Source of the DNA: Chrysophaeum taylorii
Lineage: Eukaryota; Sar; Pelagophyceae; Pelagomonadales; Pelagomonadaceae
Length of the DNA stretch: 64,000 bases
Reading direction: 5' to 3'
NCBI GenBank assembly: GCA_029834535.1
Contig: JAQMWT010000683.1
Coordinates: forward strand, 39,025-103,024
Part shown: piece after piece, positions 1 through 64,000 of the stretch
Position numbering within the stretch: the stretch's first letter is position 1
How the letters are laid out: the number at the start of each line of letters is the position of its first letter
The notes under the pieces: generated by a model
Told to the model about the DNA's origin: nothing
Seen by the model: the letters and a program-made list of their open reading frames with translations, nothing else
Databases searched by the model: none
Position numbers and translations under genes: made by a program

Positions 1-285
1 GTTTAAATCGTTTACTTGTTCGGCTTTCCATTGAGCGAAGATGATATCAACTTCTTGTTCAAGAAGTTGATTATATTCCGGAGCATTCCGGGTGTAAGCT
101 TCATATGAATCGAAGCAGAATAACGCATCCACATATGGACTTGTCATATGCCTGCGAAGCACCTCAATTTGCAAGCTCACCTTGGTTGAATTGTCTTGGA
201 AACGCAATCCTGCGCTAATCTTATCAACGAGGATTTGTTCTTGTTTGTAGATATCCGAGGTGGATATAATTTTTTGTTTTGACAT
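1..285 (-). CDS. Edge-truncated ORF, unknown protein
   Basis: An ATG at 285 opens a minus-strand frame that stays open for 95 codons and leaves the window at base 1, so only the N-terminus is visible. It begins MSKQKIISTSDIYKQEQ and is rich in Gln, Glu and Tyr, with no signal peptide, membrane segment or recognisable motif. Local DNA is more AT-rich than the gypsy blocks. It could be the start of a host gene or of another mobile element. No function is assigned. Confidence 0.4.
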   Translation of the reverse strand, partial: MSKQKIISTSDIYKQEQILVDKISAGLRFQDNSTKVSLQIEVLRRHMTSPYVDALFCFDSYEAYTRNAPEYNQLLEQEVDIIFAQWKAEQVNDLN

Positions 286-1161
286 GATTGTGACCTATTG
301 AGAAATAGGTTATAGGATTGATAAACATATTCGACACATAAGAATGAAGGGTTTCTCAGGTGCGGGTTCTATGTACAGTACGCTATTTTAAACGTGGGCT
401 TATTGACAAGACCAAACAAATCAACATGCTATTTAAAACAGGGTGACTTGAGACTGAAGAATGGATTAGTTCTCGAGCAGTCAGTCTTTTGTTGGGGAGT
501 GGAAGGGAAAACCCATACAAGTTTCCGCGGCTTGCATACGAAAGACTTTAATTTTATTAGTTATGCGAGTGCATATGACCAGTGACCGACCCAACTCGGT
601 CACAAACCAATTTAAATGGTGGGCACATACCGTCACATAACAAATATGTACAGTAGACCACCGCCAAACACATTGTCGCGTTGTACTCGTGATCAGGCGC
701 AAATTGATCATTCGATTTAGACGTACAACACAGTTGGGCTGACACACCAACGCATCTGGGCCCATAACCTGGAGAGATTTGACCCTCACCGGGTACATGG
801 TAGAGACTGCGTGCAGTCTTAGGCGTGTACAGACCATTCCGCTTGTCACATGCTACTACACAAGGTAGGGATTTAGGCCCTAACTCCTTAAGGACATTAG
901 GTCCCATAGAAGCATTTACACTGACAACGGGGAACGAAGTCTCTGTTAATTAAACAGAAAACCCCGTACCCGACGGTACGCACCTGGAGGCCTACTCCAT
1001 GTTGGAAAAGAGCTTCAGACTGGGTTCTTCATAGTCGTGAAAGAAAAGGGGCGGGAGGGTAAGGGAAGAATAAGAAAGGGAAAGCCGTATTACGGAGAGA
1101 AACCCCTCGTGTAGAGATAGGTGTGAAATGTTCCAGTGTCGCACACATAATAGTGTAGCTC
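286..1161. other. No recognisable gene
   Basis: This stretch lies between the edge ORF and the first copia LTR. Short minus-strand frames are open at about 481-907. One of them (557-907) has several Cys residues, but two overlapping frames are open at once and neither shows a domain, so I do not call a gene. It may be decayed transposon sequence, since it directly abuts an LTR. Confidence 0.4.
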
Positions 1162-1375
1162 TATGGACGTAGAGAGAGAAATTTGAAATAGGGATAGTAC
1201 CCCCTATCCTAGGGTTAGTTCCCTCGACTTTAGCACCTTTTGATTAAGAAAACGCTGTGATATTCACACCGGCTGTCCTCGTTCCAGGAGACAGATTCGA
1301 GGACAGACTACCACTGTTCTCACGCTCTGCTGAAGGGTAACACAGTTGAAATAACTGTTCTCTAGGTATTGGGCA
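1162..1375 (+). repeat. copia-A LTR
   Basis: Aligns by eye with the other copia LTRs at 16161-16367 and 28210-28418. Shared landmarks are the 'gtagagag' start region, the 'cctatcctagggttag' block, 'aacgctgtg', 'ctgtcctcgtt' and the terminal 'actgttctctag...gggca'. It is followed by a primer-binding-like site and a gag start, so it acts as a 5' LTR. The start is approximate because the first bases differ from the other copies. Confidence 0.7.
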
Positions 1376-1383
1376 CCAGCCCC

Positions 1384-1397
1384 GGTATCAGCAGAGC
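1384..1397 (+). other. Primer-binding-like site (copia-A)
   Basis: The bases ggtatcagcagagc lie 8 bp after the LTR end and closely resemble the initiator-Met-tRNA primer site of many plant copia elements (TGGTATCAGAGC). copia-B has ggtatcggtagag at the same place. The spacing from the LTR is larger than usual. Confidence 0.45.
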
Positions 1398-1520
1398 CTC
1401 AGGATTTCCAGACGAGTCCCGCTCACTGACGTTCCCGAACCCAAGCAAAATGCCAACCAATCAAGAACTCCAGAAGGAGAAGACAAAGAAGCTCGCATAG
1501 AGGCAAAGCATACAAGGGAG

Positions 1521-2798
1521 ATGCAAGCACAACAACAAATGATACAAGCACTAGCTCAAGCGCTACAAGCACTCCAAGCACAACTCAATGCCATGCAGAC
1601 ACCACCTGCCGTCGCTGCTGCGACTGCTCCCCCCACTCCAGCTCAACAAGACCCCAAGAACAAAGCTAACACCTGTAGTGACCCACCTAGCGCCGTCCTC
1701 AAGTCAATGGACTCGGCTCAAGTCACGCAGTTTTTCTTGCTCAAGTGGTACTTGGCTCTGATGATTCGTCCCGACAATGGTAAAGAGTTCGTCAACAAGT
1801 TGATGGAAGAGTTTTGTCAGCTATTCAACATGCGGTATGGCACTACGATTCCGCATCATGCTCGGGCGAATCCGGCTGTGCGGGTCAACCGCTTTATCAC
1901 GCAGATTTCTCCGTTCATGCTTCGCCTCAATCGACAGCCGCTGCTGCCGACTGATTACACGATCATGGATCTGGACGCCCGACGTTTGCCGAAAACTCGC
2001 ACTGATGTTGTGTCAGAGACCCGCGAGAAATTGAAGTTCTACACCGCTACGGTGAATGATGCTCGCAAGAAAGCTCTCCAGAAACAAAGGCTCGTTCGTA
2101 ATGCGGACCATGTTTATGTTGAATATGAAGAGAGATCGCATGTTTTGCTATACATTCCTTTTCTTCAGAACAAGCTTCGACCGGAATGGCGCGGCCCGTT
2201 TATTATCGTGGAACGCCTGTCTCCTGTCACCTACAAGCTCGAGTCTCTCGACTCTCCGCCCGAACGCCGTGATGTTCATGTTAGTCAGATCACTCCCATG
2301 ATGGTTTCTCCAGTGGTCGATCGAGCCGTGCCTAAGCCCAAGGAAACCTTTCGGGGCGATTTAAAGCCCGGTAAGTTCGTTGTCTTTCTGGTCCCCGATC
2401 GCAAACTGTCCGATTGGCGCAAGAAGATTTATGTGGCTCTAGTTTGTGAGCCTTATGATTATGCGAACGATCGAGTAGCTCTGCATTTCTACTCTGACCT
2501 CGGTCCGCAAGACAAGGTCTCCTACTACAAGCCCACCTCACATCTCTCTACTCGCAAGCTCAAGCCGGAGTACAAGGACGTGGACGGTCGCAGTTTCACC
2601 GACAAGTCCAAGGTCAACAGCAGTACCACTCCCTGTGTCACCGACTTCGCTCCGCACGAGATCGATGTGTTGATTCCCAAGTTCACTCTGCGTAGTGGAC
2701 GCGTCCCCGAACCCGTCGTCGAGCGCGTCTACAAGAAAGTCTCTTCCCGAGATGCTCATTCAGCCAGGGCTCGTTATTCTCGTCGCACCTCTCGCTGA
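1521..2798 (+). CDS. Chimeric ORF: copia Gag N-terminus fused to gypsy integrase C-terminus
   Basis: One uninterrupted 425-codon frame joins two unrelated retrotransposons. Residues 1 to about 70 are the copia Gag N-terminus: a Gln-rich helical repeat and Ala/Pro linker, then DPPSAVLKSMDSAQ as in copia-B. From about residue 73 it is gypsy integrase: a PDNG motif (second catalytic Asp), NPAVRVNRF where gypsy-A and B read NPAERVNRF (catalytic Glu lost), then a deletion of about 35 residues. The complete C-terminal module follows (LRPEWRGPF, SPVTYKLES, HVSQITPMM), as in the gypsy-A and B copies. The first Asp and the zinc finger are absent, so it cannot be a working integrase. The breakpoint is near 1735. 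It follows the copia-A LTR and precedes a gypsy-type LTR at 2829. A longer copia leader ATG at 1450 stops after 16 codons. Confidence 0.75.
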   Translation: MQAQQQMIQALAQALQALQAQLNAMQTPPAVAAATAPPTPAQQDPKNKANTCSDPPSAVLKSMDSAQVTQFFLLKWYLALMIRPDNGKEFVNKLMEEFCQLFNMRYGTTIPHHARANPAVRVNRFITQISPFMLRLNRQPLLPTDYTIMDLDARRLPKTRTDVVSETREKLKFYTATVNDARKKALQKQRLVRNADHVYVEYEERSHVLLYIPFLQNKLRPEWRGPFIIVERLSPVTYKLESLDSPPERRDVHVSQITPMMVSPVVDRAVPKPKETFRGDLKPGKFVVFLVPDRKLSDWRKKIYVALVCEPYDYANDRVALHFYSDLGPQDKVSYYKPTSHLSTRKLKPEYKDVDGRSFTDKSKVNSSTTPCVTDFAPHEIDVLIPKFTLRSGRVPEPVVERVYKKVSSRDAHSARARYSRRTSR

Positions 2799-2828
2799 GT
2801 GCAGCTCGCAATCTCACTAGGGGAGTCC

Positions 2829-3150
2829 TGTGGCGGCAACTCCTGACCGCGGAGGCTTAACCCGCTTCTCGATGCTTACACCCGTCCAACGGAACCCCTT
2901 TTTAAGAATTTTTCCTCTAGCTTCGTAGAAAAATGAGTCAGCTTGACGTCATCAGCTTTGGAGAGAGAGAAATTCTGACGTTGCAGCGCATATTTCGTAA
3001 TCAAGACCAGCATCCTCTGGTTCTATTCCCGGCTTCTCCGGAGGACTGCTGCGCCGAACGCGGTCGTGCGAGGTGGGAACACGTTGCCGACCCTCTCGCC
3101 TTGGGCTACGACGCGCGCCGGGGCACATCGAGACCAGCGGCACTCGTTTG
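2829..3150 (+). repeat. Divergent gypsy 3' LTR, end unclear
   Basis: Begins TGTGGCGGCAACTCCTGACC, the exact start of the gypsy LTRs seen (reversed) at 40959, 50727 and 58535. It then diverges, with shared fragments such as 'acccgt.caacgg'. It sits 30 bp after the integrase stop, as a 3' LTR should. No matching CCGCCA terminus is visible, so the right boundary is a guess and the LTR is probably truncated or from another subfamily. Confidence 0.5.
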
Positions 3151-3226
3151 AAAGCCGTCGCGAACATCCGTCCAAACCCTAGCTCGGCACGTTCGAGGCC
3201 GCCCTGCCCGAGCGCCGAGGGCCTTT

Positions 3227-3282
3227 ACTTAATCCGGTAAGCCACGCCATCAGGACTTAATCCGGTAAGCCACGCCATCAGG
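3227..3282. repeat. Two perfect 28-bp tandem repeats
   Basis: The unit starting acttaatccggtaagccacg occurs twice head to tail without a mismatch (3227-3254 and 3255-3282). No coding frame covers it. Confidence 0.9.
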
Positions 3283-3366
3283 ACCTTGTTCCGGACCTGG
3301 TGTCAGCTTGGGTAAGTAAAGGCTGTCCATCGCGACCCTCTACACTCGGTCGAACACGCGAGACGC

Positions 3367-4215
3367 ATGCCACGGACGTTCGAGCTCAACGTCGACGCGC
3401 CACTTGTCAAGGCTGTCCTGGCCACCGGCACCTGCCGACAGGTCTGGTCCGACTGGCAACTACTGAACGCTGTCGTTGCGCGCGACCGGTCGAAGAATCT
3501 CCGAGGCGTGGCCCTCGACTCGCCGAATTTTGCGCTCGGGCCACGACATGCATCAGGCGAGTATTCCGACAGTGCGAGTGGGATTTACCGGCGCAACTAT
3601 AGAAAGACGGTGTCTGGCGCTGTGCCTACGTCGTCTTGCAGCCGCACGAGAGCTTACCGTGGCCGACCGGCCGAATTCCGTTTCCGGAGGCTACGAACAA
3701 GACGTTTTGGACCACCGTCGGGCGAAAACAAGCCGCAGCCTTTCGCGCGAGCCAGCGCTGCGATTCTGCCGGCTCCGGCGCCCGCCCCGGCAGGCCCGGT
3801 CGTGCAGGGCACCAACACCGGCCGAGTTCGAAGCCCGTCGCCGACGCCGTCGTCTGGGAGCAAGCGACGCGTCCAACACGGCCGAAGCTACGCGACGCCG
3901 CCTCGCCAGAAGAGTCGAGTGAGTGGTCAGGAAGATGACGGCGACTACCGCGACAGCGACGAGATGGACGCGGAGTTTAGTTTGGAGGAGCTGCAAAAGC
4001 GACTCCGTGATTATAAAGCTCTGGTGAAGTCGCTACGCATGACAGTCAACCGCCTGTATTGTGCGCTGGACGAGAAAGAGGACAAGATCACCGCCCAGCA
4101 AGAAGAACTCCGTCGCGTACAGGCCGAACTTGATACTGTTCGACTTTCGTACCAACCCACCGGTGCCGGAGAAGAAGATGATGATGTGGCGGAGCTGACT
4201 TCCCAGCGTAGCTGA
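3367..4215 (+). CDS. Hypothetical protein with C-terminal coiled coil
   Basis: A 282-codon frame from ATG 3367. The N-terminus (MPRTFELNVDAPLVKAV) reads like protein. Residues 80-150 are Arg/Pro/Ala-rich and another frame (3636-3938, with LPWPTGRIPFPEATNKTFW) looks at least as protein-like there, so a frameshift pair may be hidden. Residues about 200-265 form an acidic lead-in and a strong heptad coiled coil (EELQKRLRDYKALVKSL, then EEELRRVQAELD-like repeats), ending within a 17-bp minisatellite. Such a basic middle plus coiled coil can be a retrotransposon Gag, but no zinc knuckle is seen. It lies between a gypsy LTR and copia-B. Function unknown; it may be a pseudogene. Confidence 0.4.
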   Translation: MPRTFELNVDAPLVKAVLATGTCRQVWSDWQLLNAVVARDRSKNLRGVALDSPNFALGPRHASGEYSDSASGIYRRNYRKTVSGAVPTSSCSRTRAYRGRPAEFRFRRLRTRRFGPPSGENKPQPFARASAAILPAPAPAPAGPVVQGTNTGRVRSPSPTPSSGSKRRVQHGRSYATPPRQKSRVSGQEDDGDYRDSDEMDAEFSLEELQKRLRDYKALVKSLRMTVNRLYCALDEKEDKITAQQEELRRVQAELDTVRLSYQPTGAGEEDDDVAELTSQRS

Positions 4216-4273
4216 CTCCCGAGCGGAGCTGACTCCCCAGCGGAGCTGACTCCCCAGCGGAGCTGACTCCCCA
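4189..4273. repeat. 17-bp minisatellite, five units
   Basis: Five head-to-tail units of gcggagctgactcccca. The first two are degenerate and the last three identical. The array covers the last codons and stop of the preceding ORF, so copy-number change would alter that C-terminus. Confidence 0.9.
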
Positions 4274-4584
4274 ACGTCGATTAGAGCTTCTCCGACCACT
4301 TATGGCGCGCGCGATAAGCTTCCGCGAGGACGACATCGGCGACGCGACCTCCTCGCTGACTTCACATCGAGACTCCCGGCGCACGAGCGTTCGGCTTTGA
4401 TGACGATGTTGCCGGATGAAGCAGCCAATGTGCAGCTTGCACATGTTTACGAAATGTTGGGCGGTTTCGTTGTATACACAAGCCTCGGAAGGGCAGAATT
4501 TTTCGTCTGATGTGGCACCTTGGGGAGAGCGATAGGGTCTAGTTTTAGGGTGACTGTTTTCTACAATGCTAGAGGTAAATTTGG

Positions 4585-4974
4585 AGGCTAATCCGGAAGC
4601 CGCCCACACACTTTTATACCGCTATAGATGGTGGAGGATTCACGACCGAACGCATGGTCCCTGGTTCAAATCTATCCCTGACTTAAGTGTCTCGACTTTC
4701 TTACTCTCCCCCCGTGTCCAGACCGTCAAGCGTTGACGAACACGTCCGCGAGGTATACGTGTCTGGCCGGGACGAAATAGCCTCCAAATTTTCGCCGAGG
4801 TGGCGCCATGGTAGCGCCTTTGGCAAACGATCGACTCTGAGAATACCGCCGGGGTCGGCGTCCTTTCTTTAAAAGGGGGCGCCTGTGGCGGTTACTACTG
4901 CTTTATGTAGCGAAAAGTGTATGGTCAAATAGGCTAATCCGGAGAAGCCGCCCACACACTCTTATGTCGCTATA
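4585..4974. repeat. About 42-bp direct repeats bracketing a 300-bp segment
   Basis: The block aggctaatccggaagccgcc...cgctata at 4585-4626 recurs with few changes at 4931-4974, immediately before the copia-B LTR remnant. The intervening 4627-4930 contains ggttcaaatc (4663-4672), close to a pol III B box, a short frame 4687-4872, and cctgtggcggttactactg near 4881, which recalls the gypsy LTR start. It could be a solo-LTR remnant, a SINE or a long target duplication; I cannot decide. Confidence 0.45.
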
Positions 4975-5094
4975 TCAACACCGTGCTGTCCTCGTTGTTA
5001 GGAACAGGACAAGGGCAGCTCTACCACTGCTCTCACTCTACCGAAGGGTAACACAATCGAAATTACTGTTCTCTAGGCTCTAGGTATATGGGCA
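4975..5094 (+). repeat. copia-B 5' LTR remnant
   Basis: Matches the last ~120 bp of the 3' LTR (ctgtcctcgttgtt.ggaacagg, ctctcactct.ccgaagggtaacac) and ends in tatgggca, with gag 78 bp downstream. The first ~90 bp of the LTR are missing and replaced by the direct-repeat block at 4931-4974. Confidence 0.7.
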
Positions 5095-5101
5095 TCCGTC
5101 C

Positions 5102-5114
5102 GGTATCGGTAGAG
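5102..5114 (+). other. Primer-binding-like site (copia-B)
   Basis: The bases ggtatcggtagag lie 8 bp after the LTR end, aligned with ggtatcagcagag of copia-A. This supports a conserved tRNA primer site resembling the initiator-Met type, with two substitutions. Confidence 0.45.
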
Positions 5115-5171
5115 TACCATGATTTCCAGTCGAGTTTTGCTCGCTGAAGTTCCTGAACCAACAAAAACAAG

Positions 5172-6753
5172 ATGGCCACTCGCAATCAAAGTAACCTAGA
5201 TCAAAGACAAGAGATACAAACCCTGAAATCGGAGATGGACACTCGTATCGCAGCCGAGGTTACAGCCCAGGTCGCAGCCGCTGTCGCCGCACAGATGTCA
5301 GCCAACACCCCACCACCTGCCGTCGCCGCTGCATCTGCCCCCCCCCCACTACGTCTCAACAAGACCGCAAGAACAAGGCCACCACCTTCTCGGACCCCCC
5401 TCGCTCTGTCCTCAAGTCCATGGACGGCGCTCAAGTCCCCCCCCAAATGCTCTCTTACCATGTCATGCCTTTGTTCGTCGAACATCTCATGCCCGAAACA
5501 GGCATAACTCAATACTTCCTGCAAGGCCTCTACACGTGGGAATCCGTCATACGCGGATCTAGCGGCCTAGCAGACGCTCTCCTCAGTCACTGCATCGAAG
5601 AATACGACAAAAGCCCCGCACTCCACGCCATATCTGGCAACACGCCGGATTTTCAAGGTCGCCTGGTCTACTACCAGGGCGTATACCGCAAATTCGGCAA
5701 GGACTTCCTTGACAATATATATGAGCCCAAACTCAAAGAACTCCAAGCACAAGATAAAGACACCATCGATTCGTCGAAAGGAAAGCTCTATCCTATCACG
5801 CAACCTCACCTCGAAGATAAAGAAGCTGATTTCATCGTCTACCTCCGCGCGACCGCACACCCTCTATTCCGCCGTTTTCTGCACGCCGGTCGCGACTCTG
5901 CCAAGCACCCTGCATACGACGAGATCGACAAACTCGGACCCTCTCACCCCATAGGCCTCGAATTCAGACACCAAGTTTGCTTCGCTCTTGACAAGCACAC
6001 GGGCCAGAACCATGTCCATCATGCTCACTATGTTTTTAATTCGTCCCTGGAGGCGCCGTTCAACCCGAAGATCCACGAACCAGCGCACTATATAGACTAT
6101 ATGCGCCATGTCCAACAGCAACTACGTCAAATCACGGACGATCCTTCTCTCCTATTCGACGACGACACGATAAAAGAAAAAACTCACAAGATACTCCGCC
6201 TCAAGTAACCTCCAAGTTTACTTGACTCCCGCGCCCCAACTCACATCAAAGGCTTCGCCCGTCTAGCTAACTGTCTTCGTACCCTGAACGACTCTCAGCT
6301 CCTCGACGAAGATAAGGCCGCGATTCATCATCTGCCCAAGCTAATTGCCCGCATCACGGTTATATCAACCTGTGAGCGCAACTTTTGGGCTCACCCCGAG
6401 CCTCATCACACCCTTAACTTCAAGCCTCTCCGCTTTGTCACCGGCTTCGGTCGTCTGCCCACCAAAGACAAGACAACCCTCGCCTCCGTTCCCGCCGTCA
6501 TGGTTTTCATTTCACCGAAGATGACGATGGCGCGTCTCCCCCCGAAGACGACATTCCTCCGGATCCAGATGAAGCATCTCCTGAAGATGCCGACCTTGTC
6601 GACGCCTTCCTCACAGAAGCCAATCTCGACCCATACGATGATAACGCACTCATCCAACAACTCCACGCTTATCGCAAGAAACAAGTATCTCGCCACCCCA
6701 ATAAAAATTCACCCAACAAGCCCCCAAATCCCCGTTCACCATCATACTACGAC
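5172..6753 (+). pseudogene. copia-B gag, 5' part
   Basis: Starts ATG 5172 (MATRNQSNLDQRQE) with a helical Ala/Gln-rich stretch. It shifts frame at a C-run near 5340 into the frame ending at 6208 (SVLKSMDGAQV, then a structured Gag core ending HYIDYMRHVQQQLRQ). A TAA replaces a codon that is Tyr in copia-C at 6206-6208. Coding then resumes (LDSRAPTHIKGFARLANCL) with further shifts through an acidic Asp/Glu/Pro-rich region, up to PRSPSYYD, where the first DNA transposon interrupts it at 6753. No CCHC knuckle is visible. Confidence 0.75.
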
Positions 6754-8165
6754 TATGACTCACGTATTTCCGGAAAAGTGAACAACCGACCTGGAAATTT
6801 CCGGGAACTTCCATATTTTCCCATTTCCGTGGAAATTCCGGGAACTGGAGAGGAGATTTTCGGTCACCTGGCGGACTGGGCCCAAAGTGGCTAAAACGCG
6901 CAATAGAGACACGTGGGTGTCCACTAAGGTGTCTGCGACCGCCCCCAGCGCGGGGAGTGCGGTGGTGTGAGCACGCAAGGCGTTCAGTGGTTTTTGGAAA
7001 GTCTTTGAAGGTAAGTGCTAATAAGAGGGGGGGGGAGTGTGAACGTGAGCATGCGGGGGGCTCGGTGACTTGCTTGAGTGTTTCGTTTAACTTCGATTGC
7101 AACGCTAGCAGCGTTTCAGTCGCAACGGTAGAGGCTTTGAGAGCTGCGAACCTCAGTCGTCGAAAGGCTGTCGTCGATGCGGCGGCGCTGCCGAGGAGTC
7201 TCATCGACGTCGGCACCATCTAGGATAAGCGGCCGGCGGGAAGAGGCAGCAGAGGCAGAGGGGAGTGTCTTCTTCTAGCACCAGCAACCAGCCTTAACAA
7301 TCGGAGTTCGACTGTCGTCCACATAGTTTTCGAGTTTAAGCCCGTGCTGACAAGGCGCGTTGCTGTCCCACCGAACGTCGTAGTTGTAGACCCGGGCCCG
7401 CGGATTGAACTTGACCACCCTCCCGAACCACCACAGATGGCTCTCAAATGTCGTCGTCGAGGTGTCCAAGCAGCAAAGTAGAACGTAGAGCGGGATCTTT
7501 TCGTCCTCGCGGAGAAAGGAAGCCGGCTTGTCGACGAACGAGAAGCCTGGAGGAACTTCAAACTCATCGAAGTAGACCGCACCATCTTGCTCTTCGTCTC
7601 TCCCGTCATCGTCGTCTTCCAAATCAAGATCTTCGTCGTCCTTGCGGCCATTGTCGTCATCGTGGCTCTCACCCGGCAGATAGTCCCCGATGTTCGCGCG
7701 TCGAAACTCTAGACCACAATGGGTCCGCTATGAGCGTCAGCTTTGTCTTGACGTTCGCCGCGACCGTCAACTTCGACGGGATCGTCCGTGTAGAGGTTCC
7801 AGGGGCGTCCAGCACCGCCTCTTCTTCACTAAAGAACGCCAACACTTTCAACCCTTTGTCCCTGAAAGGTTGACCCCTGCAAGGTCCACTCAGCGCCTTG
7901 TGAACCGCGGGGGGGACCTCCCGCCCATCCCGCTCGAGCGTGTGGCCCATGACACCAACACGAACGTGCACACCGGCGCTCTCACTAAGCGGCCTCACAG
8001 TGGGCGAGCGTGGAGCCCTTGCGCGCGCACTACACACTGAATATTCATGATTTGACGCACTTTTCCAGTCTCCGAGAGGCCCTTGGGGACTTCTAGGAAT
8101 TTCTGGAAGTTTCTATTTCCAGGAAGTTCCATAAAAGTTCCATTTTCTTTTCCGTGCGAGTCACA
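6754..8165. mobile_element. TE-A: DNA transposon with 8-bp target duplication (hAT-like)
   Basis: Inserted in copia-B gag and flanked by ACTACGAC on both sides (6746-6753 and 8166-8173). The ends are imperfect inverted repeats, TATGACTCAC at the left and TGTGACTCGC (complement) at the right, with shared subterminal tggaaa/ggaact motifs. Removing the insert and one duplication restores the SYYD codons seen in copia-C. An 8-bp duplication is typical of the hAT superfamily. The internal minus-strand frames are broken, so no transposase could be identified. Confidence 0.7.
7220..8037 (-). pseudogene. Broken ORF inside TE-A
   Basis: Two minus-strand frames read as one decayed gene. 8037-7669 contains KGLKVLAFFSEEEAVLDAPG and TIPSKLTVAANVKTKLTLI. 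After a frameshift, 7622-7275 contains an acidic stretch, YFDEFEVPPGFSFVDKPASF and LWWFGRVVKFNPRARVYNYD followed by VRWD. The 'W.FGRVV.F...YDVRWD' pattern is reminiscent of a chromo- or Tudor-like barrel, as found in some transposon-encoded proteins, but I cannot assign a family. It may be part of the TE-A protein or captured host sequence. Confidence 0.4.
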
Positions 8166-8179
8166 ACTACGACATCAAT

Positions 8180-8862
8180 AGTGAGTTTCCGCAGGTTAGA
8201 GCCGAAAAAAAGAATATAGAGCCGTTTGTAGTCCGCTGCATTTACGTGTCAACGCCTGGAAAAGCGTGACACGTGTGCGATTACGCAAGCACTTCAACAA
8301 AAATGGCGCGCACAATCCGCCGCAACCTTCACAGGGCGATGCGCGCCGTGCGGCGTCCTACGGTGGCAAGGCCGCTGCCGAGGGTCCCTGTGAGACGGCG
8401 CATGACGGGGGCTGAACGGCGCAGGTGGTGTTTGTGGCCTTGGTGAACTCCGCGCACAAGTCCCCCCACATCTCGTCCTCTCCTTCCTCGCGTTGAACGG
8501 GTCGAAGGCCACCCAGTTGCGGACGATGGTCTCCTTGATCTTCGGGTCCGCCAGGTGGTTGCCGCTGAACGACACCTTAGACGCGACGGACATCTCAAAC
8601 CGCATCACGACGCCCGCCGTAGCTAACCCCCATTTTGTACCACCCTGCGGTGCCTCCCTTCCACGCCCGCTCCGCATTTAACCTTCGAGTTTACTCTTAA
8701 ACCCCGATTTTGTTGAAGTTATCGAAAACGTCGAAATTGAAAGCAAATTTTCTGTGCTGACCTTTCTCGATAAAATTGTAGAGCCGTTACATAGCCGTTT
8801 TAGAGTCGTTGAATGACCGTTCGTTTTTTTTTTCCGGGTTTCAGCCCTGCGGAACCTCACTT
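8180..8862. mobile_element. TE-B: second terminal-inverted-repeat insertion
   Basis: The left end agtgagtttccgcaggtt.gagcc matches the reverse complement of the right end (agtgaggttccgcagg..tgaaacccgg). The flanks are Gag codons (catcaat on the left, gacagtccc on the right) that join to YDINDSP as in copia-C. The target duplication is only about 2 bp (AT) or ambiguous. It lies 6 bp past the TE-A duplication, so two insertions hit neighbouring codons. Superfamily undetermined. Confidence 0.65.
8294..8677 (-). pseudogene. Coding remnant inside TE-B
   Basis: A 127-codon minus-strand frame whose first half is protein-like (GLATAGVVMRFEMSVASKV, FSGNHLADPKIKETIVRN, WVAFDPFNARKE). It then becomes Pro/Arg/His-rich, suggesting a frameshift near 8480. 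No domain is recognised. It is probably the residue of the TE-B protein. Confidence 0.35.
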
Positions 8863-9425
8863 ATGACAGTCCCAAGCCCGAAGCAGCCCCGGTCACCCCC
8901 ACCAAGCATAAGCCGAATCCCCGTGTTCCTACTGTCACCCCCGATAAACGCGAACACCCGCACCTCCGCAAGGTCACCTTTCCCACACAGACGCACCCCC
9001 CCAAGCCACCCACTCCTGACCAACGATTCAAGGTCCCAGTACGTGATGTCCGTCGCAAGCTCCAGACAATCCGCAACCTCAGTCAAGCCGGCCGCCAACA
9101 CACTTCCAACTCTGAACGCAGGACCAAGCTCATCAACCTCATCACCACCATATCTGACGAAATTCTTCTCTCGGAGGCTGACACCGACGCCGCCGACTTC
9201 CTTCAGCTCCTCTACACCGATGATCAAGCGGACGAGGGCGCAGTCGACGACGGCTCATCTTATGATGACCAAGGTCAACTCGGTTTATACGACGACCATG
9301 ACCAACTAGGCTTATACGACGATCAAGTTCCCGAAATCGAAGATCCAGCCGGCTCAATCGAAAACTACGTACAACGTCATCGAGACTACATACGTGCCCT
9401 TCATCAGAGCCAGCTTTCCCACTAA
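8863..9425 (+). pseudogene. copia-B gag, 3' part
   Basis: Continues Gag after TE-B: DSPKPEAAPVTPTKHKPNPR, PDKREHPHLRKVTFPTQTHP, VRRKLQTIRNLSQAGRQHTS, then LINLITTISDEI and acidic repeats DDQGQLGLYDDHDQLGLYDD, ending ALHQSQLSH and a TAA. The same order occurs in C and D. The repeated (D/E)DxGxLGxYDD motif is a family hallmark. The protease frame follows in another phase. Confidence 0.7.
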
Positions 9426-9429
9426 CGGT

Positions 9430-10080
9430 TGACGACGACGTCTGTGCCGCCAACCAATATATACTGAATCAGGCACCAAGCCTAGCGATGACACATTTTC
9501 CAACATCATCGACTATTTCCCGCAGAGTCGCAGTTTTCGTATGTGCCGCCTACACCGCAGGGGAGCCCCAGAAGAAGACACATTCTCTGCACGGATGCAA
9601 CGGCCCCGGCACCGAATTATGTTTGCTTGACGGCGGAGCATCTTTTTGCTTCACTCGCACCACAACAAACATGGTTCAAGAATCCATACGCAGGATTCCC
9701 GAGCATACCATCCGCATGGGAAGAGGCACTCTCACCAGCAGTTTCATAGGTATAAAGCCACAATATCTGCAAGCTGCAGGTCTCTCCTCACATGACATTA
9801 AAAGCTCTACTGGCCACGCATCATAGTTGGTTTTCCTAGTCGTCCCACATTTCCGACCACGTTTACAGGTTATAGCGACATCGCAGTTGAAAGCTCTAAA
9901 TGTTCAGGCAACGGACCCTCCGCTGCCGCACAAGCCAAACTTGTATGAAATTCGGCCAAATTCCATTTCGGACCCTCATGACTACAAAACACTTCTAAAA
10001 CCACTGCTGTAGTTGTCGCTCATAGACAGACGAACGGCCTCCTGTCACTGCCATCTCATCCTAAGAATACATTCGCCAAT
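9430..10080 (+). pseudogene. copia-B aspartic protease region
   Basis: Reads SLHGCNGPGTELCLLDGGAS with the active-site loop at about 9629-9643. DGGAS stands where most copia proteases have D-S/T-G-A/T, and the same variant occurs in C and D. It is followed by IPEHTIRMGRGTL, IKPQYLQAAGLSSHDIK and the β-rich LVFLVVPHFRP. A TAG at 9824-9826 and a further stop near 10010 break the frame in this copy. The protease would process the polyprotein. Confidence 0.65.
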
Positions 10081-11900
10081 GTGGTCAGCTTTCACACTCG
10101 TCGCGAAATGTCCCTCGAGGATGAAATCGCTAACATTACGCAAAAAGTCGCCACAGCGCGATCGCAGTCTCACTTTCCAGATTTCGCTAAATTGCAAGCC
10201 CATTCTGCTTTTCTGACGGAATTTTTCAAGCTGCCGTGCCCCTACTTGGATTATGCACTCACTGGCACCGCGGACCTCTCTGTGTTCACACAACCCCCTC
10301 CGCTGCATACTGCCATTATCGCAGGTGGACTCCATCATAAATGCTTCACCTCTTTTCGCAAACGCTTCGACAAACGCATTACTGTCGTTGTCACCTGTGA
10401 AATCAATCCAACCATGCACGCTCGCGCGCAACAATTGTTCCCATATGCTCAGCATTATAGGGATCTCAGGCAAGTTACTGCCGTTCTCCAAACCGGCAAA
10501 CTACGACTGCCTCGACTTGACATGGCTGTATTCACCCTGCCCTGTCAACACCTCCGCGTAGTGAAGGAATATGATGGCTATGCAACTCCAGCGACTGCCG
10601 ATCTCTTTGTCAAAGAGGAAATTCGCTTCGTTCGTTGCACGCTCCCGACATACACCATTGTCGAGAACGTTCCACCTAACCCGAGAACTCATCACGAATA
10701 TACGCAACTCGCCAAACACTACCAAATTATGGGCTACTTCCGACACTCCGGTGTCTACAACGCCTCAGCCTTCGGCGACGCTATAAGCAAGCACCGATAT
10801 CTCGCTGTCTTCGCTCGGCACCCGCTAGATGGCTACAATCTCAAGAAAACCGCCTCCTCCTGGTTGACATCCCCACAGAGCATGGTCCCCTTCTTGGACC
10901 CTAGTCCCACCATCCGAGAAGATCTCTGGATACCCACCCGCCCCCGCCCTTCACGGCACTGTGACCCGCTCAAATTCGGATTACGATCAGCACAAGGCTG
11001 TATTCTCGTACACACCCGCCAATGCAGCTCAACTCTCGATTTCCGAAAATGCGCGCATCTGCCAAATGCTCGCACGCCTCAAGCAGCCCTTCATGGATCT
11101 TGGACTGGACGCAGACGGCAACTCCTATGCCTCCATGACTTCCATCCCACATCTTCTGGTATTTACACTGCTGCACAACCATTTGCAGCAACAAACCACT
11201 CTCGCCTCCTGGAAGACGCTTCGCTGCTTCCACGCTCCCGAGTCAAAATGCGCCTACCAGCTGGATGGACTCGTCCCCGGCACCGCTGCTATCGCCCATG
11301 CGTGCAGCTACTTCACGAGCGCCTCGCTCACGCTCCATTCGCACCCCCCCCCAGATCCTGGACTGCTCCCACCAGACTGCCGTTTTCTCGCCGCAACACG
11401 CCGTCTCTCTGTCCGTCCCCAAGGGCACCGCTTTTCTGGTCGTGGCTTTCAACACCTCCTTACCTGCCGCGCACAACTGCTCGCGTCCCTCCAAGTCGGC
11501 CCACTACATGAATCGCTCGCACCCCGGCTTTGCCGCGATCGATACACGAGGGCGCATCACTCTCGACGACCCCACGGGACTCGTAATGTCCGAAGCACGT
11601 CCCACTTACGCGGACTATGTCGGTCACATCGGCGACACGCTCCAGGAAGGCACTAGGTGGTACTCGGTCACTGGCCCGTACCCCACCAATACGAGTTATA
11701 CTCCAATGCACTACTGCTGATCTCCCCCAATCGAATCCGATACGCGACTCTCAACGAAATCGCAAAATTTGGACACCATTCGGACCCAGAGCTCCTCCGC
11801 TTGTTCCGCCAACACCCGCCGTTCTTCGCGTTCAAGGCACTGGCCAACGCTGTCCCACACAACATGCTCCAGGTCAAGTACAGCGCTGTCCTCGCGCATC
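10081..11900 (+). pseudogene. copia-B cytosine-5 DNA methyltransferase-like domain
   Basis: A class-I methyltransferase with C5-cytosine landmarks in order: degenerate motif I (TAIIAGGLHHKCF), II/III (VVTCEINPTMHARA, YRDLRQVTAVLQTG), catalytic motif IV (VFTLPCQHL, Cys near 10543), VI (TIVENVPPN, near 10655-10680), VIII (YNASAFGDAISKHRYLAVFA, near 10773-10815). After an insert of about 300 residues in the target-recognition position come IX (RYATLNEIAKFG) and X (FKALANAVPHNML, near 11830-11870). The family transfers methyl from SAM to cytosine C5. Frameshifts at C-runs near 10935 and 11341-11352 and before 11700 inactivate this copy. It lies between protease and integrase. Alternative: a non-DNA methyltransferase, but LPCQ plus ENV plus NAVP together argue for C5. 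Confidence 0.8.
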
Positions 11901-12240
11901 ACGTCTCGCATCACCATATGAACCTTCACATCGAATGGGACGCCCTACGCAATGGCATTTCTAGCCCAGAAGACATCTGTAAGGTCACCGAATTCTTCTC
12001 CAACATCTCCGGCCGCCTCCTAGCAGTTGAAGAACTCCACCGCACATCACTATTCAGTGATGTTGCAGACGCTCACCACGCCGCGATTCAAAAGTCGCCC
12101 AACTCGACAAACCTCGAAACGTTACTCGCCGAAGCCACCGTTGCAAAAGCCAGAGTCGACAAACGAGCCACCCCCCCGAGCACACCGACTGTCGCGCTGC
12201 CTCATTTCCACAAGCCTGGCACCACTCAGCACGCCCAAAG

Positions 12241-13160
12241 AGTGCACCTGGAGACTCGCTGGCACCGCATTCACCATCAACAGCCCGAGGTTCTTCGCCG
12301 CACGATCGCAGCTAACGTCACTAACCTCCGCCCAGCCGATGATCGGTATCTGCAGGACTGCACCGACTGCAAGCGCTGCCAGTCGCACGTCAGTTTCAGC
12401 CACAAGAACACTTCTTGGTCGCATGACGAGCTGCCTATGCCCCTGGTCAACATCTCCACATGGATGTGTCCTACCCGAGCATCAGTAAATGCTATGGTGG
12501 ATTTCGTTACATCATGCACTTCGCGTGCGTTATATCGGCCCACAAATGGGTATATTTCTTGCGAAAACTAGACGCACAGGACGCTCATGCAGGAGTCCTC
12601 TATGTGGTCAACGTCGTAAACGTCGAATTCGATGTACATGTGAAGATGATATCATCAGACGCATTCTCGACAGTCCGCTCCGAAGCTTTTCACCCGCTCA
12701 AAGTGCAACTTGGCATCCAGTTCCAAATCATTGGTCGCCAGCTACACCAGCGGAACTTAGCGGAATATATCATAAAGGAAACACCCGGGGCACCGTCATT
12801 CGCCTTCTGAATATGCGACACGTTCGCATTGAAGGGAAACACATTAGCGCCGAGTATTACCATCCGTTTGCTCTACTGCACAAGATCCAAGCCGACAACC
12901 CACGCTCCCATGGACTGGCTTCGCGCACCCACATGTCTTGCACCGTCCCCAGGCACCATGTCATCAAAGGCACCACTCTTGAAACTCCTCCCGTTGGCGA
13001 ACCAGTCACTTTCGTGTACCCGAAAAGCCAGAAGATGGTGCCCTCCAGCGTCTCGGCCTCCTACTTCCACAGCAACAATTATCTGCCTAACCTCCCGGGC
13101 ACTGACATATTTATCCGCGATGTCCACAGCTCCATCGTGCTTGTACATCAAGGGAAGTAA
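12241..13160 (+). pseudogene. copia-B integrase
   Basis: The N-terminal zinc finger reads WHRIHHQQPEVLRRTIA with C..C further on (DCTDCKRC). The core has the first Asp in MDVSYPSISKCYGG (near 12460), second Asp in MISSDAFS, and Glu in LAEYIIKE. A C-terminal region ends SSIVLVHQGK at 13160. The finger and the core are in different frames, and there is a shift near 12790. The same layout is cleaner in copia-C. Confidence 0.7.
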
Positions 13161-13202
13161 GGGAAAATCTCCACGTCAAACGACTTCCACGTCGACGCAG
13201 AT

Positions 13203-15147
13203 GTGCCTGTTAATCGTAACATTGAATTGAGCACGTCAAAGCACAGGCACAGTCTCCAACAAACTCACGACAAGATAGCCCGTTTCCAGCCATCAGCAAC
13301 CAGCCGACGCCGGAACTTAGACAGGAATCACCAAATGAGGGCGAGAGTCGCAATCACGACCACGACGACAAACCTGACGATAAGGATGCGGATCCAGATC
13401 AAAACTCTGCCACCAGTCCAAGCTCATACAGTGACGAGCCACCCGAACAGGACTTTCGTTCCTCAACAGGCCTCCTCCATCGGACTGCAGTATCACGATG
13501 CCTAAGCGACACGGCCAACTACAGGTTGTTCTCGGCGACTCAGGTTTCACCCCAGTCATTGTGCATCGCAACCAGAGTGGCAAACTCAAGGCAGATCTCT
13601 AGGACGAACGCGGTTTCCGCATTCCTAAAGACCAACTTTACATCGTGAAACGTGTTGACGATGGGCAGCTGTTCACCAGACGCATTATCGCCCCGGAGTA
13701 TGGTCGCAACTGGAAGTACAAGATCAGCCCACTGCACGCGCCACAGCCAACATGTCTAGCACGTTGATGTTCATTATCAGTGTCAGCGCTCTGAACCAAG
13801 GCCATGCCCCCAGCCTCGCGTCCGATTGTAACATTAGGAGACGTGCCAAGCCACCAGACGATGTACCGATAGGATGCCTCCTCGTGCACACTACTCAAGA
13901 TTGCGGCATATTGGGCGGGAGCGCACTGGATCTGCAGAGACAAACAGACGCCGAACTCACGCATGTCGACTTCCCAAAGAAGACGTATCATTCGTCTGTT
14001 CTAGTTGACCACCTGGACAACGACAACTCTGTCCTCGAGAACTACGTGTGCCATGACAATTTGTCACCGGCTGAGTACTATGCACGGCAATGGAACCAAG
14101 AATTCTGTTGAATGAGTTCCGCCCTCTTATGGGGCGTCTCTGCGCACCAGCACTACCATATAGCTTCTCGTCATAGACACGCTTTCATGCTTGACTCCGG
14201 CGAACTCGGTCACCTTTTTCTAAGTCAAAGTGATCCCAACCAAGACATTCTTCAAGAACTCATGGACTATGACTTGCAGCACATCGACCATGTCGTGTTA
14301 CAGCTCGTGACTGCTGATGACATTGTCTATGAGCCTGAGAAAATGGTCGAACTCAAGGGCATCAGCGAAGAAGACAAGCTCACGCACATCGCTTCAATTC
14401 GCAAGGAGATCGAGGGACTATGCTCTAATGGCGTCTTCACGCTGGAGCCATTGCCGCCGGATCGTTCGTCAATATCGACGAAGCTCGTGAGGAAGGTCAA
14501 GTATTTTGCTGACGGAACTCCGGACCGCTATAAGGCTCGCCTAGTCAGTCGCCCGAGGTTTCTTGGCACACGTCGGCATCGATTCCTATGCCACCTCTTC
14601 ACCGACCGCGATGCTCGCCACCAACCGGTTATTGCTAGCCATCGCCGTGGAGTATAAGCTCCCCGTCGCGCACGCGGACATCCCACAGGCCTTCATCCAA
14701 TCGGCGCTTGATCGCCCGGTATGGATCGATTTCCCTCGTGGTATTCGTGTCTCGCAGAAACTCATTCCGCAGATACAGAAGAACCACCCAGTGTCCAAAA
14801 TAGCTTTGCGACTCGTGAAGGCACTCTGTGGTCTCAAACAGTCAGCTTTGTTGTGGAACATCAAGCTCGACTCGTTCTTTCGACAACACGAGTTCGAACG
14901 CTCGCAAGTCGACACTCGTCTCTACATAAGCTGGGATCGATCTATCAACAGATGGGTTCTTCTATCCGTCTCTGTCGACGATCTTTTGATCACTGGTACC
15001 AACACTGCCAAAATTACAACTCTTCGCAGTGCTTTGGAGAAAGAATATGGCAAAGGCACCTGGCACGACAGTATTCGATCTTTTATTGGTATTGACGTGC
15101 ATTACAATGTCTCCGCTGGTCATCTCACTATGAATGTCGCAGCCTAG
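13203..15147 (+). pseudogene. copia-B linker and reverse transcriptase
   Basis: An acidic Pro-rich linker (13203-13740) leads to RT. Landmarks are YHSSVLVDHLDNDNSVLENY, EIEGLCSNGVFTLEPLPPDR, DGTPDRYKARLVS, a frameshift near 14560, VAHADIPQAFIQSALDRPVW, LVKALCGLKQSALLWNIKLD and the catalytic loop LLSVSVDDLLITG (14962-14995). A TGA at 14109-14111 splits the linker, and TAG 15145-15147 ends the frame. RT copies the element RNA to DNA. Confidence 0.75.
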
Positions 15148-15156
15148 ATCACCAAA

Positions 15157-16157
15157 ATGCCCGCTGAGCATAAGCTCAACATTCGCGGCTCAGACATTCC
15201 TTTCTCTGAACTGCTCACTCCGAAGCCACCGGCTAAGCTCCTCTCCGATTTGGCTCGTACTCTCGAAGTCCTTCGCAAACATTTTCCTCATTACTGTGGC
15301 ACTAGCATCTATTTATTTGTCACATGTCGCGCTGATATTACAATTCTGTGCAACAAATGCTGCAAAGGCATGCACAATCCTGAGCAGACTCATCTTCTGC
15401 ACTTGTATGTTTTACTTCGCTACTTGAAGGGTGCCCCGAATGATTCTTTAGATTATTCATCGGACAGCCCCTCCATTACGCCCTTTATTCAGCACTTGAT
15501 CACCAACTAGCCCGAATTGCATCATCTTAGTTCACCCATTATTTGTTTCACTGATGCCAGTTTCGCTGACAATTCCGATCCCCGCTTACGATCTCACTCT
15601 GGTGCTTGTATTTTCGTTTTTGGCAGTCTCGTATTTTGGTCTAGTAAACGACAGACTCTCACTGCCAAGAGCACCATGGAAGCGAACTCAACGCCGCTAG
15701 CGCAGCTGCTGATGAATACCAATGGTTTCATAAGATCTTTTCTTCCCACCCCTATTTATTTTCGCGTGATCAAGCTCTCGCTATCCCCCCGCTTATTGAC
15801 AACGCTAGCGCATTACATGTTGCTAATCATCCTAAAGTCAGTGCACCCTTTCGTCATATTAACTTACGAGAATCCCGCATCCGTGACTACCAAGCCAATT
15901 CTGTGATTCGTCCACTCTGGTGTAGTACTCAGTACCAGATTGCGGATCATTTTCCGAAACTTATATCTCGCACTTTGTTTCACAAGTCAAGAACGCCTAT
16001 GGTGTTCATTCCACCTCTTCCCCACCTCCATCTCACCAAGTCAATCTCTCATCTTATCTTCCACCATACGACTCCGTTCAAAACACTATTCACATTCCGG
16101 TTGACGGGAAATCTCTTCCTGTTTAGTTTGATCCAAATTTGCTCGCTCCCGAGTTCT
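15157..16157 (+). pseudogene. copia-B RNase H
   Basis: Contains CFTDASFADNSDPRLRSHSG (first Asp) and LTAKSTMEANS where copia-C has MEAELIAAS. Frameshifts follow before the LIDNASAL-like and VADHFPKL-like segments. It ends just before the 3' LTR. RNase H would degrade the RNA strand during reverse transcription; this copy is broken. Confidence 0.65.
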
Positions 16158-16160
16158 ATC

Positions 16161-16367
16161 TGTGAGGGCGTAGAGATATAAAATTACATAGAGGGTTAGT
16201 ACCCCCCTATCCTAGGGTTAGCACCTTCTTGTCTTTTATTAAAACCAGAAAAACGCTGTGTTATCAACACACTGTCCTCGTTGTTCGGAACAGGACAAGG
16301 GCAGCTCTATCACTGCTCTCACTCTGCCGAAGGGTAACACAGTAGAAAATACTGTTATCTATGGACA
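16161..16367 (+). repeat. copia-B 3' LTR
   Basis: About 207 bp from TGTGAGGGCG to tggaca. It shares the central 'tatcctagggttag', 'aacgctgtg' and 'gaagggtaacac' blocks with the LTRs at 1162 and 28210. The next base begins an unrelated Helitron fragment whose frame continues out of the LTR. Confidence 0.75.
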
Positions 16368-18600
16368 TCGCCAGGACGAAATCGTGCACACCAATGCAGC
16401 CGCCTTCCACAACTGTTTCGAGGCCGCAAACGGCGAAGGCCGATTCCACCTTGTCCCAGAAGCCGTCCGTGAAAATGGTACCGTGGACGTCTGCTCCAAG
16501 TGCTATCAAGCTTTAAGTTCCGATTCTGCACGAAGGCAAGCTGCGCCCAAAAACACGATCGCCTCTGGTGCCGATTTCGGCCGTCTCAGAATCAAGCTGG
16601 ATGACGGGAGCGATCTCGACATGTCGCACCCATCCGACATCGAAGTTCTGCTTCTAGCTCGAGCGCGTGCCTACTTGCGCGTGCTCAAAGTCGTTGCAAC
16701 CGGGCGTCGTTCTCGTCTACGCGGCCAAACCATCACATTCCCTCAGCACGTCGTCCTGGACGAAGCCGACGAACAGTTTGGTCGCCGCATTGACCGCAAG
16801 GCCATTGATGTCGCACTCAACTACGTCCTCGTATTCGTTGTTGGTCCAGAAGGCACACGAGGACAACTCGAGCGTAATAAGGTTCTTCACATGTTCGACA
16901 CGCGCATCCGACCTCACGTTGTCTTCAACTTGATGCAAGTGCAGTATCACGCCCCGGACCTGGACGTCCGCAACGAGAATATCCTCGAACCTGGCGACTA
17001 TGACTCCTTCCAAGAGAATTTTGGCGACTTCTTGCAAATCCGCCAAGGTCAGACGCGCAGCGACGCCGAAACTTACGTCGTCGAGGTCCTCAAACAAAAG
17101 GCGCGTCGCGTGCAAGACACGAAACTCGACGAAGCTGCGATACCGTCCGACGTCGCGAACGTCCGGGCCATTGCTCAAAGTGACCATCATCGTGCAGTAG
17201 ACGAAGGAAGACGACCTCGAGGCGACGGCGAACAATCGAGCGACAACAACGACAACGTCGCGAACGACGGCGACGACCCAACACTAACGGAAGTCGGTCA
17301 CATCGGTATTTTACCCCGACAAGAACAAACCGCGACGGTCATCCTTGAAAGCATGGAGGCGACGGCGAAGGACATCATGCAGAAACTTGTAGACGAGTCT
17401 CCGTTAAAAGAGATCCAAATCGTCAAAGAGAAAGAGCGACGCTACGAGCTGCGCCGAGGCATCGTCCCCCTAGATGATTATGCGGGGTTTCCGCAAGCGG
17501 TATACGATACATTCATCCACCTATTTGTTACGCGTCGCGGTATCACGCTCAACAGGATCATCCCACCCGACAAGTACCGTCAGCTCGCGCTCGTTTTCGA
17601 TAATCGATTTGCACCTTCGATGCCACTCTTGTTTACGTGCGCGAACACGATCCGGCGTCACGACGCGAGGCGGGCTGTTGCTGGCAGCATCAACGCCAAC
17701 CCTGAGAAATTCGAGAACTTCAAAGACTTGGTGACGCGCTAAGATTTCAGATTTCAGGACGACGCTCGAATTCGCGAAGAAAAACCCCAAGAAGAAAGAA
17801 GCCAAGAATCTCGTCAAGCAAGTCCATGACTTTATGCAAATCCCTTCCGGCAAAGTACGTGGAGCAGTGCCGAGCGCGACGCCGAGATGAGACACGTCAT
17901 GAACGACATGAGAAACCACGGACCGGGAGCCGTCTTCGTCACCCACGCGATGGACGACGTCCATGACGACGACACCGTACGTCTTGCGTAGGCTTTCACA
18001 AAGCATGGAGGTTTTCCCTGTCTCGATGATCCCAACACGCCCAAGATACTCCAGCAACTCGCGTGGCCAAACGACGACCACCCCGAAGCTCAAATCGTGC
18101 TCGACGACGCGAAGCTCAACCAACTGGCGAGCGACAACCCCGTTGCCACTGCGCTCGTTTTCGACTTCAACAACCAAAACATGAAAATGTCCTGCGCATA
18201 GACGAAACCCGCCTCAAAGACGAAGACTTGCGTCGTCAACCTCCAGGTCTCTTCGGGCGCGCGGTTGCAATGCGCATGGTCGTCGAATCCAGCAAAAAGA
18301 TGGCCCAACACGGCCACTCGATTTTATATGGAGGGCTCCCTCCTCGTATGTTGGCCTTCATCGTGCATCGCGCGGATCTCCGAGACGCCATGATCGAAGC
18401 TCGCTACACTCAAATTCGGGGTGACTTGCCCTACTCGTACAACGCCGTCGACGTCGCCGAGCGCATCCTTCGCCAACCACGAATCAAAGAACGAGGCGAT
18501 TTCACGATCGCACGAAACGCCCAATCCGGGGAGTACAACCGTGTCGAACTCGAACATCGAGCTCTTCGATGTGTAGCGCACACTATGACGCACCAACACT
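16368..18600 (+). pseudogene. Helitron Rep protein, N-terminal half
   Basis: The open frame to 17742 (it starts inside the LTR) contains VDVCSKCYQALSS, TIASGADFGRL, ARAYLRVLKVVATGRR and TITFPQHVVLDEADEQFGRR. That order matches the DUF6570-type segment found upstream of Helitron Rep. After stops and shifts comes a Helitron-like N domain: MRHVMNDMRNHGPGAVFVTH, ASDNPVATALVFDF, then GHSILYGGLPPRMLAFIVHR and DLRDAMIEARYTQ. The rolling-circle HUH/Tyr segment and helicase are absent here. It is bounded by the copia-B LTR and by copia-C gag at 18601, so it is a captured or residual piece, not a whole element. Confidence 0.7.
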
Positions 18601-19854
18601 GAAATCCATGAACCTGCGCATTATATAGATTATATGCGCCACGTTCAACAACAGCTTCGCCAAATCACCGACGATGCCTCTCTCCAACTTACCGACAAAA
18701 TGATCCTCAAGGAAATCCACCAGATCCTACGGTTCAAATACCCTCCAAGCTTGCTTGACTCCCGCGCCCCAACGCATATAAAAGGCTTTACTCGTCTTGC
18801 CAGCTGCCTTCGCACCCCCAACGACTCGCTGTTACTCGACGAAGAGAAAGACGCGATAAACCATTTGCCCAAGTTGATCGCCCGCATCACGGTTATCTCC
18901 ACCTTCGAGCGCAACTTTTGGGCTCACCTCGAGCCTCACCCCACTCTGAATTTCAAACCGTTGCGATTCGTCACTGACTTCGGTCGTCTGCCGACCAAAG
19001 ATAAAGACAATCCACGTTTTCGCTCCCGCCGCCATGGCCTCCACCTCACCGAAGATAACGCCGACACCTCACCCTCTGAAGATGAAATTCCCCCAGATCC
19101 TGACGAAGCATCCCCAGAAGATAACGACCCCGTCGCTGTCTTTCTCACGGAAGCCAACCTCGATCAAGATGACGACACCGATCTCATCCAACATCTACAC
19201 GCTTACCGAAAGAAACAGATGTCCCGCCATCAGAAGAAGACCCCCCCGAAAAAGTCGCCAAATCCTCGCTCCCCGTCGTACTACGATATCAATGACAGCC
19301 CTAAGCCCAAGGCCACCCCTGTCACCCCAACAAAGAACAAACACAACCCCCGTGCTCCTCCTGTCACCCCAGACAAACGCGAGCACCCGCACCTCCGCAA
19401 GGTCACTTTTCCCACTCAAACCCATCCACCAGAACCATCCACTCCCGACCAACGGCTCAAAGTCCCCCTCCTTGATGTTCGTCGCAAGCTCCAGATCATC
19501 CGGGACCTTAGTCAAGCCGGTCGCCAACACACATCCAACTCAGAGCGCATGACCAAGCTCATCAACCTCATCACCACTATTTCCGATGAGATACGTCTCA
19601 CCGAGGCCGATTCCGACGCCGCCGAGTTCCTTCCGGTGCTATCATCCGATCCCCAGGATGATCCACCCGATGAGGGCGCAGCCGACGACGTAGATGACCA
19701 AGGCCACTTCGGTTTCTATGATGATCACGGACAGCTAGGCCTCTACGACGATAACATTCCCGACATAGATGATGAAGACGACTCCGCTGAAGACTACGCA
19801 CACCGCCACAGCGACCACCTGCGTGCTCTACACCGTAGTCAGCTTTTTCGATGA
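18601..19854 (+). CDS. copia-C Gag, partial (N-terminus missing)
   Basis: Open from the truncation point with EIHEPAHYIDYMRHVQQQLR to the TGA at 19852-19854; the first ATG is 18634. Segments in order are a helical core (HIKGFTRLASCLRTPNDSLL), an acidic stretch (DTSPSEDEIPPDPDEASPED), a basic Pro-rich stretch (KKTPPKKSPNPRSPSYYDIN), DKREHPHLRKVTFPTQ, LINLITTISDEIRLTEAD and repeats of (D/G)xGHFGFYDD, ending LHRSQLFR. The stop overlaps the ATG of the next frame as ATGA (19851-19854), so restart or frameshift could couple the two. No zinc knuckle is visible. Confidence 0.75.
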   Translation, partial: EIHEPAHYIDYMRHVQQQLRQITDDASLQLTDKMILKEIHQILRFKYPPSLLDSRAPTHIKGFTRLASCLRTPNDSLLLDEEKDAINHLPKLIARITVISTFERNFWAHLEPHPTLNFKPLRFVTDFGRLPTKDKDNPRFRSRRHGLHLTEDNADTSPSEDEIPPDPDEASPEDNDPVAVFLTEANLDQDDDTDLIQHLHAYRKKQMSRHQKKTPPKKSPNPRSPSYYDINDSPKPKATPVTPTKNKHNPRAPPVTPDKREHPHLRKVTFPTQTHPPEPSTPDQRLKVPLLDVRRKLQIIRDLSQAGRQHTSNSERMTKLINLITTISDEIRLTEADSDAAEFLPVLSSDPQDDPPDEGAADDVDDQGHFGFYDDHGQLGLYDDNIPDIDDEDDSAEDYAHRHSDHLRALHRSQLFR

Positions 19855-20555
19855 TGGTTGCCGACGACGCCTGTGCCGCCAACCAAAAATTACTAAATCA
19901 GGCACCACGCCTCATGATGAAGAACTTCCCAACATCATCTGACATTTCCCCCAGAGTCGCAGATTTTCTTTGTGCCACTTACACGACAGGAAAGACCCCC
20001 ACAAAGACTAACTCGCTGCACGGATGCAATGGACCCGGCACTGAAATTTCTCTAATTGACGGTGGTGCATCATTTTGCTTCACTCGCACAATCCAACATT
20101 TTTTTCCCGAGTCCATACGAAGGATTCCCGAACATACCACCCGCATGGGCAGAGGCACCTTAACCAGCCACTTCATCGGTGTCAAACCGTTGTATTTGCA
20201 GGCTGCAGGTCTCTCCTCAAAGGATATCAAAGACCCCACAGGTTGCGTCTTATGCCTCGTCTTTCTGGTCGTCCCGCGTTTCAGACCAGGTCTACGGGTT
20301 ATAGCGACCTCTCAACTGAAAGCTCGGAACGTTCAAGCAACAGATCCACCGCTGCCCTACGAACCATACTTGTATGAACTTCTGACCACCTCCACTTCAG
20401 ATCCCCATGATAACAAAACACTTATAGGCACAACCGCAGTAGTTCTCGCCAATCGCCAGGCTAATGGTCTCTTGTCCCTGCCATCCCAGCCAAAGCAAAC
20501 ATTCCGCGCTGTGTTTAGTTTTCACACCGGAACAAAAGATGTCCCTCGAGGATGA
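19851..20555 (+). CDS. copia-C aspartic protease region
   Basis: A 234-codon open frame in the -1 phase relative to Gag. It carries GCNGPGTEISLIDGGASFCF with the active-site Asp in an atypical DGGAS loop, then IPEHTTRMGRGTL, LYLQAAGLSSKDI and VFLVVPRFRPGLRVIA. The end (FSFHTGTKDVPRG) runs past a shift into the methyltransferase frame that starts at 20464. B and D share the whole arrangement. Confidence 0.65.
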   Translation: MMVADDACAANQKLLNQAPRLMMKNFPTSSDISPRVADFLCATYTTGKTPTKTNSLHGCNGPGTEISLIDGGASFCFTRTIQHFFPESIRRIPEHTTRMGRGTLTSHFIGVKPLYLQAAGLSSKDIKDPTGCVLCLVFLVVPRFRPGLRVIATSQLKARNVQATDPPLPYEPYLYELLTTSTSDPHDNKTLIGTTAVVLANRQANGLLSLPSQPKQTFRAVFSFHTGTKDVPRG

Positions 20556-21183
20556 GCTCGCAAACATAACGCAAAACGTCGCAAAGACACGCTCGCAATC
20601 CCATCTCCTCGATTTCGCTAAATTACAGCATCATTATATATTATTAACGGAATTAATCAGTATACCGCGTACTGTCGTCCACCAAGAAGGCTGTGACTCT
20701 TTTCGCAAACGCTTCGACAAACGCATCACTGTCGTGGCCACCTGTGAAATCAACCCTATTATGCGCGCCCGCGCGCAGCAACTTTCCCCGCACGCTCTGC
20801 ATTATGCGGATCTAAGAAAGCTCACTGCCGCTCTGCAAACCGGCAAAATACGACTACCTCAACTTGACCTGGCTGTCTTCACCTTGCCTTGTCAACATCT
20901 GAGTGTAATGAAAGACTATGACGGCTATGCCACTCCGGTGACCGCCGGCCTTTTCGTCAAAGAACAAACCCGCTTTGTTCGTTGCACGCTCCCGACATAC
21001 ACCATTGTCGAGAATGTACCCCCAAACTCCCGAACCCACAACGAGTACACCCAGCTCGCCAAATGCTATCAGCGCATGGGTTACTTCGGACACTCCGGTG
21101 TCTACAATGCCTCCGCTTTCGGTGACGTCACAAGCAAGAACCGCTACCTCGCTGTCGTTGCCCGACTCCCGCTCACCGACTAC

Positions 21184-21464
21184 TAACTAAACTAACTAAC
21201 TTCGGACCTCTCCCGGGCATGGGAGCCAGGCTGGGCCGGCAGTAGCCGGTCCAGGATCACAGAGCAAAAATCACACAGTTGGGGTAGAGGCGAGGGATGA
21301 AAGTGCGTGGATGGCGGACCGCCACTGCGCGCGGTCTTGTGCGAGGTCGTGCCACGAGTTGAAGGGGATGTCGCATTTCCGGAGTGCCTTGGCGAGCGAC
21401 CTCCCGTACGTCATCTGCGGAGCCCCCGGTGGGCGCTTGGAGCGGACCCAAGACGCTCAGAGAG
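21184..21464 (-). mobile_element. 5'-truncated LINE, 3' end of ORF2 and tail
   Basis: Flanked by CGACTAC (21177-21183 and 21465-21471). On the minus strand one frame reads PQMTYGRSLAKALRKCDIPF then WHDLAQDRAQWRSAIHALSS, the characteristic end of many LINE ORF2 proteins (...LA.DR..WR). A 3' UTR with ggagccaggcc motifs and a (GTTA)n-type tail follow, giving the leading taactaaactaactaac here. The tail, variable duplication and 5' truncation all indicate target-primed insertion. Confidence 0.8.
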
Positions 21465-21628
21465 CGACTACAACCTCGAGAAAACCGCTTCTCCCTGGCT
21501 CATATCTCCTCCGAGCATGGTTCCCCTCCTGGACCCAAGTCACACTATCCCCGGCGATCTCTGGATAGCAAACCCCGCCCTTCGTGGCACAGTGACCCGC
21601 TCCACGTTGGACTACTACAAGTGCAGGC

Positions 21629-21955
21629 CAGTAAGTTCGCCAGTAAGTTCACCTAGTCCCAATCTCTAACCCCAGTAAGTTCACCTGGTCAGTAAGTTCA
21701 CCTAGTCCAAATCTCTAACCCCAGTAAGTTCGGCGTAAACCCACTCGTGCTCACACCCACTCCTTCGAGCTCGTCGCTCTCGCCTCCGCCAATCTAAGCT
21801 GCTTTGATCCGCACACCCCGCTAACCTTTGCGTTTACTCTAAAACCCCCAGTAAGTTCACCTGGTCCCAGTAAGTTCACCTGGTCACTATATTCACCTAG
21901 TCCCAATCTCAAACCCCAGTAAGTTCACCTGGTCCCAGTAAGTTCACCTACAGTG
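21629..21955. repeat. Irregular minisatellite, about nine cagtaagttc units
   Basis: Units of cagtaagttcacctggtc occur in two clusters (about 21629-21735 and 21849-21955), some joined by 'cccaatctctaacc'. The spacing is irregular, and the intervening 21736-21848 is unrelated. Such arrays are common near Helitron ends. Confidence 0.85.
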
Positions 21956-21969
21956 CGCGTGTAGACGTC

Positions 21970-22300
21970 GGGAGGGGGCTTATAGGTGTTGCGTAGCACG
22001 TGTGGGGTAGGGTGGAGTCGTCGACTCAGAAGAGTATATCCTCGGCGTTGCCGATCGACAGAGAGCCACGTAGAGCTGGACGTGACAGAAGACGGGCTTG
22101 GGCAAGAGGACACCGACCTCGCGGGGCGTCTGGCCCTGGCTCTTGTTGATCGTTTGGCGTCGGCGGGCCTTAAGGGATACAGGTTGGAGGAGCCTCGGTG
22201 ACACGACAAGATCGATCATCTATCTGGTACCGTTGCAGTGGCCGTGCGACGGGTCGAGGTTGCGAAGACTTTGAGCTCGCGATCAAAGTCAGCATGCCGT
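21970..22300 (-). pseudogene. Helitron Pif1-like helicase, C-terminal fragment
   Basis: Minus strand: LRNLDPSHGHCNGTR (22273-22229), an in-frame TAG, then MIDLVVSPRLLQPV and, in the next phase, TINKSQGQTPREVGVLLPKP and VFCHVQLYVALCRS. The LRNLxPxxGxCNGTR and TINKSQGQT...VFxHxQLYVALxR motifs are the diagnostic end of Helitron/Pif1 helicases. 22301-22560 upstream probably holds more of the gene but is too decayed to read. Confidence 0.75.
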
Positions 22301-22581
22301 TGGTTGTCAGGGAGTCGAAAACTCGACTGTAAAGAGCGAGGCGTCGTCTTCCGACCCAACCTAGTCGGCCGAAAAGAACTCCGACGCCTCGTCTCCGGGA
22401 AAAAAGGTCGCGGTCATGCGCGCGTTGTCAGCATCGACAACTTCGTTTCGACGGGGCGTGGGAATGGCGCGCTGAAAGAGCCGCCGCGGGTCGTGGAAAT
22501 AGTCTGAGAGGTCGCCGTAGACGGCTTGGAGGCTCAATGCCTGGCTCGCGGGCCTACCTGATCCTTACCCTAAATCGAGGG

Positions 22582-22628
22582 ACAAACAAACAAACAAACA
22601 AACAGACAGACAGACAAACAGACAAACA
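22582..22628. repeat. (ACAA/ACAG)n microsatellite
   Basis: A run of acaaacaaacaaacaaac followed by agacagacagacaaacagac near the right end of the Helitron-bearing insertion. The related gtctgtctgtttgtct run at 57653-57670 precedes a similar gtcgactg motif. Confidence 0.85.
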
Positions 22629-23639
22629 TCTGTCGACTAGTAGTTAGGACCAGAACAAAGCCACATTTCGTACGCACCCGCCAACGCAGCTCAACTCTCG
22701 ATTTCCGAGAATGCACGCATCAGCCAATGCTTGCACGCTCGAAGAAGCCCTTCGCGGATCTAAGACTCGACGCCGACGGCACCCCCTATGCCTCGATGAC
22801 CAATATCTCCCATCTCTTGGCATTCACATTGCTGCACAATCATTTGTCGCAACACCCTACTCTCACAGCATGGAACACACTCCGCTGCTTTCACGCCTCA
22901 GAGTCCCAATGTGCTTACCATTTAGATGGAGCCATCACCGGCACTGCCGCCACCGCCGTCGCATGTGGCTACTTCCCGCGCGCATCCCTCACCTTGCATT
23001 CACGGCCCCCTCAGATATTGGACTGTTCACACCAACCCGCAGTCTTCTCCCCAACGCACACATTCTCCCTGGATGTTCCCAAGGGCACCGCCTTTCTGGT
23101 CGTCGCCTATACCAACTCCTTGGCAGCCGCTCACCGCTGCTCGCGCCCCTCCACGTGGGTCCACTACATGAATCGCTCGCATCCCGGCTTCGTCGCGATC
23201 GATTCACGAGGGCGAATTACGCTCGATGACCCCACGGACTCATAATGTCCGAAGCACGTCCCACTTACGCGGATTACGTCGGCCACATCGGCGACACGCT
23301 CCATAAATCCACAAAGTGCTACTAGGTCACTGGCTCGTACCCAACCAACACGAGCTACTCCAACGCATTACTGCTGATCTCTCCCGACCACATCCGATAC
23401 GCGACTCTCAACGAAATCGCAAAGTTTGGACACCACTCGGACCCGGAACTGCTCCGCCTGTTACAACGGCATCCGCCGTACTTCGCGTTCAAGGCACTGG
23501 CCAACGCCGTCCCGCACAACATGCTGCAGGCTAAGTACAGCCCTGTCCCCGCACTCCACGAGTCGCATCACCATGTGAACCTTCACATCGAATGGGCAAC
23601 CATACGCAATGGCATTCCAGGCCCCGGGGACATCAACCA

Positions 23640-24942
23640 GGTTGCATAATTCTTCTTGAACATCTCCAGCCGTCTCTTAGCAGAGGAGGACCTCAACCTC
23701 ACCTCCCTCTTCAATGCCGTTGCAGATGCTCACCATGCTGCGATCCGCAAGCCAAGCAAATCGAAAAACATCGAGACGCTACTTGCCGAGGCTACAGTTG
23801 CTAAAGTCCGAGTCGACAAGCGACACACCCCTCCTCGGACTTCGACTGCCGCTCTGCCCCACTTGCATAAGCCCGGCACCATTCAGCACGCAAAAAAAAC
23901 GCTCTTGGTCACTCGCTGGCACCGCAGACACCACCAACAACCCGAGATTCTTCGCCGCACAATTGCCGCCAATGTAACGAATCTCTACCCAGGTGATGAT
24001 CGGTATCTGCAAGACTGCAGCGAATGCAAGCGCTGTCAACCGCATGTTAGCTTCACCCATAAGAACTCTTCCTGATCTCAGGATGAACTGGCCTACGCCC
24101 CTGGCCAACATCTCCACATGGATGTCTCATATCCCAGCATCAGCAAATGTTATGGTGGCTTCCGATACATCATGCATTTCGTGTGTATTATATCGGCACA
24201 CAAATGGGTATACTTCCTGCGGAAACTGGACGCGCAGGACGTTCTGGCTGGCATCCTCTACGTGGTCAATGTGATCAAGGTCGAATTCGATGTAACTGTG
24301 AAAATCATCTCGTCTGATGCCTTTTCCACATTCCGCCCCGAAGGTTTCCACCCGCTCAAGGTACAGGTCGGTATCCAGTTTCAAATACACCAGCGGAACT
24401 TCGCGGAAAACATCATTAAGGAAAACACACGAGGCACTGTAGTCCGCCTCCTTAACCTTCGCAGCGTCCGCATCGAAGGAAAGCCTATTGGCGCCGAGTA
24501 TTACCACCCGTTTGCTCTACTGCATAAGATCCAAGCAGACAATCAGCGCTCTCATGGACTGCCATCGCGCAATAACATGACATGCGCCGTTCCCCGGCGC
24601 ATCATGTCACCCACGGCACCACTCCTGAAGCTGCTCCCCATTGGCGAGCCTGTCACCTTTGTCTATCCTCAAAGTCACAAACTGGAACCCTTCAGCGTCA
24701 CCGCCTCATACTTTCATAGTGACAACTACCTCCCGAACCTCACCGGCTCGGACCGATTTATCCGTTATTTTCACAGCTCTATCCTGCTTCTACATCAAGG
24801 GCGATATGGACAAATCGCACCTCGAACGACTTCCAAGTTGATGCAGACATCCCAGTCAACCGCAACAAGGAGATCGAACGGATCAAAGCACACGCACAGA
24901 TCCCAGCAGAGGCACGGAAAGAGGACCCGCTCCCATCAATAA
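23640..24942 (+). pseudogene. copia-C integrase
   Basis: A linker (LLAEEDLNLTSLFNAVADAH) leads to the zinc finger RWHRRHHQQPEILRRTIAAN with C..C in DCSECKRC. A TGA at 24074-24076 (SS*SQDEL) interrupts before the core. From 24118 the core is open: MDVSYPSISKCYGG (Asp 1), VKIISSDAFSTF (Asp 2) and FAENIIKEN (Glu). The C-terminal domain contains YYHPFALLHKIQAD, GEPVTFVYPQSHKLEPF and SSILLLHQGR. The catalytic triad is intact. Integrase inserts the cDNA into chromosomes. Confidence 0.75.
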
Positions 24943-24953
24943 GCGAGCAACCA

Positions 24954-26266
24954 ATGCCAGAAATTAGACAGGAATCGCAAAATGAGGGCGAGACTCATGA
25001 TAATGACCAGGACGATAAACCCGATGATGACGACGAGCATAAAGAACCAGATCCGACCTCTGCTGCTGATCCAAGTCCCGTCAGCGACGAGACACCTGAA
25101 CAGGATTTTTCGTTCCTCAACCGACCACCTCCACCAGACGGTAGCATTCCGATGCCCAAGCGAAAGGATCGCCTGGAGATTGTTCTCGATGATTCAGGTT
25201 TTACTCCAGTCCTCGTGCGTCGCAACCAGAGTGACAAACTCAAAGCAGATCTCAAGGACAAGCGCGGATTCCGCATTCCTAAAGATCAACTATATATCGT
25301 GAAGCGTGTCGACGATGGAAAACTTTTCACCAGACGCATCATCGCATCCGAGTATGGTCGCAACTGGAAATACCAGCAGGAGCAATCCACGGCTCGCGCC
25401 ACGGCCAACATGTCCAGCACATTGATGTTTCTCATCAGTGTCAGCGCTCTGCACCAGGGCCATGCCGCCAGCATCGCATCTGATCTCAACATTAGAAGGG
25501 ACGCTAAGCCACCAGATGATGCTCCGACGGGATGCCTCCTCGCAAATACCACTCAAGACTATGGTATCACGGGCGGCACTGCACTGGATCTGCAGAGAGA
25601 AACCGACGCAGAACTCTTGTACGTTGATTTCCCAAGGAAGCCGTACCACTCATCTGTATTGGTCGACCACCTGGACAACGACAATTCTGTTCTCGAGAAC
25701 TATGTGTGCCACGACGAACTGTCACCGGCAGAGTATTATGCGCGTCAATGGAACCAAGAATTCTGTTGTATGAGCTCCTCTCTTTTATGGGATATCTCAG
25801 CGCATCAGCACTACCACTTAGCTTCTCGTCACAGATATGCCTTCATGCTTGATTCTGGCGAACTCGGACACCTCTGTCTAAGTCAAAGTGATCCGAACCA
25901 AGACATTCTCCAAGAAGTCATGGACTATGACTTGCAGCACATCGACCATGTCGTGTTACAACTCGTGACTGCTGAAGATATTGTCTATGAGCCTGAGAAG
26001 ATTGTCGAACTCAAAGGACTCAGTGAAGAAGATAAGTTAAAGCAGATTGCTTCGATTCGCAACGAAATTGAAGGATTGTACTCCAACGGCGTTTTCAAGC
26101 TCGAACCTTTACCGCCAGACCGTTCGTCTATCTCGACGAAACTCGTGCTGAAGATCAAGTTTTTTGCTGACGGCACCCCAGACCGCTATAAAGCTCGTCT
26201 AGTTGCCCGAGGTTTCTTGGCACGTGTAGGCATTGACTTTTATGCCACATCCTCACCAACCGCAAT
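24954..26266 (+). CDS. copia-C RT, N-terminal part
   Basis: An open frame of about 435 codons up to the SINE. An acidic Asp/Pro-rich linker (DQDDKPDDDDEHKEPDPTSA), then PMPKRKDRLEIVLDDSGF, FTRRIIASEYGRNWKYQQ, YHSSVLVDHLDNDNSVLENY and AFMLDSGELGHLCLSQSD precede the RT fingers: EIEGLYSNGVFKLEPLPPDR, DGTPDRYKARLVARGFLARV, GIDFYATSSPTA. It is interrupted by the SINE at the target duplication accaaccgcaat. RT would be made as part of the polyprotein. Confidence 0.75.
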
Positions 26267-26646
26267 AACTAACTAACTAACTAACTAACTAACTTCAGAC
26301 CTCTCCCGAGCATGGGAGCCAGGCCGGACCGACAGGAGCCAGGCCGGAATCACGGGCCTCTAGACGAGGGGCGCCGAAAGGTGGGTCGGCGGAGAGTGAT
26401 CATCAAGCTTGTCGCCATGCGACGAGGAGACCGCGATGTGACTGACAACCAACTCGTCGATAACCTTCCGTCTGCGCCCCCGGCCATACCCCGTCCCACT
26501 GCGAACGTTCCGGCTGCCAACCGGCCCGCCCGAGAGGCGAATAGGTGCCAACCTACGCCGGGAGGGCGGATGCCCTCGCAAGGCTCAGGATTCATGAGGC
26601 ACCGTCCTCCATCGCAACCATGCGGTCGGCGATCAGGGTAAGGGTA
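26267..26646 (-). mobile_element. SINE sharing the LINE 3' end
   Basis: Flanked by a 12-bp duplication ACCAACCGCAAT (26255-26266 and 26647-26658). Read on the minus strand it starts near taccctgatcgccgaccgc and ends in about 55 bp matching the LINE 3' end (ggcctggctcccatgctcgg ... gaggtctgaa), then (GTTA)n. The body has no LINE coding. It is nearly identical to the copy at 41847-42206, implying recent mobility. A pol III promoter is likely but I could not place clear A and B boxes. Confidence 0.75.
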
Positions 26647-26658
26647 ACCAACCGCAAT

Positions 26659-27315
26659 GCTCGCCACCAACCGGTTATTGCTCGCCATCGCTGTGAAGCA
26701 CAAGCTCCCGGTCGCGCACGCGGACATTCCCCAGGCATTCATCCAATCGGCACTCGATCGCCCGGTATGGATTGACTTACCTCGAGGAATACGTGTCTCG
26801 CAAAACCTTATCCAGCAGATACAGAAGAACCACCCATAGTTCAAGCTCGCTCTCTCCGACTCGTAAAGGCTCTCTATGGTCTCAAACCGTCAGCTTTGTT
26901 GTGGAACATTAAGCTCGACTCGCTTCTTCGACAACAGGAGTTCGAACGCTCACAAGTCAACACTTGCCTCTATATCAGTTGGGGTCGATCTATCAACAGA
27001 TGGGTTCTCCTATCCGTCTCTGTATATGATCTATTGATCACTGGTACCAACACCGCCAAAATCACATCTCTTCGCACCGCGTTGGAGAAGGAATATGGTA
27101 AAGGTACGTGGCACGATAACATTCGCTCCTTTCTTGGTATCGATGTGCACTATAATGTCTCCGCTGGTCACCTCAATATGAATGTAGCAGCGAAGATAAA
27201 CAAGATGCTCGCCGGGCATAAACTCAACCTCCATACTATGGACGCCCCCTACTGGGACATTCTCACTCGAAAACCTTCTGCTACGCTTCTCTCTGACTTG
27301 GCTCCCACTTTATAA
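26659..27315 (+). pseudogene. copia-C RT, C-terminal part
   Basis: Resumes after the SINE with LATNRLLLAIAVKHKLPVAH and ADIPQAFIQSALDRPVW. It is broken by stops near 26839 and 26866, then LLWNIKLDSLLRQQEFERSQ and WVLLSVSVYDLLITGTNT. The catalytic loop reads VYD where copia-B has VDD (27016-27033), a change that would abolish polymerase activity. FLGIDVHYNVSAGHLNMNV and the thumb follow, and the frame ends at a TAA near 27313. Confidence 0.75.
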
Positions 27316-27541
27316 ATATTACGCAAAAATTTTTCTCACTAACTGTGGCACTTGTATTTACTTGTCTGTCACATGTCGCCCAGATATTACTACATTTTGC
27401 AACAAATGCTGCAAGGGTATGCACAACCCTGAGCAGACCCGCCTTCTGCACTTATATGTTTTACTTGGCTATTTGAAGGGTACTCCGAATGATTCTCTCG
27501 ACTATTCATCCGACAACCCCTCTATTACGCCCTTTATTTAG

Positions 27542-28177
27542 CATCTGACCAGCACATATTCTGAACTGCATCATCTTCGTTCGCCCATTATTTGTTTTAC
27601 TGATGCCAGTTTCGCCGACAGTTCTGACCCTCGCTTGAGATCTCATTCTGGTGCCTGTATTTTCGTTTTTGGCAGTCTCGTATTCAGGTCTAGCAAACGC
27701 CAAACTCTTACTGCCAATAGCACTATGGAAGCTGAACTCATCGCCGCCAGCGCAGCCGCCGATGAATGTCAGTGGTGCCACAAACTCTTTTCCTCTCACC
27801 CTTATTTGTTTTCACGTGATCAAGCTCACGCTATTCCCCTGCTTATTGATAACGCTAGCGCAATACATGTCGCTAATCACCCTAAAGTCAGTGCTCCCTC
27901 TCGTCATATCAACTTACGAGAATTTCGCATTCGTGACTACCAGGCCAGCTCGGTCATTCGTCCTATCTGGTGTCCTACTCACTACCAGGTCGCTGATCAC
28001 GTTTCCAAGCTTCTTCCACGCAATTTATTCCACAAGTTCGAGAGCGCTTGCGGTGTTCACTCTACATCTTCTCCCCCACAATCTCATCAAGTTACTCTTT
28101 CTGCTACTCTTCCACCGTGCGACTCCGTCCAGAACACTCTCCATGTTATTGTCGATGGCAAGGCGCCCCCTGCTTAG
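27542..28177 (+). CDS. copia-C RNase H
   Basis: A continuous frame with CFTDASFADSSDPRLRSHSG (Asp), STMEAELIAASAAADECQW (Glu), LLIDNASAIHVANHPKV (Asp) and HINLREFRIRDYQ ... QVADHVSKLLPRN, the full copia RNase H signature. It stops at 28175-28177, about 33 bp before the 3' LTR. 27316-27541 carries decayed RT-RH connection sequence. Confidence 0.75.
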   Translation, partial: HLTSTYSELHHLRSPIICFTDASFADSSDPRLRSHSGACIFVFGSLVFRSSKRQTLTANSTMEAELIAASAAADECQWCHKLFSSHPYLFSRDQAHAIPLLIDNASAIHVANHPKVSAPSRHINLREFRIRDYQASSVIRPIWCPTHYQVADHVSKLLPRNLFHKFESACGVHSTSSPPQSHQVTLSATLPPCDSVQNTLHVIVDGKAPPA

Positions 28178-28209
28178 TTTGATCCAGATTTCGCTCACCG
28201 AGTTCAATA

Positions 28210-28418
28210 TGTGAGGGCGTAGAGATAGAAAATTTGAATTAGGGTTAGTACCCCCCTATCCTAGGGTTAGTTCCCTTAACTTTAGCACCTTTTGATTTAA
28301 GAAAAACGCTGTGTTATTCACACCGGCTGTCCTCGTTTTAGGAGACAGATTCGAGGGCAGACTACCACTGCCCGGCGCTATGCTGAAGGGTAACACAGTT
28401 GAAATTACTGTTCTCTAG
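28210..28418 (+). repeat. copia-C 3' LTR
   Basis: Starts TGTGAGGGCGTAGAGATAG and runs to ctgttctctag, matching the LTRs at 1162 and 16161. The last few bases (gg..gggca) are missing because the inverted copia-D begins directly at 28419. Confidence 0.75.
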
Positions 28419-28440
28419 TATCTTGCCGTGAATTTGTTGG

Positions 28441-29456
28441 AGACTGTGCCTGTGCTTTAATGAGCGCAATTTCATTGTTGCGATTAACAGGCAAATCCGC
28501 GTCGACGTGGAAGTCGTTTGATGTGACGATTTTCCCTTACTTCCCTTGATGTACAAGCAGGATGGAGCTGTGGACATCGTGGATAAATCTGTCAGTGCCC
28601 GGGAGGTTAGGCAGATAATTGTTGCTGTGGAATTAGGAGGCCGAGACGCCGGAGGGCTCCATTTTATGGCTTTGCGGGTACACGAAAGTGACTGGTTCGC
28701 CAAATGGGAGGAGTTTCAAGAGTGGTGCCTTTGACGACATGATGCGCCTGGGGACGGTGCAGGACATGTGGGTGCGTGAAGGCAGTCCATGGGAGCGTTG
28801 GTTGTCGGCTTGGATCTTGTGCAGCAGAGCAAACGGGTGGTAATACTCGGCGCTAATGGGCTTCCCTTCGATGCGAACGTGGCGCCGATTCAGAAGGCGA
28901 ATGACGGTGCCACGGGTGTTTTCTTTGATGATGTTTTCCGCCAAGTTCCGCTGGTGTAGGTGGCGACCAATGATTTGAAACTGGATGCCAAGTTGCACTT
29001 TGAGAGGGTGAATGGCTTCAGAGCGGAATGTCGAGAATGCGTCCGATGATATCATCTTAACATGGACGTCGAATTCGACCTTTACGACGCTGACCACGTA
29101 GAGGATTCCTGCAAGAACGTCTGGTGCGTCCAGTTTCCGCAGGAAGTACACCCATTTGTGGGCCGATATAACGCATACGAAGTGCACGATGTAACGAAAT
29201 ACACCATAGCATTTACGGATGCTCGGGTAGGACACATCCATGTGGAGATGTTGGCCAAGGGCATAGGCCAGTTCGTCATGCGACCATGAAGCGTTCTTGT
29301 GGCTGAAACCGACGTGTGACTGGCAGCGCTGCAGTCGGTGCAGTCCTGCAGATACCGGTCATCACCTGCGCGGAGGTTGGTGACATTAGCTGCGATCGTG
29401 CGGCGAAGAACCTCGGGCTGCTGGTGGTGAATACGGTGCCAGCGGGTGACCAGGAG
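28441..29456 (-). pseudogene. copia-D integrase
   Basis: The zinc finger (TRWHRIHHQQPEVLRRTIA, DCTDC) is in one frame. A 1-bp loss near 29331 shifts to the core frame 29241-28633, which reads MDVSYPSIRKCYGVFRYIVH, KMISSDAFSTFRSEA, LAENIIKENTRGTVI, EYYHPFALLHKIQADN and GEPVTFVYPQSHKMEPSG. A shift then leads to SSIVLVHQGK-like sequence near 28550. The DDE residues are present. Confidence 0.7.
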
Positions 29457-29837
29457 CACTCGTTGAGCGTGCTGAATGGTGCCAGGCTTGTGGAAAGGAG
29501 GCAGCGCAACAGGCGGTGTGCTCGGGGGGTTGGCTCGTTTGTCAACTCTGATCTTTGCAACGGTGGCTTGGGCAAGCAGCGTTTCGAGGTTTGTCGAGTT
29601 GGGTGACTTGCGAATCGCAGCATGGTGAGCATCTGCAACAGCACTGAAGAGGGAAGTGAGGTGGAGGTCTTCAACTGCTAGAAGGCGGCCAGAGATGTTG
29701 GAGAAGAATTCCGTGGTCTGACCGATGTCTCCTGGGCTATAAATGCCATTGCGTAGTGCGTCCCATTCGATGCGAAGGTTCACATGGTGATGCGAGGCGT
29801 GATATGCCAGAACAGCGCTGTACTTTGCCTGTAGCAT

Positions 29838-31390
29838 GTTGAGTGGGACAGCGTTGGCCAGTGCCTTGAACGCGAAGAACGGCGGGTGTGGCGGAACAAG
29901 CGGAGAAGCTCTGGGGTCATCGAGGGTTATTCGCCCTCGTGAATCGATCGCGGCAAAGCCGGGGCGCGAGCGATTAATGTAGTGGACCCACGTTGGGGGA
30001 CGCGAGTAGCTGTGCGCGGCAGCCGAGGAGGTGGTGAAGGCCACGACCAGAAAAGCGGTGCCCTTGGGGACAGACAAGGAGAAAGCGTGTTGCTGCGAGA
30101 AAGCGGCGGTTTGGTGGGAGCAGTCCAGGATCTGGGGGGCCGCGAATGGAGCGTGAGCGAGGCGCGCGCGAAGTAGCCGCATGCAAGGGCGATAGCAGCG
30201 GTGCCGGGGACGAGTCCAACCAGCTGGTAGGCGCATGTTGACTCGGAAGCGTGGAAGCAGCGAAGCGTATTCCAGGAGGCGAGAGTGGGGTGTTGCAGCA
30301 AGTGGTCGTGCAGTAGTGTAAATACCAGGAGGTGCGGGGTGGAAGTCATGGAGGCATAGGGGGTGCCGTCTGCGTCCAGTCCAAGATCCATGAAGGGCTG
30401 CTTGAGACGTGCGAGCATTTGGCAGATGCGTGCATTCTCGGAAATCGACAGTTGAGCTGCATTGGCGGGTGTGTACGAGAAGATAGCCTTGTGTTGATAG
30501 TAATCCAAGGTTGAGCGAGTCACAGTGCCGCGAAGGGCGGGGGCGGGTATCCAGCGATCTTCTGGGATGGTGTGACTAGGGTCCAAGAAGGGAACCATGC
30601 TCGGTGGAGATGTCAATCAGGAGGAGGCGGTTTTCTCGAGATTGTAGCCATCCAGCGGGTGCCGAGCGAAGACAGCGAGATAGCGGTGCTTGCTTGTGGC
30701 GTCGCCGAAGGCGGATGCGTTGTAGACACCAGAGTGTCGAAAGTAGCCCATTCTTTGATAGTGTTTGGCGAGCTGCGTGTACTCGTGATGAGTTTTCGGG
30801 TTTGGTGGAGCGTTCTCGACAATGGTGTATGTCGGGAGCGTGCAACGAACAAAGCGGGCTTGTTCTTTAACAAAAAGATCGGCAGTCGCTGGAGTTGCAT
30901 AGCCATCATATTCCTTCATTACGCTGAGGTGTTGACAGGGCAGGGTGAAGACAGCCATGTCAAGTCGAGGCAGTCGTAGTTTGCCAGTTTGAAGGGCGGC
31001 AGTAAGTTGCCTGAGATCCCTGTAATACTGAGACTGAGCATCTGTGAACAATTGTTGCGCGCGGGCGTGCATCGTGGAGTTAATTTCACAGGTGACAACG
31101 ATAGTAATGCGTTTGTCGAAGCGTTTGCGAAATGAATTGAAGCCTTCTTGGTGGAGTCCACCTGCGATAATGGCAGTGTGCAGCGGAGGGGGCTGTGTAA
31201 ACACAGAGAGGTCCGCGGTGCCAGTGAGCGCATATTCTAAATAGGGGCTCGGCAGTTTGAAAGCTTCCGTCAGAAAAGCAGAATGGGCTTGCAATTTGGC
31301 AAAATCGAGAAAATGGGACTGGGAGCGGGTCTTTGCGACTTTTTGCGTAATGTTTGCGATTTCATCCTTGAGGGACATCTCGCGGCGGGA
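29838..31390 (-). pseudogene. copia-D cytosine-5 DNA methyltransferase-like domain
   Basis: Minus strand, same frame as the upstream protease (open 31864-30617). It contains MSLKDEIANITQKVAKTRSQ, TAIIAGGLHQEGFNSF (motif I, degenerate), IVVTCEINSTMHARA (II), DLRQLTAALQTG (III), MAVFTLPCQHLSVMKEYDG (IV, catalytic Cys), TYTIVENAPPNPK (VI, ENA instead of ENV) and YNASAFGDATSKHRYLAVFA (VIII). A TGA at 30617-30619 replaces the Trp codon of copia-B. Reading continues in frame (PEDRWIPAPALRGTVTRSTL, LDADGTPYASM), shifts at a C-run near 30140, and reaches FKALANAVPLNML (X, near 29840-29875) with a gap in the motif IX region. It resembles B and C throughout. Confidence 0.78.
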
Positions 31391-32310
31391 GTGGAAGCTG
31401 ACCACATTGGTGAATCCATGCTTAGGATGAGATGGCAGTGACAGGAGGCCGTTAGTCTGTCGATGAGCGATAACTACAGCAGTGGTTTTTAAAAGTGTTT
31501 TGTAGTCATGAGGGTCTGAAGTGGAGTTTTTCAGAAGTTCATACAAATATGGCTTGTGCGGCAGCGGCGGGTCCGTTGGCTGAACGTTGAGAGCTTTTAA
31601 CTGGGATGTCGCCATAACCTTTAAACCTGGTCGGAAATGCGGGACGACTAGGAAAACCAAGTATAATGCGTAGCCAGTAGAGCCTTTGATGTCATGCGAT
31701 GAGAGACCTGCAGCTTGCAGATATAGTGGCTTTGTACCTATGAAGTTGCTGGCGAGAGTGCCTCTTCCCATGCCGATGGTATGCTCGGGAATCCTGCGTA
31801 TGGGTTCTTGAACAAAATTGGTTGTGGTGCGAGTAAAACAAACGGAAGCACCGCCGTCGAGCAAAGAAAATTCGGTGCCGGGGCCGTTGCACGAACGTTG
31901 AGAGCTTTTAACCGGGATGTCGCTATAACCTGTAAACCTGGTCGGAAATGCGGGACGACTAGGAAAACCAAGTATAATGCGTAGCCAGTAGAGCCTTTGA
32001 TGTCATGCGAGGAGAGACCTGCAGCTTGCCGATATAGTAGCTTTGTACCTATGAAGTTGCTGGTGAGAGTGCCTCTTCCCATGCGGATGGTATGCTCGGG
32101 AAGCCTGCGTATGGATTCTTGAACAAAATTGGTTGTGATGCGAGTAAAACGAAGGGAAGCACCGCCGTCGAGCAAAGAAAATTCGGTGCCGGGGCCGTTG
32201 CATCCGTGCAGGGAGTTCGTCTTTTTATAAGGGTTTCCTGCGGTGTATGCTAAGCACAAGAAATCTGCGACTGTTTTGGAAATTGTCAATGATGTGGGAA
32301 AATTTGTCAT
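31391..32310 (-). pseudogene. copia-D protease region with internal duplication
   Basis: From 32310 (TNFPTSLTISKTVADFLCLA) the protease reads FSLLDGGASLRFTRITTNF and on to LQVIATSRLKALNV. The sequence then jumps back and reads a second copy with LDGGASVCFTRTTTNF before continuing LKALNVQPTDPPLPHKPYLY and TSDPHDYKTLLKTTAVVIAH. Both copies carry the DGGAS loop. The second copy is in frame with the methyltransferase. Confidence 0.65.
31585..32204. repeat. Tandem duplication of about 310 bp in the protease
   Basis: 31585-31893 and about 31901-32204 align end to end from ttgagagcttttaac to ggtgccggggccgttgca. About a dozen scattered substitutions separate them, so the duplication is old enough to have diverged and is not a simple assembly copy. 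Confidence 0.85.
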
Positions 32311-32372
32311 CGCTAGGCTGGGTGCCTGGTTTAATGTTGTTTGGTTGGCGGCACAGGCGTCGTCGGCAACCG

Positions 32373-32992
32373 TTAGCGAAAAAGCCGGTTCTGATGAAGT
32401 GCACGTATATAGTCTTGGTGGCGTTGTACGTATTCTTCGATGGAGTCTTCTTGATCTTCGATTTCGGGAACTTGATCATCGTCGTATAAGCCGAGGTGAC
32501 CTTGGTCATCACATAAGCCGAGTTGACCTTGGTTGTCGTATGACGAGCCGTCGTCGATTGCGCCCTCATCAGCTTGATCATCCGGCGGTTGATCGGAGGA
32601 GAGGAGCTGAAAGAAGTTGGCGGCATCAGTATCAGCCTCAGATAGGAGAATCTCGTCAGAGATGGTGGTGATGAGGTTGATGAGCTTGGTCATGCGGTCA
32701 GAGTCGGAGGTGTGTTGCCGAGCAGCTTGACTGAGGTTGCGGGTGGTCTGGAGTTTACGGCGAACATCACGTAGGGGGACTTTGAACCGTTGGTCAGGAG
32801 TGGGTGGCTTGGGAGGGTGCGTTTGTGTGGGAAATGTGACCTTGCGGAGGTTCGGGCGTTCGCGTTTGTCAGGGGTGACAGGAGGAGCGCGAGGATTCGG
32901 TTTATGTTTGGTGGGTGTGACCGGGGTGTTCTTGGGCTTGGGACTGTCATTGATGTCGTAGTATGACGGTGAACGAGGATTTGGGGGCTTTT
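32373..32992 (-). pseudogene. copia-D Gag C-terminus
   Basis: Minus strand from NPRSPSYYDINDSPKPK through RAPPVTPDKRERPNLRKVTF, LINLITTISDEILLSEADTD and DNQGQLGLCDDQGHLGLYDD to ALHQNRLFR and a TAA. A frame change near 32695 separates the basic and acidic parts. The 5' part of Gag is missing; unrelated sequence starts at about 32993. Confidence 0.65.
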
Positions 32993-33156
32993 TGTTTTTA
33001 GATCACAGTAAAAATCACTGTGCCCCTGGTAGAGAATGATGGCAGTGGTAGTGCCACTCTGTTGCCCTGCCCTCTTACGACACAAAGAGCGGCACGGTGT
33101 TCGACAACGCGATTTTATTGTTGTTGGGTGTGGGTGTGAGTGTGATAGAGAGGGGG

Positions 33157-36100
33157 GGGTACTAACCCTAAATCAAATTTTCTATCTCTACGCCCTCGCA
33201 GAACTCGGTGATGAGCGAAATCTGAAACAAACAAAACAAATGTCTGGCTCTGGACAAATAGACGTTTAGTTGTGAGGTGGCGTGGAATGAGAAGTGTGCG
33301 AAGTACACGAGAAAGATAGAGTAGAGCGGAGTAGCAGGTGAGTGTGAGTGATAAAGGAGAAAGAGCGCAAAGTTGAACGTGGAATAGGTTGAGAGGGGAA
33401 ACAAGACGAAAAGGATTTTGCAAGAAGAGGCGAATAATCGAAAAGGGAAATGGCATTGATCGTAAGGAAGAGGGTGCGTGGAAGAAGATGCTAGGTGGGT
33501 TAATGGTGAAATATGGCGAATTCAGTACTAGAGATCAGATCATCATCTTGTTCAGTGACTGATGAAAGAAGGATGTAATGACAATATCGTGAAGAATAAG
33601 CGAGTGTAATAGTGTCATAGTTGAAGTCGAGAGTCGCATGCATTAAGTCGTGGGTGTTCCGTGACATATGACGACGGTGCGTGCGGGTGGATAAATCCTA
33701 AGTGGCTGAGGGATCCTCGTAGTAGAGCGGGTGGTCTAACTGACAACAACAGGAGGGATCATGGGTCAGGCAGTCGTGAAGTGTACAACAGACCAATGAT
33801 TGATCGAAAGGCGAATAGTGAGAGTTGCCGTAGGGATGATATTCTATTGTGACTAAAGTTGGGCTAATAAGGGTGCGACGATGGGACTGAGCGGCAGCGT
33901 TATCCCACGAAGAGATATGACCATTCAACCAAATCGGTTGCGACATGGTAAGGTGATCGTCGTAGCGATAGCGAGTAAGGCGGAGCTGTTCCTGGAAGTT
34001 GAGAGAACCATTATTGCCTGTCACATACGTGCCCCGGCCGTCCCGGAGTGAGACGGTGCCTGCTCGCCTCCCGGGCTGGCCGGCTAGCACCCGGAAAGTC
34101 CGCGCTGGGATGGGGTTCGCTCGGTTGGGCAGAACGCGACGGACAGGTCGATTGTTCGTGGACCAACACACCCGCGGCCTGCGACGCTTTTGCACGACCT
34201 CGCACAAGACCGCGCGCAGTGGCGGTACACCATCGACAAGTCCGTCCTCGTCCCTCGCCTCTGCCCCAACTGCGTGATTTTCCTCTGTGATTCCGCACCG
34301 GCTCCTGCCGGTCCGGCCTGGCTCCCATGCTCGGGAGAGGTCTGAAGTTAGTTAGTTAGTTACATACGTGTCGAAGCTGTCGTCCTGAGTGGAGCGTGGG
34401 ACAGCTGAAGCTAAACCATGAGCGTCTAAAGTAATATGAGGATAATCATAGTGTGATGTTGATATCGGGATAAAGTTGTCTGGGGGTGGCCATAAATATG
34501 AAAACTCTAAACTTGCTGTAGACCTGGAGTTGTAGTCTGGTGGAGGTTGCCACTTGCTATCATCGAAAGATGATGGGACTGAGACTGAGGTTTGCGAGTG
34601 TATCGCGTATGATGGTGGATGCAGGCGTGCGTCCTATGCAGAAGAGTCGGTGCCCAGTGCAGAAAATGCAGAAGAGTCGGGCAACAGGAGAAAATGCCTG
34701 AAGGCGATGGACTGTTCGAAGATATTGTCCTTGATGGATTGGTCGAAGATATTGTCCTTGCCTGGGGGAGAGCTGACTTCGAAGGTATGGTCGGAGTCGC
34801 ATCTTTCGTGTTCTATTCGGCAAAGTAATCCTGAGTCGTGACAATCGACTGATCCAGTATTCATTTCATGTCCGGAGTCGTTTTCACCAGAATCAAACTT
34901 CCCTTGATGTACAAGCGTGAGGGAGCGTGGTGCATCCCTGGTGAATCGTGCAGTGACTGAAAGGTGAGACATTCGATGGGAGGGTGTTGTCGATATGTGA
35001 GAGCTGTACAGTATACAACGTGTAGGGTGCGTATGTTTCAAGAGAGGATTAATCTGTGGACGGGGGATGTCCGAAGAGTGAACATGATGTGAGGTAATAT
35101 CCATAATGCGAAGACTGTCCGATGAGGAGTCACATACACTGTGGCTAGCAGCGAGTGTGCTGGAATGAAGGAAGAGATAGGCATGGCAGTTGACTTCCCT
35201 TGATTCGTAACACAACTGGGTGGGGCTAGTGGTGTGCGGCAGTGACATTCGGTAGAATGCTGAGAGCAGAGCGCGTGTCAAGCCTGTGGAGATTGTGGGT
35301 ATCTTCGCGGGTGCTACGGAAAATGTCGACTGGGTGCGAATCGCAATGGCGGCTGTTGTGCTCAAAGTTCTGCAAGATGGAACCTGCAGTGTGAACGGAG
35401 AGGAGCGAACCGGGTGCGTCATAGGAGCATAATACGCGAGTGCAGTCTGAGCTGTGTCCGAAGCAGAATGCTGATAGTCACGTCGACAGATGCGAAACGT
35501 GAACAAAACTGGGCGAGGATGTCGTGTGAAGTCGTGTTGTAACCGAACCATGGAGGTGCAGAGCTGCAACGTCAAGCATGGTGCTGGGAGGGACGTTAAA
35601 AGAGGCGAGCAAAGGACTCTGCGTGCCGCTGTCATTTAGTGGCGGGCATTTGTTGCGCGAGACTGGCGATAACTGCGACATGTGGCGTTGGCGTGACAGA
35701 GCTTCGTTTGCATATGGCAGCATGCAGGATAAAATCGAGCGAGCTGAAACTTGAGAGGTGTGACCTGCAAGAGACTGACGGAAGAGCGTGGGAGGCTCGG
35801 AATTGCATTGATGACGGAACTTAGTGTCATCACGAATCGTCGGGGATTGTGTCGTCGGGAGTCGCGTCGAAGCGGGGAGGAACGACGAGTGCTCATCAGG
35901 TCGTGTCGTGTGACAGAGGTCCCCAGAAAGAGGGACTTCGGTACGTGCCTTGAAGTGAGTTCCGATGTAGCCAGAGTAGCCATAGGAGACGTGACTGATA
36001 CGAATCGAAACAGATCGTGTCGGCGGTGGAAAAGAGATGCGCCCTCGTAATTCGAACTGGGCGAAATCTTCGAATTGCCGGTAAGGCGGAGAGACCGTGG

Positions 36101-36300
36101 TTGCGGAACGAGCGCAGAGCCGGGCGGCGGTCGGAGGGGGGGCGTAAGCGGTGACTGAGATGACCGTGCTCTGCTTATCCTGAACCAAAAGGTGTTCGGG
36201 CATCGTACTGTGCGACAAGCGATCGTGCATCTCAGTTGACTCGATCGTGCATCTCCGTTGACTGTGAGTGTACCATGAGGATGGCGCAATGTTGGTAGTC
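33157..36300 (-). mobile_element. copia-E: divergent, decayed copia-like element
   Basis: The left end (33157-33225, complement) matches the copia-C 3' end: 'cagatttcgctca.cgagttc', then the first ~45 bp of the LTR (gagggcgtagagatagaaaat). At 34895-34920 the motif cttcccttgatgtacaagc, encoding LVHQGK, matches the end of the copia integrase. One minus-strand frame is open from 35635 to 33698 apart from a single TAG (34634-34636) and a LINE insertion of frame-neutral length. Its protein is Ser/Thr/His/Pro-rich with no further motif I can name. It may be an ancient subfamily; the domains are unread. Confidence 0.45.
34032..34361 (+). mobile_element. 5'-truncated LINE, 3' end
   Basis: Bounded by ACATACGTG on both sides (34023-34031 and 34362-34370). 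The plus-strand frame reads LLHDLAQDRAQWRYTIDKS, matching the copy at 21184 (complement). It is followed by the same 3' UTR (ggcctggctcccatgctcgg) and a (GTTA)n tail. Insert plus duplication is 339 bp, a multiple of three. Confidence 0.75.
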
Positions 36301-36429
36301 TAAACCGAGAGGGGCGGCGAACGTGCCGTCGCGAGTGCATAGGAGCCTGTGCGGTGTCTGGCCTGTAATCGGAATATGACGTATGACGTCACACAAGACG
36401 ATGGGAGCGTAATCAGACGTGATGGGTCT

Positions 36430-38576
36430 CCGAGTCTGAGTCTTCCCCGTAGCGTGGAGATTCCAAATCTTCGATTGACATTGCTTTCACGTAAGGTGTA
36501 GAAGGTCACCGAACGATCCGGCCGTTGGTGGTAGTTTCCTCCGGTTGCAAGCGATGGCTGCTCGTCACTGCGGCATCGGCAACATCATTGGAGGGTCGGG
36601 CGGAGCGTGCCGCGGGGTAAATTACAACTCCCAACGGTGACTGCGCTTCGCAGGGGGTTTGGAACGCGAAAGTCGCGCTCGACTGGCCCGAACTATCTTG
36701 GTATCGGCCTCCGTCGTATTCGTCGTCGCGCGGTCGGCGTCGTCTACGCCGGCGCGAATTTCGACTGGGGCTCCGGCTATCTTTGCGACGGCAGGGCTCG
36801 GACTGGGAGTTCGGCTGTGGAGCCGATGGTGGGGCTCCTACTTCGGCGTCGGCGCGACGATCGTGTAGAAGACGACCGACCGTCCCCCGATCTTGTAGAC
36901 GACGACTTGCCGTCTTTTATACTCCCGACCTCATTCATCATCGTCGCCATCGTGGTTCCGAGCTCGGAGAGGGCAGTTTGGATTTCTGGGTTGGATTCCG
37001 ATCCGCGCGTAGCATGCGCATTCGATGCGTCTTCTTGCTTCTCCCAGGCGGTGCGGGGGATCGGCTGTTTCTTCTCCTTCTTGATGCGCTTCCACACAGC
37101 ACAATAATATGCATCCGGGTCGCGGTTGCAAATCACGCGACGCCCATGCTCGTCTTCGTCGTGTGTAAACCAGAAGAATCCGCATTGTTTACATGTTTCC
37201 GGCACCACCCAGCGGGATCGCGCTCGATTCGTACAGCTGCGTTCCCTGACGGTTGTCCGTATCATCCTTATTCTGTTGATCCGAGGCCATAGCTCGACCT
37301 CCCCGCCCTCGAGGCGGTTTATTGGATTTCGGGTTCGAGGTTGGCGGTGTCCCTTGGTCCTTTTCCTCTTCCATTAATTTCCGAAAGTCGTCTTCTAATC
37401 TCGTAATGAGCGCCACCGTCGACATAAGCGTCAGATAGCTATCTGGATGGCCGCTCCGCATAGTCCGCACCCAGGTTCGTAGGTCTTTAGATGCCAACCC
37501 GCTGATGAGATGGTCGACAATATCGACGTCGTCCATCATGCGTCCGGACTCGTTGCAAAATGCAAATGCTTCAGTTTGGAACTTCGTGCAACACGCTTGC
37601 ACATGCCGCTCCCCACTCTTCTTGGGGATCGAAGCTTGGGTGACCTTCCTGAGCTTGTCGAGCAGCTCCTGCTGCGTACTCGGCGGCCGGCAGGTCGGTC
37701 TAATGTAATCTAGAACGCGGTCGCAATACTGTTTGTTCAGGCGGCGGAGTCGACGAACCGCGACTTCGTGCTCCTTGTCGTCCGCATCAAATTTGAGATA
37801 AAAGGACGGAGCGTGTTTCAACTCATCGCACAGCTCCTCGTACTTCTTTAAATGCCCCTCAAAAATCGGGGCAGCCGTGTCACGCAAATGCACGGGTAAT
37901 AAATATCGTAGTTTTTCGACCGAATAGTGGTCGTCCGCTAACGTGTTCATCACGGCTGCGGAATCCAAATTGAATTGTCGCTGAACGCGACCATCAATCA
38001 CTACTTGAAGTTGTCGGCCTTCAAGCCAGAGATAGGGCGGCAGGGTCGGTTCCGATCAGCCTTCTCGACGGCGTTCGTAAAAGTTTCAGATAGTCCCCTG
38101 GAAATGTTCTACCCTGCGTCTTCGGGTTCCGCCTTATCATCGGCTCCCGTTTCAGTTCTGGAACTGGGTTCATCCCTAGATTCCGTGTTCCTTTCCGGTT
38201 CGGTCCGCCTCGCGGGAGATCGATCCTCTCGCTCCGTACTACGTGGTCGTCTCGCGGGCCGTTTGTGGCTGCTCGCTCGTCGAGCTGCTCGTTCGATTTC
38301 AAACGCTTCCTGTTCGCTTCGAAACTGGTCGACCCGATCGCGCGAGGCCTTGTAGGCTTCGCGTTCTTTGCGGAGCTCCTCCCTTAACTCGAGAAGATCT
38401 TGATTACGTTCTCGTTCTTCTGCTTCTGCCCTTTCGCGGGTGAATCGCTCGGCTAATCGTTCATTCTCGCTCCGGATCCGTTCGAGGTCTTCTCGAATCC
38501 GTCTTCTGCGGTCCGTCTCCTGCTCGATCGTAGCGCGTTCGCCGCGGTCGGGGGTTTCCGTGCTCAACGGCGACAA
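36430..38576 (-). pseudogene. gypsy-C Gag
   Basis: 38576-38109 encodes SPLSTETPDRGERATIEQ and a long charged coiled coil (RIREDLERIRSENERLAERF). A stop and frame change follow. 38001-37189 carries the capsid-like core VIDGRVQRQFNLDSAAVMNT, SVEKLRYLLPVHLRDTAAPI, CRPPSTQQELLDKLRKVTQA, MMDDVDIVDHLISGLASKDL and PRGRGGRAMASDQQ. Next frame: CKQCGFFWFTHDEDEHGRRV then ICNRDPDAYYCAVW, a Cys/His cluster in place of the usual CCHC knuckle. Several shifts make it a pseudogene. Confidence 0.7.
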
Positions 38577-38716
38577 AATATAGCAGGCTCTGCAGGTACT
38601 TCCATAGCGTCGACGTTTTCGTCGTCGCGAATTTCTCCTTGGCCGCGGCTTGCTTCAGCGGCGGCGGGAGGCAATGGAGGCTGTTCTTCTTCATGCTCGT
38701 CAGCTCTCTCCTCCAT
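38564..38716 (-). CDS. gypsy-C acidic leader ORF (50 aa)
   Basis: Starts ATG 38716 and ends TGA 38564-38566. It is Glu-rich at the N-terminus (MEERADEHEEEQPPLPPAAA) and ends VPAEPAIFCRR. The gag frame starts in the -1 phase over the last codons. gypsy-A has the same ORF at 49805-49966 with matching start, acidic/Pro composition and an AIFRR end. It may be a Gag N-terminus joined by -1 frameshifting, or an upstream ORF limiting gag translation. Confidence 0.5.
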   Translation of the reverse strand: MEERADEHEEEQPPLPPAAAEASRGQGEIRDDENVDAMEVPAEPAIFCRR

Positions 38717-39122
38717 GTCGATGATGAATCTCTATGTCAATTAGGATTCGCTCACTCGTCATAGCACACGTCCTCGATGTTGACGTGATCCTTCGCTGCC
38801 AAATCCATATCTGGGACAACGGTCGCGGAGCTCTTATCCGCTCGGCAATTCGATTGATGCCGTGTGGGTAGCTACTCCACTCGCTAAGAGCTTCCGCCGT
38901 CCAGCACAAAATTCTGGGGTTCGCGCTGCGATTTCCGACTCGCGCGTGTTCGTCGTCTCTCGGGACGCACGAACGAAACAAAATTCGCGTGGAACTTTCC
39001 AACGCAAATCGGCCTTCAGGACTCGGCACGTTTGCTTTTTGGGCGTGCACGTGCATTCGGACTGCGCAATAGATAGTAGTGCAACGCGGGCACTCGTTCG
39101 TCGGCGACCGGTATAGTCGCAC

Positions 39123-39141
39123 GATCTCGTAGACTCCACCA
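39123..39141 (-). other. gypsy-C primer-binding site
   Basis: On the minus strand, 2 bp after the LTR, TGGTGGAGTCTACGAGATC. It begins with TGG (pairing with the tRNA CCA end) and lies at the same place as TGGTGGAGTACACGAGATT in gypsy-A. Confidence 0.6.
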
Positions 39142-39143
39142 CT

Positions 39144-39463
39144 TGTGGCGTACTAGAAACGTCCTCGACCCCCGGACGCTGGGGTAACTCGCCAACACGC
39201 CGGAGACCTCTCTACTCGAGGTCAATACGGACTCGGGGTCGGATACGCTCGCCACAACACTTGCTCGCGCTCACCAAGCCTCTCGACTTGAGGATGGCTA
39301 GTTGATTTATGATAGCAAGATACTCTCTTCTCGAGAGAACAGTGTGACGTCAATAGGATGAAATCCCTTGACATCATAAGGAAAGTAAGAAAAGGCGTCC
39401 CGTTGAACGGGTATAAGCCTCGAGGATTGGGGTAAACCTCAGCGAGCAGGAGTTGCCGCCACA
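39144..39463 (-). repeat. gypsy-C 5' LTR
   Basis: About 320 bp, read on the minus strand from TGTGGCGGCAACTCCTGCTC to ...CGCCACA, i.e. TG...CA with inverted ends. Internal blocks (ccaagcctctcga, ccgttgaacgggtat) match the gypsy-A and B LTRs, but overall identity is much lower. Confidence 0.75.
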
Positions 39464-40636
39464 GTGCGTACTTCCGGCACACTAACCGTACTTGGGAGCA
39501 CGCTCTGCTGGCGTACATTCCGTTTTTCGTTCGTCATCCGCCCCGGCTCCAAGCCGTCGTCGGGCAGATGCCTCTATGGTCGGGGTTATAGCACGCCGCA
39601 GTCGCTCCTGGGCGTCCCGGAACCATCCTCCTCTGTTTTCCATGGTGTAATCCCTCGGATAGCAACCACTATCTCGAAAGCCAAAACTTTTCGTCGAACA
39701 GTAAAAATTTACCGGCTACTTTTCGACTCGCGCGCTTCACCGTTGCGCCTGGTCTTACAATGCACCGACCTCTCTGCCGCGCTGGAGACTATGGTCGGTC
39801 TCCCGGCCCTCTTCTTTGTCTTGAGACTCACAACTCCGTTCAACCTTGAGACTCACAAAATCTGCTCAACGTCCGAGGGATGCCACGTCGAACGTTTATT
39901 CCCATTCACGTAAAGAGCACGCTGTGGCTCTCTCGATCTGTCGGAATCTCGCCCACCAACAAGTCGGCTCTGCGTACACTCAAAAGCCGAATTCTGCGAT
40001 TCGCCGCCGAACACGGAGAACCGGCGTCCGGGGTTCACGTAACAACACCCCCGGGAACTCTCGGTTCCCGTTTCTGAGACCACGTATGGCCGAAACTTTT
40101 TCACCCGCCCCTCTTAGCCGGACTGGCGATCACAACGTGACCGTTCGAATAGTCCGAACCGCGAGTGGTTCCGCCACATGCCCAACCCGATCCTTACGCA
40201 CGCATCGTCTTGAGGTTGGACAATCAAATTATTAAGCGGGATATAGGAAAGAATCGATAGATTCTAAGGAAAAGCAGGCAAGATATGCAAAGATTGGCAA
40301 GTGCAATACAAATTCCCGGTACATAGGTATCCGTGGAAAACAGGTGGAGGTGTCAGGGTGACACCTCCAATTTCAAGGTAACAGGCAGGTAAGTGGGGGA
40401 ATGGGCGTTACCGCCGCAGCTTCTGGTGATGTGGACGAGTGTAGCTATACACTCCGAGTTCATTTACTTGATACTTCCATCCTCAGCAATCTCCGCCTAC
40501 CTCGTGCTCTTGTTCACTTGATCTCCGAGCGTGCCCAAGCGCTTCAAGTTCCAACTGCGCAGTATGCGTACGCCTTACTCGCACCTCATGCTCTTATGGA
40601 GCATATAACGCTCCTTATGGTTCTTCTGACCCTCAT
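39464..40636. other. No recognisable gene; short ORFs and a hairpin
   Basis: Open frames such as 39464-39913 and 40401-40808 show no domain, and the latter runs into the LTR. A perfect 10-bp-arm hairpin ggaggtgtca-ggg-tgacacctcc sits at 40346-40368 and a smaller one (atgctc-ttatg-gagcat) near 40586. It may be remnants of older elements or intergenic DNA. Confidence 0.4.
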
Positions 40637-40959
40637 TATGGCGGCACAGAAAAACCACCCCCGACCCCCGGGTGACAAAGGGGGTACTCACCGACTCGTC
40701 CTAGACCTCACTGAACGAGGAAAACACGGACTCGGTGTCGGGTATGCTCGCCACACACCTTGCTCACGCTCACCAAGCCTCTCAACAAGATGGAGAGATG
40801 GTATATGATAGCAAGAATGCGACAAGCATACTGCAAGAATGCTTCTCACAAGAGTGAGGTATGATGTCACTAGGAAGATAGGGAAAGGCGTCCCGTTGAA
40901 CGGGTATCAAGCCTCGAGAAAGGGAGGGTAAGCCTTAGCGGTCAGGAGTTGCCGCCACA
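40637..40959 (-). repeat. gypsy-A 3' LTR
   Basis: 323 bp, minus strand TGTGGCGGCAACTCCTGACC to TGCCGCCATA. The termini are inverted repeats of 10 bp with one mismatch, so the family ends TG...TA rather than TG...CA. It is preceded by a short purine-rich tract (caccagggag) that may be the polypurine tract. Confidence 0.8.
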
Positions 40960-42970
40960 GGACTCCCTGGTGAGAACACGAGCTGCCCTCCGCGAGTCTG
41001 GCGAGAAGCACGAGCCTTGGCTGAATGAGCGTCTCGGGAACGAATCTTCTTGTAGACACGTTCAACGACAGTTTCAGGAACGCGTCCACCATGCAAAGTG
41101 AACTTAGGAATCAACACATCGATCATCATGCGGGGCGAAGTCGGTGACACAAGGAGTGGTACTGTTGTTGACCTTGGTCTTGTCGGTGAAACTGCGACCG
41201 TCCACGTCCTTGTATTCCGGCTTAAGTTTGCGAGTAGAGAGATGTGAAGTAGGCTTGTAATAAGAAACCTTGTCATGGGGACCGAGATCAGCATAGAAAT
41301 GCAGAGCGACTCGATCATTCACAAAATCATAGGGTTCATAAACTTCAGCGACGTAAATCTTCTTTCGCCAATCGGACCGTTTATTATCCGGAATCCGAAA
41401 GATAACGAACTTACCATGCTTGTAATCATCCCGAAAGGTCTCCTTGGGCTTGGGCACAGCTCGATCGACCACTGGAGAAACCATCACAGGGGTGATCTGG
41501 CTAACATGAACACAACGGCGTTCGGGAGGAGAATCAAGCGACTCAATCCTGTAAGTGACCGGGGACAAGCGTTCCAAAATAACGAATGGACCGCGCCATT
41601 CCGGTCGAAGCTTGTTCTGAAGAAAAGGGATGTAGAGCAGAACATGTGAACCTTCTTCATACTCCACATCAACATGGTCCGCATTGTAAGCGAGGCGTTG
41701 TTTACGAAGAGCCTTCTCACGAGCTTCGTTCACCGTAGCGGTATAGAACTTCAGCCTCTCGCGAGTCTCTGCCACAACATCGGAGCGAGTTTTCGGCAGG
41801 CGGCGGACATCAAGATCCATAATCGTGTAACCGGTTGGCAATAAAGTAACTAACTAACTTCAGACCTCTCCCGAGCATGGGAGCCAGGCCGGACCGACAG
41901 GAGCCAGTCCGGAATCACGGGCCTGTAGACGAGGAGCGCCGAAAGGTCGGTCGGCGGAGAGTGACCATCAAGCTTGTCGCCATGCGACGAGGAGACCGCG
42001 ATGTGACTGAGAACCAACTCGTCGATAACCTTCCGTCTTCGCCCCCCGGCCATACCCCGTCCCACTGCGAACGTTCCGGCTGCCAACCGGCCCGCCCGGG
42101 AGGCGAATAGGTGCCAACCTACGCCGGGAGGGCGGATGCCCTCGCAAGGCTCAGGATTCATGAGGCACCGTCCTCCATCGCAACCGCAGTCGGCGATCAG
42201 GGTAAGGGCAATAAAGGCTGCCGGTTAAGACGAAGCATGAAAGGTGAGATCTGAGTCCCCGGAATAAATTTACGATAGTAACAGAAAGCAATGTACTCCG
42301 CGAATTCGGGCCATTCCGTGATCTTGCGGTTTTAAAGGCACACACGGAGGAAAGCCTTGATAAAGCGGTTGACCCTTTCCGCAGGATTAGCCTGAGCATG
42401 ATACGGAATCGTGGTACTATACCGAACATTGAAAAGATGACAAAACTCTTCCATCAACTTGTTGACGAAGACTTTCCCATTGTCGGTACGAACCCTCGGA
42501 GGTAGATAACCTTTGAGTAATATATTCGCGACAAAAGACTCGAGGATTGACTCAGCAGTCTTATGGTGTAGTACGTCGAGAATCAAGAAATGAGAACATG
42601 GATCAAAAAAGATGATCAGATATGTCTCGGGACCAGCACTGGGCAAAGGTCCAAAAAAATCCATACAAAGGACGACACAATCACCATCATACACCGGTTG
42701 CTGAAGCAGGCCTGCTCTCTTTGGTTCAGGCGTACGAGATTTCTTGCACACTATGCAACCAGCAATGTAAGCACCCACCTCATTAGACATATGGGGCCAC
42801 CAAAAACGTTCAGGTATCGACTGCACTGTACTTTGACGACCCATATGACCACCATCGAGAGGTGTGTCTGAGAGGTGTGTCATGGTACAATCGGATGATG
42901 CGCGTCCGTAAAGTTCGGGGTGCGACTATCATCGGGTGCAAGTCAGGTGCGGCACGGTAGAGAACTCCTT
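40960..42970 (-). pseudogene. gypsy-A integrase
   Basis: Read leftwards: H2C2 finger remnants (GGHMGRQSTVQS, WWPHMSNEVGAYIAGCIVCK) and core with MDFFGPLPSAGPETYL (Asp 1), RTDNGKVFVNKLMEEF (Asp 2) and NPAERVNRFIKAF (Glu). A stop at 42332-42334 follows, then the SINE, then the C-terminal barrel LRPEWRGPFVILERLSPVTY, PPERRCVHVSQITPVM and a family-specific tail (WRKKIYVAEVYEPYDFVNDR, VSYYKPTSHLSTRKLKPEYK). A 1-bp insertion near 41125 shifts the last segment. The RGPF barrel is of the GPY/F type that assists target choice. Confidence 0.75.
41847..42206 (-). mobile_element. SINE sharing the LINE 3' end, second copy
   Basis: Flanked by GGCAATAAAG (41837-41846 and 42207-42216) within integrase codons for LLP. 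Same body as 26267-26646 with a shorter (GTTA)n tail and few substitutions. It interrupts gypsy-A, so it is younger than that copy. Confidence 0.75.
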
Positions 42971-42976
42971 TCACCA

Positions 42977-45304
42977 CTAGAGAACTCCTTTCACCACTTG
43001 ATAGCGATAATTGGCTCCGTACCGACGAAGAGAATGGCCCTGAGCCATGCGATAACGAATGTCCTCGCATGTAGCATCAGCGATCTGCTCTTTGGCTATC
43101 TCTTCAAAAGTCAAATTATCCGGAATCTTGTCGATGTACTCTTGGTAATCATCGGCATCACGGAAAATACTAGGCTGGGCCTGCAGACGTTGCTTCTGAC
43201 GTTGTTTCGTAGCATGAGACGTGACCAATTGCATCGGATCATCGAGGTCTTCTTCCTCTTCCTCCACAGGCAACTCAGTCGTAACAAATGACAGAATGAC
43301 ATGACACCCAGGTAAAGGTGCTCCTTCATCATCAACAGAGCGAGGAAGTTCTTGGCACACTAGATACGCGTGGTTCAAGGGTTCACCAAACTCGTCCGTC
43401 TCGATGACGTGATCTATAGGATTGCGAGAGAGACATTCAGGGATACTCATTCCCGGCGACTTTCCTGGTTTGTAACCCAATTCAGGATCAAAGTTGGCGA
43501 GCCGCATCGCCCATCGAGCCAACTGCCCAGACGAGTGCTTCGCCTTTCGTAAAAACGTCAAGTTGCGATGATCCGTTTCAAGGATCGTCTTGTGACCTTC
43601 GATATAAGAGCGGAAATGCACAAGAGAAAGAATAACTGCCTGTAGCTCTAGCCGGCGAGGCTCATAGTTCCGCATCTCTTTCGGCACAGCTCGGCTCCAA
43701 TACTCAACTACTCGTTCCTCTCGTGTCACCTTGCCGGTTTCGTCCTTGACTTCCACGAGCTGAAAAAGATACGCGCCCAGACCATCCTTGGAAGCATCCG
43801 AGCGGATCTGAAAAGGAAGATCGTAGTCAGCATGATAAACTCCGCAAGAGTCCACCAAAGCTTCGATGATCGTGTCCCATGCCTTTTGGCACTCAGGCGT
43901 CCACTCAAACTTAACGCCTTCAAGACACAATCGCCTAAGCGGCTCCACAATCTTCGAATAATTCTTCACATATCGGCGGCAATAGTTGCTCATGCCAATG
44001 AAAGATCGAATCTGGGTCTTCGGGGACGTATTAGGCAACGTACCGGGAATCGGCATCTGCTGCAACGCTTCTAACGTCTTGGGATTCGGCTTCAAGCCTT
44101 CCGGAGTCGAAATATGTCCCAAAAACTCGATTTCATCCTTGAGGAGGTGGAACTTCGAAGTTCGTCCACTATATCCTCGCTGTGCTAAATGGCACAACAC
44201 TTCAATCGAAACTTGTAAATGTCGGTGGAGTTCATCCGATCCCATCATAATATCGTCGACAAACGCGACCAAGTCCTTATACATCCATGTGGACAAATCG
44301 CTAGCCATCTGCTTACAAAAGAGAGCTCCTGCTGTTTTTACTCCTAGAGGCAAGCGCAAGAAACTATGGGCTCCAAGTGGACTAACCATCGTAACGGCGT
44401 CCTGAGCAGCGGCGTCCAAACGTAGGTTATGATAACCCCATCGAATATCAATGCACGTCCGCCAACGGCGCATGGCAAGAAAAGCCAAAGCATCATCTTG
44501 ACGAATATTCGGCCAACTGTCATTGACCAGCTGATCATTGAGCTGACGCAAGTCAACTGCAGCACGAAAAGCATTCGACGTCCCGGCCTCTGCTCCCTTC
44601 TTAGGCAGCATCAGTACAGGGAATCCCCACGGAGAGTTCGCCGGTCGGATGACTCCATCGCGACACCACTCAGTGATCTGCTTTCTGAGACACTCGAGCT
44701 TTGCTGGCGTCAACCTATAAGGCGTCATCTTGATCGGTCGTGGGTTTGCGTCTTTAAATCGTAGAGAAACCGGTGGCGAGTCCACGGGTCTCATAATCGG
44801 ATCAAAGAAAGCCCACGCGCATTGCACGCAGTGGCTCAACATCATCTTCGCATCATCATCCAGATGCGGGTTGTCGGGAATTCCCAGATCTCGAACAACC
44901 TTTTCGACTTCTTCCTTCGTCGGAATTACGACTTTCATCGCATCATTGTCCTTGACGTGCTCGGGAGTCTGCGGTAACGGTACACCGTCCGCATCGCGCG
45001 GCGCATCCTTCCATGGCACATCGAACTTTTCTTCGTATTTGAACCTCACCTCAGGGTGGCTCTTATTGATCTTTTCACCTTTGACGCGCACATTCGGCTC
45101 GCTCCTTACTTTCGGCTCCTGTTCAGGTTCAGGATCCGGCGGAACGTCCACTTTTGATTGTCGGGGGGGGGGCAGCAGAAAAAGCATGAGCCGTCCCCGG
45201 CGCATTTGTTGGCAGCGGAAGCATAGGGACTTCTGGCGGTTCCCATTTAGTGGGATCCTGGAGATCATCATTTGACACCCACTTAACGACACGAGTACGC
45301 GCAT
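42977..45304 (-). CDS. gypsy-A reverse transcriptase and RNase H
   Basis: A 775-codon open frame overlapping the upstream MTase frame by 176 bp. An acidic linker (DVPPDPEPEQEPKVRSEPNV) leads to RT: KMTPYRLTPAKLECLRKQIT, DGVIRPANSPWGFPVLMLPK, AVDLRQLNDQL, and catalytic LVAFVDDIMMGSDEL near residue 345. Then FLGHISTPEGLKPNPKTLEA, RNase H (IRSDASKDGLGAYLFQLVEV, RRLELQAVILSLVHFRSYIE, TDHRNLTFLRKAKH) and the start of the integrase H2C2 region (EDIRYRMAQGHSLRRYGANY), ending VVKGVL at a stop where a short duplication disrupts the junction. All RT and RH catalytic residues appear intact. Expression probably needs a frameshift at the C-run near 45163-45172. Confidence 0.85.
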   Translation of the reverse strand: MRVLVSLSGCQMMISRIPLNGNRQKSLCFRCQQMRRGRLMLFLLPPPRQSKVDVPPDPEPEQEPKVRSEPNVRVKGEKINKSHPEVRFKYEEKFDVPWKDAPRDADGVPLPQTPEHVKDNDAMKVVIPTKEEVEKVVRDLGIPDNPHLDDDAKMMLSHCVQCAWAFFDPIMRPVDSPPVSLRFKDANPRPIKMTPYRLTPAKLECLRKQITEWCRDGVIRPANSPWGFPVLMLPKKGAEAGTSNAFRAAVDLRQLNDQLVNDSWPNIRQDDALAFLAMRRWRTCIDIRWGYHNLRLDAAAQDAVTMVSPLGAHSFLRLPLGVKTAGALFCKQMASDLSTWMYKDLVAFVDDIMMGSDELHRHLQVSIEVLCHLAQRGYSGRTSKFHLLKDEIEFLGHISTPEGLKPNPKTLEALQQMPIPGTLPNTSPKTQIRSFIGMSNYCRRYVKNYSKIVEPLRRLCLEGVKFEWTPECQKAWDTIIEALVDSCGVYHADYDLPFQIRSDASKDGLGAYLFQLVEVKDETGKVTREERVVEYWSRAVPKEMRNYEPRRLELQAVILSLVHFRSYIEGHKTILETDHRNLTFLRKAKHSSGQLARWAMRLANFDPELGYKPGKSPGMSIPECLSRNPIDHVIETDEFGEPLNHAYLVCQELPRSVDDEGAPLPGCHVILSFVTTELPVEEEEEDLDDPMQLVTSHATKQRQKQRLQAQPSIFRDADDYQEYIDKIPDNLTFEEIAKEQIADATCEDIRYRMAQGHSLRRYGANYRYQVVKGVL

Positions 45305-48300
45305 TTAACAGCGGAATCTGTACGTGACGAAAGGTGGTGTCGGAGATTCGCAAATACTGCTCAAAGGATCGATCTGTCGGCCTCAACGCGGTCGGCAGGA
45401 CTTCGCCATTTTGGCGGAAACCACTGGTCACGGAGTTGTGCAGATCGACTGCTAAAATCGCAAGAGTGTCTGGAGGGACGACAGACGCTAAATGTTTGAA
45501 CGAATCTGTCTTAGACAAGCTAGCCCAATCATGGTCCACCGGCATCGTGAGCAACTCGGCCGTCATCTCGAGAGTCAAAGGCTGAGTGTCCGAGCGATGC
45601 GGTCCCAAACGAAGAGGAACTCGCGTAACGGTGTAAGCCGTATCTGTTGCTTCTCGGGACGAGCCACGATTATTCAGCTGGAGCAGGTGGCGTTCATGAG
45701 CATAACCTAAAGCTGCAGCAAATTTTGGTTGCATGTTCACACATGTCTTCGGAGCCTCTTGCAAGTGCAGTGGGTGACTGGAAACCAACAATCGCACGCG
45801 AGAGCTCATCAGAGTGGGCGTGATATCATGAAAATTGACGACGTACACGTAAGGGTGTAAGCGCGCTATATAAGAAATAATGGACGCCTCCTGTTCAATC
45901 AGCCACATCATGAAGCCAGCCATTTTGCACAGCTTCATCGTCCAGTTAGTGGCCGTAACACCCCTGCCAACATCTCTGGATGTCAAGTTGCAGAGTGCGG
46001 AATGAACGCAGGGTGGAGACGCTATACACATCGACGATGACCATTCCGCTTCAGGCAAATAAGCCTTGATCAATCGGAGGGTCGAGTCATATCGTCCGCA
46101 GAGCGTGTGCTGAACCACAGGTATCTTCGGAAAATTCTTCTGATGAACCTTGTTGGCAGCTGTTGAAGAGTCAAGAGCAAGGACGACTCGAAACGACGTC
46201 CCGCACAGCTCGTTCGCTCGTTGCAGTCCTAAAGTACATCCTCCGGCGCCGCTAAAGAACATCACAACCTTGCGATACGTGATCGGCACCCAGTGGACCT
46301 TTTCAAACCTTCGGCGAATCTCGCCTTCTGTAACTTCCCGGCATTTCTTTTCCTCCTCGTCAGTTCGTCGGTCGAAATCGTTGTTACCGGGCGATTCTGG
46401 ACGAGAATTCTTCTTCTTATCGGCAGAAGGAGACGCCTTCTGCACCGAGCTCAAAAGCATCGGTTCGGGAGCCGCATCGCCTTGAGTAAGATGGCTTGCG
46501 ACCGAAGCAGTGAATGATAGGTTAGCCTTGTTAGATTCGGCTTCACCATCCTTCGTTAAATCGTCGACCGTCTCAGCATTCAGCTCGTCATCAAAACGAA
46601 CAATATCGCCCAAAGCAAGGACTTCACCTTGAGTAATCACGGTCGGCACATCCTGGGTAGAGGATATCGCCACTCGAGCTGCGAACTTATCATGGTCCTC
46701 AGGAGAAGAACACATTCCATCGACTACCCCGAGTTGCTCGTACCCAGAAGACGTAGCAACGAAAACTTGCCCAGTTTCCACGGGCTCTGAAAGAGCGACT
46801 GGCACGCAGTAGGTGCGCCCAGGCTCGACCTTCATCGTGCGCGCAGCATAGGCTATCACTTCATAGGCATCGCTGTTCGAACTTTGAGAAGGCGCAACTG
46901 GAGGGATTCCCCAAGTCCTCGAAGCTCCCGGTCGTTTCGGCGGTGGACGCTGGAGGTCTTCAATCTTGCACAAGCGAGCGTAGCGCTCGACTGGAAGATC
47001 GCCCCGGTCAAGGATGATGCTATCCTTTGCCAGTTTTTCGACCATCCCACGACGAATATAGGAGACATCAGCCATTCCATCCACGCCTAAAGTCGTTGCG
47101 AACTTCGGCCCGTCTCGTCGTCTATAAATATGACCAACTATAAACGTAAGTGTACCAGGGTCCAGACAGCCGATGGTGATGAGGTCTTGCTCGATCTTTT
47201 CCCCATCGCTCGGCGAAAGTGCAGTGTGATGACATCGTATCTCCGGTTTCGCATCGCCCGGCATCTGCATCGTCACCGCTGCTATATCTGGCGTTCCACG
47301 TCTCGCCTCAGAATCTATATTGGCGCTCGCCGCTTCGGCTGCTTCCTCATTCCCCAGTTTCGCTGACAACAAATTCTGACACTCCTCAATCGGAGGCACA
47401 TGTATTTCCTCCTTTATCTCTTCTGGCAATCGTCGTTCCTCGTCCATCAAATCGGACATTCCCGTCAACTTCTCCTCCATCGGCGGCGCTGTGGTGTGCT
47501 CTGCTGCGACCAAAACTGTGTCGGCTAAAACATCGGCTAAAACGGTCTCGGGGGGGGCCGTAGGAAAAGAAGACGTCGTCCCCGACGTCAACTCAAAAGG
47601 TCTAACGTCATCATCGTGAACTGCCCTGCAAGACAAGCACATTGACGAATGGGGAGACACTGGAACCTGCGGCATGGGCTCGTCGGTCTCCGAATCTGAC
47701 CCTTCCCAGTAGTGCGGAGAATCCCAAGTAGCATCTGACATTGCTTCCACATACGATGTAGAAGGCCACCGAACGATCCGAGCGTTGGTGGTATGTTGCT
47801 CCTGTTGCAAACGATGGCTGCTCGTCACAGCGACATCGGCAACATCATCGGAGACTCGGGCAGGGCGCGCCGTCGGGTAAAAGACAACCCCCAACATTGG
47901 CGGCGCGTCGCATAAAGATTGGAACGCGAAAGATGCGCTCGAATGTCCCGAACTATCCTGATATCTGCCTCCGTCATACTCGTCATCGTAATGTCGATGA
48001 CGTCGGCGCCGGCGCGAATTGCGACTAGAGCTCCGGTGACGGCGGGGACTCGGGCTGGTTTGAGGAGTATTGGCCTTTCGATCAGGGCTCTGGCTTCGAT
48101 GTCGGCGCGACGATCGTCTATAAGGTGATCGTCCGTCTCGCTGTCGTGTAGAAAACGACGTAGTATCCTTGATGCCTCTGACCTCGCTCACCATGGTCGC
48201 CATTGTGGTTCCAAGATCGGTGAGAGCCGTTTGAATTTCATTAGAAGGCTCCGATCCGCGAGTGGCGTTCGCATGAGATGCATCATCACGCTTCGCCCAA

Positions 48301-48812
48301 TCGGAGCGCGATATGGGTGGCTTCTTCTGCTTACAAATACGCTTCCACATCGCAGAGTAGTAACGATCCGGATCGCGGTTGCAAACCATGCGATTTCCGT
48401 GTTCATCTTCACCATGGATGGTCCAGAAGAACCCGCAGTGCTTGCACGTTCTCTTGCCCCACAAAAAAGGATCTCGTAAGATCAGCGGATCCGTATTCCC
48501 AGACGGTTTATCCGCATCTTGCTTGGCTTGTTGATCGGAGGCCATAGCTCGACCTCCCCGCCCTCGCGGCGGTTTATTCGATTTCGGATTAGGAGGGCCT
48601 TGGTCCTTTTCCTCCTCCATCAACTTTCGCAAGTCGTTCTCGAGCCGCGTAATAAGCGCCACCATCGACTGAAAAGTCAAGTAACTATCAGGATGTCCGC
48701 TCCTCATAGTCTGCACACGGGTCCTCAACTCCTTGGATGTCAATCCACCGACAAGCTGGTCGAGGATATCGACATCATCCATCGTGCGGCTGGAAACGGA
48801 ACAAAACTCCAA
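45129..48812 (-). CDS. gypsy-A Gag C-terminus, protease-like segment and cytosine-5 DNA methyltransferase
   Basis: A 1,227-codon frame, open back to a TAG at 48978. Residues 1-75: end of Gag capsid and Arg/Gly linker. About 115-150: CKHCGFFWTIHGEDEHGNRM then VCNRDPDRYYSAMW (Cys/His cluster). About 560-600: FATTLGVDGMADVSYIRRGM, a degenerate protease loop. About 845-1110: methyltransferase with motif I VVMFFSGAGGCTLGLQRA, II VVLALDSSTAANKV, IV MCIASPPCVHSALC, V-like KLCKMAGFMMWLIEQ, VI region YVYVVNFHD (ENV glutamate not seen), VIII SSRVRLLVSS, IX PLTLEMTAELLTMP and X FKHLASVVPPDTLAI. C5 enzymes methylate cytosine from SAM. Downstream RT lies in another phase. The missing motif VI Glu leaves activity uncertain. 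Confidence 0.82.
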   Translation of the reverse strand: MEFCSVSSRTMDDVDILDQLVGGLTSKELRTRVQTMRSGHPDSYLTFQSMVALITRLENDLRKLMEEEKDQGPPNPKSNKPPRGRGGRAMASDQQAKQDADKPSGNTDPLILRDPFLWGKRTCKHCGFFWTIHGEDEHGNRMVCNRDPDRYYSAMWKRICKQKKPPISRSDWAKRDDASHANATRGSEPSNEIQTALTDLGTTMATMVSEVRGIKDTTSFSTRQRDGRSPYRRSSRRHRSQSPDRKANTPQTSPSPRRHRSSSRNSRRRRRHRHYDDEYDGGRYQDSSGHSSASFAFQSLCDAPPMLGVVFYPTARPARVSDDVADVAVTSSHRLQQEQHTTNARIVRWPSTSYVEAMSDATWDSPHYWEGSDSETDEPMPQVPVSPHSSMCLSCRAVHDDDVRPFELTSGTTSSFPTAPPETVLADVLADTVLVAAEHTTAPPMEEKLTGMSDLMDEERRLPEEIKEEIHVPPIEECQNLLSAKLGNEEAAEAASANIDSEARRGTPDIAAVTMQMPGDAKPEIRCHHTALSPSDGEKIEQDLITIGCLDPGTLTFIVGHIYRRRDGPKFATTLGVDGMADVSYIRRGMVEKLAKDSIILDRGDLPVERYARLCKIEDLQRPPPKRPGASRTWGIPPVAPSQSSNSDAYEVIAYAARTMKVEPGRTYCVPVALSEPVETGQVFVATSSGYEQLGVVDGMCSSPEDHDKFAARVAISSTQDVPTVITQGEVLALGDIVRFDDELNAETVDDLTKDGEAESNKANLSFTASVASHLTQGDAAPEPMLLSSVQKASPSADKKKNSRPESPGNNDFDRRTDEEEKKCREVTEGEIRRRFEKVHWVPITYRKVVMFFSGAGGCTLGLQRANELCGTSFRVVLALDSSTAANKVHQKNFPKIPVVQHTLCGRYDSTLRLIKAYLPEAEWSSSMCIASPPCVHSALCNLTSRDVGRGVTATNWTMKLCKMAGFMMWLIEQEASIISYIARLHPYVYVVNFHDITPTLMSSRVRLLVSSHPLHLQEAPKTCVNMQPKFAAALGYAHERHLLQLNNRGSSREATDTAYTVTRVPLRLGPHRSDTQPLTLEMTAELLTMPVDHDWASLSKTDSFKHLASVVPPDTLAILAVDLHNSVTSGFRQNGEVLPTALRPTDRSFEQYLRISDTTFRHVQIPLLNARTRVVKWVSNDDLQDPTKWEPPEVPMLPLPTNAPGTAHAFSAAPPPTIKSGRSAGS

Positions 48813-48977
48813 GGCACCCGATTGGAATCCGGCACAGTACGTCTGGGCGTGCCGCTCCCCAGACTTCTTCGGAACTGAAGCCTGGGTGACCTTCCGCAGC
48901 TTGTCGAGCAGCTCCTGCTGCGTGCTCGGAGGTCGGCAAGTCGATCTAAAAGAATCCAGAATTTTATCACAATACGT

Positions 48978-49808
48978 CTAATTAAGACGACGGATGCGAC
49001 GAACCGAGGCTCCATGCTCTTCATCGTCAGTATCCAATTTCAAGTAAAACGACGGACCGTGCGGTAGCTCATCGCAGAGCTCCTCGTATTTCTGCAAGTG
49101 TTCCTCAAAAATTGGTGCAACGGTGTCCCGTAGATGCACTGGTAGGAGGTAACGTAATTTCTCGACCGAGTAATGTTCATCTGCTAAAGTATGCATCATC
49201 GCTGCCGAATCCAAATTGAATTGCCGTTGATCTCGGCCGTCGATGACGAGTTTGAAGTTGTCAGGCTTCAAACTGGAGGTGGGGCGACGGGATCGGCTCA
49301 CGTTGCCCTTTTCGAAGGCGTCCGCAACCGTCTGCGATATTCCCCGCGATAATTCCCGTAAATTTTTCGTACCTTCATTCTCAACTTCCGTCCTACCCTC
49401 AGTCTCCGTATCGACTCGGGGCGGAGGTTCATTCCCCGTTTCAGTGTTCCTTTCCGGTTCAGGCGGCCTCACGGGCGTTGCCGGTTCGGGTCGACTCACG
49501 GGTCGTTCGCGGCTACTCTCACGACGCGTACGTTCGGCTAACAATTCATCTCGTTCACGACGAAATCGTTCAGCCTCTTCACGTAGGGTCTTCGATGTCT
49601 CAATCTCTTGCTGCAATGCGTCATTGAGCATGTCAACTTCTCGTCGAGCCGCCTCCTCTTTCGCTCCAGCCCTTTCACGGGCGAAACGCTCAGCTAATCG
49701 TTCATTTTCGCGACGTCTCCGCTCGAGGTCTTCACGAAGTCGACTTCGGGCTGCAGATCCGCGCTCAATAGAAACACGCTCGCCACGGTCCGGAGTCGTT
49801 GGTCTCAA
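48978..49808 (-). CDS. gypsy-A Gag N-terminal part
   Basis: 276 codons from a non-ATG point (TTG 49808) in the same frame as the following 1,227-codon ORF: RPTTPDRGERVSIERG, a charged coiled coil (LREDLERRRRENERLAERFA), then RNTETGNEPPPRVDTETEGR and the capsid-like KLVIDGRDQRQFNLDSAAMM, YSVEKLRYLLPVHLRDTVAP, ending VRRIRRLN at TAG 48978-48980. gypsy-C has Lys at that codon, so the TAG is probably a nonsense mutation in this copy, or a readthrough site. The start may lie in the leader ORF through a -1 shift. Confidence 0.7.
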   Translation of the reverse strand: MRPTTPDRGERVSIERGSAARSRLREDLERRRRENERLAERFARERAGAKEEAARREVDMLNDALQQEIETSKTLREEAERFRRERDELLAERTRRESSRERPVSRPEPATPVRPPEPERNTETGNEPPPRVDTETEGRTEVENEGTKNLRELSRGISQTVADAFEKGNVSRSRRPTSSLKPDNFKLVIDGRDQRQFNLDSAAMMHTLADEHYSVEKLRYLLPVHLRDTVAPIFEEHLQKYEELCDELPHGPSFYLKLDTDDEEHGASVRRIRRLN

Positions 49809-49966
49809 CGGCGAAAAATGGCAGTATCCGGAGGCACGTCAGGGGGCACGTCAGCAACGTCGACTGCCTCGGCCTCTCTTAATTCATCTTCCTCGCGGCC
49901 TATCTCAGGGGCGGTGGGAAGAACTGGTGGAGATTCTTCCTCACGCACGTCTGCGTTTATCTCCAT
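49805..49966 (-). CDS. gypsy-A acidic leader ORF (53 aa)
   Basis: ATG 49966, stop TGA 49805-49807. It encodes an acidic, Pro-containing peptide (MEINADVREEESPPVLPTAP, then EIGREEDELREAEAVDVADV, ending PPDTAIFRR). The gag frame is -1 relative to it and overlaps at attttTCGCCGTTGAG. The counterpart in gypsy-C (38564-38716) keeps the same start, composition, AIF.RR ending and phase. That points to function, either frameshifted Gag or translational control. Confidence 0.5.
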   Translation of the reverse strand: MEINADVREEESPPVLPTAPEIGREEDELREAEAVDVADVPPDVPPDTAIFRR

Positions 49967-50383
49967 ACTGTATCAAATATCGAATATCGATCAAGAATCT
50001 CGAAACACGTCCGGATCCGATCACTCGAAGTAATTCAAGTTGATTCCAACAACGCCATCTGTCGCTGTAAAAACAGCACTCGCGGAATTCCAATCCGCTG
50101 GCAATTCAAAAATGCCCGTGGGTGGCGATCCCACTCGCTAAATAGCTTCCACCGTTCAGCTATACCAAAATCAATTCCCGGGAGAATGCGCTGCGATTTC
50201 CAACTCGAACGCGTGTTCGTCGTCACTCGGATCGTACGAACACAAACAACGTTCGCGTATATTCTCAACGCAAACCGGTCCAATGGAACTCCGTGTGCTT
50301 GATCAGGGCGCACGTACAAATCCGGACCACGTAATACAACACGTACGGCAGCACTCGCTCGTCGGCGACCGATGTAGTCGCAC

Positions 50384-50402
50384 AATCTCGTGTACTCCAC
50401 CA
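50384..50402 (-). other. gypsy-A primer-binding site
   Basis: Minus strand TGGTGGAGTACACGAGATT, 2 bp downstream of the 5' LTR. Its complement has a tRNA 3' architecture: T-loop end AAT, T-stem CTCGT, acceptor GTACTCC, discriminator A, CCA. The tRNA identity cannot be named without the host tRNA set. Confidence 0.65.
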
Positions 50403-50404
50403 CG

Positions 50405-50727
50405 TATGGCGGCACAGAAAAAACCTTCCCGACCCCCGGGTGACAAAGGAGGTACTCACCGATTCGTCCTAGACCTCACTGAACGAGGAAAACACGGACT
50501 CGGGGTCGGATATGCTCGCCACACACCTTGCTCACGCTCACCAAGCCTCTCAACAAGATGGAGAGATGGTATATGACAGCAAGAATGCTACAAGAATACA
50601 GCAAGAATGCTTCTCACAAGAGAGAGGTATGATGTCACTAAGAAGATAGGGAAATGTGTCCCGCTGAACGGGTATCAAGCCTCGAGGGAGGGAGGGTAAG
50701 CCTTAGCGGTCAGAAGCTGCCGCCACA
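50405..50727 (-). repeat. gypsy-A 5' LTR
   Basis: 323 bp, the partner of 40637-40959, with the same TGTGGCGGCA...TGCCGCCATA termini and about 20 differences. It should carry the element promoter, but no confident TATA box was identified. It lies 137 bp beyond the stop of the 1,611-codon host gene. Confidence 0.8.
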
Positions 50728-50760
50728 TCTAGGCCCCCATACCATACGAGAGCGAGCGGG

Positions 50761-50808
50761 GTAAAGTAAAAGTAAAATGAAGTGAAGTAATGTAAAGTAA
50801 AGTAAAAT
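50761..50808. repeat. (TAAAG)-like microsatellite
   Basis: An imperfect run of gtaaagtaaaagtaaaatga and agtaatgtaaagtaaagtaa between the gypsy-A LTR and the 3' end of the host gene. Confidence 0.8.
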
Positions 50809-50863
50809 CGATTTTTTTTTATCCTATTCTCTTTACTCTGTGGAGCAAAAGTGCTAGGCTGGC

Positions 50864-53800
50864 TTATCCTGAGCTCAGGGAGACGGTTGCTGAAATTCGC
50901 TCTTTCTTGGTCTGTGAATCCTGTTTTCGCGAGTGCACAAAGCTACTATGTGAGCTACTAGGCCTCAAGCCAAACTGGAGATTGGAAGGTAGTGGATTCT
51001 GTGCTGTGCGCTCATGACTTCTGCGCCGCTCCAAATCACTGAGATCTTGGATTGCGGCAACAGCTCTGAGACATGACACAAATTCCGAATGACATTGACC
51101 ATCGTCGCAAGGAACAGGAAATTCTGAAGAGGCGTAGCAGTTACCTCGAAATGTTCTGGGCTTCACACACTCAGAAACGTAAGAGAAACCATATGAGGTC
51201 TTCGCCTTGGATCCACACATCCCCAGGTCTTGGATGGTACGCTTGTAATTCATCAGCACAGAAAGGACTCTATAAACCTTAGTTACATGCGTGTCATACG
51301 TCGACGTGCGAGTATCGTAGTCGATGTAGTCAAGCCGAGAGGCTTGGAATGCAATGTTCCAAGGAGCCATGTCTTCGTAAAGGGGAAGTTTCACGAAACT
51401 AGAAAAAGCGTGCTTACGCTGTGGTGAAATCAAGCCCAGCCGAATTGCAGCTATCAGAGTAATACTACGGATGCTACCATACGGGATATAAGAAGCATCT
51501 TCATCGCGCTGAAGGTAAACATGCATCACATTTCCGTTTGAAATGTGGTGTCCCATTGGAAGGTCAACGTACCTTGGAACATAGACAGTATTCAACTCCA
51601 CACTACCACCACCTGCCACTTCGTCTAGTGCAGGTGTCTCCACCATACTCGAGCCTCGAATGTAACGGCCGCATGCCACTGTTGCTGTGCTGTTGGTGGT
51701 TATATGCATTGTGTACGTGCGCGTGTGGCCATCTCGTGACCAGTCGAAATGATGGTGGACAGCTCGCGTGAGATTTACGACATCGACCCTTGAAAGTGGC
51801 GGCGGAAAAAGCATTTTGTCAAAAACAGAACTCCCACGCACAGTTAAGAGAGGATTTCCACCCAAAACTGGCCGCGATGCCAGCCGTTCAATGAGATCAG
51901 CTTCGAAGTCTGCGAACTCTGATGACTCTGATAGCTGAAAACTTAGAGAAGAGTGAGGGTACTGGTAGAAAAGGGTGCTCATGGCAAGCGACACATGCAT
52001 CGCAGATGGAAGTGGTATGAATGTCGTCACAGAGGATAAAATCAGGGCCCCCACCATTTTTTTGGTATCATGATTTTGAGCGTCATCGTTTGATGCCATT
52101 TTTATCGCACCCGCAAGGCCATACTTACTATCAAGAAACCCATCGTTAAGCGCAAGAAATGAGTACCGCGCGAGCTCCGGCGATTCGTACATGTGAGTTG
52201 CCAGTTTACGGTCAACATGGACACCTGAACAAGCAACAACATTGCCATAAATCACCGATTTAGCGTGAAGTTCAACTGCAGCATCGATGTCACTTCCAGC
52301 AACTGACACAACCGTTGCGTTGGGATATTTACGCGCAACGCTGAGAGCAACAGGATGATTTGTGATGCCCCATTCGAAAAAAGAAAATCTACCATTCCGA
52401 TGTTCAGCCGGGGTCTCGTTCAGAAATGCCTCCACTGCCAACCTCATGGTTTCGTCACGTTTAAGTTGAAATCCTGCGCACTCCTTAAGAAGAGGCACCC
52501 ACATCACAAGGGGAGGAGAGATGGCTACCTGCAGCGAGCCATGTGGCGTGCTGCCAACCTCAGCTTCGTCCTCAGGACCCTTATTAAAGCCACGAAGAAT
52601 TAATTGATCAGGGCCAAAGCGAAGCTGGGCCGCTGTCAAGGCCTGCTGAACAACACTTCGATTTTCGTTGGCACATACTGCCAAGTACCACAACGGCAAG
52701 TTAAGATGGGCAAGAAGAAGACGGGATCGCCAGTAAGGTGTAACGCCTGTGTTCAACAACGCGCCAATCGCTACGGATCCCGCTTCTTTATCTACGGAAC
52801 CGAGGTCGATATGATCCCCAAGTGTCATCTTGAACAACACAGGATCTTCGGCTGGTACACGGGTGTCCGACGATGTCAGAGTAGGCACTGACAAAGTAGG
52901 TGCCGACACATCTGCCTGGGACAGAATTTCCAAACTAACGGTATGATGTTCACTAACAGACTGTACAACTTGCTTCATCAACCTCCACTCATCGCTGCCA
53001 TAGGCTGTCTGAAATGCGGCTCTACAGGTCGGCGCCGAGGAACTCAGGAACTTCTCCACGAGTGCGAATCGAGGAAGTTCAACCAAAGCTACCCTACCGG
53101 CTTGCATTACAGCGTCAGTTACACGGTGCTGGAAATCTTTAATCGAACACCCGTCGGCAAGAAACTTCGCCACAGTAGACGCACCAAGAAACACGAAGGA
53201 AAACGAACTATGTTGCAGATACGGCATGTGCATGATATTTCGTGTGGCATGCGATTCACTGGCAGTTATGACGTTATTAGCCCCAACAGTTGCCGCCAGC
53301 TTTTCAAGTACCGAGATTTTTGTACTTCTCTTGACGACGATAGTTGACAATTTGTGTTTGCGCGCGAGCCGCAGTGCCACCATACCGAGATTTTCACCGT
53401 GCACTAACACACTGAAAGGTTGTTCGCGCCTTCTCAACAAGCGCTTTACGTGTGGCCACCAGCGAGTGGCAACTCGCCCCTCGTCTTGCGCAAATTTTGA
53501 GAGTTCGTTCGAATTGAAGGTACTACTTACCTTGTCAGAAACCAGACTTCGTGGGATACTGTTCTGTTCAACACGGATTGTGCCTCCTACGCCCAGTGCC
53601 CTACTGGCATCATTAGTGCGAATCACTGCTGGAGCCGCACAACGCTCGTTTCCACAAGCGCTGGGTACCCGCAAGTGCGTTATTGCTTGCATGTATCGTA
53701 GATGCTTCTGCCCCCAAGTAGCGGAGTTCGACAGATTGGTATGGTGAACTGAGGAGATACCGACAAAGCGTGGCGCATTGTAAGCAGCGATCGACTGGAA

Positions 53801-55699
53801 CCTTCGACGCCTAGCCGCAATCAAATGTGGGTCACATCCCACAAGCAAACCAGCCTTGAATGCTAGGTAATTATTGTCGTCTACCATGATACAAGGTAGT
53901 AGAGAATCCTTATCAAACGCATTGGCAAATATTCGCACAGCCTCGCTATCAGTGAGGCTAAATGTGGCCCGGAGTGTTTTGAGTCGGAATAAGTGAAGTC
54001 GCATACGCCCTTGTGCATGGTAGGATGACATGTTTCGCGCTACAACTAAAACACTCCCGCGACGATGGGTGTCTGGTGAAATGGCATGGGCGTACTTTGT
54101 TGGCTGTCGGTACTCCCGCAACCTGTAGACTTCTGGTCCTTGGATTTGGTTTATGGCTGAATCGACATAAGTTCGAGGGGTCGACCAATAGTTCGCGTAA
54201 GGCCAAGACTCGTGGGTTTCCTCGATGATTGCCGATTTCAGGCACCACTGGAGAACTCGCGCAAGCATAAGTTCAGCGTCAGGTGGAAGCATTGTGGCGA
54301 GTAAGGACATAACTGCTCCAGGAGAAATTACAAGCAAGTCACAGTCTTCTTTAAGTGCTGGCATGGCTCCATCAGGGCGTCCAGCAATCCAACCGCCAGG
54401 GGCTTCGTCGTCGTCATCCCCCATCAATTTCTTTGGGTGCAGTATCAGAGTGTTTGTCACCTCGAGCATCTCTCTCGCGGCAGCGATTGCAGTCAAATTG
54501 GCTTCGTCTTGGCAAGCGTGTAATATCGCAACCGATGATTGAGGGTTGTCTGCCGCGAAGACCAGAGGAGCCAAGGGAGGTTCTGGGCCGTCAAAGCACC
54601 CCAGCCATAACATGGAGATCTCATTTTCAGCAATGTCTCCAAGCAGCGCGAGCCAAGCAGCCGAAGACTTGAAAAGACGTGTGTATAGATCAGACTTCGT
54701 GTCCTTCTTCCCTGTAATGTCGCCGTGTACAAATGCATTCTTGAGCGCGAGGAAATTCAGAATTGACACAGTAGGGAGTTGGGAGCCTCTCACGAAAGCA
54801 CCGCTGCCAAACGCTCGTGTGGACGGACGCTGTGTTAGTCGCAGGGTGTGTCCATGAGGAACAGGAAGTAACGCAGCATTACGCGCAAGCACGGTCACAT
54901 TCACGCCCTTGGGTACCTTTGTTCCATTGAGCAATTCAGGCTTCAGCTCCGTTCTCACCTTATTTTGTAGGTTTGTGGCGGACCAGACAGGCAAGGTCAG
55001 ATTTGTGTGTTCAAATTTCTGGGGCCCATCAACCTCACCAAGCACGGTTCTCATTTCGTGTTGAACACGCACATTCTTGCTGCCATTGTTCCTGCTAGAA
55101 ATGTGATCCGGCTTGCGACTGAATAATTCTTGCTTGACGCCTACTAGCCCACGAGAGCCCATTGAAGTCGCGATGAGATCTCTGCTAGCGAACCACGTCT
55201 TCCCAGGTTCACTTCCTGCCGTGATCCTAGAATCGAGCGAACTGTGTTTGTCAGTTGAATTCACAGGCTCTGGTGTGAGTTGGAATGACTCCATTGAGAC
55301 AAGTGTTCCAACATTTCGAGAACTCACAGGCAGGTCCCCAGTCACGCTACGATTTGTGATCGCGTGTCGTTGTGTCGGCACTATATCAACATTGGAAATG
55401 AAACCTTCGTCAGAAGTTATCGCCATCTTGTTGAGCTCGATATGTTTTCTGCGTACCGACGCGCTTGTGCTTAAAAAATCTTGGAGTTGCATCTCACGAG
55501 TTTCAGCCAGCTGTTGCTCTGAAATGTCAGAAGTGAGCATTGTTAGCCAGGCGCTCGTGCTCGAGAATATTACACCGAGACCCAAGCTTACGCACAACAG
55601 ATTTTTTCGTCGCGGGCGCCAAAGTATGAAGCTGTAGGGATTGCGCGCAGGTTGATTCCCTCGCTGCAACGAAGTGGCCGAATCTGTCCCACGAGGCAT
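50864..55699 (-). CDS. Large single-exon type II membrane protein with Rossmann-like segments, unknown function
   Basis: 1,611 codons from ATG 55699 without interruption. Residues 1-32 are basic, 33-56 hydrophobic (LLCVSLGLGVIFSSTSAWLT): a signal anchor placing the bulk in the secretory lumen or outside. N-glycosylation-like NxS/T sites are frequent (NVTVL, NSTDK, NLTLP, NSTAT). Three stretches look like β-α-β Rossmann folds: about 360-420 (ISMLWLGCFDGPEPPLAPLV), 762-880 (SVLVHGENLGMVALRLARKH then STIVVKRS) and 1105-1190 (FSFFEWGITNHPVALSVARK then ATVVSVAG). All are reminiscent of methyltransferase cores with weak motif I. The C-terminus (about 1490-1550) is Cys-rich. No family recognised; a Golgi glycan-modifying or scaffold role is only conjecture. 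It is the sole intact non-transposon gene here, flanked by gypsy-A and unclear DNA. Confidence 0.85.
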   Translation of the reverse strand: MPRGTDSATSLQRGNQPARNPYSFILWRPRRKNLLCVSLGLGVIFSSTSAWLTMLTSDISEQQLAETREMQLQDFLSTSASVRRKHIELNKMAITSDEGFISNVDIVPTQRHAITNRSVTGDLPVSSRNVGTLVSMESFQLTPEPVNSTDKHSSLDSRITAGSEPGKTWFASRDLIATSMGSRGLVGVKQELFSRKPDHISSRNNGSKNVRVQHEMRTVLGEVDGPQKFEHTNLTLPVWSATNLQNKVRTELKPELLNGTKVPKGVNVTVLARNAALLPVPHGHTLRLTQRPSTRAFGSGAFVRGSQLPTVSILNFLALKNAFVHGDITGKKDTKSDLYTRLFKSSAAWLALLGDIAENEISMLWLGCFDGPEPPLAPLVFAADNPQSSVAILHACQDEANLTAIAAAREMLEVTNTLILHPKKLMGDDDDEAPGGWIAGRPDGAMPALKEDCDLLVISPGAVMSLLATMLPPDAELMLARVLQWCLKSAIIEETHESWPYANYWSTPRTYVDSAINQIQGPEVYRLREYRQPTKYAHAISPDTHRRGSVLVVARNMSSYHAQGRMRLHLFRLKTLRATFSLTDSEAVRIFANAFDKDSLLPCIMVDDNNYLAFKAGLLVGCDPHLIAARRRRFQSIAAYNAPRFVGISSVHHTNLSNSATWGQKHLRYMQAITHLRVPSACGNERCAAPAVIRTNDASRALGVGGTIRVEQNSIPRSLVSDKVSSTFNSNELSKFAQDEGRVATRWWPHVKRLLRRREQPFSVLVHGENLGMVALRLARKHKLSTIVVKRSTKISVLEKLAATVGANNVITASESHATRNIMHMPYLQHSSFSFVFLGASTVAKFLADGCSIKDFQHRVTDAVMQAGRVALVELPRFALVEKFLSSSAPTCRAAFQTAYGSDEWRLMKQVVQSVSEHHTVSLEILSQADVSAPTLSVPTLTSSDTRVPAEDPVLFKMTLGDHIDLGSVDKEAGSVAIGALLNTGVTPYWRSRLLLAHLNLPLWYLAVCANENRSVVQQALTAAQLRFGPDQLILRGFNKGPEDEAEVGSTPHGSLQVAISPPLVMWVPLLKECAGFQLKRDETMRLAVEAFLNETPAEHRNGRFSFFEWGITNHPVALSVARKYPNATVVSVAGSDIDAAVELHAKSVIYGNVVACSGVHVDRKLATHMYESPELARYSFLALNDGFLDSKYGLAGAIKMASNDDAQNHDTKKMVGALILSSVTTFIPLPSAMHVSLAMSTLFYQYPHSSLSFQLSESSEFADFEADLIERLASRPVLGGNPLLTVRGSSVFDKMLFPPPLSRVDVVNLTRAVHHHFDWSRDGHTRTYTMHITTNSTATVACGRYIRGSSMVETPALDEVAGGGSVELNTVYVPRYVDLPMGHHISNGNVMHVYLQRDEDASYIPYGSIRSITLIAAIRLGLISPQRKHAFSSFVKLPLYEDMAPWNIAFQASRLDYIDYDTRTSTYDTHVTKVYRVLSVLMNYKRTIQDLGMCGSKAKTSYGFSYVSECVKPRTFRGNCYASSEFPVPCDDGQCHSEFVSCLRAVAAIQDLSDLERRRSHERTAQNPLPSNLQFGLRPSSSHSSFVHSRKQDSQTKKERISATVSLSSG

Positions 55700-56105
55700 A
55701 GATCACAGGACACGGATGCCGATATGGCGCTTCAAACTCTCTCAAGAACGAGTTGAGAAGCGCAGACTTAATTTTCGGATTCGCCGCAATTAGAGCAACG
55801 ACGGTGACTTATTAACGAGTCCTTACTACTAATTGGCAGATCACGGCTGCTTCGCTACGGCCCCCTAGCGTCAGCCCTCTATAGAAACCCTAATCGACTT
55901 TTCAAGAACCAAGTTTGTCCGTCGGCCAATCGCCGCAGCGCCGGCCGTCGATGCTTGTGGAGGAGGAGTGACCAAACTCGCTGGGGGACCTCCTTGACAC
56001 ATATCCTTGTCATGGTAAGCGGCGCCGCGGCGCGCGAATTTGTATGTGTCGCGTGGGCGGCGGTGTTTGTGGGCTGTTTGAATTAAGGACGCGATGCGCT
56101 TTTCT
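55700..56105. other. Upstream region of the large gene, no gene seen
   Basis: Lies before the ATG of the minus-strand gene and should hold its promoter and 5' leader. No convincing TATA or initiator could be picked. Minus-strand frames around 55871-56498 overlap the palindrome and are probably incidental. Confidence 0.35.
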
Positions 56106-56238
56106 GGCCGAGCACCTGCGAATTTTTTGGCAACGCCCATACAAAAAGGATGGGCCGTCTTTTTGCATTGGGCCCATGCAAAAAGACGGCCCATCCTTTT
56201 TGTATGGGCGTTGCCAAAAAAATCGCAGGCGCTCGGCT
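56106..56238. repeat. 133-bp near-perfect palindrome (66-bp arms)
   Basis: Symmetric about 56172. Left arm gccgagcacctgcga..., right arm its complement, with no net gap, at most about four mismatches and a perfect inner stem of about 46 bp (cgcccatacaaaaaggatgg and beyond) around the centre tgggccc. Transcripts would fold into one long hairpin. Candidates are a MITE or foldback element, a small-RNA precursor, or a site of palindromic duplication. Confidence 0.9.
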
Positions 56239-56239
56239 C

Positions 56240-56655
56240 CTATCGCGCTAATGCCGTGACGGCGCCCTGGACGCAGGACCTCGAACCAACTATGCTGGTG
56301 GATGCGTTCAAGGACGTCAACGACAAGCTCAATGGCGCACTCGAAGGGGCTCCTTTCTGCGTGAAGCCCGGTCGCACCTTTTTGGGCTGGCCACCCTAAG
56401 TGCACCTGGTACGAGGTCCTCCAGCTCGACCCCGAGGACTTCGACGAGGCCTTGGAGGGACTCGGCAATGGGAAGAAGCATCCGGCGCTGCACAGCATCT
56501 ACCGCGCCAAGGGCTCGGGGACGCACCCTGACCGCCAACCCTTCGGGACGGACGACAACAGCACGCCCATATATTGGTTGACCTGCCTCACCCCGATAGA
56601 TCCCGAGGCTACCGTCAAGGCCTGCCACGACCAGAAACACCCGGAGGATTTCTAG
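56240..56655 (+). pseudogene. Broken coding region, unknown
   Basis: The plus-strand frame to 56399 has SYRANAVTAPWTQDLEPTML and VDAFKDVNDKLNGALEGAPF, then stops. The next frame reads CTWYEVLQLDPEDFDEALEG, KKHPALHSIYRAKGSGTHPD and YWLTCLTPIDPEATVKACHD, ending at TAG 56653-56655. Composition and codon use look like real protein with one shift near 56400. No family recognised. It begins right at the palindrome, which may have disrupted it. Confidence 0.4.
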
Positions 56656-57002
56656 TCGATGAAGGTGCGCCTCGAAACATCCGCGAGAGTCCCCACAGTT
56701 CACGTGCCGGGTCTCAACAAGGCACTCCGCGGATTCCGCACACCAACGACCTCTGACTTCCTCGCCAAAGACCGTGACAAATTTCGACAGAATACCAACA
56801 CCCTTTAAATTCTCCTCTCACACCCTTTAAATTCTCCTCTCTGCAGCCCTCCTCTGAGCGCCGTGCCATTTTATCCCGCGCGTCAAGGCGCTGGGATTAG
56901 CATACCCCGTGCATTGTGCTCGCATGTAGTTTGATAATTAGTTGCGTTGATCTCATTTGATACATCGCAGGTTGCGCGTCGGGCGTACTACAGCGTGGCC
57001 TC

Positions 57003-57689
57003 GTGAGCAACCACGAAGGCCTCTTTCTGGATGACATCAACGGCATGTGGACTGGATTACCCGCCGATGAGCCCATGGAGACGGATGGTCACACGATGAC
57101 GAAGGCAAAGGAAGAGATCGATGCCGTCATCAAGCGCGTCGATCCCCTCTAGCGCGCCTACGCGTCTCTCTTCCATCTCATCCGCGCTGCGCGTCTCCTC
57201 ACCGACTCCGAGGTCGAGAGGCTCTGCGCCGCCTGTGACACCGCGTCTACTGCCGCACGCAAGGTGTACCCGACCATCCACGTGAAGTTCAAGCTCCACA
57301 TCATCGATGATCATGTCAAGTACGCCGCCACACGCCGGCTCACGGTCGGATTCTTCACCGAGGACGCCTGCGAGGCGATCCACAAGTTCGCGAACGAGCT
57401 GAACGGACACTTAGCATGGGTCAAGGGCGCCACCAAGCAGGAGTCGAAGTTCAAAGCCCTCGAAGTCATGGGCCGGCCGGACGTCCAGCCCCTTGGGGAC
57501 GCTCGCCGCAAGCGTCGGGCACGCGGACCATGCGGCAAGATCCCAAAGACGTCGCGCTTGGCATTCCGAAATGAGTTGAGTAGAGACCTCGGGTTTGGAC
57601 GCGAGCTGACCCTAGAGGGCCGAAAGAGGCGCTTTGAAACAGCCGTGAGATGTTTGTCTGTCTGTTTGTCTTTAAAGGTCGACTGCTAA
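57003..57689 (+). pseudogene. Broken coding region, possible transposon-derived protein
   Basis: One frame from 57003 (NHEGLFLDDINGMWTGLPAD, TKAKEEIDAVIKRVDPL) meets TAG 57150-57152. It then continues RAYASLFHLIRAARLLTDSE, YPTIHVKFKLHIIDDHVKYA, LTVGFFTEDACEAIHKFANE and KFKALEVMGRPDVQPLGDAR to 57689. The spacing of H..DH, then E..EAIH.F.N, recalls uncharacterised proteins encoded by DNA transposons in animals and algae, but this is only a resemblance. Bases 56975-56980 (tcgcag) could be a splice acceptor, so 56656-57002 might include an intron. Confidence 0.4.
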
Positions 57690-57815
57690 GAGGGGGGGGG
57701 AGGTGTGGTGCATGAAGGGTGTGTGTGGTTTTGTGGCTGTCTGTTTGTCTTTAAAGGTCGACTGCTAAGAGGGGGGTGTGTGTGTGGTGCATGAAGTATG
57801 TGTGTGCTTTTGTGG
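57658..57815. repeat. Two tandem 79-bp repeats
   Basis: The unit ctgtctgtttgtctttaaag...gtcgactgctaagagggggg...ggtgcatgaag...ttttgtgg occurs at 57658-57736 and again from 57737 with small changes in the G and GT runs. Confidence 0.85.
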
Positions 57816-58213
57816 GGTAGGAGGGATGTGCCTGACGGGCGGAGATAAGTATGCGGGACCTAGTCGGGGTCATCGCCGAGTCGTGGGGCAGGCGAAGAGA
57901 GGACGGGCCCCGCCCGGAGGTTGTACGCATGCTGCCGCCGGACGTATGTGCGACGAAGGGTGACGTCCTGCTGAGATCGGGCGGCCTGGGTGGGGCTCCC
58001 CGAGGCGGCGACATGGGTGAGGGCGGTGAGGGCACAGCGAGCCCGGCCTAATGCGTTGGCGATCCCCCACTCACGGTAGATGCGGCGAGTTTGGGCCGCC
58101 TTTGCCTCTGTGAAGTTGGCGCAGCCGCTTGCCACTCAGGTTCGCCCAGCGATGCGCTCTGCGCATGCTTGGGCGAGGGCGTGGCACGCCGCGCTGGCCT
58201 CACCGAAGGCACC
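57816..58213. other. GC-rich segment without assignable gene
   Basis: A minus-strand frame 58135-57860 (FTEAKAAQTRRIYREWGIAN, ALGRARCALTALTHVAASGS) and overlapping frames are open simultaneously, so coding status is unclear. It ends at the gypsy-B 3' LTR. Confidence 0.35.
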
Positions 58214-58535
58214 TATGGCGGCACAGAAAAACGTTCCCGACCCCCGGGTGACAATGGGGGTACTCACCGACTCGTCCTAGACCTCACTTAACGAGGAAAA
58301 CACGGACTCGGGGTCGGGTATGCTCGCCACACACCTTGCTCACGCTCACCAAGCCTCTCAAGAAGATGGAGAGATGGTATATGATAGCAAGGATACTACA
58401 AGAATACAGCAAGAGTGCTTCTCACAAGAGAGAGGTGTGATGTCACTAAGAAGATCGGGAAAGGTGTCCCGTTGAACGGGTATCAAGCCTCGAGAGAGGG
58501 GGGGTAAGCCTTACCGGTCAGGAGTTGCCGCCACA
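58214..58535 (-). repeat. gypsy-B 3' LTR
   Basis: 322 bp with the same termini as the gypsy-A LTRs (minus strand TGTGGCGGCAACTCCTGACC to TGCCGCCATA) and scattered substitutions. The integrase frame runs into its first bases. Confidence 0.8.
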
Positions 58536-59930
58536 GGACTCCCCTGGTGAGAACACGAGCTGCCCTCCGCGAGTCCGGCGAGAAGCACGAGCCTTGGCTG
58601 AATGAGCATCTCGAGAACGAATCTTCTTGTAGGCACGTTCAATGACAGGTTCACGAACGCGTCCACCACGTGAAGTGAACTTCGGAATCAACACATCGAT
58701 CTCATGCGGGGCGAAGTCGGTGACACAATGAGTGGTACTGTTGTTGACCTTGGTCTTGTCGGTGAAACTGCGACCGTCCACGTCCTTGTATTCCGGCTTA
58801 AGCTTGCGAGTAGAGAGATGTGAAGTAAGCTTGTAATAAGAAACCTTGTCATGGGGACCGAGATCAGCATAGAAATGCAGAGCGACTCCATCATTCACAA
58901 AATCATAGGGTTCATAAACTTCAGCGACATAAATCTTCTTTCGCCAATCGGACCGTTTATTATCCGGAATCCGAAAGATAACGAACTTACCATGCTTGTA
59001 ATCATCCCGAAAGGTCTCCTTGGGCTTGGGCACAGCTCGATCGACCACTGGAGAAACCATCACAGGGGTAATCTGACTAACATGAACACAACAGCGTTCG
59101 GGAGGAGAATCAAGAGACTCAATCTCCTGCAAGCGACCGGGGACAAGCGTTCCAAAATAACGAATGGACCGCGCCATTCCGGTCGAAGCTTGTTCTGAAG
59201 AAAAGGGATGTAGAACAGAACATGTGAACCTTCTTCATACACCACATCAACATGGTCCGCATTATAGGCGAGACGTTGTTTACGAAGAGCCTTCTCGCGA
59301 GCTTCGTTCACCGTAGCGGTATAGAACTTCAGCCTCTCGCGAGTCTCTGCCACAACATCGGAGCGAGTTTTCGGCAGGCGGCGGACATCAAGATCCATGA
59401 TCGTGTAATCGGTTGGCAATAAAGGCTGCCGGTTAAGACGACGCATGAAAGGTGAGATCTGAGTCCCCGGAATAAATTTGCGATTGTAACAGAAAGCAAT
59501 GTACTCCGCGAATTCGGGCCATTCCGTGATCTTGCGGTTTTGAAGGCACGCACGGAGGAAAGGCTTGATAAAGCGGTTGACCCTTTCCGCAGGATTAGCC
59601 TGAGCATGATGCGGAATCGTGGTACTATACCGAACATTGAAAAGATGACAAAACTCTTCCATCAACTTGTTGACGAACACTTTCCCATTGTCGGTACGAG
59701 TCCTCTGAGGTAGATAGCCTTTGAGTAATATATTCGCGACAAAAGACTCGAGGACTGACTCAGCAGTCGTATGGTGTAGTACGTCAAGAATCAAGAAATG
59801 AGAAAATGTATAAAAAAAAGACGATGATATATGTCTCGGGACCAGCACTGGGCAAAGGTCCAAACAAATCCATACAAAGGACGACACAATCACCATCATA
59901 CACCGGTTGCTGAAGCAGACCTGCTCTCTT
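58536..59930 (-). pseudogene. gypsy-B integrase
   Basis: The core frame (59899-59060) keeps RTDNGKVFVNKLMEEF, NPAERVNRFIKPFLRACLQN, EYIAFCYNRKFIPGTQISPF, LRPEWRGPFVILERLSPV and the uninterrupted region that is deleted in the 1521-2798 chimera and split by a SINE in gypsy-A. A shift near 59130 (SPVACRR) passes into the tail frame ending SPGESCGGNS. The first Asp (CMDLFGPLPSAGPE) lies in the RT frame after another shift near 59820. The triad is intact but the frame is not. Confidence 0.75.
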
Positions 59931-61888
59931 TGGTTCAGGCGTACGAGCTTTCTTGTACACTATGCAACCAGCAATGTAAGCACCCACCTCATTATACATA
60001 TGGGGCCACCAAAAACGTTCAAGTGTCGACTGCACTGTACTTTGACGACCCATATGACCACCATTGAGAGGTGTGTCATGGTACAATCGGATGATGCGCG
60101 TCCGTAAAGTTCGGGGTGCGACTATCATCGGGTGCGAGTCGGGTGCGGCACGGTAGAGAACTCCTTTCACCACTTGATAGCGATAATTGGCTCCGTACCG
60201 ACGAAGAGAATGGCCCTGAGCCATGCGATAACGAATGTCCACGCATGTAGCATCAGCGATCTGCTCTTTGGCTATCTCTTCCAAAGTCAAATTATCCGGA
60301 ATCTTGTCAATGTACTCTTGGTAATCATCGGCATAACGGAAAATACTAGGCTGGGTCTGAAGTCGTTGCTTCTGACGTTGTTTCGTAGCATGAGACGTGA
60401 CCAATTGCATCGGATCATCGAGGTCTTCTTTCTCTTCCTCCACTGGCAACTCAGTCGTAACAAACGACAGAATGACATGGCACCCAGGTAAAGGTACTCC
60501 TTCATCATCAACAGAACGAGGGGGTTCTTGGCACACTAGATACGCGTGGTTCAAGGTTTCACCAAACTCGTCCGTCTCGATGACATGATCTATAGGATTG
60601 CGAGAGAGACAGTCAGGGATGCTCATTCCCGGCGACTTCCCTGGCTTGTAACCCAATTCAGGATCAAAATTGGCGAGCCGCATCGCCCATCGAGCCAACT
60701 GCCCAGACTTTTTCTTCGCCTTTCGTAAAAACGTCAAGTTGCGATGATCTGTTTCAAGGATCGTCTTGTGACCTTCAATATAAGAGCGGAAATACTCAAG
60801 AGAAAGAATAACTGCCAGGAGCTCTAGCCGGCGAGGCTCATAGTTCCACATCTCTTTCGGCACAGCTCGGCTCCAATACTCAACTACTCGTTCCTCTCGT
60901 GTCACCTTGCCGGTTTCGTCCTTGATTTCCACGAGCTGAAAAAGATACGCACCCAGACCATCCTTGGCAGCATCCGAGCGGATTTGAAAGGGAAGATCGT
61001 AGTCAGGATGATAAAGTCCCCGATAATCCACCAAAGCTTCGATTATCGTGTCCCATGCCTTTTGGCACTCAGGCGTCCATTCAAACTTAACGCCTTCAAG
61101 ACACAATCGCCTAAGCGGCTCCACAATCTTCGAATAATTCTTCACATATCGGCGGCAATAGTTGCTCATGCCAATGAAAGATCGAATCTGGGTCTTCGGG
61201 GACGTATTGGGCAACGTACCAGGAATCGGCATATGCAACGCTTAACGTCTTGGGATTCGGCTTCAAGCCTTCCGGAGTCGAAATATGTCCCAAAACTCGA
61301 TTTCATCCTTGAGGAGGTGGAACTTCAGTTCGTCCACTATATCCTCGCCGTGCTAAATGGCACAACACTTCTATCAAAACTTGTAAATGTCGGTGGAGTT
61401 CATCCGATCCCATCATAATATCGCCGACAAACGCGACCAAGTCCTTATACATCCATGGACAAATCGCTAGCCATCTGCTTACAAAGAGAGCTCCTGCTGT
61501 TTTTCCCAGAGGCAAGCGCAAAACTATGGGCTCCAAGTGGACTAACCATCGTAACTGCGTCCTGAGCAGCGGCGTCCAGACGAAGTTATGATAACCCCAT
61601 CGAATATCAATACACGTCCGCCAACGGCGCATGGCAAGAAAAGCCAAAGCATCATCTTGACGAATATTCGGCCAACTGTCATTGACCTAGCTGATCATTA
61701 AGCTGACGCAAGTCAACGGCAGCACGAAAGGCATTCGACGTCCCGACCTCGGCTCCCTTCTTAGGCAGCATCAGTACAGGAAATCCCCACGGAGAGTTCG
61801 CCGGTCGGATGACTCCATCGCGACACCACTCAGTGATCTGCTTTCTGAGACACTCGAGCTTTGCTGGCGTCAACCCATAAGGCGTCAT
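59784..61888 (-). pseudogene. gypsy-B reverse transcriptase, RNase H and integrase finger
   Basis: 61238-59784 is open: TQIRSFIGMSNYCRRYVKNY, RNase H (IRSDAAKDGLGAYLFQLVEI, TDHRNLTFLRKAKK), then the H2C2 finger (LYHDTPLNGGHMGRQSTVQS, YIAGCIVYKKARTPEPK, where C..C has become C..Y). RT upstream is split among 61888-61679 and 61647-61303 (VDLRQLNDQL, YKDLVAFVGDIMMGSDE: FVGD where gypsy-A has FVDD) by small deletions. Confidence 0.75.
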
Positions 61889-62329
61889 CTTGATCGGTCG
61901 TGGGTTTACGTCTCTAAAGTAGAGAAACCGGTGGCGAGTCCACGGGTCTCATAATCGGATCAAAGAAGCCCACGCGTATTGCACGCAGTGGCTCAACATC
62001 ATCTTCGCATCATCATCCAGATGCGGGTTGTCGGAATTCCTAGATCTCGAACAACCTTCGACTTCTTCCTTCGTCGAATTACGACTTTCATCGCCTCATT
62101 GTCCTTGACGTGCTCCGGAGTCTGCGGTAACGGTACACCGTCCGCATCGCGCGGCGCATCCTTCCATGGCACATCGAACTTTTCTTCGTATTTGAACCTC
62201 ACCTCAGGGTGGCTCTTATTGATCTTTTCACCTTTGACGCGCACATTCGGCTCGCTCCTTACTTTCGGCTCCTGTTCAGGTTCAGGATCCGGCGGAACGT
62301 CCACTATTGATTGTCGGGGGGACTGCAAG

Positions 62330-63250
62330 GATCGATCTGTCGGGACTCAACGCGGTCGGCAGGACTTCGCCACTGGCGGAACACCTCTGGTCACGGAGTT
62401 GTGCAGATCGACTGCTGAATCGCAAGAGTGTATGGAGGGACGACGGACGCAAATGTTTGAACGAATCTGTCTTAGACAAGCCAGCCTAATCATGGTCCAC
62501 CGGCATCGTGAGCAACTCGGCCGTCATCTCGAGAGTCAAAGGCGGAGTGTCCAGCGATGCGGTCCCAAACGAAGAGGAACCCGCGTAACGGTTGGCAGTC
62601 GTATCTGTTGCTTCTCGGGACGAGCCAAGATTATTCAGCTGGAGCAGGTGGCGTTCATGAGCATAACTAAAGCTGCAGCAAATTTTGTTGCATGTTCACA
62701 CGGTGTTCGGAGCCTCTTGCAAGTGCAGTGGGTGACTGAAACCAACAATCGCACGCGAGAGCTCAATCGATGGGCGTGATATCGCGTGAATTGACGACGT
62801 ACACGTAAGGGGTGGCAGCGCTATATACGAAATGAGCGACGCCTCCTGTTCAATCAGCCACATCATGAAACCAGCCATTTTGCACAGCTGGCATCGTCCA
62901 GTTGTGCCATGCTCTGCCAACACCTCTGGATGTCAAGTTGCAAGTGCTGAATGAACGCGGGGTGGAGACGCTATACACGACGATGACCATTCCGCTTCAG
63001 GCAAATAAGCCTGATCAATCGGAGGGTCGAGTCATATCGTCCGCAGAGCGGTGCTGAACCACAGGTATCTTCGGAAAATTCTTCTGATGAACCTTGTTGG
63101 CAGCTGTTGAAGAGTCAAGAGCAAGGACGACTGGCGTACACCTGGCTCGGTCGCTCGTTGCAGTCCTAAGTAGCTCCGGCGCCGCTAAAGAGCATCACAA
63201 CCTTGCGATACGTGATCGGCGCCCAGTGGACCTTTTCAAACCTTCGGCGA
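62330..63250 (-). pseudogene. gypsy-B methyltransferase remnant
   Basis: Short in-frame pieces align with the gypsy-A domain: SKTDSFKHL (X) near 62480, TRVPLRLGPHR near 62580, LSSRVRLLVS (VIII) near 62770, CAKWLVS-like pieces near 62890, LCGRYDSTLRLI near 63040 and GAG near 63180. More than twenty small deletions relative to gypsy-A destroy the frame. Confidence 0.6.
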
Positions 63251-64000
63251 ATCTCGCCTTGCTGTAACTTCTCGGCATTTGGCTTCCTCCTCGTCAGTTC
63301 GTCGGTCGAAATCGTCGTTACCGAGCGTTCTTGACGAGAATTCTCTTCTTATCGGCAGAAGGAGACGCACCACTGAGCTCAAAAGCATCGTTCGGGAGCC
63401 GCATCGCCTTGAGTAAGATGAAGCTTGCGACCAAACAGTGAACGATAGGCTAGCCTTGGTAGATTCGGATTCACCATCAACTTCGTAAATCGTCGACCGT
63501 TTCAACATTCAACTCGTAATCAAAACAACAATATCGCCAAAAACAAGGACGCCATAGGTAATCACGGTCGGCATCCGGGTAGAGGGACATCGCCACTCGA
63601 GCTGCGAACATGTGATCCTCAGGAAAACACGTGCATCGATACGCCGGTTAGCGCCGTACCAAGACGCGGCACTAACAAAATAGTTCCACAGGCTGCGAAG
63701 AAGGGCGACTGGCACGCGGCGAGGGCATAGAGCTCGACCTTCATCGCGCGATACGCCTGGAAATGCTTCGCAGGCGTCGCGTTCTGAACTTCGAGAAGGC
63801 GAACTGGAGGAACGCACCCCAAAGTCGCAAAGCTCCCGCTCATTCAGCGGTGGGCGCTGGGTTTTCAATCTTCGCCTGAGCGAGCGTAGACTCAGTTCGC
63901 CACTGTGCTCAGGCGTTGCATCACGCGAGTGCACATTTGCCCTAAACCTGACTACCACGGGATTGGATGCGCTTATCGTCGCAGAACAGGGCGAACGTCA
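63251..64000 (-). pseudogene. gypsy-B protease-linker remnant
   Basis: Fragments such as NDDFDRRTDEEEAKCREVTA (63508-63236 frame) and ASLSFT match the gypsy-A linker between protease and methyltransferase. Beyond about 63550 only short patches (gcgactggcacgc, gctcgaccttcatcg) can be aligned. No open frame is meaningful here. Confidence 0.5.

Follow-up and report, generated by a model that had tools for sequence, protein, structure and literature searches.

Cytosine methylation is a standard weapon of hosts against transposons, and a transposon that preserves a methyltransferase-type enzyme of its own reverses this usual story of silencing by the host. In the laboratory-cultivated pelagophyte Chrysophaeum taylorii, a gypsy-type retrotransposon appears to do so, and the locus raises the question of whether the domain that it carries belongs to the C5-cytosine methyltransferases and what it might do for the element. 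The window, by which we mean the whole 64,000-nucleotide stretch that was analyzed, lies on contig C683, and copies were sought throughout the assembly (70.8 Mb, 697 contigs; the published assembly is given as 71 Mbp and 702 contigs, PMC10366177). In keeping with an algal genome, the assembly gave 84 matches to the chlorophyll-binding family. The main text of that genome paper holds no word starting with retrotrans, transpos or repeat.

The element occupies the minus strand between two LTRs of 323 nt each, the 5' LTR at 50405..50727 and the 3' LTR at 40637..40959, which are 93.5% identical over a gap-free alignment with 21 differences. A putative primer-binding site (50385..50402, minus strand) starts 2 nt after the 5' LTR. 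It is complementary at 16 of 18 bases to the 3' end of tRNA-Ala(CGC) (L277, CCA added), at 15 of 18 to tRNA-Ala(AGC) (L288) and at 14 of 18 to tRNA-Ala(TGC) (L290), so that the best three matches among the 20 tRNA loci compared (out of 28 that lie outside C696 and C697, presumed organelle genomes) were all tRNA-Ala. A search for a tRNA carrying the exact primer-site sequence returned the window and C577 only, and ARAGORN finds no tRNA at C577; by eye, the LTR flanks contain no clean target-site duplication. The first ORF after the 5' LTR (48978..49838, minus strand, 286 aa) is called Gag-like by position; it had no Pfam match below E 0.1, and 136 of 519 candidates for it were scored genome-wide. 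The adjoining ORF (45129-48977, minus strand) measures 1282 codons from stop to stop and 1217 from its first ATG, which corrects the 1,227 codons of the earlier note. Its 46359..48977 part is taken as the rest of Gag and a protease-like region; a Pfam search of this part gave no match, and by eye it contains a zinc-knuckle-like stretch and LGVDGMADVSYI, which we take to resemble a retropepsin site. The last third of the ORF is the C5-cytosine-methyltransferase-type domain (45429..46358, minus strand, 310 aa), which we used as query.

Downstream, an RT/RNase H ORF (42977..45304, minus strand; PF00078, 1.7e-12; PF17917, 1.5e-25) overlaps the methyltransferase ORF by 176 nt in a different frame, and is followed by an integrase ORF with an H2C2 zinc finger and an rve core (42332..42925, minus strand; PF17921, 3.7e-12; PF00665, 3.5e-11). 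The order RT, RNase H, integrase is typical of Ty3/gypsy elements. By its LTRs, tRNA primer site, Pfam matches and gene order, the element is a Ty3/gypsy-type LTR retrotransposon with the domain upstream of RT, as had been proposed. Its coding region is broken into several frames, taken here as sequenced with none repaired, and the window copy is probably non-autonomous. Two copies of a second subfamily (B, see below), both on C5, have domain and RT in a single open frame, 3063 codons long in one and 3067 in the other. The surroundings contain more of the same family: a second element on the minus strand (58210-63739) has an LTR at 58210-58535, integrase and RT fragments at 59543-62319 and a frame-broken methyltransferase part inside 62330-63739, and a further minus-strand copy (36425-38585) retains remnants of Gag and of the upstream part of the ORF. 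Just upstream of the 5' LTR is a 1612-codon open frame (50864-55702, minus strand) that had no match in a Pfam search at E 0.01, and two 79-nt tandem units of 90% identity lie at 57655-57812.

In order to establish whether the domain is related to C5 methyltransferases, we compared it with protein families, profiles and structures. The motifs quoted for it at the outset (FFSGAGGCTLGLQRA, SPPC, SSRVRLLV, PLTLEMTAELL and FKHLASVVPP) are all present, and the frame is open across the whole domain. Against the entire ORF, PF00145 gave E 3.3e-4 and 20.6 bits, under its 22-bit cut-off and over the motif I-II part only; against the isolated domain it scored 25.6 bits, above the cut-off, and all 20 copies in our family alignment A1 matched it (best 1.4e-6). 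Matches with E < 1e-3 in Pfam, PHROGs and NCBIfam were to C5 methyltransferase families only, and not to unrelated Rossmann families. Profile and shuffle tests were run on those 37 of 50 copies that have no stop and a length of exactly 310 codons, with profiles built from Dnmt2 and HhaI-type sequences only. The Dnmt2 profile gave a median of 33 bits (6.3 for the best of 1000 shuffles of one copy) and the M.HhaI-type profile 11.5 bits (best shuffle 4.2). By region, none of 2000 shuffles reached the score of the motif I-III profile; for motifs IV-VIII, the score was reached by 51 and 48 of 2000 when the combined profile was used and by 335 and 383 of 2000 when the HhaI-type profile was used, and regional profiles of motifs IX-X were non-significant with both. 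In a local hhalign comparison, A1 matched the HhaI-type profile over motifs I-II (probability 61.7%, E 7.7e-5); global mode over the whole domain gave no match, and the C-terminal half reached a probability of 2.9%.

No relative was found in a large protein database for the polyprotein region (2270 word-sharing candidates) or for A1 (5474 candidates), nor for A1 in viral and genome contigs (28 and 50 pattern stretches), all collections that we presume to hold few eukaryotic transposons, which gives these negative results little weight. A PDB search with A1 returned DNMT2 at E 0.8-0.9 together with unrelated GGA1 entries, one of which ranked first. AF2 on family sequences alone gave a pLDDT of 35. 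A better model came from an input alignment that already contained known C5 enzymes, 27 of its 59 rows being Dnmt2, and is thus partly circular; it matches C5 methyltransferase structures over the full length. It is very improbable that the domain is a chance Rossmann-like motif and no methyltransferase. Such a reading could draw on the sub-threshold Pfam score of the entire ORF, on TIGR00675, whose 18.4 bits are far below its cut-off of 100.65, and on the weak profile support beyond motifs I-III; it is opposed by the shuffle result for motifs I-III, the exclusive matches to C5 families, the order and spacing of the motifs and, with the reservation just given, the full-length match of the guided model. 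Together, these comparisons support the view that a Ty3/gypsy-type element carries a domain of the C5-methyltransferase type.

We next considered whether the domain has kept the residues of an active enzyme, scoring motifs in 50 of 128 copies (the 30 top matches and 20 picked for spread). Motif I, the SAM-binding FFSGAGG (46239..46259), and motif IV, the SPPC that holds the catalytic cysteine (46008..46019), both on the minus strand like all motifs given here, are in register with reference enzymes in three MAFFT modes; FSGAGG is kept in 46 of 50 copies and the motif IV cysteine in 49 of 50, and motif II is acidic. At motif VI (45888..45896), also in register, EQE replaces ENV; the first Glu is kept in 49 of 50 copies, Asn and Val are changed, and the motif follows strand 149-154 in the predicted model. 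In M.HhaI, the motif VI Glu contacts the target cytosine. Motif VIII, SSRVR (45792..45806), is in register and keeps RxR, with the Gln of QxRxR lost; most copies have SSRVR or SCRVR, and 48 of 50 have RVR. A motif IX-like PLTLEMTAELLTMP (45540..45581) and a motif X-like FKHLASVVPP (45471..45500) are in register in all three MAFFT modes; 3 of 300 permutations scored equally well, and both motifs are below significance by regional HMM. Very little sequence separates motif VIII from motif IX, and sequence specificity may therefore be low or reside elsewhere. The EQE of motif VI and the missing Gln of motif VIII, neither of them in the motif list of the earlier note, depart from the reference enzymes aligned. 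These two changes would fit a domain that is no longer catalytic and persists in a binding or assembly role (nucleic acid binding, SAM sensing or a Gag-Pol spacer), an explanation that we regard as unlikely given how consistently the catalytic Cys, the motif VI Glu and FSGAGG are retained.

The domain is abundant in the genome. Of 1035 first-look candidates, 128 were scored, all 78-100% identical to the query and 106 of them without a stop; these places include probable haplotype duplicates, for instance two that occupy almost matching positions on C10 and C297. Matches at near-identical positions on both members of C10/C297, C6/C268 and C25/C521 suggest that these contigs are haplotypes assembled separately, and copy counts would therefore be inflated. 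An RT census (1890 candidates; 60 rows minus the second fragments on C333 and C263) gave 58 loci. A scored domain lies 125-260 bp upstream at 27 of them, and all of the remaining 31 were examined: 26 have a same-strand domain match, several of them partial (L082, L096), and five have none on the same strand (L081, L083, L098, L103, L104). The opposite-strand match at L103 was left out, which lowers the count from 27 to 26 of 31. At least part of the domain thus accompanies RT in 53 of 58 copies, and absence from other family members, which would have spoken against the initial claim, is confined to the rest.

The 50 copies fall into two subfamilies, A (32) and B (18); the B copies are about 78-83% identical to the window copy in the domain and about 84-87% in RT. 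A third subfamily, suggested by L093 at 51-63% identity, was ruled out, L093 being a frame-broken B copy. Among 30 A copies, the median dN/dS was 0.21 for the domain, 0.29 for RT and 0.43 for the upstream part (pooled, 0.21, 0.43 and 0.52), and 26, 21 and 18 copies, respectively, were stop-free; these copies are the top matches to the domain query, which biases them towards an intact domain, and the pairs are non-independent. Between A and B, dN in the domain is 0.116 with dS saturated, for a ratio of about 0.05, too low for a pure spacer. By these substitution patterns, the domain is under purifying selection in the family.

To which C5 enzymes the domain is closest bears on its possible substrate. 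By profile, the domain is Dnmt2-like: it matches Dnmt2 better than M.HhaI-type enzymes, through SPPC, and a single BLASTP comparison with a fish Dnmt2 (P0094) gave E 6e-8 (28% over 88 aa). The only three matches in a PDB sequence search were DNMT2, at a non-significant E of 0.09-0.2, and the top five Foldseek hits of the guided model were DNMT2 as well, but from the Dnmt2-rich input described above. By eye, the domain shares with Dnmt2/TRDMT1, such as the host's CTAYLR_008533 (P0001; 100% identical to the Dnmt2-like gene on C634), the SPPC of motif IV, an acidic motif II and a TPT preceding RxR; it differs in having EQE for ENV and in sitting inside a retroelement polyprotein, and it is 18-22% identical to the Dnmt2 rows of alignment A2. 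From M.HhaI-type bacterial enzymes it is set apart by its low profile score, the absence of PCQ, ENV and QxRxR and the very short VIII-IX region.

These likenesses, together with a tRNA-Ala-like primer site in an element class that primes on tRNA, raise the alternative of a Dnmt2-derived RNA methyltransferase that would act in the particle on the tRNA-Ala primer or genomic RNA. We consider this improbable. The CFT motif is the Dnmt2 family signature, and its cysteine is absent: the aligned columns read TVT, and residues 225-260 of the window copy contain no Cys. A tree placed the family inside Dnmt2 (97/100) when it included the long-branched host DNMT5-like row L002, but support fell to 31/72 without that row; both trees used selected rows, from which L189 and L217 dropped out as too short. 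The family branch is very long (4.5 changes per column without L002, 6.7 with it), a feature that would also suit a loss of catalysis. Moreover, the phage DNA methyltransferase family PHROG_363 scores 33.6 bits, about equal to the Dnmt2 profile, the preference for Dnmt2 rests on the two profiles built, and VIA-align on the predicted model gave 20.6 for M.HhaI and 19.6 for both Dnmt2 and DNMT1. To our knowledge, tRNA-Ala is no usual Dnmt2 substrate. The stricter version, in which a Dnmt2-type tRNA methyltransferase was turned into a particle enzyme for the element's own tRNA-Ala primer or genomic RNA, seems to us somewhat less probable still; if true, a mobile element would be modifying its own primer, and an LTR element would be keeping a cytosine methyltransferase to work on RNA instead of DNA.

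We favor, with a probability of roughly 0.6, the reading that a Ty3/gypsy family captured a C5-methyltransferase domain, which selection has kept and which, once packaged, acts as a methyltransferase on nucleic acid of the element itself. The domain, its place between the Gag/protease-like part and RT, its presence in almost every scored copy and its selection are observed. As a part of Gag-Pol next to RT, the domain would enter the particle with RT and the tRNA primer, where newly made cDNA would be its likeliest target. New cDNA would thereby arrive already bearing 5mC, which could label it as self, shield it, or keep the new copy quiet enough to be tolerated by the host. Against this reading, the sequences bear no clear trace of long-term methylation and deamination at CpG: C/T differences among copies show no excess at CpG (CG 0.0545, CA 0.0436, CC 0.0552, CT 0.0627), and the element is not depleted of CpG (observed/expected 1.17; 0.72 in its LTR). 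The alga may also have DNA methylation of its own, given that a host open frame on C621 (15462-21500; L002 and L293) combines a C5-methyltransferase domain with SNF2 (PF00176, 3e-14) and is by these domains DNMT5-like; a RING-like stretch in it is below significance. DNMT5a and DNMT6 have been placed in pelagophytes (PMC9998398).

A second methyltransferase family is present in the window at 30620-32002 (minus strand), 9982-11508 (plus) and 20443-21183 (plus). It has TLPC and ENV, with ENA for the latter in the 30620 copy, matches PF00145 in two copies (E 6e-9 and 3.2e-7) and is 62-100% identical genome-wide (92 of 697 candidates scored). BLASTP found no significant similarity between it and the gypsy-borne domain, in keeping with the description of the latter as a second, different-looking enzyme. 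The 20443 copy is followed by weak matches to rve (24076-24939) and RVT_2 (24723-26273), which suggest a Copia-type element; the copy, rve and RVT_2 may all be parts of it. With two methyltransferase families in one window, why retroelements repeatedly acquire such enzymes becomes testable.

Retrotransposon-borne C5 methyltransferases were described in 2018 from dinoflagellates and the charophyte Klebsormidium (PMC5890265), which agrees with the statement of the earlier note, and PMC12344493 and PMC6338049 cite them. We found no report of such enzymes from pelagophytes in literature that covers few subscription journals. As far as these searches go, the kind is already known, and the host lineage, enzyme type and copy number are new. 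SymbioDIRS-Dnmt3 and SymbioLINE-Dnmt of Symbiodinium are likewise retrotransposons of high copy number whose coding region includes a C5-methyltransferase domain; they differ in belonging to the DIRS and LINE classes and in carrying Dnmt3 or orphan enzymes. Among them, methylation activity is reported for SymbioDIRS only, whose domains methylate CG in yeast and for which cDNA was proposed as the substrate; the Klebsormidium Gypsy domain had no activity in yeast, a result that its authors call inconclusive (PMC5890265). That element, KnitGypsy-Dnmt3 of Klebsormidium nitens, is reported to be Dnmt3-related and to have a DIRS-like repeat arrangement. The C. taylorii element differs from this published description: its LTRs are of the usual direct kind, its primer site resembles tRNA-Ala, its host is a pelagophyte, its domain was scored at no fewer than 128 places, some of them probably haplotype duplicates, and that domain fits Dnmt2 better than M.HhaI-type enzymes. 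We infer, without recourse to a tree, that the very divergent C. taylorii enzyme was acquired separately. To the two lineages of the 2018 report (PMC5890265) is now added a stramenopile, in whose 71 Mb genome the element has a high copy number.
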